Shown: piece by piece, positions 1 to 37,011 of the stretch | How positions within the stretch are numbered: position 1 is the first letter of the stretch | Layout: each line of letters starts with the position of its first letter | DNA from: Anaerolineae bacterium | GTDB taxonomy: Bacteria; Chloroflexota; Anaerolineae; B4-G1 | Assembly: GCA_016783285.1 (NCBI GenBank) | Contig: JADHWW010000009.1 | Location: forward strand, 1-37,011 | Length of the DNA stretch: 37,011 nt | Reading direction: 5' to 3' | The notes under the pieces: model-generated | Database searches by the model: none | What the model was told of the DNA's origin: nothing | What the model saw: only the letters and a program-made list of their open reading frames with translations | Position numbers and translations under genes: made by a program

Positions 1-1527
1 CTACCTCCCCGTCTCCACGAACACCGGCCGCACCGTCACCCCCGTCTCCTCGTCCTCGTAGGCCACCTCGTACCGGGCGCGGTTGGTCTCGTCCACGTAC
101 TCGACGAAGAAGGCCAGCGTGATCTCCTCCAACTCCAGACGCTCGCCATACCGCGCCGCCTGACGTAGAGCCTCGCGATATTCGTATTGGGTGCTGAAAC
201 TCTTGACCTCTACTCCGTACATTTTCCCGGCGTAGCGGATGATCAGATCGACTTTGCCGTTCCCCGTCGGAAACTCGGGCCACACTCGTCCCCCATGCCC
301 CTGAAGGAAACTCGCCAAATAGCGATACAGGTTAAAGTGATAGACCACTTCGTAAGGCCGCAAGTCCGCCCGGCGCGGCGTATCCTTCAGCAACCAATCC
401 CGATTTTCCCTCAGATACGTCTCGTACCGGCGCAGCAGGTTCTCGACGTTCAGGCTGCTCTGAGTGATTGTATCGCTCAAATCGGCGGAAGGCTCGTGCA
501 CACGTCCCATCTGCCCAAACAAGTCGCCGGTAAAGTGGCTGAACAACCGTCTCTGTATAAAAGGGCAGGCAAACTTTGCCGGGGTTGCGTCGAGTATCCC
601 ACGCGTATGCAAGAAATGCGACACGCTATCGTGGTAATGAAAGGGAACGTGCGGTCCCGAGCTAAACGCCCCCAACACGGTATCCTTGTACGGCGCTGTG
701 CATGCTTTGCGGACGAGTTGTGCAATGCGTTCGTTTGGAGACTCGTGAGCCAGAGTGTATGCTCGTTCAAAGTGAGCCATAGTAATCGGGCGGTCTTTGT
801 GCTCGTTGTACGTTTCAGTGAACAATTGGCCCAACCAACTGGTCAGACCAGCGTGCCCCCGTGTCTCTCGGAAAAGTCGCTCGATGACTGCCTGCTCAAT
901 CGCTTGACCACTTTCGCGGACATACCACGCGAACATCTCTCGCACTTCTTCGAGAGTCAGATCAGGGATGCGAAAACTGCGCTGAATGTTGTAAGGTACC
1001 TTGGTATCAACGGCCAAGAGTGGCGTGACGCCCACGAGCGCCAGACCGTGCAGCAAAAGATCTCTCGACTCTACCTGGCGGCTTATGTAGATGTTTCTGA
1101 ACACACCAGTGAGCGCCTCAATTACTTTAGCAGTGAGCGTGTCAAACTCGTCGAGAATCAAAATCAACGGCTTATCGAGCACCGTGGAGGTAAACGTGGT
1201 TTCAAACCAGGCAATCTCTTTGCCTGGCTGTGCTGCAAGCTCTCGTGCGATAAAAGTCATCACCTTCTGCGCATCTGTTTCCGTCCTCAAGTGTGCTACG
1301 TTGAGCATCACGGCATCGAACCTGGGGTTGTTTTGCAATCGCCTGGCCACCTCCTGCATCACCCAGGTTTTGCCCCGTTGAGGCGGCGCCCAGACGGTGA
1401 TGTAATGTCCAGGCGCGTTGGGGTTTTCGCCGACCAATTGGGTACATGCGCGGTCAATCAACGCCTGGCGCGGGACGTAGTAGTGCAAGTCCTTATTCAC
1501 CGGCCCGTAAGAAGAAAATTTACGCAT
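1..1527 (-). CDS. AAA-like ATPase with C-terminal PD-(D/E)XK nuclease-type domain
   Basis: This 508-residue protein is complete, ending exactly at the window edge with TAG. A Walker A motif (APPQRGKT, about residues 47-54) and a Walker B motif (LILILDEFD, about 121-129) mark an AAA-type ATPase of the AAA_35-like group. The C-terminal region (about 390-508) has the PD-(D/E)XK pattern: D427 in GKVDLII, then E440-V-K442 on the next strand. This arrangement is common in Chloroflexota and Cyanobacteria, and its cellular role is not established; DNA-directed activity is inferred from the fold only. The ATG is chosen because a GGGAGG ribosome-binding site sits just upstream (about 1533-1539 on the complement). 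A sigma-70-like promoter lies at 1607-1635. The gene stands alone, divergent from the VWA gene. Confidence 0.8.
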   Translation of the reverse strand: MRKFSSYGPVNKDLHYYVPRQALIDRACTQLVGENPNAPGHYITVWAPPQRGKTWVMQEVARRLQNNPRFDAVMLNVAHLRTETDAQKVMTFIARELAAQPGKEIAWFETTFTSTVLDKPLILILDEFDTLTAKVIEALTGVFRNIYISRQVESRDLLLHGLALVGVTPLLAVDTKVPYNIQRSFRIPDLTLEEVREMFAWYVRESGQAIEQAVIERLFRETRGHAGLTSWLGQLFTETYNEHKDRPITMAHFERAYTLAHESPNERIAQLVRKACTAPYKDTVLGAFSSGPHVPFHYHDSVSHFLHTRGILDATPAKFACPFIQRRLFSHFTGDLFGQMGRVHEPSADLSDTITQSSLNVENLLRRYETYLRENRDWLLKDTPRRADLRPYEVVYHFNLYRYLASFLQGHGGRVWPEFPTGNGKVDLIIRYAGKMYGVEVKSFSTQYEYREALRQAARYGERLELEEITLAFFVEYVDETNRARYEVAYEDEETGVTVRPVFVETGR

Positions 1528-1606
1528 CTCAATCCTCCCAATTGATGTTGTGAGAACGCCGGACGACGACGCGGCTTCGCCACAGCCGTTTTGCGCTTAC
1601 GATGCC

Positions 1607-1635
1607 ATTATACTCCATCGCCGGACAATCTACAA
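1607..1635 (-). promoter_or_regulatory. Sigma-70-type promoter for the AAA/nuclease gene
   Basis: On the minus strand TTGTAG, a 17-nt spacer and a perfect TATAAT lie about 80 nt upstream of the ATG at 1527. The -10 is consensus and the -35 is moderate. Confidence 0.6.
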
Positions 1636-1695
1636 GCGGCGGAGCGGCGTCATATTTGGCGAATCAGCCACCACCAGCAGCCCCCGCCCCCGGGG

Positions 1696-1723
1696 GGAAC
1701 CTTCCTGTTATGTTTGGCGTCTA
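1696..1723 (+). promoter_or_regulatory. ECF-sigma-type promoter upstream of the VIT/VWA gene
   Basis: GGAACC (1696-1701), exactly 16 nt, then CGTCTA (1718-1723). This is the classic extracytoplasmic-function sigma pattern (GGAAC / CGTC). The same pair with the same spacing occurs before the next gene at 4220-4247. The predicted transcript start is about 40 nt before the ATG at 1771. Confidence 0.65.
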
Positions 1724-1765
1724 GTAGTCAGAGCACACAAGCACGAGCACACATCAGGAGGAGGT

Positions 1766-1797
1766 TACGAATGTACGAATTTACGAATGCACGAATG
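1766..1797 (+). repeat. Octamer tandem repeat, TACGAATK x4
   Basis: Four 8-bp units (TACGAATG, TACGAATT, TACGAATG, CACGAATG) span the translation start of the VIT/VWA gene. They supply its ATG at 1771 and encode the first residues, MYEFTNARM. Confidence 0.85.
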
Positions 1798-4152
1798 CCG
1801 ACAGCCGCTGTCACAATCATCATCTTACTGTTGAGCGTCGTCTCTCCCGTTCTGGCCGACGGCATCATCATTCCCGACCCGCTTCCCGAGCCCGTCCCGC
1901 TGACGGAATCCTGGCTCACCATCCGCTACCACCGCGTCACCGTGCGCATCGAGGATCAGGTGGCCGTCACCCGCGTCGAGCAAGAGTTCCTCAACGAGTG
2001 CGACTGGGAGGTCGAGGGCACTTATGTCTTCCCGCTGCCGGAGGGGGCGGCCGTCAACGAGTTCGTGATGTGGGTGGACGGCGTGGCGGTCGAGGGTAAG
2101 ATATTGGAGGCCGACGAGGCTCGCGCCATCTACGAGGATATTGTCCGGCAGCGGCGCGACCCGGCGCTGCTTGAATACGTCGGGCGCGACGCGGTGCAGG
2201 CCCGCATCTTTCCCATTCCACCGGGCGGCTCGCGCAAGGTCGAACTGGAGTACAGCCAGGTATTGCCGGTTGAGAACGGTTTGGTGCGCTACGTCTACCC
2301 CCTCAGCACCGAAAAGTTCTCCGCCCGCCCGCTGGAGGATTGCTCCATCCACGTCGAGATCCGCTCCCCCGACCGCATCCACGCCGTCTACTCGCCGACG
2401 CACCAGGACCGAGTCTACATTGAGCGGGACGGCGACTACCGGGCCACCGTCGGCTACGAGGAGATGGACGTTCTGCCCGAAGACGACTTTGAGTTGGTCT
2501 ACACCGTCAGCCAGGAGGACGTGGGGCTGAACCTGTTGACTTACCGGGAGTCGTCCGACGACGGCTTTTTCCTGCTGCTCGTCGCTCCCACCGTCGAGGT
2601 GGAGGAGGGGCGGGTGATCCCCAGGGACGTCATCCTGGTGCTCGACACCTCCGGCTCAATGGAGGGGGAAAAGATCGAGCAGGCGAAGAAGGCGCTGACC
2701 TACGTGCTGGAGCACCTGAACGCGGAGGATCGTTTCAACGTGGTCGCCTTCTCCACCGGGTTGCAGCAGTACGCGCGGGGGCTGCGGCCCGCGTCGGAGG
2801 CCCGCGAGGCTGCCGGCTGGGTGAAGCGGCTGGAGGCAGTCGGCGGCACCGACATCAACCGCGCACTCCTGGAGGCGCTGGCGCAGGCCGATGGTTCGAC
2901 TGGGCTCACCACAGGCTCCGAACGTCCCACCGTGCTCATCTTTCTCACCGACGGCCTGCCCACCGAGGGTGTGACCGAGGTGGAGCAGATCCTGGCCAAC
3001 GTGGATGGGGCCGCGCCGGGCAACGTGCGTCTCTTCCCCTTCGGCGTCGGCGACGACGTCAACACCATCCTCCTGGACACGCTGGCTGAACAGCACCGGG
3101 GGGCTACCAGCTACGTCCGCCCCCACGAGCGGATTGACGAAAAGATCTCTGCCTTCTACGCCAGGATCAGTACTCCTGTCCTGGCGAACATCGAACTGGA
3201 TTTTGGCAATATCCTCGTCGAGGACACCTACCCCTACCCGCTGCCCGACCTGTTCGCCGGCACGCAACTCATACTGGTGGGCCGCTACCGGGAGGGTGGC
3301 GCGACTCGCATCGTGCTGACGGGCGAAGTGAACGGCGAACGCCAGCAATTCGTCTACGAGGGTACTTTTGCCCAGTCCCCCAGTCACCCAGTCACCCAGT
3401 CACCCAATTACATCCCCCGCCTGTGGGCCACGCGCAAGATCGGCTACCTGCTGACGCAGATTCGGCTGCACGGCGAGCGGCGCGAGTGGGTGGACGCCGT
3501 CGTCGAGTTGAGCGTGCGGTACGGCATCATCACCCCCTACACCTCATTTCTCATCAAGGAAGAAAACATTCTGACCGACGAGGGGCGCGATGACGCGGCG
3601 GAGGAATATATGGCCATGCCGACTGCACCCGCCGTCGGCGCCCCGGCGGTGGAAAAGGCCGCGGAGGAGGGTGAGATGCAGAGGGCCGAATCGGCCGGCG
3701 GCTGGGGGATGCCCCACGAGGCCGCGCAGGTCGTGCGGCTGGTCGGCAGCAAGACCTTTGTGCTGCAAGACACCGTCTGGACCGACACAACCTTCGACCC
3801 CTCGCGGATGAGCACCACCCAGGTCGGTTTCGGCTCCGACGGGTACTTTGATCTCCTCGCGGCCCGGCCGGAGTGGGGCGACTACCTGGCGCTGGGTAGA
3901 TGCGTCATCTTCGTCGCCGAAGGCACGGCCTACGAGGTGGTGGAAGGGGAGGCTGGCCCGGTGCAAGTGCCGCCGACCCACACGCCAGAATCCGACCAGC
4001 CCGACCAGCCGACGGCCACGCCGGTCAGCGGCAGCGAGACGACCGCCACAGAGTCCGGCGGCGGCCTGTGCACGGGCGCGACGGTGATGGGCATTGTCGC
4101 GCTGGCAGTGGCGGCGCTGTGGCAGCGGATGCGAGGGTGGAGCCTTCTATGA
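1771..4152 (+). CDS. Secreted VIT and VWA domain protein with C-terminal membrane anchor
   Basis: The start is set at 1771 because AGGAGGAGG lies 4-14 nt upstream, giving 793 residues; the open frame extends further 5' without a ribosome-binding site. Residues 11-29 form a signal peptide ending in VLA. A VIT domain covers about 45-178 and a VWA domain starts near 286, with the MIDAS motif DTSGS at 292-296, so metal-dependent ligand binding is likely. The family resembles inter-alpha-trypsin inhibitor heavy-chain-like and marine-proteobacterial sortase-associated proteins. The C-terminus has a Thr/Pro/Ser-rich spacer, then GGGLC, a hydrophobic segment and basic residues, which looks like a surface-anchoring tail. 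A short SPSHPVTQSP stretch near residue 540 is encoded by tandem repeats. It is transcribed from an ECF-type promoter. The specific ligand is unknown. Confidence 0.85.
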   Translation: MYEFTNARMPTAAVTIIILLLSVVSPVLADGIIIPDPLPEPVPLTESWLTIRYHRVTVRIEDQVAVTRVEQEFLNECDWEVEGTYVFPLPEGAAVNEFVMWVDGVAVEGKILEADEARAIYEDIVRQRRDPALLEYVGRDAVQARIFPIPPGGSRKVELEYSQVLPVENGLVRYVYPLSTEKFSARPLEDCSIHVEIRSPDRIHAVYSPTHQDRVYIERDGDYRATVGYEEMDVLPEDDFELVYTVSQEDVGLNLLTYRESSDDGFFLLLVAPTVEVEEGRVIPRDVILVLDTSGSMEGEKIEQAKKALTYVLEHLNAEDRFNVVAFSTGLQQYARGLRPASEAREAAGWVKRLEAVGGTDINRALLEALAQADGSTGLTTGSERPTVLIFLTDGLPTEGVTEVEQILANVDGAAPGNVRLFPFGVGDDVNTILLDTLAEQHRGATSYVRPHERIDEKISAFYARISTPVLANIELDFGNILVEDTYPYPLPDLFAGTQLILVGRYREGGATRIVLTGEVNGERQQFVYEGTFAQSPSHPVTQSPNYIPRLWATRKIGYLLTQIRLHGERREWVDAVVELSVRYGIITPYTSFLIKEENILTDEGRDDAAEEYMAMPTAPAVGAPAVEKAAEEGEMQRAESAGGWGMPHEAAQVVRLVGSKTFVLQDTVWTDTTFDPSRMSTTQVGFGSDGYFDLLAARPEWGDYLALGRCVIFVAEGTAYEVVEGEAGPVQVPPTHTPESDQPDQPTATPVSGSETTATESGGGLCTGATVMGIVALAVAALWQRMRGWSLL
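3371..3408 (+). repeat. Tandem repeat, CCCAGTCA octamers
   Basis: Repeated CCCAGTCA units inside the VIT/VWA gene encode the SPSHPVTQSP loop after the VWA domain. The same unit recurs at 23107-23155. Confidence 0.8.
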
Positions 4153-4219
4153 GTACGACAACGGAGTGACCCCAACCGAGGTTGCCCCGTTTTGCAGATG
4201 GTAAAGTCAACTCTCGATG

Positions 4220-4247
4220 GGAACCTTCTCACCCTGTCCGGCGTCTA
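4220..4247 (+). promoter_or_regulatory. ECF-sigma-type promoter upstream of the DUF3160 gene
   Basis: GGAACC (4220-4225), exactly 16 nt, then CGTCTA (4242-4247). It is identical in both boxes and spacing to the element at 1696-1723, and the flanking bases TTC and GG next to the boxes also match. Both genes encode exported proteins, as expected for an envelope-stress type regulon. Confidence 0.65.
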
Positions 4248-4290
4248 GTGAGCAGGACACACACCTGAAACTATGATTGGAGGTAAACCA

Positions 4291-6492
4291 ATGACCAAAC
4301 GAACCGTGTTTCTCCTGGTCCTCGTGACCATCGTGATCTCTGCCTGCGCGCCGGCGCCCACTCCCGGCCCCACCGCCGCGCCGATACTCCCACCCGACCC
4401 CACCGCCACGCCGGCGCCCCCGCCCGGCCCCACGCCCACTCCCGCCCCCCCACAACCAATCGTCGTGCGTCCCGGAGGCTTTGCCGTCTACGTGCCCGTG
4501 CCGGTAGACGTGGCGCCCGCCGCTCCCGCCTACACCCCCGACCTGAGCGCCGTCGCCAACCCGGACCTGCTGGCCCGGCTCGACGAAACGCAACAGGCAG
4601 CGCTGGAAGCCAATGGCTTCGTCGTCGTGCCCCAGGGGTACGAGCAGATCTATGCCATCTACCAGCAGGCCGACGAGGCCAGCATCCCCGCCTTCGTCAC
4701 CACCGATGCCGTGCTCCACAGTTTCCACATCCTCTACGACTATGCCCTGCGCCTGGCCGAAATCGAGCACTTTATCGCCGACCTGGAATCACTCAATGCG
4801 GCCATGCTAAAGGCCGCCGAGGCCGACTACACCGCCACCACCGGCCCCGTGCAAGAGGCTGCGTACCAGAACCTGGCCTTCTTCGCTGTCGCCACCAAAC
4901 TTCTGACCCCCGACGCGGAGATGCCCGCCCCCGTGCGCGGCGTCTTGGAAGAAGAACTGGCACTCATTGAGGCTCACGAAGGGATAACCTTTTCCCCCAT
5001 CTTTGGCTACCGCGAGGACTACAGCCAGTACGTGCCGCGGGGCCACTACACCCGCAACGAAGACTTTGAGCGTTACTTCCGGGCCATGATGTGGTACGGG
5101 CGCATGGCCTTTCACCTGGTCAACCCCGACGACCCCGAGGCAGCGCGGCGCGAGACCCGAGGGGCGCTGCTCATCGTGCGGGCGCTGCACCAGGGCGATC
5201 TGCTGGACACCTGGGAGCGCATCTACGAGCCGACCGCCTTCTTCGTCGGCACCGCCGATGACCTGACTGTCTACGACTACACCGCCGTCGCCGAGGCAGT
5301 CTACGGTGGCCTGCCCGACCCCGCCACGCTGGCCGACGCGACGCAATTAGACGAGTTCATCGCCACAGCCCGGCAACTGCGTCCCCCGGCCATCGTCGGC
5401 GGCTTCGTCACCGACCAGGAGGAGCCCGAGGATGTGACGATGGGCTTCCGCTTCATGGGCCAGCGTTTCATCCCCGACAGTTACATGTTTCAGCAGTTGG
5501 TTTACAACCAGGTGGGGCTGTACCGGGGTAGCGGCAAGCCGTTCACCATGTCCCCCTCACAGGCCGGGCCTATCCGCGCCTTTCCGCGTGGGCTGGACGT
5601 GCCCGCCGTTCTGGGCAGCGGACGCGCCCTGGAGATCCTCACCGCCGAGGGCGACACCGACTATAACGGCTACGCCGAGCAACTGGCGAAACTGCAAGCC
5701 GAATTCGCCGCGCTGCCGGAGGAGCAGTGGACCGCCAACCTGTACTGGAACTGGCTCCACACGCTGCGCCCGCTGCTGGAGGTAAAGGGCGAGGGCTACC
5801 CGTACTTTATGCAGTCGCCCGCCTGGCCCGACGAGGACCTGCACACCTGGCTGGGCTCCTGGACCGAGTTGCGCCACGACACCATCCTCTACGCCAAACA
5901 ATCCTACGCCGTCATGGCCACCGGCATGATGCCCGAACCCGAACCGGCGCGGGGCTACGTCGAGCCGCAGCCGGAGGTCTACGCCCGCCTGGCCGCGCTC
6001 ACCGCCCAGATGCAGGCTGGCCTGGGCGGTCGCGGCCTGGTGGGCGACGAGATGGCGTGGAAACTGGAGTGGATGGAGCAACTCCTGTTGGCGCTCAAGA
6101 CCATCAGCGAGAAGGAACTGCGCGGCGAGGGGTTGACCGACGATGAGTACGCCACCATCCGTTTCATCGGCGACGCGCTGGAAAACCTGACCACCTTCTC
6201 GGAGGAGGTCGAGGGGCAGATCACTTCCGCAGCGGACGAGCGGATGGCGCTCATCGCCGATGTGCACACCGACCCCAACACGGGCCAGGTGCTCGAGGAG
6301 GGCGTGGGCGACGGTTTCCCTATCTACGTCGTCGTGCTGGTGGAGGGGCGACAGGTGGTGACGTTGGGCTCCGTCTTTTCCTACTACGAGTTCAAGTGGC
6401 CCATGAACGACAGATTGACTGACGAGGCCTGGCAGGAGATGTCGCCGCTGCCCGACCGCCCGGCGTGGACGGGGAGTTTCATCGTCGAATAG
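4291..6492 (+). CDS. DUF3160 domain lipoprotein
   Basis: The ATG at 4291 is preferred over an in-frame ATG at 4273 because GGAGGT lies 6 nt before it. This gives 733 residues. Residues 1-20 are a lipoprotein signal with cysteine in VISAC, followed by a Pro/Thr-rich linker (about 21-50) that probably spans from the membrane. The rest matches DUF3160 proteins, with recognisable stretches such as ANGFVVVPQGYEQIYAIYQ and VTTDAVLHSFHILYDYALR. The family is widespread in Chloroflexota and its biochemical role is not known. It has its own ECF-type promoter and a strong terminator. It probably shares regulation with the preceding VIT/VWA protein. Confidence 0.8.
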   Translation: MTKRTVFLLVLVTIVISACAPAPTPGPTAAPILPPDPTATPAPPPGPTPTPAPPQPIVVRPGGFAVYVPVPVDVAPAAPAYTPDLSAVANPDLLARLDETQQAALEANGFVVVPQGYEQIYAIYQQADEASIPAFVTTDAVLHSFHILYDYALRLAEIEHFIADLESLNAAMLKAAEADYTATTGPVQEAAYQNLAFFAVATKLLTPDAEMPAPVRGVLEEELALIEAHEGITFSPIFGYREDYSQYVPRGHYTRNEDFERYFRAMMWYGRMAFHLVNPDDPEAARRETRGALLIVRALHQGDLLDTWERIYEPTAFFVGTADDLTVYDYTAVAEAVYGGLPDPATLADATQLDEFIATARQLRPPAIVGGFVTDQEEPEDVTMGFRFMGQRFIPDSYMFQQLVYNQVGLYRGSGKPFTMSPSQAGPIRAFPRGLDVPAVLGSGRALEILTAEGDTDYNGYAEQLAKLQAEFAALPEEQWTANLYWNWLHTLRPLLEVKGEGYPYFMQSPAWPDEDLHTWLGSWTELRHDTILYAKQSYAVMATGMMPEPEPARGYVEPQPEVYARLAALTAQMQAGLGGRGLVGDEMAWKLEWMEQLLLALKTISEKELRGEGLTDDEYATIRFIGDALENLTTFSEEVEGQITSAADERMALIADVHTDPNTGQVLEEGVGDGFPIYVVVLVEGRQVVTLGSVFSYYEFKWPMNDRLTDEAWQEMSPLPDRPAWTGSFIVE

Positions 6493-6510
6493 CGTCGCAT
6501 TGCTCACAGC

Positions 6511-6540
6511 AGGGCCGGACATCGCGTCCGGCCCTTTTTC
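6511..6540 (+). terminator. Rho-independent terminator after the DUF3160 gene
   Basis: GGGCCGGAC, a 5-nt loop, GTCCGGCCC and then TTTTT, 18 nt after the stop codon. Confidence 0.9.
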
Positions 6541-6556
6541 TGTTGGCAACCCCACC

Positions 6557-6585
6557 TTGCCCAAATCGCCCCCCTGGGTTACAAT
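6557..6585 (+). promoter_or_regulatory. Promoter of the membrane glycosyltransferase operon
   Basis: TTGCCC, 17-nt spacer, TACAAT. The -10 ends only 9 nt before the ATG at 6595, and no Shine-Dalgarno is visible, so the transcript would be leaderless or nearly so. Confidence 0.65.
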
Positions 6586-6594
6586 GGCGGCTCA

Positions 6595-7350
6595 ATGAAA
6601 CGTTTGGTCATTGGTCATTGGTCATTGGTCATTATCCTGGCGGCCTTCGTCCTGCTCGCCGGCGCCTACGCCTACGTCACGCCCGCGCTGGAGGCTCCCG
6701 ACGAGGTCTACCACTACGACTACATCCGTAGCCTGGTCAACACCGGCCGCCCGCCGGTGCTGGAGGCAGGAGAGGGGCGGGGCTTTGGGCACCACGCGCC
6801 GCTCTACTATGCCTACGGCGCACTGGCCAGTTTCTGGGTGGGGGAGAACGACCTGGAAGAGTGGCCCCAGCGGCACAACCCCTACTTTGGCTACCGCTTC
6901 GGCGACGTGGGGCGGGACAACAAGAACCTCTACCTCCATCCCGACGACGACACCTTTGGCCGGAGCGACACCTGGCTGGGCATCCGCGTCGTGCGCTGGG
7001 CCTCGGTCGTCCTGGGCGCGATCACCGTCTGGGTGGTCTACCGCGTGGGGCGCGAGGTCTTTCCCGATCGGCCCGAGATGGCGCTGGCGGCCCAGGCCGA
7101 CGGCCCGCCCCTGGGTGGAGACTACCCGACCTCGCTCTGGTCATCCGGTGAAATTGTCGCCGACGGACGGCTCATCTCCGTAAAGAATCTGCCGCCGGGG
7201 ACCTACGATCTGCGCGTGGGGATGTACCTGCTAGAGACCGGGGAGCGGTTGCCGGCCTTTGACGCCAATGGCACGCGGCTCCCCACTGACGCCATCCCGC
7301 TGACCACGCTGGAGCGGCGTCCTGAGCCTGTCGAAGGAGTGGCGCCGTGA
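6595..7350 (+). CDS. Internally deleted DUF2142/GT39-like membrane protein
   Basis: This 251-residue protein consists of the N-terminus and the extreme C-terminus of the two full-length proteins encoded at 10317 and 12653 (about 775 residues). Residues 1-160 match their first membrane helix, the acidic motif APDE (34-37) in the first loop and the region up to VFPDRP. At about residue 162 the sequence jumps to AQADGPPLGGDYPTSLW, which matches the last ~90 residues of the paralogs. About 500 residues, holding most of the membrane helices, are missing without a frameshift. A function as glycosyltransferase is therefore doubtful. The first helix is encoded by a heptamer repeat. The last codons come from a PEPVEG-type repeat and the stop overlaps the next start (GTGA). 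Confidence 0.7.
   Translation: MKRLVIGHWSLVIILAAFVLLAGAYAYVTPALEAPDEVYHYDYIRSLVNTGRPPVLEAGEGRGFGHHAPLYYAYGALASFWVGENDLEEWPQRHNPYFGYRFGDVGRDNKNLYLHPDDDTFGRSDTWLGIRVVRWASVVLGAITVWVVYRVGREVFPDRPEMALAAQADGPPLGGDYPTSLWSSGEIVADGRLISVKNLPPGTYDLRVGMYLLETGERLPAFDANGTRLPTDAIPLTTLERRPEPVEGVAP
6604..6633 (+). repeat. Heptamer tandem repeat TTGGTCA x4
   Basis: Four exact TTGGTCA units. Three units equal seven codons, so the repeat is read as LVIGHWS and forms the N-terminal membrane segment of the gene at 6595. Confidence 0.9.
7319..7338 (+). repeat. Dispersed CCTGAGCCTGTCGAAGG repeat
   Basis: One copy of the repeat also seen at 8279-8348, 18706-18751 and, diverged, at 28077-28120. Here it encodes PEPVEG at the C-terminus of the truncated membrane protein. 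Confidence 0.85.
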
Positions 7351-10304
7351 CGATACGGCGATGGCGTAGTGACGGTAGTGACGACTTTAGTCGTTCTTGC
7401 CGCTCGGAACGACTAAAGTCGTTACTACAAACTCGAAAAAACTTTCTGCCCTGGGCGACGGTCGGCCTATTGCTCTTGGCCTTTGCGCTGCGCACCTACG
7501 CGCTGGGTGTGCGGGAGTTGACCTTTGACGAGGTCGCCAGTGTCTTCATCGCCGTTCGGGGCCCCCTGCACCTGCTCACCTACCTGCTCGACGCCATCCG
7601 CGAACATCCCCCCTTTTACTACCTGCTGCTCTCCCTGTGGATGCCTCTGGCCGGGCAGAGCGAGTTCGCCGTGCGCTTTCTGTCCGTCATCATCGGGTTG
7701 ACGACGGTGGCGGCGATGTACCGGCTGGCGCTGAAGACCACCCACCAGCCGGTGGCCTTGTTGGCGACGTTCCTGCTCGTCATCTCCCCCTTCCATATCT
7801 GCGCCTCGCAGAATGCCCGCATGTACGGACTATTGGCCCTGTTCAGCCTACTCTCCATCTTTTTGTTCGTCCGGCTACTGGGCCAGGATCGGGCGCGCTG
7901 GTGGGGGCTGTTCTGGCTGGTGACCGGCCTGGGGATGTTCACACATTACTACATGGCGTTTGTGCTCTTGGCCGATGACCTGTTCCTGCTCCTCAACTGG
8001 CGGCGCTATCGGCGCCTCTGGCCCCGTTGGCTGGCTATCCACCTGGCGCTGGTCGGGATGGTGGCCCTCTGGGCGGCACTCTCGCCGGGGCTGGGGGCCA
8101 CGCTGCTCTCCTTCTGGCACCGGGGCGCCGCCTCGCACGTGCGCTGGGAGGCCCTCTCCCGCGCCCTCAACGGGCTCTACCTGGGAGCCACGCTGCGCCC
8201 CAACTGGTGGCACCTGGCCCTGCCGCTGGCCCTGACCGTGCTCGGCATCGGGCTGGCGCAGTGGCGGAACCTGTGGCCTGTCCTGAGCCCCGTCGAAGGA
8301 GCCTGCCCTGAACCTGTCGAAGGAGCCTGCCCTGAGCCTGTCGAAGGGCTGCCGCGTGGACACCGGCACGGAGGAGTGCTGCTGGCATTGCTGCTAGGCG
8401 TGCCACTGATCGTCGTCCTGGCCCTGCCCGAACGTGTCACCGGTCGCTACCTGACGGCGGCGCTGCCGGCCTCCATCCTCGCAATGGCCCTGGCAATTAG
8501 TTGGTTAGTTGGTTGGTTAGTTGGTTGGTTAGTTGGTTGGTTAGTTGGTTGGGTGGTCAAGCGGCCGATTGGTCATTGGTCATTGTTCATTGTTCATTGC
8601 TCATTGTTCATTGTTAATTGTTCATTGTTAATTGGAATTGTGTTTGTAAATGTCTCCGCCTATCCTCTGATCTATTTTCCGCCGGGCCAAAATTTCCGCG
8701 CCCGCATCGAGTACCTGCGAGCGCACGCCCACCCTGACGACGGGCTGCTGCTCCACGGGCCCTGGCAGAGGTTGCTGTTGACTTATTACGATCCCGGCCC
8801 GCTGAAACACTATGCCGTCCCTCTGGACGGCCTCGAGGTAGAGACCAGTTCGGCTGCGGAGACGCTGGCCGGCATTTTCGATGCTCACGACCGCGTCTGG
8901 GTCTCTTACAGTTCCGTCGAGCCGGTGGACCCGGATTGGATCATCTCTCGTTGGCTGCACGAGCACACCCACCAGGTCTGGGCCGAGGGAAACTTGGCGC
9001 TCTATCACGCCGCGCCGGTTCAATATCTGCCAGAGGGTGAGCGCGTGGACGTCCGCTTTGGGGAGCAACTGCATTTGGAGGATGTGGCACTGGCGAACCC
9101 GGAGCCGGTCAGCGGGGAGGCGGTCTTGTTGCTCACCCAATGGCGCGCCCTCCAGAACATCCCGCACGGCCTGATCCTGCGGCTAGAGTTGGTCGGCCCC
9201 GCCGGCCACGTGTGGGGCGTGTACCAGTTTCGCGCCGGCCCGGCCCACGTCCCCGCTTTAGGGTGGAGTGCCGGTGAGACCTTTGTCGAGCGGCGCGGGC
9301 TAGTCGTCCCCACCGGCACCCCTCCCGGTGACTACATCCTCCGCGTGCGCGTCCTTCTGCCGAATGGGGACGAGTGGTCGCCGGAGGGAGGAGGGCCGTT
9401 TGACGTTGGGCTGGTACACGTGGGCCGGTCCGCGCCTGACCCGGCTGCGCTGCCCGGCCACGAGTGGGGCGCCACTTTCGGCGATACGCTGGCGCTGGTA
9501 GGGTACGAGCCGTGGGGACAACATTTCACCCAGGGCAACCCGCTCCTGTTCAACCTATACTGGCAGGCGCTGGCCCATCCGCCGGAGGACTATGAGGTGG
9601 GGATCGAGTTGGTGGACGATAGCGGAGCAGTGCTGGCGGAGCGGCGTCTTCAGCCGGTCGCCAACTGGTTCCCCACCTCCCGCTGGCAGGCCGGCGACGT
9701 GCTGAGGGGCTGCTACGACGTGCCCCTGCCGCTGGACACACCCCCAGGCCCCTACCACATCCGCCTGACCGTCTACGCCGCCGGCGGATCGCCGCTGCCG
9801 GTGAGCGGGACACTCTCCGGCGCGAGTCTCACGCTGCCTGAGGTAGAGGTGGAGGCCCGCCCGCGTCGTTATCGCCCCCCGGAGATGGACTATCGTCTGG
9901 ACGTGACACTGGGCGACGATGTGCGGCTACTGGGATACGACCTGGCAACCACGTCCATTGAGCCAGGCGGCGCGCTCGAACTGACACTCTACTGGCAGGC
10001 GTTGCGCCAGATAGAACACTTTTACGCCGTCTTTAACCACCTGGTTGGCCCCGATGGGACGGTGATAGCCCAGGCGGACAGTTGGCCGCAGGGAGGCGCG
10101 TACCCCACCCTCTACTGGCTGCCAAACGAGGTGGTCGGGGACAGTTACACCATCCTGGTGCCACCCGACACGCCTCCAGGAGAGTACACGCTGCGGGTCG
10201 GGATGTACGACGGCGCCACCGGCGAACGCCCCATCACCCTCGTAGACGGCGAGCTGGTTCCAGAACGGCACATTATGTTGACCGTCATCAAGGTTAGCCG
10301 TTAG
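7347..10304 (+). CDS. ArnT/GT39-like membrane glycosyltransferase with C-terminal beta modules
   Basis: This protein has 985 residues and a GTG start overlapping the previous stop by 4 nt (GTGA). The N-terminal half is polytopic (about ten helices, residues 35-425). It carries an acidic FDE motif (60-62) in the first external loop and EHPPFYYLLL downstream, the signature of GT-C transferases using polyprenyl-phosphate sugars. Residues ~310-335 are an insertion encoded by dispersed repeats (PEPVEG twice). Residues ~385-430, the last membrane segments, are encoded by tandem repeats. The second half, from about 450, is extracytoplasmic with repeated beta modules (LYWQAL...GTY/EYTLRVGMYD), also found in the neighbours. 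The sugar and acceptor are not deducible. An inverted repeat lies in the first 30 codons. Confidence 0.75.
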   Translation: MTIRRWRSDGSDDFSRSCRSERLKSLLQTRKNFLPWATVGLLLLAFALRTYALGVRELTFDEVASVFIAVRGPLHLLTYLLDAIREHPPFYYLLLSLWMPLAGQSEFAVRFLSVIIGLTTVAAMYRLALKTTHQPVALLATFLLVISPFHICASQNARMYGLLALFSLLSIFLFVRLLGQDRARWWGLFWLVTGLGMFTHYYMAFVLLADDLFLLLNWRRYRRLWPRWLAIHLALVGMVALWAALSPGLGATLLSFWHRGAASHVRWEALSRALNGLYLGATLRPNWWHLALPLALTVLGIGLAQWRNLWPVLSPVEGACPEPVEGACPEPVEGLPRGHRHGGVLLALLLGVPLIVVLALPERVTGRYLTAALPASILAMALAISWLVGWLVGWLVGWLVGWVVKRPIGHWSLFIVHCSLFIVNCSLLIGIVFVNVSAYPLIYFPPGQNFRARIEYLRAHAHPDDGLLLHGPWQRLLLTYYDPGPLKHYAVPLDGLEVETSSAAETLAGIFDAHDRVWVSYSSVEPVDPDWIISRWLHEHTHQVWAEGNLALYHAAPVQYLPEGERVDVRFGEQLHLEDVALANPEPVSGEAVLLLTQWRALQNIPHGLILRLELVGPAGHVWGVYQFRAGPAHVPALGWSAGETFVERRGLVVPTGTPPGDYILRVRVLLPNGDEWSPEGGGPFDVGLVHVGRSAPDPAALPGHEWGATFGDTLALVGYEPWGQHFTQGNPLLFNLYWQALAHPPEDYEVGIELVDDSGAVLAERRLQPVANWFPTSRWQAGDVLRGCYDVPLPLDTPPGPYHIRLTVYAAGGSPLPVSGTLSGASLTLPEVEVEARPRRYRPPEMDYRLDVTLGDDVRLLGYDLATTSIEPGGALELTLYWQALRQIEHFYAVFNHLVGPDGTVIAQADSWPQGGAYPTLYWLPNEVVGDSYTILVPPDTPPGEYTLRVGMYDGATGERPITLVDGELVPERHIMLTVIKVSR
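7375..7428. repeat. REP-like inverted repeat with GACTTTAGTC core
   Basis: Two 22-bp arms with one mismatch separated by 10 bp. Each arm contains the smaller palindrome ACGACTTTAGTCGT. It lies within the 5' end of the 985-residue protein gene. Confidence 0.85.
8279..8348 (+). repeat. Triple PEPVEG-type dispersed repeat in a coding region
   Basis: Three tandem copies of CCTGAGCCTGTCGAAGG-like sequence, joined by AGCCTGC, insert SPVEG and two PEPVEG blocks into a loop of the glycosyltransferase. Confidence 0.85.
8497..8637 (+). repeat. Two adjacent tandem-repeat families, TTAGTTGG and TTGGTCATT/TGTTCAT
   Basis: About 55 bp of TTGGTTAG/TTGGTTGG units (read WLVGWLVG) is followed by about 70 bp of TTGGTCA/TTGTTCA units (read IGHWSLFIVHCS). 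Together they encode the last predicted membrane helices of the protein. Confidence 0.85.
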
Positions 10305-10316
10305 CAGGAGGCAAAT

Positions 10317-12656
10317 GTGAACCCAATCCCAAATTCCCGATTGGTCATTGATCATTGGTCATTGGTCATTGTTTCATTGTTCATTGCCTTATCTGTGCTC
10401 TACGGCGCGACCATCCCCATCTTTGAGACCCCAGACGCCAACGGCCACTACGCCTACATCCACGAACTGACCGAGGGGCGCGGCCTGCCGGTGCAAGGCA
10501 CTCCCTCCGGCGAGCGGGTCGCCGGTTACGTCGCCAGCCATCCCCCGCTCTACTATGCCCTCTGCGCCGCGCTGACTTTTTGGAACGACGAGGACGTGGA
10601 CCGCCAGGACTGGGCCTGGCGTAATCCCTACCACGCCATGGGCTACCCCGGCTCGGTCGCCAATAAAAACTATCTGATCCACACCCCCGCCGAACGGTTT
10701 CCCTGGCACGGCACACCGCTCACCATGCACATCGCCCGCCTGGTCTCGACCGTGCTGGGGTTAATAGCAGTCGTGGCGACCTACGGGATCGCGCTGGAAC
10801 TCTTTCCCGACCGCCGCTGGCTGGCTTTGGGGGCGGCCTCCCTCACCGCCTTTAACCCGATGTTCATCTTTATCGCCGCGCGAGTGAGCAACGATGCCGC
10901 CGTGGCCGCTTTCGGCTCCCTCGTCGTCTGGGGCGCGGTGCGACTGGCGGTGCGTGGCCTTTCCCGCTGGGGCCTGGCGCTGACCGGCGCGGCCCTCGGC
11001 TTGGCGACGCTCTCCAAACTCAGCGGTCTCACCCTCGCCCCCGCCCTCGCCCTGGCCCTTCTGTTCGACACCCTTCGCACCTGGCGTCAGCATCCCCAGG
11101 TATCTCCCTGTCGGCGTTCAAGATTGGTCATTGGTCATTGGTCATTGGTCATTTTGACGGCTTTAGCCGTCAGCGGCTGGTGGTTTGTCCGCAACCAATA
11201 CCTTTACGGCGAACTGATGGGCACCCACGCCTGGCTCAGCCACACCGCCACCGTCCGCCCAGAGCCCATCGGCTTTTTCGAGGTCATCCCCCAGTTGCAG
11301 GGCCTGGAGATGTCCTACTGGGCCATGTTCGGCTGGTTCAACGTCGCCGTCGCCCCGTGGATGTACCGCTTCTGGTGGGCACTCGTGCGGCTGGCGATGG
11401 TGGGGCTGGTGGTGCTCGTCCTGATGGACCAGTGGGGCAGACTTTCCAGTCTGCCACCCAGACAGGCTAGAAAGCCTGCCCCACGCACGGCAGGACTGGT
11501 GACCCTGGCCGTGGCCTTCCTGCTCGTCTTTGGCTCCGTCTGGCGTTTTATCATGATCGTCCTGGGCTCCCAGGGACGTTACCTGGCGCCGGTCATCGCT
11601 GCCATTTCTATCTTTCTAATGCTTGGCCTGAGCCGTCTTGTCCCGCGCCGCTGGACGCCCGGGCTGGCAGTGTTCCTGGGCGGGGCCAGTCTGGCGCTGG
11701 CGCTGATCTCCCTCTTCGTCTTCATCCTGCCGGCCTACGCCACGCCAGAGGTGGTGCAGGAGAGCGATCTGCCGGAGGAGATGAAACGCTTCGACCTGAC
11801 CTTTGAAGGGACGCCCATCCAACTCTTGGGCGGCAGCATCGAGGCGGACATAGTGCATCCGGGGGAACCGGCGCCGGTGAGCCTTTACTGGCGGGCGCTG
11901 GAGCAGCCGCAGAAGGACCTCGTCGCTTTCGTCCAGGTACTAGGGCGAGACTTTGAGCCCATCGCGGGTGTGGACTGCTATCCGGGCCGGGGTACCTTCC
12001 CGCCGACCCTCTGGCAACCGGGTCTCATCTACCGCGACCGTTACGCCCTGCCCCTCGCCGCCGACGCCCAGTCGCCGGCCATCGCCGCGCTCCACGCCGG
12101 TCTCCGCTCCCAGGGTGGTGACCAGAGGGCCGCCACGCTCCCCTCCGGTGAACCGGCGCCCGATCTGATACTTTTAGATCTCGTGCCCCTCCGCCCAGTA
12201 GAACCGCTTTCCGCAGACGTCGCCTTCCCCGTGGGCGCGCGCCTCGACGAGGCCATCACGCTGGTAGGATACGACCTTTCGCCATTCGCAATCCGCCATT
12301 CGCCATTCCTCACCATCACCCTCGTCTGGCGGGCCGAGGAGGTCCCCGACGCCGACTACACTGTCTTTGTCCATCTGGTGGACCAGGGCGGCGCTCTCGT
12401 GGCCCAGGCCGACCATCCCCCGCTGGAGGGTGCGTACCGCACCTCCTTCTGGGCCCCCGGCGACGTCGTGCGCGATCCCTACCGCTTGGCCGTGGACGCA
12501 GGGCAACCACAGGGATTGCCCCTACTGCCGTGTGACTGCACGCTCCTGGTCGGCATGTACGACCCGCGCACAGGCGACCGCCGGCCGGCCTACGACGGGC
12601 TGGGCGCCCGCTTCGAAAACGACGCCATCGTCGCCGGCGGAGTAACCCTCCAATGA
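10317..12656 (+). CDS. DUF2142/GT39-like polytopic membrane protein, paralog 1
   Basis: This protein has 779 residues. The GTG start follows AGGAGG by 5 nt, 12 nt after the previous gene. The N-terminal helix is repeat-encoded (LVIDHWSLVIVSLFI). The first external loop has TPDANGHYAYI with the acidic residue D40, then SHPPLYYAL, in the position of the GT-C catalytic loop. About ten more helices follow to ~470, then a soluble domain with the same LYWRAL / VFVHLVDQGG / LVGMYDPRTGD modules as the neighbours. It is about 40% alike by eye to the next gene, so the two are tandem duplicates. A role in sugar transfer to an envelope polymer or protein is inferred only. Several repeats lie within the gene (10341, 11124, 11432, 12280). 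Confidence 0.7.
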   Translation: MNPIPNSRLVIDHWSLVIVSLFIALSVLYGATIPIFETPDANGHYAYIHELTEGRGLPVQGTPSGERVAGYVASHPPLYYALCAALTFWNDEDVDRQDWAWRNPYHAMGYPGSVANKNYLIHTPAERFPWHGTPLTMHIARLVSTVLGLIAVVATYGIALELFPDRRWLALGAASLTAFNPMFIFIAARVSNDAAVAAFGSLVVWGAVRLAVRGLSRWGLALTGAALGLATLSKLSGLTLAPALALALLFDTLRTWRQHPQVSPCRRSRLVIGHWSLVILTALAVSGWWFVRNQYLYGELMGTHAWLSHTATVRPEPIGFFEVIPQLQGLEMSYWAMFGWFNVAVAPWMYRFWWALVRLAMVGLVVLVLMDQWGRLSSLPPRQARKPAPRTAGLVTLAVAFLLVFGSVWRFIMIVLGSQGRYLAPVIAAISIFLMLGLSRLVPRRWTPGLAVFLGGASLALALISLFVFILPAYATPEVVQESDLPEEMKRFDLTFEGTPIQLLGGSIEADIVHPGEPAPVSLYWRALEQPQKDLVAFVQVLGRDFEPIAGVDCYPGRGTFPPTLWQPGLIYRDRYALPLAADAQSPAIAALHAGLRSQGGDQRAATLPSGEPAPDLILLDLVPLRPVEPLSADVAFPVGARLDEAITLVGYDLSPFAIRHSPFLTITLVWRAEEVPDADYTVFVHLVDQGGALVAQADHPPLEGAYRTSFWAPGDVVRDPYRLAVDAGQPQGLPLLPCDCTLLVGMYDPRTGDRRPAYDGLGARFENDAIVAGGVTLQ
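10341..10386 (+). repeat. TTGGTCA-type heptamer repeat at gene start
   Basis: About six units of TTGGTCA with variants (TTGATCA, TTTCATTG, TTCATTG). It is read as the N-terminal membrane helix of the 779-residue protein. Confidence 0.85.
11124..11154 (+). repeat. TTGGTCA x4 inside a membrane helix
   Basis: Four exact units, read RLVIGHWSLVIL, encode an internal membrane segment of the 779-residue protein. A GACGGCTTTAGCCGTC palindrome (11156-11171) follows directly. Confidence 0.85.
11156..11171. repeat. Perfect palindrome GACGGCTTTAGCCGTC (REP-like)
   Basis: A 16-bp hairpin with the CTTTAG core shared with the elements at 7375-7428 and 36701-36826. It is embedded in coding sequence and abuts the heptamer repeat. 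Confidence 0.6.
11432..11484. repeat. Inverted repeat GTGGGGCAG...CTGCCCCAC
   Basis: Arms of about 22 bp run inward from GTGGGGCA/TGCCCCAC. Each arm is itself palindromic (CAGACTTTCCAGTCTG; CAGGCTAGAAAGCCTG). It encodes a basic loop of the membrane protein. Confidence 0.8.
12280..12309 (+). repeat. CGCCATT heptamer repeat
   Basis: Units CGCCATT, CGCAATC, CGCCATT, CGCCATT encode a loop ([10 protein letters not shown]) between beta strands of the C-terminal domain of the 779-residue protein. The same unit recurs at 25167-25198. Confidence 0.75.
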
Positions 12657-14968
12657 CCAAATCCCAAACCCCAAACCCCAAACCCCAAGTCCCAAATTGG
12701 TCATTGTTCATTGGTCATTGGTCATTGTTAATTGTCTCATTGTTCATTATCCTGGGTATCGTCTACAGCCTCGCCACCCCCATCCTGGAGGCCTCCGACG
12801 AGTTCAAGCACTATCCCTACGTCCAGTACGTCCAGACCCACCACGCCCTGCCCGTGCTCGACCCGGACGTATGCACGTGGCCGCCGCCGGACGATTGCCC
12901 GTGGTTGCAAAGTGGCGGCCAACCGCCAGCCTACTACGTGCTGATGGCGGCCCTCACCTCGTGGATAGACACCTCCGATCTCGACGACGTGCGCTGGATG
13001 AACCCCCACGCCTTTGTCGGCGACCCATCCCAGGTCTGCAACAAGAACCTGGTCGTTCACCTGCCGGAGCAGGAACAGTTCCCCTGGCACGGCTCCGTCC
13101 TGGCGATCCACCTGATCCGCCTCCTCACGCTGGGGCTGAGCGCGGGCACAATCGTGCTGACCTACCTCCTGGCCCGCGACCTGTTCCCCGACCGGCCCGC
13201 GCTGGCGCTGGGCGCGGCCGCCCTCACTGCCTTTAACCCAATGTTCATCTTTGTCAACGCCTCCGTCAACAACGACGCGCTGGCGGCTTTTGTCGGCTGC
13301 CTCGACCTGCTGCTTTCCGTGCGCCTGGCGCGCGATGGCCTGCGAACCCCGTTGCCCCTCTGGCGCTACGGCCTGGTGGGGTTGGTCACCGGCCTCTTTA
13401 TCCTGACCAAGTTGAGCGGACTGGGGGCGCTGATCCTGCTGGCCTGCCTCCTGGCCTGGCTCAGTTACCGCCGCCGCAGTCTCCGCCCACTCCTCGTGGG
13501 CCTGCCCATCATCGTGACCATCGCCGCGCTGCTCTCCGGTTGGTGGTTCCTACGCAACTGGCGCCTCTACGGCGACCCGACCGCGCTGAACGTCTTTGTC
13601 GCCATCCAGGGTGTGCGCGGGGGCATTCCCACGCTCCGCGACTGGCTGGACGAGTTCGTCACCTTCCGCTGGACCTACTGGGGGCTGTTCGGCGCGGTGA
13701 ACGTGATGGCCCCCCGCTGGGTCTACATCTTCTTCGACCTCCTCTCTCTAGCCGGCCTAATTGGATTTGTCTTATGGATCGTGCAAAGGCAAAAAATCCG
13801 CAATCCGCAATCCGCAATCCGCAATTCAGTGTGGTGGATCCCGGCCCTCTGGGCCGCTATCCTCTTCGTCTCCGTGCTGCGCTGGACCTGGATATATTTC
13901 TCGTTCCAGGGCCGCCTGATCTTTCCCGACATCGCCGGCATCAGCACGCTGCTCATGCTCGGTTTGCAAGAGTGCGCCTCCCTCGTAACAAAAGAACTCC
14001 GCCGCCGGTCACTTGTCATTGTCCATTGTTCATTGTTCATTGTTCATTGTTCATTTATCGTTGTCCTCCTGGTCATCGCAGTGACGATCCCCTTCGTCTC
14101 CATCATCCCTGCCTACGCGCGCCCCGAACCGCTCACCCGGGCCGACGTGCCCGCCGAGGCGCGCGTCGAGCCGGTGGACGTGGGCGGCGTGGCTCGCGTC
14201 GTGGGCTGGGAACTCTTGCCGCAGACGGTGCGAACGGGCCAGGATGTCGAGGTTGTGGTATACTGGGAAGCCATAGCCCCCGACGGGAAAGATTACGTCA
14301 GTTTCGCCAACCTGCTAGGGCGTAGATACCAACCGGTGGGGCAGATCAACCGTTACCCGGCCTGCGGGATGGTACCCACCAGCCTGTGGCGGCCCGGTCA
14401 GGTCTGGCGCGACTTCTACCGGGCGCCGGTCGCGGAGGACGCGCTGGCCCCCAGCCGCCTGCGCGTCGAGGTAGGGCTGTACGACCCCGAGGAGGGGCGG
14501 ACGCTGGGCACGGTGCGCGTGGGGGAGGCCAAACTGGCCCCGCCGGAGTCCGCGCCCCCGGTGGCCCATCCGCTGGCGGTGGACCTGGCCGGCGGGGTCA
14601 GACTGCGGGGCTACGACCTGTCACCGGTGGAGGTGTCGCCGGGAGACGTGATCACACTGACCCTCTACTGGGAAGCGCGGGAGGTCCCTGCGGCCAACTA
14701 CCAGGTCTTTGTCCACCTGCTCGGTGACGGGCCGAAGCCGCTGGCGCAGGGAGACGGGCCACCGCTGCTGGGCGACTACCCGACGACGATGTGGGCCCCC
14801 GGCGAAATAGTCGCCGACCCGCACCCGATAGCCTTGCCGGCCGGCCTCCCGCCGGGGTTATACCGGCTGCTGGTGGGGATGTACGATTTGGAGACGCTGG
14901 CGCGGTTGGCGCGGCTGAATGGGGGAGGGGATAGCGTTGAAATCCCCGTTGCCGTGGAGGTGCGATAA
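12653..14968 (+). CDS. DUF2142/GT39-like polytopic membrane protein, paralog 2
   Basis: This protein has 771 residues, and the ATG overlaps the preceding TGA by 4 nt (ATGA), so translation is probably coupled. The N-terminal 14 residues (TPNPKPQVPN) and the first helix are repeat-encoded. The loop motif EASDEFKHYPYV (D49, E50) and SGGQPPAYYVLMA sit where GT-C enzymes keep their catalytic acid. Roughly ten helices extend to ~480, followed by a periplasmic-side domain with DITLTLYWEA and LYRLLVGMYDLET modules. It is the closest full-length relative of the deleted gene at 6595. Its last 111 nt overlap the convergent response-regulator gene. The substrate is unknown. Confidence 0.7.
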   Translation: MTKSQTPNPKPQVPNWSLFIGHWSLLIVSLFIILGIVYSLATPILEASDEFKHYPYVQYVQTHHALPVLDPDVCTWPPPDDCPWLQSGGQPPAYYVLMAALTSWIDTSDLDDVRWMNPHAFVGDPSQVCNKNLVVHLPEQEQFPWHGSVLAIHLIRLLTLGLSAGTIVLTYLLARDLFPDRPALALGAAALTAFNPMFIFVNASVNNDALAAFVGCLDLLLSVRLARDGLRTPLPLWRYGLVGLVTGLFILTKLSGLGALILLACLLAWLSYRRRSLRPLLVGLPIIVTIAALLSGWWFLRNWRLYGDPTALNVFVAIQGVRGGIPTLRDWLDEFVTFRWTYWGLFGAVNVMAPRWVYIFFDLLSLAGLIGFVLWIVQRQKIRNPQSAIRNSVWWIPALWAAILFVSVLRWTWIYFSFQGRLIFPDIAGISTLLMLGLQECASLVTKELRRRSLVIVHCSLFIVHCSFIVVLLVIAVTIPFVSIIPAYARPEPLTRADVPAEARVEPVDVGGVARVVGWELLPQTVRTGQDVEVVVYWEAIAPDGKDYVSFANLLGRRYQPVGQINRYPACGMVPTSLWRPGQVWRDFYRAPVAEDALAPSRLRVEVGLYDPEEGRTLGTVRVGEAKLAPPESAPPVAHPLAVDLAGGVRLRGYDLSPVEVSPGDVITLTLYWEAREVPAANYQVFVHLLGDGPKPLAQGDGPPLLGDYPTTMWAPGEIVADPHPIALPAGLPPGLYRLLVGMYDLETLARLARLNGGGDSVEIPVAVEVR
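12659..12749 (+). repeat. CCCAAAC and TTGGTCA/TTGTTCA repeats at gene start
   Basis: Seven-bp CCCAAAC-type units (12659-12698) are followed by TTGGTCA-type units (12697-12749). The first block encodes a polar N-tail and the second the first membrane helix. Confidence 0.85.
13795..13826 (+). repeat. AATCCGC heptamer repeat
   Basis: Four AATCCGC units encode a cytosolic-type loop (IRNPQSAIRN) between two membrane helices of the 771-residue protein. Confidence 0.8.
14013..14056 (+). repeat. TTGTTCA heptamer repeat
   Basis: Six units (TTGTCA, TTGTCCA, then TTGTTCA) encode a membrane helix read LVIVHCSLFIVHCSF. Confidence 0.85.
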
Positions 14969-15418
14969 TTCGTGCCCCCAAAAACTTGTCTCCTGCCGCT
15001 TGGCCTGCACCAGCCGGGTGGTGAGGGCTTCTTTTTCGCGCTGGAGTCGCACCTCAGTCAACGCCCGTTCGATGACCGCCAGCATCTCGTCGGCCGTGAA
15101 GGGCCTGATGACATAGTCGCGCACGCCCTTGCGGAACACTTCGACGGCGATGGCCTCAGACCCGTGGGAGGTTACCAGGACGGTCGGGATTTCGGAGCGC
15201 CGGGCGCTTAAGGTGTCGAGCACATCGAGGCCACTCATCCTGGGCATCTCGAGGTCGAGCAGCATGAGATCAATGTCGCCTTCGAGGACCTTGTGCAGCG
15301 CCTCAACCCCATCGGTGGCCTCCAATGCTTCGAATCCGTGAGGCTCCAGGACGCACTGAACGACAAAATCGCGCACCTCAGGGCTGTCGTCTGCGACGAG
15401 CACCCGAATGTCAGGCAA
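14858..15418 (-). CDS. Response regulator (receiver domain), probably 3'-truncated
   Basis: The start is set at the TTG at 15418, 6 nt after AGGAGG; an upstream in-frame TTG has no such site. The protein has 186 residues. A CheY-like receiver covers about residues 1-118: the acidic pair DD near residue 9, phospho-acceptor D in MLLDLEMP, T/S in VLVTSHG and K replaced by R in DYVIRPFTADE. A helix (LTEVRLQREKEALTTRLVQAKRQ) follows and would normally lead to an output domain. From there on the frame reads antisense through the end of the convergent membrane-protein gene, giving a low-complexity tail. It lies 10 nt after the metalloprotease gene on the same strand and is likely co-transcribed. Confidence 0.75.
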   Translation of the reverse strand: MPDIRVLVADDSPEVRDFVVQCVLEPHGFEALEATDGVEALHKVLEGDIDLMLLDLEMPRMSGLDVLDTLSARRSEIPTVLVTSHGSEAIAVEVFRKGVRDYVIRPFTADEMLAVIERALTEVRLQREKEALTTRLVQAKRQETSFWGHELSHLHGNGDFNAIPSPIQPRQPRQRLQIVHPHQQPV

Positions 15419-15428
15419 GGGTATCCTC

Positions 15429-17435
15429 CTACTGCTCCTCAATCTCGTAACTGTATGACGCCCACTCGGTCGTCACTGGCGCCATGCCGGAGATAGTGAG
15501 CACAGCTCGGTCCGTGCGATTATCCAGCGGGACGGGCCACTCGCCCGTCTGCTCCTCGTCCAGTTCCAGCCACTGTACCGTCGTCTCGGGGCCGAAGAGG
15601 ATCAGTTGCACCAGCCAGTCTTGCGGCAATACGTTGGCGTGACGGATAAAGCCGGCCGGCTCCCACCCATTCCCATCCTCCTCGAAATCGCTAAAGTAGC
15701 CAATTTCGGGGATGGCGACGTTGTCGAGGATAAAGCCGGGGCGGTTGACCGCGTCGTCGGTGATGTACTCGAAGCGGACGAGAATCTCCTGCCCGGCATA
15801 AGCGGAGAGGGCCACCCGTTCCTGGATCCATTCCGCCCGCCCGCCGCCGCCACTGCGACCGGTGTAGGCCCAGCCGAAAGAATTTCCGTTGGGGTTGGTG
15901 GATGTGCCGGAGGGGGTTGTGAGAATCTCCCAGGTCTGCCCGCCGTCGGTGCTGACCTCCACATAGGTATAGTCCCAGTCCTCCTCAATGTCGTACCAGG
16001 TCCAGAATTCCAGCGTGGCGCTGCTAACGTCTGAAAGGTCAAAGGCCCGCGTCAGGTACATATTCGAGTCGTCGCCCCGGTTCGACCACCAGACGTAACT
16101 GCCGCTGTGGGCGGTGGTATCCATCAGGCCGATCTGGGTGGAGCCGGTGAAGCGAAAGATCAGTGGCTGCTCACCGTGCAGTTCGATGTAGTCGGTGCCG
16201 TGCTGGTGCACAGTGGCGCTCTCGGAGACGGGGTAGTCGGATTCGTAGTAGGTGGTTTCGATGTCGAAGGAAGGTGGGTCAATCTCATCGTAGCCGTACT
16301 GCCCGCCGGCGATGGAGGGATCATCCAGCAGGTTGGCGACGATCCAATCGGCAAACAGGTCCTCGTAGGTCAACCCGGTGTCCAGTTCCTCCAGCACGGC
16401 CTCCACGCTGGCGAAGGAGTTTTCAGGATGAGCGACCAGCGCCTGGGTAGCCTCGCGGCCGAACTGGTCGAGGAAGTAGGAGGTGAAGAGGTAGCCCGCG
16501 CCGTAATTGGCCCCGGCCTCGCCGGGCCCCTCGGGCCAGGAATTGAGTTGCGTATCCGGCTGCATAGCAAATAGCCAGTCAGCGCCACCGGGGTCAAAGT
16601 CGTTGAGGTAGGACGCCAGTTCGGAAAAGCCCTCGTTCAGCCAGGTTTCTTCGTTGCGGTCGTTGTACCAGTGGATCATGTGCTGAAATTCGTGGGCCAG
16701 GACGCCGTTGTAAAAGTCGTTATTGACGGTCACGTTTTCGATGTTGATGTAGAACATCTCCATCTCGTTGGAATCATCGCGCACGACGGAGACGAACTCG
16801 TCGGCGCTGGAATAATAGCCGGCGATGGAGTCCCCCAGGTCGCGGGCGTGGAGGATGGAGACGTGGGGATCGTTGTCCACACCGGGGCTCCATTCGCTGC
16901 CAAAGAAGGCTCGATCGGTGGAATAGGTGTGCTCCTCGAACAGGTCTGCCGCCGCGATCAGATCGTCACGGTCGAAACGTGCCCCATCCTCGACCCACAT
17001 GTAGACGTGCTCGGTCTTGTATTCCAGGATGGCGTAGATGTCGAACTGCTCGTCGGTGTCCACGTTGGAGACGTGGAAAAGACGGCGGGTGCCCACGGAA
17101 TAATCGGGAGAGCCGCCTGGATTGACGGTGCGCGGAGTGTCGGGAGGCAGGCCGCGCAACCGGATCGCCAGGTCGTGCAGGTCGCGCACCGGCACGTCGG
17201 TCGTCGCCAATAGTTCCTCCGTCTCGGCCCCGGCGTCGCCCACGGGCTCGCGGGTGATGGCGGGCGTGGGTTCGGGAGTGTCGTAGGTAGGCGGCACGGA
17301 GGTCTCAAAGATCAGCGTGGGCTGGAAATCATCCCAATCCCAATCAGCCCAATCGAGGCCACCGCAGCAGCAGCAACAACTTGCCGCCGCCAGCAAGGTG
17401 GCCACAGCAACCAACGTAGCAAGTGTTCGATTCAT
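15429..17435 (-). CDS. Secreted M6-like (immune inhibitor A type) zinc metalloprotease
   Basis: The ATG at 17435 is chosen because AAGGAG lies 6 nt upstream; an in-frame ATG six codons earlier lacks one. The protein has 668 residues. The N-terminus is a lipoprotein-like signal ending in a run of five cysteines (residues 20-24). The zinc site HEFQH is at about 248-252, with WLNEGFSELASYLN downstream supplying the third ligand (E) and helix typical of gluzincin-like proteases. The C-terminal part has a beta-sandwich of the immune inhibitor A kind (LEFWTWYDIEEDWDYTYVEV; GQTWEIL). The likely role is extracellular proteolysis. Its promoter at 17524-17552 is divergent from that of tpiA. The response regulator follows at once. 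Confidence 0.8.
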   Translation of the reverse strand: MNRTLATLVAVATLLAAASCCCCCGGLDWADWDWDDFQPTLIFETSVPPTYDTPEPTPAITREPVGDAGAETEELLATTDVPVRDLHDLAIRLRGLPPDTPRTVNPGGSPDYSVGTRRLFHVSNVDTDEQFDIYAILEYKTEHVYMWVEDGARFDRDDLIAAADLFEEHTYSTDRAFFGSEWSPGVDNDPHVSILHARDLGDSIAGYYSSADEFVSVVRDDSNEMEMFYINIENVTVNNDFYNGVLAHEFQHMIHWYNDRNEETWLNEGFSELASYLNDFDPGGADWLFAMQPDTQLNSWPEGPGEAGANYGAGYLFTSYFLDQFGREATQALVAHPENSFASVEAVLEELDTGLTYEDLFADWIVANLLDDPSIAGGQYGYDEIDPPSFDIETTYYESDYPVSESATVHQHGTDYIELHGEQPLIFRFTGSTQIGLMDTTAHSGSYVWWSNRGDDSNMYLTRAFDLSDVSSATLEFWTWYDIEEDWDYTYVEVSTDGGQTWEILTTPSGTSTNPNGNSFGWAYTGRSGGGGRAEWIQERVALSAYAGQEILVRFEYITDDAVNRPGFILDNVAIPEIGYFSDFEEDGNGWEPAGFIRHANVLPQDWLVQLILFGPETTVQWLELDEEQTGEWPVPLDNRTDRAVLTISGMAPVTTEWASYSYEIEEQ

Positions 17436-17523
17436 CGTTTCTCCTTTGAGCAATAGCAGTCAGCAGCGGGTAGCGGCTAACGGCTGAGTCTCGTGCAGAT
17501 CAAGCCAGTTCCTGAACTTGTGC

Positions 17524-17552
17524 ATTATAGTACAGGTGTGGATAGGAGGCAA
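17524..17552 (-). promoter_or_regulatory. Promoter of the metalloprotease gene
   Basis: On the minus strand TTGCCT, 17 nt, TATAAT. The 37-bp segment 17524-17560 is nearly identical (32/37) to 26604-26640 before lepB. Confidence 0.7.
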
Positions 17553-17594
17553 ACTGGATCCCGGGGGCGGGAGCAGGAATGGACAGGGCTAGGA

Positions 17595-17623
17595 TTGACT
17601 TTTCCTCGCCTCTCCGGTAGAAT
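17595..17623 (+). promoter_or_regulatory. Promoter of tpiA
   Basis: TTGACT, 17 nt, TAGAAT. It resembles the plus-strand promoter at 26647-26675 through the spacer as well as the boxes. Confidence 0.7.
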
Positions 17624-17628
17624 GAAAG

Positions 17629-17647
17629 CGAATTGCGAATTGCGAAA
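17629..17647 (+). repeat. GCGAATT heptamer repeat in the tpiA leader
   Basis: Two and a half units of GCGAATT lie between the promoter and the start codon of tpiA. Confidence 0.6.
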
Positions 17648-17659
17648 GGTAGTCCACCG

Positions 17660-18421
17660 ATGCGCTATCCCATCATCGCCGGTAACTGGAAGATGCACCT
17701 GGGCCGCGTTGACGAGGCCCTGGCCTTCGTGCGCCGCATCCGGCGCCGGCTGAACGAGATCGAGGGAGTGGAGCGGGTGCTGTGTCCACCCTTCACCGTG
17801 CTGGCGGCCGTGGCCGAGGTGCTACGTCCCACGCACATCCGCCTGGGCGCGCAGACGATGCACTGGGAGGAGCAAGGCGCGCACACCGGCGAAATCTCCC
17901 CGGCTATGCTGGCCGGGCTGTGCCAGTACGTCATCCTGGGCCACTCGGAGCGCCGCGCTGCCAATAACGAGGGCGACGATTCTGTCAACCGCAAGGTTCA
18001 CGCCGCGCTGGCTCATGGCCTCACTCCCATCGTCTGCGTGGGAGAGAACCTGGCGCAGAACGAGGCCGGCCAGACCCACGAATTCGTCGGCGGGCAGGTG
18101 CGGGCGGCGCTGGCGGGCCTGACGGCGAAGCAGGCCGGGCAGTGTGTGATCGCCTACGAGCCTTTGTGGGCCATCGGCACTGGAAAGGCGGCAACTCCGG
18201 CGGACGCGAATCGCGTCATCGGGCTGACTATCCGGGGAGCCATCGCCGAGATGTTTGGAGAAGTCACCGCCCAGGCTGTACGGGTGTTATACGGCGGCAG
18301 CGTCAACGCGGAAAACATCGCCGCCTTTATGGCGATGCCGGAGGTGGACGGCGCGTTGGTGGGTGGGGCCAGTCTCAAGCCGGATTTTGTGGAACTGGTG
18401 CGACGGGCGGCGTCGGTCTAG
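17660..18421 (+). CDS. tpiA: Triosephosphate isomerase
   Basis: TpiA interconverts glyceraldehyde-3-phosphate and dihydroxyacetone phosphate in the cytosol. The protein has 253 residues, the usual length. The substrate-binding N8-x-K11 lies in AGNWKMH, catalytic H95 in LGHSER, catalytic E167 in AYEPLWAIGTG (with the flexible loop), and the phosphate-binding motifs are YGGSVNAEN and DGALVGGASL. ATG 17660 is chosen by alignment to the family; an upstream in-frame TTG adds nine atypical residues. There is no encapsulation-peptide-like extension, so it is probably not a BMC cargo. However, it abuts the BMC operon and acts on a DeoC product. Its TAG and the stop of the convergent BMC-P gene share the palindrome CTAG. 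Confidence 0.95.
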   Translation: MRYPIIAGNWKMHLGRVDEALAFVRRIRRRLNEIEGVERVLCPPFTVLAAVAEVLRPTHIRLGAQTMHWEEQGAHTGEISPAMLAGLCQYVILGHSERRAANNEGDDSVNRKVHAALAHGLTPIVCVGENLAQNEAGQTHEFVGGQVRAALAGLTAKQAGQCVIAYEPLWAIGTGKAATPADANRVIGLTIRGAIAEMFGEVTAQAVRVLYGGSVNAENIAAFMAMPEVDGALVGGASLKPDFVELVRRAASV

Positions 18422-18690
18422 GCACTCAGCGCCACCTCGTCCACCACGCCGACGATGACCGCTCGCACGGCGCCGGGGTCGAGCCCGAGTATCTGCCGGG
18501 CGCCGTTCCCCTCGTCTATCACCAGCACCGTGTCCCCGGGGCCAGCCTGCGCCACATCTACCGCAATGTCATAGTAACCGGTCTCCCGCCCGCGCAGGTC
18601 GAGTTGGTCCACCAGCAGTAACTTATGCCCCTCCAGGTGCGAAATCTTGATCGTGGCAACCACGGAGCCGGTGACCTTGCCGATGTACAT
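18418..18690 (-). CDS. BMC-P pentameric shell protein (EutN/CcmL family)
   Basis: Ninety residues, the typical length of EutN/CcmL vertex proteins, which form pentamers capping the vertices of the icosahedral shell. It begins MYIGKVTGSVVATIK and contains the family's LLLVDQLD, then AGPGDTVLVIDEGNGARQIL, and ends IVGVVDEVAL. It is the last gene of the BMC operon, 2 nt after the previous BMC-P gene. Its stop overlaps that of convergent tpiA, leaving no room for a dedicated terminator. Confidence 0.92.
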   Translation of the reverse strand: MYIGKVTGSVVATIKISHLEGHKLLLVDQLDLRGRETGYYDIAVDVAQAGPGDTVLVIDEGNGARQILGLDPGAVRAVIVGVVDEVALSA

Positions 18691-18692
18691 CC

Positions 18693-19067
18693 TCAGTCAT
18701 CCTCCCCTTCGACAGGCTCAGGGCAGGCTCCTTCGACCTGGCTCAAGACAAGCGGCGGGTAGTGCCAGACAGCGGTGGGCTGTTGGCGGTGCGGGCCGCG
18801 CTCAAATTCAACCTCATCCACGATGCCCGTGATCGCCAGGTCCACCGGCACAAAGACCTCCGGCAGCGCCTGTGCCCCTTCCCGGCTGGCCACCATAAAG
18901 ACCAGTTCCCCCGGCCCGGCCTGGGCTGTGGCGTCGGCCGCGATGGTGGGGCGGCCCTGGGGGTTCAAGTCCCTGTCCAGCGGTTGCACGACGAGGAACT
19001 TTATTCCCTCGAGCCCTTCGTATTTGCGGGTGGCGACCACCGTGCCGATAACGCGGGCAAATTTCAT
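18693..19067 (-). CDS. BMC-P pentameric shell protein with repeat-encoded tail
   Basis: The ATG at 19067 overlaps the upstream stop (ATGA) and aligns with the family start MKFARVIGTVVATRK. The protein has 124 residues. The core (1-~97) is a normal EutN/CcmL fold: IKFLVVQPLD, AGPGELVFMVASREGAQAL, ITGIVDEVEF. The remaining ~27 residues are an extension whose end (LVLSQVEGACPEPVEGEDD) is encoded by a dispersed PEPVEG-type repeat. The pentamer C-terminus could place this tail at the shell surface. Whether it is made or functional is unknown. Confidence 0.9.
   Translation of the reverse strand: MKFARVIGTVVATRKYEGLEGIKFLVVQPLDRDLNPQGRPTIAADATAQAGPGELVFMVASREGAQALPEVFVPVDLAITGIVDEVEFERGPHRQQPTAVWHYPPLVLSQVEGACPEPVEGEDD
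18706..18751 (-). repeat. PEPVEG-type dispersed repeat in a BMC-P gene
   Basis: Two copies of CCTTCGACAGGCTCAGG-like sequence (reverse orientation relative to 8279-8348), one diverged. They form the 3' end of the BMC-P gene. Confidence 0.85.
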
Positions 19068-19654
19068 AGCCGATCTATCACCCTGCTGCGGAAGCGTGTG
19101 GCGTCGGTCACATTCTCCCACATCTCCGGATGCAGTCGCGGAATGATGACCTGGTGCACCAGCAGATCGGGCCGCTCCAGCACGCCCACACCGATCTCGA
19201 CCGCCGCTTCCACGTCGGCGATTAGACCGGAGAAGAGCACAATACCCTTGCCCCCCAGCCCATCGGCCAGCCGCACTTCGACCAGCCGCACTTGGGCCCC
19301 CTTGACGCCTGCGTCGGCGGCGTGGATGGCGGCCGCGACTGTGGTCGTCTCGATCACACCCAGGGAGTCTGTGACCTTTGGCACCCGCCCCCCACCGATG
19401 GCTTCCACCACCTCCGGGTGCACATAAGGCAGGTAGACGAAATCCACGGCGGCGGCGCCGCCAACCTCGCGCCCGGCCGCCAGCGACTCCTCGACGTCGG
19501 CCACCTGCCCCCCGATCAGCACCAGGTACTTGCCGGGCTGCACCGTGCCCGCCTTGATCACGTCAATCGGCGCGCGCTTGACCATGGCGTCGGCGGCCTG
19601 GATGCCGGCGGCGATACTGGTGAATTCGAGTAGGGCCAGGGCGGGTTCAATCAT
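19064..19654 (-). CDS. BMC-T tandem-domain trimeric shell protein
   Basis: This 196-residue protein has two BMC (Pfam 00936) domains in tandem in the non-permuted order of PduT-like proteins: ALALLEFTSIAAGIQAADAM in the first and SLGVIETTTVAAAIHAADAG in the second. Such proteins trimerise into pseudo-hexamers on shell facets. The cysteine that holds the Fe-S cluster in PduT is not seen at the pore loop; the loops read QPGKYL and GLGGKG. It is the first shell gene after the DNA methyltransferase cassette, 37 nt downstream, without a strong ribosome-binding site. Confidence 0.9.
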   Translation of the reverse strand: MIEPALALLEFTSIAAGIQAADAMVKRAPIDVIKAGTVQPGKYLVLIGGQVADVEESLAAGREVGGAAAVDFVYLPYVHPEVVEAIGGGRVPKVTDSLGVIETTTVAAAIHAADAGVKGAQVRLVEVRLADGLGGKGIVLFSGLIADVEAAVEIGVGVLERPDLLVHQVIIPRLHPEMWENVTDATRFRSRVIDRL

Positions 19655-19691
19655 AACAATGGGGCACCAGAACAGGTTAGGCCGCTTCCAT

Positions 19692-21038
19692 CTATTGATC
19701 TAGGCCAAGCACTTTTCGTAGATGATCACTGTGTGACGCAACTGAATACAAGACAAAATCATCTATAACGTGATCAGGTCTTTCTTTTTCACTACCGCTC
19801 AGTTGAACTTTTGGAAGATTGACAAAGTCAAATAGAGGCAAGGAACTTGGTTCTGTTGTCTTATTGCTGCTTACAAAGTCCCCCATCGGCTCTAGGCCGT
19901 GAGCAAACCTATTTAGAATAGTCGCTATGGCTTCAGAACTGTTATCTATGCCAATCCAGCGTCTTTCCAACTGAGATGCTACTGCAAGGGTCGTCCCAGA
20001 GCCAGCGAAGCAATCGAGAACCAAATCATCCTCGTTAGAAGATGCTTCGATAATTCGGGTCAGTAATTTGGATGGTTTTTCCGTTGGGTACCCTGTAATT
20101 TTTATCATCTGGTTATGGGCGTCCTTTACGTCCATCCAAATATCTTGTACAGGGATGCCTCTACTTTGGTCTAGATAGATTTTGCGTCTTGGGTTGCCAC
20201 TAGGCGACCAATACATTTCTCCACGGGCATCCAGTTCATCTAGTGTGTCAGGAGGGTATTGCCAATGTTTGCCTGGTGGCGGTTTCATACCTCGCCACGG
20301 CTGTCCAGTTGCTCCATTTCTTGTTCCAGGGGCGTGAATAGGAACTTTTTTATACCGCCTGCCTGTGTCTGGTTCAACGTATGAATACTCTTCCGCTGCT
20401 CGTTCCTCTGTCCAGGGAATGTATGCCCGGTTCCAAACGGGCTTTTCTGATTTACCATAGTAGAGAATGTGATCGGATACGTTGCCAAAAGTTCTTCTGG
20501 TATAGTTCTTGGGGTTACACTTTTTGCGCGTGAGCAAGTTCCTGAAATTCTGACTCCCAAAGATTTCGTCCATCACGACCTTGATATGAAAAACCATATT
20601 CTGATCTAAATGAACATAAATTGAGCCATCCTCAGCCATTAACTCGCGCAACAGAATCAGCCTCCGGCGAAGGAACTCTATATAGTGAGCTCCCACGAGT
20701 GTATCGCTGTATGCCTCGGTTTGTTTTCGTGATTTATACACCTTGTCAGTGGAAAAAGGAGGGTCAATGTAGACCATTTTCACGCGACCACGTACACCAG
20801 GCTCTTGAAACAGTCTAGCAAGTATTGAGAGATTGTCACCAAAGTAAAGCCGGTTTCTGTCAGTTGTGCCTCTCCAAATCTCTGTGACCTCTGCGGGAGA
20901 CGTTGTTAGAACGGCACTTGTTGATGATTTACCTCGATAGACAAGGCCGGCTCTTATGGCGACGTTTGTAAAGTCATCGGCGGGTTTATCTACCAGGACT
21001 GTTCCATCCCACTTTGTCTTTTGAATTCCAGTAGCCAT
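19692..21038 (-). CDS. Beta-class DNA methyltransferase (N6-adenine or N4-cytosine), orphan
   Basis: This 448-residue protein has motif IV DPPF at 92-95 preceding motif I FAGSGTT at about 344-350, which is the beta-class order; the target-recognition region lies between. Class members transfer a methyl group from SAM to A-N6 or C-N4; the DPPF form is usual for adenine enzymes of the type III/Mod-like group. No restriction endonuclease, helicase or specificity gene accompanies it, only a 66-residue ORF 2 nt upstream. By eye the gene is clearly A+T richer than the BMC genes on both sides, suggesting later acquisition. It is in the same orientation as the BMC operon and sits between the aldehyde dehydrogenase and BMC-T. 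Confidence 0.88.
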   Translation of the reverse strand: MATGIQKTKWDGTVLVDKPADDFTNVAIRAGLVYRGKSSTSAVLTTSPAEVTEIWRGTTDRNRLYFGDNLSILARLFQEPGVRGRVKMVYIDPPFSTDKVYKSRKQTEAYSDTLVGAHYIEFLRRRLILLRELMAEDGSIYVHLDQNMVFHIKVVMDEIFGSQNFRNLLTRKKCNPKNYTRRTFGNVSDHILYYGKSEKPVWNRAYIPWTEERAAEEYSYVEPDTGRRYKKVPIHAPGTRNGATGQPWRGMKPPPGKHWQYPPDTLDELDARGEMYWSPSGNPRRKIYLDQSRGIPVQDIWMDVKDAHNQMIKITGYPTEKPSKLLTRIIEASSNEDDLVLDCFAGSGTTLAVASQLERRWIGIDNSSEAIATILNRFAHGLEPMGDFVSSNKTTEPSSLPLFDFVNLPKVQLSGSEKERPDHVIDDFVLYSVASHSDHLRKVLGLDQ

Positions 21039-21040
21039 TG

Positions 21041-21241
21041 TTATTTTTCTACCTGCTCAACTCCAAGCCACTCGGCAGTAATTCTTTCGGGCACCATGCG
21101 GAGAGTGACAACCTTCACAGGCAGGTAAAGATTGCAGGCATCCTCCAAGATGTCAGGATAATACTCACCAGACGCAAGTGTGATCCAGTTCTCTGCTCCA
21201 TCCCAGTAATCAGCAAAAGATTTTTCTGATATTTTGGTCAT
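21041..21241 (-). CDS. Hypothetical 66-residue protein upstream of the methyltransferase
   Basis: Sixty-six residues, acidic, with no family recognised. It begins MTKISEKSFADYWDG and contains LASGEYYPDILEDACNLYLP. AGAGG lies upstream of the ATG. It ends 2 nt before the methyltransferase ATG and has the same A+T-rich composition, so the two probably moved together. It could be a methyltransferase partner, an inhibitor of something unknown, or the remnant of a longer gene. Confidence 0.55.
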   Translation of the reverse strand: MTKISEKSFADYWDGAENWITLASGEYYPDILEDACNLYLPVKVVTLRMVPERITAEWLGVEQVEK

Positions 21242-21325
21242 ACGTGGAACCTCTCGCAGAAACTGACTACATTATACCACAAGCATTCTCGCCGTGGCAA
21301 AAAAGCGGCCTATTCGCTGTTATGC

Positions 21326-22792
21326 CTACACAATCCGAAAAGCGTCTTTCAACACACAACGCCGGATACGGCTAAAACTGATCGGGCTGGTGATCCCCTC
21401 GCCGGTGGGGCTGGCGATGGTGAACGAGCAAAAACCCTCACCGCCGTAACCGACGCCGGCGCACGAAGGGCCGTTCTTGACAAAGATACTACAATCCATC
21501 TCCCGCGCCATGCGGCTCAGGTGGTCCAGGTTTTTGGAGTGCATCACTGCCGTGTGCCGGAAGCCGCGCTCGGCCACCTTTGCCAGGTCAATGCCCTCGC
21601 CGGCGTCACGCACGCGCACCAGCGGCACGATGGGCATCATCTGCTCAGAAAGCACCAGCGGGTGGTCGCGCTCCACCTCGACCAGCACCAGGCGCACCTC
21701 GTCGCCCACGTCAATCCCGATCTCTTTGAGCAACACGTTGGCGTTCTTGCCGATAAAAGCCTTGTTCATCGGACCGTGTTGCCCGGCCGGCGGGACCTGT
21801 GTGAAAATTATCTTCATCAACCGGCCGAGTTGCCAGGAGTTGATCTCGAAAGCGCCATTGTCGCACATAACGCGCTTGAGGTCATCGGCGATGGAGGCGA
21901 CGGCAAAGATCTCTTTCTCGTCAACACAGATGATGTTGTTGTCGAAAGACGCGCCGCGCACGATGTCGCGTCCGGCCTGTTCCAGGTCGGCGGTCTCGTC
22001 CACCACGACCGGCGGGTTGCTCGGCCCGGCGCAGACCGCCCGCTTGCCGCTCTGCATCGCCGCGTGTACCACGCCCTCACCGCCGGTGACGGCCAACAGT
22101 TGCACGTCGGGGTGGCGCATGATCTGCTGGGCAGTCTCAATGGTTGGTTCGGCGATAGCGCAGACCAGGTTGGGCGGCCCGCCCGCCTCGACGATACCCT
22201 CGTGGATCAACTGCACCGCGTGGTTGGAGCAGGCGCAAGCGCCGGGGTGGGCGTTGAAGACGACCGCGTTACCTGCCGCCACCATCCCGATACTGTTGCA
22301 TAAGACAGTTGACGTGGGGTTGGTGCTGGGGATGATGGCGCCGATCACGCCGTAGGGCGCGTACTCGACCAGCGTCAGGCCGCCATCGCCGCTCCAGGCG
22401 GTCGGGGCGAGGATTTCGGTGCCGGGCGTCTTGTTGGCGTTGAGCAGATTCTTCTCGATCTTGTCCTCGTAGCGGCCCATCCCCGTCTCTTGCCAGGCCT
22501 CGTAGGCCAGGAGTTGCGCGTTCTCCCGCATCACGCGGCGGACGTGGGCGATCATCTGCTCGCGCACCGACAACGGCAGGTCGAACAGTTGGCGGTAGGC
22601 GCGCTGGGCGGCCGCTACCGCGCTATCCACATCGGGGAAGAGGTTGTCGCCGTGGCACAACACGGGGGCCGGCGGCGGAGGCTGTGCGGCGACCATCGGC
22701 TCCGGCAGCGGGCCGTGGCGCACGCGCTCCCCCTGGCGCAGTTCGGCCATCACCTGCCGAACGATAGCGTCAATCCGAGCATCATCAAGCAT
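21326..22792 (-). CDS. CoA-acylating aldehyde dehydrogenase, BMC cargo (PduP/EutE type)
   Basis: This enzyme oxidises an aldehyde, here probably acetaldehyde from DeoC, with NAD+ and CoA to acyl-CoA inside the microcompartment. It has 488 residues. Residues 1-20 form an amphipathic helix (LDDARIDAIVRQVMAEL) followed by a Pro-rich linker to ~45, the pattern of an encapsulation peptide. The catalytic domain includes PSTNPTSTVLCNSI, VTGGEGVVHAAM and the catalytic cysteine C289 in NNIICVDEK. The length and motifs fit PduP/EutE rather than non-acylating dehydrogenases. Its ATG overlaps the BMC-P stop (TGATG), so translation is coupled. It is the last gene before the methyltransferase insertion. 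Confidence 0.93.
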   Translation of the reverse strand: MLDDARIDAIVRQVMAELRQGERVRHGPLPEPMVAAQPPPPAPVLCHGDNLFPDVDSAVAAAQRAYRQLFDLPLSVREQMIAHVRRVMRENAQLLAYEAWQETGMGRYEDKIEKNLLNANKTPGTEILAPTAWSGDGGLTLVEYAPYGVIGAIIPSTNPTSTVLCNSIGMVAAGNAVVFNAHPGACACSNHAVQLIHEGIVEAGGPPNLVCAIAEPTIETAQQIMRHPDVQLLAVTGGEGVVHAAMQSGKRAVCAGPSNPPVVVDETADLEQAGRDIVRGASFDNNIICVDEKEIFAVASIADDLKRVMCDNGAFEINSWQLGRLMKIIFTQVPPAGQHGPMNKAFIGKNANVLLKEIGIDVGDEVRLVLVEVERDHPLVLSEQMMPIVPLVRVRDAGEGIDLAKVAERGFRHTAVMHSKNLDHLSRMAREMDCSIFVKNGPSCAGVGYGGEGFCSFTIASPTGEGITSPISFSRIRRCVLKDAFRIV

Positions 22793-23091
22793 CAGCCGCC
22801 CTCAGCCTTATCATACTTTACCACGCCATCTACCTCCACCACGTCCACGATAGCCATAATGACGGCGTCACATGGGCGTCTGTCGGTCAACTTTGTCTGG
22901 CGGGCGGCGCTGCCGGTGGCGTAGAGCACCACCTCGCCCAGCCCGGCGCCGACGGCATCCGCCGCAACGCGATAGGCCCCCGTCTCCTGGCCCTCAATGT
23001 CGAGTTGCTTGAGTACCAGGAATTTTAGTCCTTCCAACGTCGGTTCCTTGCGCGTGGCAACCAACGTACCCACGACCTTGCCTAATAACAT
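22792..23091 (-). CDS. BMC-P pentameric shell protein (EutN/CcmL family)
   Basis: The start is set at 23091, where GGAG lies 6 nt upstream and the sequence begins [15 protein letters not shown] like its two paralogs; an in-frame ATG four codons earlier has no ribosome-binding site. The protein has 99 residues. Family features are [30 protein letters not shown] and [13 protein letters not shown]. It is the first of three vertex proteins in the operon and is translationally coupled to the aldehyde dehydrogenase. Confidence 0.92.
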
Positions 23092-23106
23092 AGGAAACTC
23101 CATTCA

Positions 23107-23155
23107 ATGACCGAGTCACCCAATCACCCAATCACCCAGTCACCCAGTCACCTTA
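23107..23155. repeat. CACCCAAT/CACCCAGT octamer repeat between shell genes
   Basis: Six 8-bp units fill the gap between BMC-H and BMC-P. The unit matches the coding repeat at 3371-3408. Confidence 0.85.
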
Positions 23156-23159
23156 TCCC

Positions 23160-23453
23160 CTACTCGCTCTCCGCAGACTGGCGGCCCAGAGGCAGCGTGC
23201 GGTCCACATTGACGTGCGGGCGCGGGATGACGTGGATGGCGATGACTTCGCCCACCCTCTCGGCTCCGCGTGCGCCGGCTTCGACGGCCGCCTTGACGGC
23301 CGCCACGTCACCGCGCACGACGGCGGTCACCTGACCGCCGCCGGTCTTTTCGTAACTGACCAACTCGACTTTGGCCGCTTTGACCATGGCGTCGGCCGCC
23401 TCGACCATGGCAGGAAAACTCTTTGTTTCGATCATACCGAGTGCTTCTGTCAT
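23160..23453 (-). CDS. BMC-H hexameric shell protein
   Basis: The start at 23453 follows AGGAGGAG by 4 nt; the open frame upstream is repeat sequence. The protein has 97 residues, one BMC domain: [40 protein letters not shown] with the pore loop KTGGG, and [13 protein letters not shown]. Such hexamers tile the shell facets, and the central pore passes small metabolites. It is the only BMC-H gene in the window, so it would be the major shell component. Confidence 0.95.
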
Positions 23454-23465
23454 TATCTCCTCCTC

Positions 23466-23621
23466 TGGTTGGTAGATTGGTAAGTTGGTAGATTGGTAGA
23501 TTGGTCCCATTCTCCTGGTCTACCAGTTTCCCAATCTACCAATTTCCCAGTTTCCCAATTTCCCAATTTCCCAATCTACCAATTTCCCAATTTCCCAATC
23601 TACCAATTTCCCAATCTACTA
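23466..23621. repeat. Long CCAATTTC/CCAATCTA tandem repeat with opposing GGTAGATT arm
   Basis: About 155 bp between the BMC-T(dp) stop and BMC-H. One side is TTGGTAGA units, the other CCAATTT/CCAATCTAC units, so the transcript could fold into a long hairpin. The BMC-T(dp) stop codon lies in the repeat. Confidence 0.85.
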
Positions 23622-24257
23622 ATCGCGGCGCTTGGCCTCGACCGTGCGCCCGCTGACACCTTCAATGGCGGCGACAGCCGCGCCGTAGCCAGCCATGATG
23701 TCACGCTCTTCGCCACCCAGGTAGACGCGCCCAAAACTGCCAAAGGCCCGTACCTCCAGAATGTTGATGTGGGCGGCCTTTTCCGCCTCGTTGGCCGCCA
23801 GCGCCGCGTAAGCCGCCGGCTCCACCTCCAGCACGTACAACGTCTGGCCCGCCAGCAACATGTGCCCGTGGCGCATGCGGTTGATGAGTTGTACCTGGTG
23901 GGCGTCCACGTGGCGAATGATCTGGCTGGAGACGACCCTGGGCTTGATCCGGTCCAATTCCTGCAAGTCCAGTGCCTCCAGGATCGCCTCACCGGCTGCC
24001 CGTACCTCGGCCTGCTCACTGTGGTGTACCTCCAGCAGGCCATACAGTCGCTCGACGATCTGCATACCTGGGCGGACCTGGGTGGACTTTAGCGCGATGT
24101 CGGTGATGCGATTGATTTCGATACCGGGAGAGATTTCCACCCACAGCGACGCGTCGTAGGGCAGCGGCAGGAAACCCCGCGCCACCGTGCCCAGGAACCC
24201 CGCGTGCTGCGGCTGTAGGCTGTCCAGGATGATGTAGGTGCGTAAGTCAACTGACAT
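23619..24257 (-). CDS. BMC-T(dp) shell protein, CsoS1D-like
   Basis: This 212-residue protein matches CsoS1D, the tandem-domain trimer of carboxysomes that stacks into double layers with a gated pore. Diagnostic stretches are [49 protein letters not shown] and [22 protein letters not shown]. It is therefore likely to be the gated gateway for larger metabolites such as sugar phosphates or CoA. AAGGAG lies 6 nt before the ATG. It sits between deoC and BMC-H in the operon; the 16-nt gap to deoC is formed by part of a hairpin repeat. Confidence 0.9.
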
Positions 24258-24273
24258 GCACGTTCTCCTTTGA

Positions 24274-25164
24274 TTACCTTCCCGAAAGCTCGGATCTTTC
24301 GGGAAGGTCGGCTTCTTGCATAATCTTTACGCTGGCGCTGGCGCCAATCCGGCTGGCGCCCGCTGCGATCATATTTTGCACGTCCTCGTAGGTACGGATG
24401 CCACCCGCTGCCTTGACCCCCATCGTGGGGCCGACCACGCGCCGCATCAGGGCGACGTCCTCCAGCGTGGCCCCGCCCGGCCCAAATCCGGTAGAGGTCT
24501 TGACGAAATCGGCGCCGGCCACCCTGGCCAGTTGGCAGGCGATCACTTTTTCCTCACCGGTCAGCAGCGCCGCCTCAATGATCACCTTGAGGATCGCGTT
24601 GCCGGCGTGGCAGGCCCGGGCGATGGAGGCAATGTCGCGCTCCACCAATTCGTAATCCCGGGACTTTAGCGCACCGACGTTGATCACCATATCCACCTCG
24701 GCGGCGCCGTCGCGAATGGCCTGCTGGGCCTCGAAGACTTTGGCCTCGGTAGATGTGGCGCCCAGTGGAAAGCCGACGACAACGCAAACAGGTACGCCGC
24801 TGCCTTTCAAAAGTTGCGTGCACAGTCCCACGTTGCCCGGATTGACGCACACCGAAGCAAAGCCATATTTGCGTGCCTCGTAGCACAGTTGCGCGATCTG
24901 ATCCTGTGTCGCCTCGGGCTTGAGCAGCGTGTGGTCAATCTTGTGAGCCAAACGGCCGTCGGTCGGCGCGATGCCCAGCGTGCTGGCGATACGGTCGGCG
25001 CCGGCGTTGACCACGTGCTGTACCCGTTCCACGTAATTGTGGGCCGAGAGAGGGGGAGCGCCGGCGCCATCAGCCCCCGTTTGCTCCTCCTGCACCAGGA
25101 TCAACACTTGCCGGGTGATCTGTTCAATGATACGTTCTAGAGTTACCTCGTCCAGATTCCTCAT
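24274..25164 (-). CDS. deoC: Deoxyribose-phosphate aldolase with encapsulation peptide, BMC cargo
   Basis: DeoC cleaves 2-deoxyribose-5-phosphate to acetaldehyde and glyceraldehyde-3-phosphate. The ATG at 25164 overlaps the rpiB stop (ATGA), giving 296 residues. An amphipathic helix (residues ~3-26, [20 protein letters not shown]) and a Gly/Ala/Pro linker precede the usual aldolase start IDHTLLKP at ~76, so this copy has a targeting extension of about 70 residues. The Schiff-base lysine is K222 in DFVKTSTGF, with K251 in GVKAAGGIR and D158 in [12 protein letters not shown] as the other catalytic residues. The last ten residues ([10 protein letters not shown]) come from a hairpin repeat at 24276-24308. 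Its product acetaldehyde feeds the aldehyde dehydrogenase of the same operon. Confidence 0.95.
24276..24308. repeat. Hairpin repeat ACCTTCCCGAAAG...CTTTCGGGAAGGT
   Basis: Thirteen-bp perfect arms and a 7-nt loop, overlapping the deoC stop codon. The arms are the same sequence as those of the larger inverted repeat at 31277-31394. Confidence 0.85.
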
Positions 25165-25937
25165 CGCTCGCCGTTCGCCGTTCGCCATTCGCCATTCTTC
25201 AAAAATCGTCGTTCGATCTCCATGATCTTGTCCACCCGCCGCGCGTGCCGCCCGCCACCGAAGGGCGTCTTGAGCCAGGTTTCGACGATCTGCCGGGCCA
25301 GGTTGGGGCCGATCAGTCCGGCGCCGAGTGTCAGCACGTTGGCATCGTTGTGCTCACGGCTATTGGCGGCCGTGGCCTGGTCGTAGCACAGACTAGCCCG
25401 CACGCCTGGCACCTTGTTGGCTGCCATGCACGAACCGATGCCCGCGCCGTCCACGATGATGCCGCGCCAGGCACGTCCCTGGGCCACCAACTGCGCCACC
25501 GCAAAGGCCAGGTCCGGATAGTCCACCGAGGCAGTGCTGTCGGTTCCACAGTCCACGACACCGTAGCCCAACTCACCCAGGTAGCCCTTTAGCATCTTCT
25601 TCAACTCGTACCCGCCGTGGTCGGCCCCGATGGCGATGGTCTGTTGATTAGTTGGTTGACTTGCTAGTTGGTTAGTTAGTTGGTTAGTTAGTTGGTTAGT
25701 TGGTTGGTTGGTTGGCTGGGATAGGGTCACGTGCCGCTCCAGGGCCACCTGCCGGGCCAGGGGAGTGACGAGCGCCTCCTGGGGAACAGATAACTGCCCT
25801 CCGACCGGAACAGCCTGGACATCTGCCTCCGTCACCAGGGGGCGGACGGCCACCGGCCGGGAGACTTGTGGTAACCCCAACGTGCGGTAGACCACACGGC
25901 GTACCTTGTGGCGAATCTGATCCTCGTCCAGCACCAT
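25161..25937 (-). CDS. rpiB: RpiB/LacA/LacB-type sugar-phosphate isomerase with encapsulation peptide, BMC cargo
   Basis: This 258-residue protein is far longer than ordinary RpiB (~150). Residues 1-22 ([17 protein letters not shown]) form an amphipathic targeting-type helix. Residues ~54-72 resemble a BMC-associated TPLAR...GI motif. Residues 74-100 are a PTNQ-rich linker encoded by tandem repeats. The catalytic domain starts at ~101: [49 protein letters not shown] and [14 protein letters not shown]. The position of the catalytic cysteine in E. coli RpiB (CGTGIG) is aspartate here (DGAGIG). The family isomerises aldo- and keto-pentose or hexose phosphates; the exact substrate is open. The C-terminus ([12 protein letters not shown]) is repeat-encoded. 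It lies 9 nt downstream of lepB. Confidence 0.92.
25167..25198. repeat. CGCCATT/CGCCGTT heptamer repeat at the rpiB-deoC junction
   Basis: Four units of CGCCATT or CGCCGTT span the end of rpiB and the coupled start of deoC, and are read as [11 protein letters not shown]. Confidence 0.8.
25642..25717. repeat. TTAGTTGG tandem repeat encoding the RpiB linker
   Basis: About 75 bp of TTGGTTAG/TTGGTTGG units. On the coding strand it is read QPTNQLTNQ. It is the same family as 8497-8551, where the other reading gives WLVG. Confidence 0.9.
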
Positions 25938-25946
25938 TGTGAAACC

Positions 25947-26570
25947 CTAATCCTCCTGCTCCGCCGGCTCCGGGAAGGTGTGGTGTGCCACCAGTCTCCA
26001 CTCCTCCGGTGGCCAGTAGCAGAGCCACGCCTTTCCGACAATGTTCTCTCGCGGGAGCATCCCCCAACTACGCGAATCGCTAGAGTGGCCGCGATTGTCT
26101 CCCAGGACAAAGTACTCTCCATCTCCCAGGTTCCACGAGCCGGAGTAGAAGCCGGGGCTGGCGATGTAGGGCTCCTCAATGAGAGTGTCATCCACCCACA
26201 CCTCGTTGTCCCGCATCTCTACCTGCTCCCCTGGCAGTCCCACGATGCGCTTGATGTAGTCGTCGGTAGAGTGATTGGGTGGGTGGAAGACGATGACGTC
26301 TCCCCGCTCCGGTGGGTGAATCCAGTAGGTCAGTTTACTGATCACCAGATATTGCCCATTGTGCAGTGTTGACTCCATACTAGAGCCACGTACCTGGAAG
26401 CGACCTGTGGCCGTGTTGATGACCAGGAAGAGGATAACCGTTAATAAAATAGTCTCCAGGACTTCTCTCAGCAACGAGCGCCCACCAAAGGTACGGGCGA
26501 GCGAGATACGTTCGCCGTTCGGGGGGGGGATGTGCTCAGGTTGTGCTTCTCCGACTTTAGATTCCTCCAA
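25947..26570 (-). CDS. lepB: Signal peptidase I
   Basis: LepB cleaves signal peptides of exported proteins at the outer face of the membrane. It has 207 residues, starting with TTG 4 nt after GAGGAGA. A single membrane helix spans ~36-53 (LETILLTVILFLVI). The catalytic serine S64 lies in GSSMES and the general-base lysine K107 in DYIKRIVGLPG; GDNRGHSSDSR is the box E signature. It is the first gene after the promoter at 26604-26632 and ends 9 nt before rpiB, so it probably heads the BMC transcript, although its substrate proteins have no link to the shell. Confidence 0.93.
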   Translation of the reverse strand: MEESKVGEAQPEHIPPPNGERISLARTFGGRSLLREVLETILLTVILFLVINTATGRFQVRGSSMESTLHNGQYLVISKLTYWIHPPERGDVIVFHPPNHSTDDYIKRIVGLPGEQVEMRDNEVWVDDTLIEEPYIASPGFYSGSWNLGDGEYFVLGDNRGHSSDSRSWGMLPRENIVGKAWLCYWPPEEWRLVAHHTFPEPAEQED

Positions 26571-26603
26571 TGCTCTCCTCTTACTTTTGGGCGTAATATA
26601 TTT

Positions 26604-26632
26604 ATTATAGTACAGGTATGGCAGAGAGGCAA
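26604..26632 (-). promoter_or_regulatory. Promoter of the lepB-BMC operon
   Basis: On the minus strand TTGCCT, 17 nt, TATAAT, starting transcription about 27 nt before the lepB TTG. It is near-identical to the promoter at 17524-17552. Confidence 0.7.
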
Positions 26633-26646
26633 ACTGGATCGGGATG

Positions 26647-26675
26647 TTGACTTTTCACCGTCTTCCCGGTACAAT
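26647..26675 (+). promoter_or_regulatory. Plus-strand promoter TTGACT-17-TACAAT
   Basis: A good sigma-70 match, divergent from the lepB promoter and driving the degenerate gene at 26714. Confidence 0.7.
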
Positions 26676-26678
26676 AGG

Positions 26679-26698
26679 CAAATCCCAAATCCCAATCG
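26679..26698 (+). repeat. CAAATCC heptamer repeat
   Basis: Two and a half units just after the plus-strand promoter, in the leader of the gene at 26714. Confidence 0.6.
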
Positions 26699-26713
26699 TT
26701 AGGTGAATGACTG

Positions 26714-27322
26714 ATGATGCGTAGAATCTTGATCGTAGACAGCAACGAGGCCTTTGCCACCATACTCCAGGAGAGCCTGGAGCAAGATGGCGAATATCGC
26801 GCCACCGTGACGACCGGTGAGAATGAAGCATTGCAAGCCCTGGCCACCGCCGCCGGCAGGCGAACAGGAACTGCTGTGCGTCTCGCGCACGAAGAAGGGC
26901 AATCTGGCCGTCTTTGTGCAAGACCAACGCTACTGCCGCCTGTCAGAGATCAAGGACCCACAGGTGCGGAGTGAGGCGATCGCTGCCCTCAAGGCCGTGC
27001 TGACGTTTGCCGAAGGCTGGCTCCCCTCGACGGTGCGGAGCGCCGCCGTGAACAGGTGGCTTTCCTGACCGAGTTACGCCAGCAAGCGCCGTCTCACACG
27101 CCAGAATCGCGCACCTTTGTGGACGAGATCAACGACCTGGTGCAACAGCGGCTGCAAGAACGACCGGCCCTGGCCGAATACCGTATCCGCCTGACCACCG
27201 GTGAAGACGGGGGGCTGTGCATCCACGTGGGCCAGCAGACCTTTGGTGCAGTGGGCGACGTCTCCGATCCCGAGGTGCGGGCACTGATCCAGGATGCCAT
27301 TCGCGAGTGGGATGGCGGCTAG
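26714..27322 (+). pseudogene. Degenerate response-regulator-like gene with a duplicated C-terminal module
   Basis: Three overlapping reading frames appear to belong to one former gene. Frame 1 (from ATG 26714) gives a receiver start, MMRRILIVDSNEAFATILQESLEQDG, up to ALQALAT. The sequence then makes sense in a second frame (from about 26855): GNLAVFVQDQRYCRLSEIKDPQVRSEA. From about 27035 it returns to the first frame: ERRREQVAFLTELRQQ and GGLCIHVGQQTFGAVGDVSDPEVRALI, ending at 27322. The last two pieces resemble each other, so they are two copies of one small module. Part of the receiver is missing. Alternatively the last frame is a separate 88-residue gene starting at 27056. Confidence 0.6.
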
Positions 27323-27330
27323 AAGGATTG

Positions 27331-27356
27331 CCGGGCGTGGAAGCCCGGTTTGTTTG
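27331..27356 (+). terminator. Possible rho-independent terminator
   Basis: CCGGGC, a 6-nt loop, GCCCGG, then TTTGTTTGT, just after the degenerate gene. Confidence 0.6.
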
Positions 27357-27395
27357 TCCCTGACACATTGAAAAAAAAGTTCAGGAGGATGTTTT

Positions 27396-27692
27396 GTGGT
27401 CGTAGTTACCTTTCTGCTCATCGGACTGTTGGCACTATTGATCCTGTTAGTTTGTACGCTGTTGCTGGGACTGGGGTTTCTGGGCATCGGATGGGTGTTC
27501 ACTCTCATCTTCCCGCTCGGCCAATACGAGGCCACCATTGTGGCCCTGGGTACCGGTGTGATGCTGACTCTTCTGGTGTACTACGTCGTCCGGGCGGTTG
27601 AAGCGGTAGAAGAGGAAGAGGAGGAAGAGTACGAACTGCTGCCTTACAGGCGCCCAGAGCGCGACTCCAGACGCAAGCGCACCAAACTCTAA
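27396..27692 (+). CDS. Small membrane protein with acidic and basic tail
   Basis: The protein has 98 residues and a GTG start 7 nt after AGGAGG. Two hydrophobic segments (about 2-33 and 45-64) are followed by a run of glutamates (EEEEEEEYE) and then a basic end (RRKRTKL). No family is recognised. It is followed 4 nt later by the methyltransferase gene, so the two are likely co-transcribed. Confidence 0.7.
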   Translation: MVVVTFLLIGLLALLILLVCTLLLGLGFLGIGWVFTLIFPLGQYEATIVALGTGVMLTLLVYYVVRAVEAVEEEEEEEYELLPYRRPERDSRRKRTKL

Positions 27693-27696
27693 CTCT

Positions 27697-28482
27697 GTGC
27701 CAGAAGGACTCGCGTCTTCCGACAGGCGTGCCACCCGTGGTGAGCCCTCCTACGTCTGGCGGGCGGGGCAGGAACGGCGCTTTCACAAGGTGCGCCGTTG
27801 GGCGCCGCTGGAGGGGCGACGCGTGCTCGATGTGGGCTGCGGCGTGGGGATGTACACGGCGGCCTTTCTCCGCGAGACGCCCCACATCTTTGGCGTCGAG
27901 ATTGAGCGCGAGCGGGCGCTGGAGGCGCTGGAGCGGGCCGCCGGCGTGGTTCAAACTCCTGGCGAGCGCCTCCCCTTCCCCGACGCCACCTTCGACGTCG
28001 TCTTTTCCCACGAGGTGCTGGAACACGTCGCCGATGACCGGGCCTGCGTGGCCGAGATGGTGCGTGTGACGCGCTGTCCTGAGCCTGCCGCTTGTACTGA
28101 GCGTAGTCGAAGTGAAGGGCAGACTGGCGGGCGCATCGTCGTCTTTGTCCCCAACCGGCTCTACCCCTTTGAGACACACGGCATCTTTTGGCGCGGGCGA
28201 TACCATTTCGGCAACGCGCCACTGGTCAATTGGCTGCCCACGCATCTACGCAACTATCTGGCCCCCCACGTCCGAGCCTACACCGCCGCTGGTCTGCGCC
28301 GCCTCTTTGACGGCCTCCCCGTCCGCGTCGTCCACCACACCCAGGTCTTTCCCGGCTACGACAATATCATTGCCCGCGTCCCCGCCCTGGGAAAAGTCCT
28401 GCGCGCCGTCACCTACGCCCTCGAACACACCCCTTTGCGTGCTTTTGGCCTTTCGCATCTATTGGTGATGGAGAGGGTCTAG
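27697..28482 (+). CDS. Class I SAM-dependent methyltransferase with repeat insertion
   Basis: The protein has 261 residues and a GTG start. The SAM-binding motif is RRVLDVGCGVGMYTAAFL (~39-56), the acidic residue at the end of strand 2 lies in GVEIERE, and FDVVFSHEVLEHV is motif 4 of Methyltransf_11-type enzymes. Between strand 4 and strand 5 (VVFVPN) there is an insertion, RCPEPAACTERSRSEGQTGG, encoded by a dispersed repeat. It lies at a surface loop and need not destroy activity. The acceptor is unknown. The 3' end overlaps the convergent HAD gene by 24 nt. Confidence 0.8.
   Translation: MPEGLASSDRRATRGEPSYVWRAGQERRFHKVRRWAPLEGRRVLDVGCGVGMYTAAFLRETPHIFGVEIERERALEALERAAGVVQTPGERLPFPDATFDVVFSHEVLEHVADDRACVAEMVRVTRCPEPAACTERSRSEGQTGGRIVVFVPNRLYPFETHGIFWRGRYHFGNAPLVNWLPTHLRNYLAPHVRAYTAAGLRRLFDGLPVRVVHHTQVFPGYDNIIARVPALGKVLRAVTYALEHTPLRAFGLSHLLVMERV
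28077..28120 (+). repeat. Dispersed repeat CCTGAGCCTGC + TACTGAGCGTAGTCGAAG
   Basis: A hybrid of the PEPVEG-type and TERSRS-type repeats, inserted in frame in the methyltransferase gene. Confidence 0.8.
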
Positions 28483-29271
28483 CACAAAGCGCTCAATAGC
28501 CACCGCCACGCCATCCTCCGCCAGCGGCGGCGCGATCCAGTCGGCGACGGCTTTGACCGCCGGACTGCCATTGCCCATCGCCACGCCCACTCCGGCCCAG
28601 GCGATCATTGTGGTATCGTTGCCCTGATCGCCAACCGCCATCACCTGCGCCTGGGAAACGTCCAGGTGCGCGGCCAACCGTCGCAGCCCGTCCCCTTTCG
28701 ACACCCCCAGCGGGTTTCCCTCGACGAACATTGCGTGGGAGCGCACTACCTCCATCTGCCCCCCAAAGCGGCGACGCAACTCGGCCTCAATGCGGTCAGC
28801 CTCGGGCGGCTCGGCGACGACGATGAACTTTATCGGCTCGTGCTGCTCGAGGACAGGGAGCAATCTGTCTACCCAGACCAATCGCTCACCCAACAGGGCG
28901 CGGTAGAAGGATTTCGGGTGTCGCTGCTCGGCGATGAAAACATTGTCGCCGGCGTAGAGGAGGACGTGCCAGCTGTGCGGGGCCTGCCACTCTAGCACCT
29001 CGCGCACCAACGCTGGCTCCATCGTCGCCCGGTAGAGCGGGACGTCAGAGTTCGGGGCCTGGAGGAGCGCGCCTTGATAGCACAAGAGCGGCGCGGTAAT
29101 GTCCAGACCCCGCGCAAAAGTGAGCGTGGCGTCGAACATACGGCCCGTGGCCAGAGTGACGACCACTCCGCGCTCCTGGGCGGCGGCAATGGCGCGCCGC
29201 ACCCTGGGAGAGATGATCAGGTCGTCGCCTATCAGCGTGCCATCCAGGTCGAGCGCCAGGAGCCGGATCAC
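28459..29271 (-). CDS. Cof-type HAD family phosphatase
   Basis: The protein has 270 residues. The GTG start at 29271 overlaps the prmC stop (GTGA) and has GGAGGTG 5 nt upstream. HAD motif I is LALDLDGTLIG, with nucleophile and acid/base aspartates at about residues 7 and 9. Motif II is VTLATGR, and motifs III and IV are SKGDGLRRL and AVGDQGNDTTMIAWAG. The C2-type cap between II and III is that of the Cof/YidA group, which dephosphorylates small phosphometabolites; the substrate cannot be told. A longer in-frame ORF extends upstream but only reads prmC in a wrong frame. Confidence 0.9.
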   Translation of the reverse strand: MIRLLALDLDGTLIGDDLIISPRVRRAIAAAQERGVVVTLATGRMFDATLTFARGLDITAPLLCYQGALLQAPNSDVPLYRATMEPALVREVLEWQAPHSWHVLLYAGDNVFIAEQRHPKSFYRALLGERLVWVDRLLPVLEQHEPIKFIVVAEPPEADRIEAELRRRFGGQMEVVRSHAMFVEGNPLGVSKGDGLRRLAAHLDVSQAQVMAVGDQGNDTTMIAWAGVGVAMGNGSPAVKAVADWIAPPLAEDGVAVAIERFVLDPLHHQ

Positions 29272-30134
29272 GTCTGCACCTCCAGCACCCGGTCGCGTCC
29301 GGCCAGATCGGGATGCACGCGGATTGTGGCCTGGGGGAAGGACGCGCCGGCCAGGCTTGTGGCTGCCTCTCCCTGGCCGGCGCCGATCTCGATCAGAAGT
29401 CTCCCGCCGGGGCGCAGTTTTGCCGGGGCCTGGGCCAGCAGTCGCCGGATGACGCTCAGTCCATCCGGGCCACCGTCGAGCGCCAGCCGGGGTTCGTGAT
29501 CGCGCACCGAGACCGGCAGCGAAGCGCAGTCGCCCGTGGAGACGTAGGGTGGATTGGAGACGATCAGGTGCACCGGGCCGGGGAGCGGAGTGAGCACGTC
29601 GCCGGCGACCAAGTGCACTCGCGCCGCGAGACCGTGCCGCTCCACGTTCCGCCGCGCCACGGCCAGCGCCGCCGGCGCGATCTCGATGGCGTAGACAGTG
29701 GCATTGGGCAGGTGAGCCGCCAGCGCGACGGCAATGCAGCCGCAGCCGGCGCCCACGTCCACGACGGTCGCCGGCCGGTGCGTCAGCGCCAGATCCACCA
29801 ACGTCTCCGTCTCCGGGCGGGGGATGAGGACTTCTGGCGTGACCTCGAACTCTAGATTGTAGAACTCGATGCGCCCGGTGAGATAGGGGAGCGGGTAGCC
29901 GGAGGCGCGGCGGCGGACGAGGGCATGGTAGTTGGTTGGTTTGTTGGTTTGTTGGTTGGATAGTTGGATAGTTGGATGGGCCAGGAGGGTGGTGCGGGAG
30001 AGACCTGTGACGTGGGACAAGAGTATCTCGGCTTCCAGTCGGGGAACATCTGTCACCTGGCGGAGGACGCCGGAGGCCCACCGCAGGCTCGCGCCCACGG
30101 TCCCCGCTTGAGAACCTTCCCTCGAAACAGCCAT
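29268..30134 (-). CDS. prmC: Release factor glutamine methyltransferase
   Basis: PrmC methylates the glutamine of the GGQ motif in release factors. It has 288 residues, with ATG 30134 selected because upstream codons are repeat sequence. The N-terminal helical domain ends with LSHVTGLSRTTLLAHP; then TIQLSNQQTNKPTNYHALV, encoded by tandem repeats, takes the place of the usual loop before RRASGYPLPYLTGRIEFYNLEF. SAM binding is by VVDVGAGCGCIAVALA, and the catalytic NPPY is in LIVSNPPYVSTGD. It lies downstream of prfA (its substrate), with a repeat-filled 54-nt gap that leaves no clear ribosome-binding site. Confidence 0.93.
   Translation of the reverse strand: MAVSREGSQAGTVGASLRWASGVLRQVTDVPRLEAEILLSHVTGLSRTTLLAHPTIQLSNQQTNKPTNYHALVRRRASGYPLPYLTGRIEFYNLEFEVTPEVLIPRPETETLVDLALTHRPATVVDVGAGCGCIAVALAAHLPNATVYAIEIAPAALAVARRNVERHGLAARVHLVAGDVLTPLPGPVHLIVSNPPYVSTGDCASLPVSVRDHEPRLALDGGPDGLSVIRRLLAQAPAKLRPGGRLLIEIGAGQGEAATSLAGASFPQATIRVHPDLAGRDRVLEVQT
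29930..29978. repeat. TTGGTTTG/TTGGATAG tandem repeat in prmC
   Basis: Units TTGGTTGG, TTTGTTGG and ATAGTTGG, read on the coding strand as TIQLSNQQTNKPTN. Confidence 0.85.
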
Positions 30135-30136
30135 AG

Positions 30137-30188
30137 CCAAACAAACCAACCAACTAACCAATCAACTAACCAACTAACTAACTAACCA
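30137..30188. repeat. AACCAACT octamer repeat between prfA and prmC
   Basis: About six units of AACCAACT/AACTAACC fill the gap between the prfA stop and the prmC start. Confidence 0.85.
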
Positions 30189-31250
30189 CTACCCCTGCAA
30201 CATCTGTGCCTGTTCTCGCGCGGCCAGTGCGTCAACGAAGGCGTCCAGGTTGCCATCCAATATGTCTGACAGCCGGTAGAGCGTCAGGCCGATGCGATGG
30301 TCAGTGACACGGTTCTGGGGAAAGTTGTAGGTGCGGATCTTTTCGCTGCGTTCGCCGCTGCCGACCTGGGTGCGCCGGGTCTCGGCCACTTTTGCCTCCT
30401 GCTTCCGGCGCTCCTGCTCGTAGAGCCGCGCCCGCAGGATGGCCAACGCCCGTAGTTTGTTCTGCGTCTGTGAGCGCTCGCTTTCGCAGGCGACGATCAT
30501 CCCCGTTGGCTTGTGGGTGATGCGAATGGCTGTGGCGTTCTTTTGCATGTGCTGCCCGCCAGGGCCGGAGGAGCCGTAGGCTTCGATCTCCAAGTGCTTG
30601 GGGTCAACGTGAACCTCTACCTCGTCCACCTCTGGCAGGACGGCGACAGTGGCGGTGGAGGTGTGAATGCGCCCGGAGGACTCGGTGATGGGCACCCGCT
30701 GGACGCGATGGACGCCGCTTTCGAACTTGAAGCGGGAAAAAGCCCCCCGTCCCTTCACGTCAACAATCACCTCTTTGAAGCCACCAATGCCGGTGGAATG
30801 GGCGCTCAACATTTCCGTCTTCCATCCCTGTCGCTCGGCGTAGCGGGTGTACATGCGGCACAGGTCGGCGGCGAAAAGGCCGGCCTCGTCGCCACCGGCT
30901 CCGGCGCGAATTTCGACGATCACGTTCCTGGCGTCGCGCGGGTCCTTGGGGATCAACAACTGCTGCAGGCTGGTCTCCAGTTCGTCCAGCCGGGCCTGCA
31001 AGTGGGCGATCTCCTCCTTGGCCAGTTCCCGCAGTTCGGCGTCAGCATCACCGGTCAGCAGCGTCCTGGTCTCCTCCAGTTCCTCGGCTGTCGCCTTATA
31101 GTCCCGGTAGGCGGTGACGACGTCTTTGATGCCGGCCTGCTCTTTGGCATATTGAGCCACGCGCTCATAATCCTGTGCCACGGCCGGGTCGGCCATCAAG
31201 CGCATCAGTTCGTCGTATCGCCCTTCGATCTGGTCCAGTTTCTCTAACAT
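30189..31250 (-). CDS. prfA: Peptide chain release factor 1
   Basis: RF1 terminates translation at UAA and UAG. It has 353 residues, the normal length. Stop-codon recognition uses the P-x-T tripeptide in QRVPITES. The catalytic GGQ is in [16 protein letters not shown], with conserved [14 protein letters not shown] and LTLYRL following. Its substrate-modifying enzyme prmC follows on the same strand. The promoter lies at 31419-31446, and a 118-bp inverted repeat sits in the 5' leader. Confidence 0.96.
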
Positions 31251-31276
31251 AGTTCCCTCGTAATTACCCAGGGGGT

Positions 31277-31394
31277 GCCCAGATTTACCTTCCCGAAAGC
31301 TCTGACTGGTCGAGTTTTGAAATGATTTTGGTCCTGCAGCGAGTTTCGACTTGTCTGACAGTCAGACTCTAGCTTTCGGGAAGGTAGCCTGGGC
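31277..31394. repeat. Long inverted repeat with CTTCCCGAAAGCT arms
   Basis: The arms TACCTTCCCGAAAGCT (31286-31301) and its exact complement (31371-31386) are extended outward by GCCCAG/CTGGGC. The inside contains TCTGACTG/CAGTCAGA. It lies in the prfA leader; the arms are shared with the deoC hairpin. A MITE-like mobile repeat is possible. Confidence 0.85.
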
Positions 31395-31418
31395 AGGCCG
31401 CCCCCACGTGCCGAGAGT

Positions 31419-31446
31419 ATTATAACAGAGCGGGACACGACGTCAA
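31419..31446 (-). promoter_or_regulatory. Promoter of prfA
   Basis: On the minus strand TTGACG, 16 nt, TATAAT, about 170 nt before the prfA start. Confidence 0.65.
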
Positions 31447-31462
31447 GGAGCGGCCCTGGCGC

Positions 31463-31491
31463 TTGCCCCTATCCGCTCTCTGTGTTACACT
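31463..31491 (+). promoter_or_regulatory. Promoter of comM
   Basis: TTGCCC, 17 nt, TACACT, same form as at 6557 and 35793. The leader to the start at 31685 is about 180 nt and holds the repeat at 31502-31655. Confidence 0.6.
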
Positions 31492-31501
31492 ATGGACGGA
31501 G

Positions 31502-31655
31502 TGATTTAAGATTTGTTGATTTGAGATTGACGGATTTACCATCGTCAGCGCAAAAGCACAAACAGTCAACTGGCCAGTGCTTTTTCTCTCTCCTCACGAT
31601 GTGTCGCGCAGTTTTCAAATCTCTAAATCTTAAATCCGTAAATCTTAAATTCCCC
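31502..31655. repeat. Inverted pair of TTAAGATTT-type repeats with internal hairpin
   Basis: GATTTAAGATTTG-type units on the left (31502-31538) face AAATCTTAAAT-type units on the right (31617-31655). The middle includes AAAAGCAC...GTGCTTTT. No gene is seen here. In the comM leader it would fold into a long stem, possibly an attenuator-like structure. Confidence 0.75.
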
Positions 31656-31684
31656 CTATGGACATCACACCCTTGGAGTCGTGT

Positions 31685-33208
31685 ATGCTTGGCAAAGTGA
31701 CCAGTTGTGCCCTGGTGGGTCTGGAGGGAGTCATCGTTGACGTGGAGGTGGACACCTCCCGGGGGATGCCGTCGCTCATCATCGTCGGCCTGCCCGACGC
31801 CGCAGTCAAAGAATCGAGCGAACGGGTGCGGGCGGCGGTCAAAAACTCGGGGTTGGTTTTCCCCGGCAAACGCATCACTGTCAACCTGGCCCCGGCCGAC
31901 ATCCGCAAGGTTGGGCCGGTCTACGATCTGCCCATTGCCGTGGGGGTGCTCATCGCCTCGGAACAGGCGTGGCCCCAGGAAGTCGAGGACGCGCTTTTCA
32001 TCGGCGAACTTTCGCTCGACGGCTCGGTGCGCCACGTCAACGGCATCCTGCCCATCGCGGCGGCGGCCCACCAGCAGGGTATTGGCCGCGTCTTCGTCCC
32101 CGCCTCCGACGCGCCCGAGGCGGCGCTGATTGACGGGCTAGAGGTCATCCCGGTCGAGCACCTGGGCCAACTGGCGGCTCACCTGCAAGGGCTGCGCACG
32201 ATTCCGCCCTACACGCCCGACCTGGACCCGGCCTCGCTGCCGCTCCCGGCGTACGCGGCGGACTTTGCCGAGATCAAGGGGCAGGAGCACGTCAAGCGGG
32301 CGCTGGAGGTGGCGGCTGCCGGGGGGCACAACGTGCTGATGGTCGGCCCGCCGGGGGCCGGCAAGACGCTGTTAGCCCGCTCGACGCCCTCCATCCTGCC
32401 CGCGATGACCGTCGAAGAGGCGCTGGAGGTGACCAAGGTTTACAGTATTGCCGGGATCCTGCCGCCGGACACGCCCCTCATCCGCCATCGCCCCTTCCGC
32501 GCCCCCCACCACACGATCAGCAACGCCGGGCTGGTCGGCGGCGGCCACTGGCCGCGCCCCGGCGAGATCAGCCTGGCCCACCGGGGGGTGCTCTTCCTGG
32601 ACGAGTTGCCCGAGTTCGGCACACGCACGCTGGAGGGCCTCCGGCAGCCGATCGAGGACCACAAGGTGGTGATCTCACGCGCCACCGGCACGCTGACTTT
32701 TCCGGCCAACTTTATCTTTATGGCGGCGATGAACCCCTGCCCCTGCGGCTACTATGGCGATCCGACACACGAGTGCACCTGTAGCCTGACGACGATCAGC
32801 CGCTACCAGAAGCGCATCTCCGGGCCGCTCCTGGACCGCATTGACATTCACGTCGAGGTGCCCCGGGTGGACTATGACAAACTGACTGACGAGCGGCTGG
32901 GGGAGCGGTCGGAGGCGATCCGGGAGCGGGTGGAGCGGGCGCGGGAGGTGCAGCGGAAGCGTTTCGCGGACACACCGCTCTCGTGCAACGCCGACATGGG
33001 GCCGACTGAGGTGCGCAAGATCTGCCAGTTGGACGAGACGGGCCGGGGGCTGGTGCGGGCGGCGATGCAGCAACTCCAGATGAGCGCGCGGGCCTTCCAC
33101 CGCATCCTGAAACTGTCGCGCACGATCGCGGACCTGGCGGGGAATGAGCGCATTGAGACGGCGCACCTGGCGGAGGCGATCCAGTACCGGCCGCGGCGGC
33201 AGGCCTGA
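31685..33208 (+). CDS. comM: ComM/YifB family Mg-chelatase-like AAA+ ATPase
   Basis: ComM is a hexameric helicase that promotes branch migration during integration of transforming DNA. The start is set at ATG 31685 (GGAG 7 nt before; begins MLGKVTSCALVGLEG like the family) rather than the in-frame ATG at 31658. The protein has 507 residues. The N-terminal ChlI-like Lon-substrate domain (1-165) has GLPDAAVKESSERVRAA and GELSLDGSVR. Walker A is GPPGAGKT (221-228), followed by HRPFRAPHHT, Walker B LFLDELPEF, and the cysteine motif NPCPCGYYGD...CTC. The C-terminal Mg_chelatase_C region includes LSARAFHRILKLSRTIADL-like sequence (SARAFHRILK). Length and order are complete. Confidence 0.93.
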   Translation: MLGKVTSCALVGLEGVIVDVEVDTSRGMPSLIIVGLPDAAVKESSERVRAAVKNSGLVFPGKRITVNLAPADIRKVGPVYDLPIAVGVLIASEQAWPQEVEDALFIGELSLDGSVRHVNGILPIAAAAHQQGIGRVFVPASDAPEAALIDGLEVIPVEHLGQLAAHLQGLRTIPPYTPDLDPASLPLPAYAADFAEIKGQEHVKRALEVAAAGGHNVLMVGPPGAGKTLLARSTPSILPAMTVEEALEVTKVYSIAGILPPDTPLIRHRPFRAPHHTISNAGLVGGGHWPRPGEISLAHRGVLFLDELPEFGTRTLEGLRQPIEDHKVVISRATGTLTFPANFIFMAAMNPCPCGYYGDPTHECTCSLTTISRYQKRISGPLLDRIDIHVEVPRVDYDKLTDERLGERSEAIRERVERAREVQRKRFADTPLSCNADMGPTEVRKICQLDETGRGLVRAAMQQLQMSARAFHRILKLSRTIADLAGNERIETAHLAEAIQYRPRRQA

Positions 33209-33224
33209 GTAAAAATGAACCTAA

Positions 33225-34640
33225 CTACTCAGGGGGCTTGCACTTCGGGGATAGATGTGCCAACTTGTGCGCCACCTTCGCCGGCGTGGCGCGGCGGGCA
33301 CGCTGCCATTGGTGGCTCGCCCAGCGTTTGAAAGCGTTGAGCGGCTTGCGGCGCTGGCTCTCGCGCATGGCCCACCTGAGAAAGTCATAGTCCTGCCCCT
33401 TGATCTTTGGTTCGGTGGGGTTGCGGCGGTAAGAGTCATAGTCGGTGATGCGGCTCAGGCCGCGTTCGACCACGTAGTCGTACAGGTCGGTGCCGGGGTG
33501 AGGGGTGAAAAAGGCCGGGCTGTAGTAGTCGGGGTCAATCTCCTTCATCAGCCGCACCGTGTCCATCACCTCCTCTTTGGTCTCAGTCGGCAGACCCATC
33601 ATATAGTTGGCCCAGATAGAGATGCCGTACTTGCGGCAAACGCGGGCTGCCTGGCGGTTCTGCTCCACCGTCGTGCCCTTGCGGATGAACTTGAGGACGC
33701 GGTCGCTGCCGCTCTCAAAGCCGATGAGGTAGCCGCGCAGCCCGGCCTCGGCCATGCGCGCCACCATATCCTCGTGCTTAACCAGAATGTCGGCCCGGCT
33801 CTGGCAGAAAAAGGGCATCGTGAAGCCCTCGGCGACGTACCTCTCCGTGAACTTCGTCACCCACTTGCGGTCCTCCGTCAGGCAATCGTCGTGAAACATA
33901 AACGACGCGATGCGGTAGCGGTCAACCAGCATGCGGATCTCGGCGATGACGTTGTCCACGCTGCGGCGGCGGGTGCGTTTGCCGAAGAGGTAGTCCTCCC
34001 CCGGCTTGCAGAAGGCGCAGTTGTAGATGCAGCCCCGCCCGGCGATGAGGGTGGCGAACGGCGGCGGCAGTTCCTCAACGAAGGGCACCTCGGGCGAGTC
34101 GAGGTCGTAACCCCACTTCCGCCACTCGTCGAGGAACAGGTCCCGGTCGGCGAGGGGAATGGCGTCGAGGTCGGGCGGCACGCCGCGCAGCACGCGGTGG
34201 GGTGGCGGGTCGCCGCCTTCAATCAGCCGCAACAAATGGGGAAAAGTCACCTCGCCCTCGCGGGTCACCAGGTAATCCACGTGGGAGATGCGCAGAGAGT
34301 CCTCCAGCGCGATGGTGACGTGGGGGCCGCCGATGATGGTGACGATCTCGGGTTTGACTTGCTTGGCGATGGCGATGGCCTGGCGGGCCGGGTTAAAGTC
34401 CACGCTCATCATCGTCACGCACACCACGTCGGGGTTCCGCTCCGCCAGCACCTCGCGGAACTGGTCCCAGCCGGAGAGTGCCCGCAGGTCAATCAGGTCT
34501 ACGGCGAACCCCTGGGCTTTGGCGGCGGCGCTGAGCGAGGCCAGGCCGTGCGAGATCCAGCCGGCGTCCATGCCTCGCTTGAGGGAGTTGAAGCCGTATC
34601 CAGCGATGCCGGGGTAGATGAGGGTCGTCTTCAAGGTCAT
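33225..34640 (-). CDS. B12-binding radical SAM protein
   Basis: This 471-residue protein has an N-terminal cobalamin-binding-like domain (residues ~1-130; LSAAAKAQGFAVDLIDL and IIGGPHVTIALED), then a radical SAM domain with the cluster motif C-x3-C-x2-C in GRGCIYNCAFC (~199-206). GLRGYLIGFESGSDRVL and ANYMMGLPTETKEEV are typical of the BchE/MiaB-like group. No DxHxxG cobalamin ligand is obvious, so B12 dependence is uncertain. The reaction is unknown; related enzymes methylate or rearrange lipids and cofactors. Its ATG overlaps the stop of the upstream AlbA-type gene (ATGA). It is convergent with comM, 16 nt apart. Confidence 0.85.
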   Translation of the reverse strand: MTLKTTLIYPGIAGYGFNSLKRGMDAGWISHGLASLSAAAKAQGFAVDLIDLRALSGWDQFREVLAERNPDVVCVTMMSVDFNPARQAIAIAKQVKPEIVTIIGGPHVTIALEDSLRISHVDYLVTREGEVTFPHLLRLIEGGDPPPHRVLRGVPPDLDAIPLADRDLFLDEWRKWGYDLDSPEVPFVEELPPPFATLIAGRGCIYNCAFCKPGEDYLFGKRTRRRSVDNVIAEIRMLVDRYRIASFMFHDDCLTEDRKWVTKFTERYVAEGFTMPFFCQSRADILVKHEDMVARMAEAGLRGYLIGFESGSDRVLKFIRKGTTVEQNRQAARVCRKYGISIWANYMMGLPTETKEEVMDTVRLMKEIDPDYYSPAFFTPHPGTDLYDYVVERGLSRITDYDSYRRNPTEPKIKGQDYDFLRWAMRESQRRKPLNAFKRWASHQWQRARRATPAKVAHKLAHLSPKCKPPE

Positions 34641-35698
34641 TGCGGCTCCCCGGAACGACGCCTGTACAGCGTGACCTGGAACAGGCCCTGGTCCACCAGT
34701 TCGAAGCGGGGCGGCGGGGAGTTGTTCTCCGCCGACCAGCGGATGATGCGCAGGATGCCCTCACCGCGCCGCTCCATATACCCCAGACCCTGCAAGAAGG
34801 AGACAATAAGCGGGTTGCGAGCATACTGGACGGTTTTGATGTTTTCCAGCGTCAGTGTGTTGGGCAGACCACCGGGGCTGAGGAATTCGACGCGCTGGTC
34901 AAACATACGTACCCGCACCCGTGCCCCGACGATGGTGTAGTCCCGGTGGGCGACACCGTTGGTGATGGCCTCCCGCACGGCGCTGAGTGGGTAGTCGGGG
35001 AATTCCTGTCGCACCGGCGCTTCGTCGGAGAGGATGGAAGCGACACGCATGTTGCGGCGTACGAAGCCGACGGTGCCCTCGATCTGCTCGTCCAGCGTGC
35101 CAGCAATGTCCAGGCTGTCCAAGACGCGCTCGTCCGGTTCAGAGCCGGCATAGCGTACCAGCGTCACGCCGCAATGGTCGAGGAAATGGCGCGGGCGATG
35201 TCCAAAGGCCAACAGGCCGACGGCGGTCGGACTGTTTTCAAAATTCCCGCCCTCGCTGCTGGTGCAGATGCGGAGGTTGATCAGGGCCTGGGCGACCCCC
35301 AGCCTGCCTGCGGTGATTGATTCCTGGCCCAGCCGGGCCAGATACCGGTTGACTCGCTCTAGAGCAATCTCGTCCAATCCGGCGGCGTACACAGGCGTCT
35401 GGTCGTAGTGGACGAACTGGGCTCGTTGAAACAGGCGAGCCAGTTCGAACTTGGTCGGGGTCTGCGCGGTGGACCCAACCCGGATGTAGTAACGGCCATA
35501 CTCGTCCACACCCAGCAGCACGACGCCTCCTTCCAGATTGCTGAAGGCTACGAACTCCCGCGCCAGGTGGGCCGGACGAATGGCGTCCAGTTTGAACTCG
35601 ACTATCGAATCCTCGCCCCCTTCGATGAGAGCAAGCAGTTCCTCTTTTGCTTTAATCATTCTGGTGAACTCTGCCTCGAATTCTAGCATGCCCTCCAT
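34637..35698 (-). CDS. AlbA_2 (Schlafen-like) and HATPase_c_4 domain putative transcriptional regulator
   Basis: This protein has up to 353 residues. The N-terminal part (IVEFKLDAIRPAHLAREFVAFSNLEGG, ~33-60, then VVLLGVDE) is the AlbA_2/divergent AAA_4 DNA-binding domain. The later part (AVREAITNGVAHRDYTIVG, VRMFDQRVEFLSPGGLP, RNPLIVSFLQGLGYMERRGEGI) is the GHKL-like ATPase domain usual in this family. Members are annotated as ATP-dependent regulators. Three in-frame ATGs (35698, 35689, 35659) are possible; GGAGG is closest to the second. It is translationally coupled to the radical SAM gene. Confidence 0.82.
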   Translation of the reverse strand: MEGMLEFEAEFTRMIKAKEELLALIEGGEDSIVEFKLDAIRPAHLAREFVAFSNLEGGVVLLGVDEYGRYYIRVGSTAQTPTKFELARLFQRAQFVHYDQTPVYAAGLDEIALERVNRYLARLGQESITAGRLGVAQALINLRICTSSEGGNFENSPTAVGLLAFGHRPRHFLDHCGVTLVRYAGSEPDERVLDSLDIAGTLDEQIEGTVGFVRRNMRVASILSDEAPVRQEFPDYPLSAVREAITNGVAHRDYTIVGARVRVRMFDQRVEFLSPGGLPNTLTLENIKTVQYARNPLIVSFLQGLGYMERRGEGILRIIRWSAENNSPPPRFELVDQGLFQVTLYRRRSGEPQ

Positions 35699-35792
35699 AG
35701 TTTGTCAATTATCATCTCGCGTTTCACGTGGTCTCGTGCGCTAACAATCAAAAAGTTCTTTTTCACCGCCAGAGACTTGCCCGGCGCGGAGG

Positions 35793-35821
35793 TTGCCCGA
35801 TTCTCGAAAGCAGTGTAGAAT
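35793..35821 (+). promoter_or_regulatory. Promoter of the PSP1/ricT gene
   Basis: TTGCCC, 17 nt, TAGAAT. The -10 ends 9 nt before the ATG, with no Shine-Dalgarno, so a leaderless transcript is likely. Confidence 0.65.
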
Positions 35822-35830
35822 AGCAGTCAA

Positions 35831-36625
35831 ATGATTGCAAGTGTGCGTTTTCAACCCAGGGGCCGGGCCTACCACTTTGACGCCGGTGCTCACCAGGATC
35901 TGCGAGCGGGGGATTTCGTGCTCGTCGAGACGGCGCGTGGTCAGCAGTTGGGAGAGGTGATCAGCGTGCGGCCTGTGCGCGAGAGTGATAAGGGAAGTCT
36001 CAAGCCAATACGGCGGCGGGCCACCGGCCGCGATCTGGCGCTACGCCAGCAGTGGCAGCAAAAGGGGGTCGAAGCGCAGGTCACGGCCCGCGAGGCAGTG
36101 GCACAGTTGGGTCTGCCCGTCAAGATCGTCACTGCCGAGTACACCTTCGACGGCCAGCGACTGACGTTGCTGTACGCAAGTGGTGAGAAGAAAGTGAATC
36201 TGGGCGAGTTGCAGCGGCGGCTGCAAAGTACATTATCCGTCCACGTTGACCTGCAGCGGGTTGGCCCGCGAGACCACGCGAAATTGCTGGGCGGCTACGG
36301 CGCTTGTGGCGAGTTGCGCTGTTGTTCCCGCTTCCTTCCCGAGTTTAGCCCCGTCTCTATCAAGATGGCCAAGATGCAGGGGGTATCGCTCAACCCATCA
36401 GAGATCACGGGGATATGTGGACGGCTGCGCTGCTGCCTGGTCTACGAGCACGAGCAATACGCGGAGGCGTGCAAGACGATGCCCCGGCGCAAAAAGCGCG
36501 TGCGCACGCCTCACGGCGAGGGCAAGGTGGTGGATCTGCTACCGTTACAGGGAATCGTCATTGTTCGGATCGAAGGCCGGCGTCTGGAAGTGCCAGTTGA
36601 AGACGTGGAGATTATTTCGACGTAG
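35831..36625 (+). CDS. PSP1 domain protein, RicT/YaaT-like
   Basis: This 264-residue protein is homologous to Bacillus RicT (YaaT), part of the Y-complex with RicA and RicF that binds Fe-S clusters and assists RNase Y-dependent mRNA processing. The PSP1 core shows LRAGDFVLVETARGQQLGEV near the N-terminus and ASGEKKVNLGELQRRL, then the cysteine-rich signatures GACGELRCCSRFLPEF and GICGRLRCCLVYEHEQY. KKRVRTPHGEGKVVDLLPL begins a C-terminal beta extension. No RicA or RicF gene is nearby. It stands alone with promoter and terminator. Confidence 0.9.
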   Translation: MIASVRFQPRGRAYHFDAGAHQDLRAGDFVLVETARGQQLGEVISVRPVRESDKGSLKPIRRRATGRDLALRQQWQQKGVEAQVTAREAVAQLGLPVKIVTAEYTFDGQRLTLLYASGEKKVNLGELQRRLQSTLSVHVDLQRVGPRDHAKLLGGYGACGELRCCSRFLPEFSPVSIKMAKMQGVSLNPSEITGICGRLRCCLVYEHEQYAEACKTMPRRKKRVRTPHGEGKVVDLLPLQGIVIVRIEGRRLEVPVEDVEIIST

Positions 36626-36657
36626 CGTCCAATCGAGTGAAAAAGATCAAGATCGGC

Positions 36658-36689
36658 GGCCGCGCTCACCGATGGGCGCGGCCTTTTTT
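36658..36689 (+). terminator. Rho-independent terminator after the PSP1 gene
   Basis: GGCCGCGC, a 10-nt loop, GCGCGGCC and TTTTTT, 32 nt after the stop codon. Confidence 0.9.
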
Positions 36690-36700
36690 GAAATCCCCCC

Positions 36701-36826
36701 CTAGCAGTTTGTCGGAGAGGCATTCAGGAGTCCAGGCTTCAGCCGGTTTTGCCGGAAATTGCTGCCTTTTCCCCGGCTAAAGCCTCGACTCCAGCCCCTC
36801 GGGGATTCTCTCCGACAGGCCGCTAG
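36701..36826. mobile_element. MITE-like 126-bp element with nested inverted repeats
   Basis: The terminal arms CTAGCAGTTTGTCGGAGAG and CTCTCCGACAGGCCGCTAG match at 16 of 19 positions. Inner arms, GGAGTCCAGGCTTCAGCCGG and its near complement (18/20), carry the GGCTTTAGCC core of the window's other palindromes. There is no coding capacity and no clear target-site duplication. It fills the gap between the PSP1 terminator and the aminotransferase. Confidence 0.75.
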
Positions 36827-36835
36827 CCGGATACT

Positions 36836-37011
36836 TCACACTGTGCCGAGATCGGCGAGTGCGACGGAGAGTCGCTCCAGTGCGATCTGGATGTTCTGCA
36901 TCGAGTTGGCAAAGCACAGCCGCAGGTAGCCCTCGCCTCCGTCGCCGAAGGCGCTTCCGGGCAGCACTGCTACGCCGGCTTCCTCGAGCAGGTGCTCGGC
37001 CAGCCAGTTGG
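36836..37011 (-). CDS. PLP-dependent class I/II aminotransferase, C-terminal part
   Basis: Only the last 58 codons are in the window; the gene continues past its right edge. The reverse-complement frame ending at TGA (36836-36838) reads NWLAEHLLEEAGVAVLPGS, then FGDGGEGYLRLCFA and NIQIALERL. This is the standard end of aspartate-aminotransferase-fold enzymes: the PGxxFG and (Y)xRLxF(A) motifs, where the arginine binds the substrate carboxylate. The specific substrate cannot be assigned from this fragment. Confidence 0.85.
   Translation of the reverse strand, partial: NWLAEHLLEEAGVAVLPGSAFGDGGEGYLRLCFANSMQNIQIALERLSVALADLGTV

Follow-up and report, generated by a model that had tools for sequence, protein, structure and literature searches.

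An aspartate-type RpiB in an otherwise ordinary sugar-phosphate-utilising microcompartment locus of an Anaerolineae bacterium

Sugar-phosphate-utilising (SPU) loci are among the most widespread types of bacterial microcompartment (BMC), counting over 280 loci across 26 phyla (PMC8217296), and their function has been predicted from the names of their enzymes. According to the accessible text of two surveys, such loci have in common a DeoC-type aldolase, an RpiB-type protein, an aldehyde dehydrogenase (AldDH) and shell genes (PMC4207490, PMC8217296). The 2014 survey records the phosphotransacylase PduL in most of its SPU loci, a triosephosphate isomerase in one of them and an RpiB-aldolase fusion in Marinimicrobia, as far as its accessible text goes (PMC4207490). 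In those same parts of both surveys, RpiB is taken as an ordinary isomerase, and an aspartate in it goes unmentioned (PMC4207490, PMC8217296).

The window analysed here is a stretch of 37,011 nucleotides from an Anaerolineae bacterium. Pfam and NCBIfam profile searches place nine BMC genes in a single minus-strand operon (25937-18418), ordered RpiB, DeoC, double-layer BMC-T, BMC-H, BMC-P, acylating AldDH, BMC-T, BMC-P and BMC-P, with the families over their cut-offs. The initial annotation had located a BMC operon with a shell set at this place and on this strand and had listed all nine genes; it missed a DNA methyltransferase cassette within the operon and the adjoining triosephosphate isomerase gene (17660-18421, plus strand; TIGR00419, 187.3 against a cut-off of 130.6 when read from the second codon). 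It recalls the 2014 locus, and 10 of 80 loci have such a convergent neighbour behind their last BMC-P. The window genes that were scanned include no phosphotransacylase, alcohol dehydrogenase, regulator, kinase or nucleoside phosphorylase, and no PduL is seen among the window proteins compared with Pfam. Scans of the window for Rfam families (gathering thresholds) and for tRNAs gave no match.

The gene order recurs in relatives, so the locus is not a chance assembly. DeoC is present in 107 of 113 stretches that contain RpiB, and in four of the other six the sequence runs out no more than about 450 bases from RpiB; at L039 and L062 an Asp-type RpiB has no DeoC beside it, and DeoC lies elsewhere in the genome. 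In a set of 40 stretches, seven are without RpiB: L121, L122, L124, L125, L127 and L128 have neither RpiB nor DeoC, and L147 is cut off. Two of the 33 RpiBs in this set (L110, L120) are on contigs already found by pattern (L077, L061). The window locus combines a DeoC-type PF01791 aldolase, a PF02502 RpiB, AldDH and BMC-H, BMC-T and BMC-P proteins, which agrees with the SPU type first proposed for it. Judged by its genes, it is an ordinary member of this known type, a predicted SPU metabolosome.

All shell proteins reach a family cut-off, as the initial annotation had asked to be checked, the double-layer BMC-T in NCBIfam only. BMC-H (97 aa, 23160-23453; start at ATG 23453 in an open frame of 23160-23510) scores 104.7 against PF00936 (cut-off 24.5), and the PduT-like BMC-T (19064-19654) scores 125.9 over two stretches and matches PduT (3n79) with 132.8 bits. 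The three BMC-P proteins reach 101.5 (BMC-P 1, 22792-23103), 84.1 (BMC-P 2, 18693-19067; start at ATG 19067 in an open frame of 18693-19121) and 80.9 (BMC-P 3, 18418-18690) against PF03319 (EutN_CcmL; cut-off 25). The double-layer BMC-T (23619-24257) had been called CsoS1D-like, an identity we reject: it stays under the Pfam BMC cut-off (20.9 versus 24.5 bits) and exceeds that of NCBIfam CcmP (NF053796, 368.1 versus 340), and among solved structures CcmP (5lsr, 313 bits) outscores both 5v74 (258) and CsoS1D (196). SPU2 and SPU3 likewise have a CcmP-like double-layer protein, as described in the accessible text, which suggests that the locus belongs to one of these subtypes (PMC8217296). The same protein recalls the beta-carboxysome, as does BMC-P 1, which is close to CcmL while scoring under its cut-off (NF053795, 108.4 against 125). 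Here, however, the cargo is DeoC, AldDH and RpiB, and the beta-carboxysome partners RuBisCO and CcmM are not among the window proteins scanned. The HO-type microcompartment of Haliangium ochraceum is similar in its double-layer shell protein (5v74) and, in the text consulted, in its BMC-P triplet (PMC8217296), whereas the window has RpiB and DeoC in its main operon.

DeoC (296 aa, 24274-25164) starts at ATG 25164 in an ATGA overlap with the RpiB stop; it scores 280 against the deoC equivalog TIGR00126 (cut-off 117.3) and 74.6 bits against PF01791 (cut-off 23.8), its best PDB match being 6d33 (269 bits). The CoA-acylating AldDH (21326-22792) reaches 645.9 against the aldehyde dehydrogenase subfamily NF011927 (cut-off 403) and 442 bits against 4c3s, and is also over the Pfam Aldedh cut-off. 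In alignments with solved enzymes, the regions around what we take to be the catalytic residues, the Schiff-base lysine of DeoC and the cysteine of AldDH, are conserved, which supports the earlier proposal that DeoC would release acetaldehyde and AldDH consume it. AldDH is missing near some relatives; this does not speak against such chemistry, as all ten such genomes searched have AldDH elsewhere, in five cases with a BMC-T gene beside it.

How might these enzymes be brought into the shell? The initial annotation had given RpiB, DeoC and AldDH an N-terminal amphipathic helix plus linker each. For RpiB (258 aa, 25161-25937), a structure model, which replaced a first model of pLDDT 58 by a deeper one, predicts a helix at residues 5-20 (25878-25925; mean pLDDT about 78) that is conserved in alignment A1 and is a candidate encapsulation peptide. 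A low-complexity linker of GTTG/GTTA repeats (25643-25719; Tandem Repeats Finder, 25643-25713 and 25667-25719) has pLDDT below 50 at residues 80-95. What the helix-plus-linker description did not capture is that the two are separated by a folded mini-module of about 40 residues (residues 33-73, 25719-25841; pLDDT blocks 92-97), for which no PDB sequence match was found. The N-terminal extension of DeoC and the putative helix and linker of AldDH are judged by sequence: their most amphipathic 18-residue windows begin at position 17 of a 304-residue DeoC frame (residue 9 when counted from ATG 25164) and at residue 7 of AldDH, and the pre-chosen helix windows of RpiB, DeoC and AldDH do not stand clearly above their own shuffles (fractions of 0.30, 0.13 and 0.15 as high). 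Extensions are present in homologues, as had been anticipated.

The surprising part, and what is new here, is the Asp-type RpiB in an otherwise ordinary SPU locus. The initial annotation had read this protein as an ordinary ribose-5-phosphate isomerase. Aligned to 3ph3 and 3he8, the catalytic cysteine of the CGTG motif is D163 (codon 25449-25451), and all SPU RpiBs amenable to scoring have an aspartate at this position. Because this replacement is found both here and in compartment relatives, the true reaction of the window RpiB is open to question, and an SPU RpiB should not be assumed from its family name to be an ordinary ribose-5-phosphate isomerase. The 147 distinct aligned RpiB rows comprise 112 of Asp type, 32 with cysteine and three Mycobacterium-like ones with G; in a quick tree the Asp-type rows form one clade. 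The types of L071 (Asp) and L102 (Cys) were assigned by eye, the regular expression having given none for these two rows. From a set of 120 proteins four were not scorable, among them P0220, which is not an RpiB. A further set of 30 loci from 57 matches yielded five Asp-type proteins, L093, L158, L164 and L167 lying in genomes already counted and L156 being new. The literature searched, mostly open-access papers and no preprints, contains no report of an Asp-type RpiB in SPU loci.

Compared with RpiB of the E. coli and C. thermocellum type, the window protein shares the fold (core model on 3he8, rmsd 0.7) and most ligand residues, but differs in the Cys-to-Asp exchange, an alanine for the Ser/Thr of the O1-O2 shuttle, fixed Ser169 and Asn192, and the N-terminal helix and module. 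D106, H107, Y140, H196, N197, R230, H231 and R234 are invariant in the 112 Asp-type rows, and the ligand site is, on this alignment, under strong constraint. The RpiB of M. tuberculosis is similar in having no catalytic cysteine at the usual place and a carboxylate that may be the base; its carboxylate lies elsewhere, and the three GGSGTGE rows form a separate clade.

It is conceivable that RpiB is still a ribose-5-phosphate isomerase with the aspartate as its base, and that ribose and deoxyribose are processed in parallel in the compartment; we regard this as a serious possibility, short of probable. The protein exceeds the cut-off of the rpiB equivalog (TIGR01120, 150.6 against 138.65) as well as that of PF02502 (183.5 against 24.7 bits), its phosphate-binding and ring-opening residues are retained, Glu75 of M. 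tuberculosis RpiB offers a precedent for a carboxylate base in the part of that study at hand (PMC3755991), and a ribokinase gene lies upstream of one relative's locus (L113). Yet the aspartate is not at the position of the mycobacterial glutamate, which is Ser169 in 112 of 112 Asp-type rows, and the putative O1-O2 proton shuttle is alanine in 111 of them. Moreover, isomerisation of ribose-5-phosphate yields no aldehyde that would need a shell, and other RpiBs, with the cysteine, are present in 9 of 16 SPU genomes examined (in this comparison, 3 of 29 matches, L106, L108 and L109, had no alignable stretch).

Alternatively, RpiB may have ceased to be an isomerase and may feed deoxyribose-5-phosphate to DeoC by ring opening or anomer exchange, which we think unlikely. 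It would account for the RpiB-DeoC fusions, found in all 19 readable loci of one phylum sample (G003), and for the single Asp-type clade. Residues assigned to ring opening and phosphate binding are invariant while those assigned to the base and the O1-O2 shuttle have changed, the pattern one would predict if the substrate has no O2; the roles are those given in the accessible part of PMC3755991. Against it, the activity is read purely from residues. We know of no ring-opening or anomer-exchange activity in the RpiB family. Sugar phosphates also open of their own accord, which may leave little to be gained. Loss of both the cysteine base and the shuttle would be allowed by a substrate lacking the 2-hydroxyl. 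The broader proposal, that SPU RpiBs make up a third class of the fold, the Asp type, which had a single origin together with the compartment, performs no ribose-5-phosphate isomerisation and ring-opens or anomer-exchanges 2-deoxyribose-5-phosphate for DeoC, seems to us doubtful.

RpiB might instead be mainly a scaffold whose module gathers cargo, with catalysis secondary. The module occurs once in 97, twice in three and three times in 19 of 120 proteins (by regular expression; one has none), and a class II aldolase next to L003 carries it as well, as do further proteins of L122 and L125; extra copies of a different element, the encapsulation peptide, raise cargo partitioning in cells, according to the accessible text of PMC12339742. 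The fusions with DeoC, however, begin directly with the RpiB core, and the invariant ligand-site residues would be unneeded by a scaffold, which makes this reading rather improbable.

A difference from the SPU loci of the surveys is the methyltransferase cassette inside the window operon. Located between AldDH and BMC-T (about 19678-21312, minus strand), it comprises a 66-aa ORF (21041-21241) and a DNA methyltransferase (19692-21038; PF01555, 163.1), and its GC content is 0.44-0.47 versus 0.60-0.68 in the AldDH and shell genes next to it. No copy was found in 120 fetched stretches, 58 of which have AldDH and BMC-T on one strand. In 46 of these 58 the gap between the two genes is 0-301 bases; in the other 12 it is 1.8-2.0 kb and holds other genes, so the junction tolerates insertions. 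The methyltransferase family has many relatives elsewhere, the named ones being largely Chloroflexota among the best 120 of a longer list; given this spread, the low GC and the absence from the other fetched stretches, we reject the idea that the methyltransferase belongs to the compartment. Inverted repeats of 10 bases at the cassette ends are weak, with equally good pairs in the same 2 kb, and we do not claim them as proof of transposition. The cassette has three shell genes downstream of it and no counterpart in the other fetched stretches, and might thus break the operon in this organism so that the shell is not completed. This is highly improbable, given that none of the nine BMC reading frames is interrupted, that the cassette reads in the operon direction and that the junction is filled in some relatives too.

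The initial annotation left the substrate open between deoxyribose from DNA, ribose and another pentose, and the neighbours of other SPU loci bear on the choice. Each of the 19 fusion loci has a regulator gene upstream. These regulators fall into one cluster; its representative has B. subtilis DeoR as its nearest match and scores below the DeoR cut-off (330 of 420). The effector of B. subtilis DeoR is deoxyribose-5-phosphate, according to the accessible text of PMC11229326. Three other SPU loci have genes for pyrimidine-nucleoside phosphorylases no more than about 2 kb away: a thymidine phosphorylase near L116, and pyrimidine-nucleoside phosphorylase matches near L114 and L117. These regulators and phosphorylases point to deoxyribose, whereas the ribokinase and transporter genes upstream of L113 fit either ribose or deoxyribose. 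We do not lean on a genome-wide correlate, in which TIGR02644 is over its cut-off in 32 of 37 SPU genomes versus 20 of 54 sampled ones without the double-layer shell gene (Fisher 3.5e-6), the 37 being related and from several phyla; within one phylum sample, a nucleoside phosphorylase is present in 3 of 7 SPU genomes (with the double-layer shell gene) versus 20 of 54 others. The compartment would most likely break down the sugar of DNA.

We envision, as the probable reading of these sequences, an SPU metabolosome that would convert deoxyribose-5-phosphate to acetaldehyde and on to acetyl-CoA within the shell, with a specialised Asp-type RpiB acting on the same sugar phosphate. 2-Deoxyribose-5-phosphate from DNA or deoxynucleosides would enter, perhaps through the CcmP-like pore, and DeoC would split it into acetaldehyde, held back until AldDH turns it into acetyl-CoA, and glyceraldehyde-3-phosphate, which would exit the shell to triosephosphate isomerase and glycolysis. 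RpiB, recruited by its helix and mini-module, would act on the sugar-phosphate pool of DeoC with a carboxylate replacing the thiol. An aldose-ketose isomerase needs a 2-hydroxyl, which 2-deoxyribose-5-phosphate lacks, a point against this picture of RpiB beside DeoC. Biochemical work on an SPU compartment has reportedly been announced. If one of the two enzymes common to all SPU subtypes does not have the residue behind its name, the drawing of the pathway will need revision, and the DeoR-like regulator and nucleoside phosphorylases beside SPU loci make the substrate testable.

In the RpiB family the catalytic cysteine acts as the base, and the C65A exchange in LacB abolishes activity; the same source names Glu75 of M. 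tuberculosis as the one exception among known RpiBs (PMC3755991). The catalytic cysteine of solved RpiB structures aligns to D163 of the RpiB in the window, and aspartate occupies this position in 116 of 120 listed proteins with the common N-terminal region, the remaining four being unscorable. Among 16 genomes with sugar-phosphate-utilization (SPU) loci, 26 of 29 RpiB-family matches could be aligned and comprised 16 Asp-type and 10 Cys-type proteins, with DeoC in the fetched flanks of 16/16 Asp-type and neither DeoC nor a shell gene in those of the 10 Cys-type RpiBs; these genomes were picked via an Asp-containing pattern and are hence biased. A set without this selection drew on three phylum samples, in which the double-layer shell protein BMC-T(dp) was matched in 21/301, 2/101 and 22/100 genomes; 40 stretches were fetched by these matches, and all 33 RpiBs found in them carry Asp, two of the 33 lying on contigs present in the first set. 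Within a one-phylum sample of 61 genomes, the 30 matches read out of 57 included 5 with Asp, 22 with Cys and 3 with Gly, the last in an M. tuberculosis-like GGSGTGE context. DeoC flanks all five Asp-type matches of this sample, four of which come from genomes counted before, and neither DeoC nor shell genes were seen in the flanks of the 22 Cys and 3 Gly matches. A quick tree of 147 distinct rows, built on few columns, groups all 112 Asp-type rows in a single clade (SH-aLRT 100). The RpiB of the initial annotation keeps its family membership and lacks the catalytic residue: on sequence grounds, the SPU enzyme is without the cysteine, and carries Asp, wherever it was scored in the four or five phyla sampled. 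A literature search of incomplete coverage found no report of an Asp-type SPU RpiB.

Which reaction might such an enzyme catalyze? The core model superimposes on 3he8 with an rmsd of 0.7 (TMt 0.97), and none of the 112 Asp-type rows departs from D106, H107, Y140, S169, H196, N197, R230, H231 or R234. Besides D163, position 165 is changed, being Ala in 111/112 Asp-type rows and Ser or Thr in 32 Cys-type rows. By sequence, the ligand site is therefore kept and the proton-transfer end altered. One reading is that a carboxylate base acts on ribose-5-phosphate. A bolder reading, which we consider unlikely, is that the substrate lacks the 2-hydroxyl and is deoxyribose-5-phosphate. A dead enzyme is not what the sequence suggests.

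The operon (25937-18418, (-) strand) runs RpiB, DeoC, BMC-T(dp), BMC-H, BMC-P, the CoA-acylating aldehyde dehydrogenase (AldDH), a cassette, BMC-T, BMC-P and BMC-P. It had been proposed to encode shell and enzymes together, which was borne out; 9/9 BMC genes reach a curated cut-off in Pfam or NCBIfam. DeoC begins at an ATG overlapping the stop of RpiB, and the AldDH and BMC-P2 starts each overlap the stop of the preceding gene, which makes translational coupling likely. Scanning genome contigs with the RpiB alignment yielded at least 80 loci, mostly from Chloroflexota; the other sources listed are Gemmatimonadota, Acidobacteriota, Fidelibacterota and a single genome labelled Bacteroidota. The triosephosphate isomerase gene convergent to the operon (17660-18421) recurs after the last BMC-P in 10/80 listed loci (L003, L004, L007, L008, L013, L025, L027, L032, L036 and L037), a count in which many remaining loci end early or have a different neighbour. 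AldDH is encoded elsewhere in the genome in 10/10 cases where the fetched locus has none. Several SPU loci are split (L051, L055, L057, L069 and others), with RpiB, DeoC, BMC-H and BMC-P at one site and AldDH, at times with BMC-T, at another.

The cassette holds a 66-residue ORF and a DNA methyltransferase (PF01555; PADLOC type II model, 450 bits), and its GC content is 0.44-0.47 versus 0.60-0.68 in adjoining genes. It accounts for an AldDH/BMC-T gap of ~1.67 kb; among 58 relatives with both genes present on one strand, this gap measures 0-301 bases in 46 and 1.8-2.0 kb, with other genes, in 12. No copy of the methyltransferase was found by tblastn in the 80 listed loci (E up to 1e-8) or in 40 further loci (1e-6). 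We take the cassette as a passenger, inserted into what is otherwise an ordinary SPU member.

Other neighbours recur as well. A type I signal peptidase gene (PF10502; 25947-26570, (-)) lies directly upstream of RpiB and has relatives near 26 other SPU loci, a neighbourhood long kept whose meaning is not obvious. A conserved protein of ~179 residues, for whose representative neither Pfam nor NCBIfam gave a family, is encoded near 13 loci (L007, L021, L029, L030, L031, L032, L035, L036, L037, L047, L059, L064 and L066), often between AldDH and BMC-T beside a response regulator. Five loci (L052, L065, L067, L072 and L074) have a gene of the PF02522 family (aminoglycoside acetyltransferase-like) nearby. 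The flanks of the operon (1591-6492 and 15429-17453 of the window) encode a VIT/VWA protein, a DUF3160 protein (718 bits) and an immune-inhibitor-A-like MAM-domain protein.

Of the amphipathic N-terminal helices proposed for the three enzymes, those of DeoC and AldDH are supported by the rank of their 18-residue segments but not by comparison with shuffles, and that of RpiB is weakly amphipathic. In the RpiB model, residues 5-20 form a helix and residues 33-73 a module folded with high confidence, followed by a linker predicted to be disordered at 80-95. By regular expression, 97 of 120 relatives contain one module copy, three contain two, 19 contain three and one contains none. The module also occurs at the N-terminus of a protein resembling class II aldolases next to locus L003 (17779-18606 of that stretch, +), inside another class II aldolase (protein P0220) and, in weaker form, on proteins of L122 and L125, so that it appears to serve cargo in general. 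Class II aldolases include enzymes that cleave 5-deoxyribulose-1-phosphate, and the module-bearing ones could be a second acetaldehyde source. Short tandem repeats with 4-, 8- or 16-base units lie at 25643-25719, 23519-23624, 23105-23152, 8500-8557 and 30140-30188, and a one-unit (4-base) change in the repeat inside the RpiB linker would shift the frame. A repeat of the CTGTCGAAGG type, resembling the 24-base array at 8276-8347, encodes the C-terminal end of BMC-P2 (~18700-18750).

Which pentose might the compartment process? RpiB and DeoC are fused into one protein of 463-489 residues in 19/19 readable loci of one phylum sample (G003), a marinimicrobial RpiB-aldolase fusion having been recorded already in 2014 (PMC4207490). 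A regulator of a single cluster adjoins the fusion in all 19 and recurs in L116 and L118 (21 loci); the best NCBIfam match of its representative is B. subtilis DeoR (330 bits, below the cut-off of 420), whose effector is deoxyribose-5-phosphate (PMC11229326). Elsewhere, the regulator before RpiB is GntR-type (10 loci) or TetR-type (7 loci). Thymidine phosphorylase (TIGR02643, 633.7 over 570.7) is encoded ~1 kb away from L116, and ~1-2 kb separate L114 and L117 from TIGR02644 matches. At L113, the genes upstream of RpiB include a ribokinase (TIGR02152, above its cut-off) and ABC transporters of sugar type, which fit ribose or deoxyribose. A Cys-rich motif such as CDCADGTCVQNC sits between N-terminal helix and barrel in 65 of 108 scorable SPU DeoC frames (110 in total; e.g., L058, L068, L030 and L132) and is absent from the window DeoC and its closest relatives; a metal or Fe-S site there would be odd, because the aldolase needs none. 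Taken together, regulator, phosphorylase and fusion context make deoxyribose the better supported candidate for the SPU substrate, with ribose the less likely one. The surprising part is that RpiB, one of two enzymes common to SPU subtypes, is without the catalytic residue of its family wherever it was scored.
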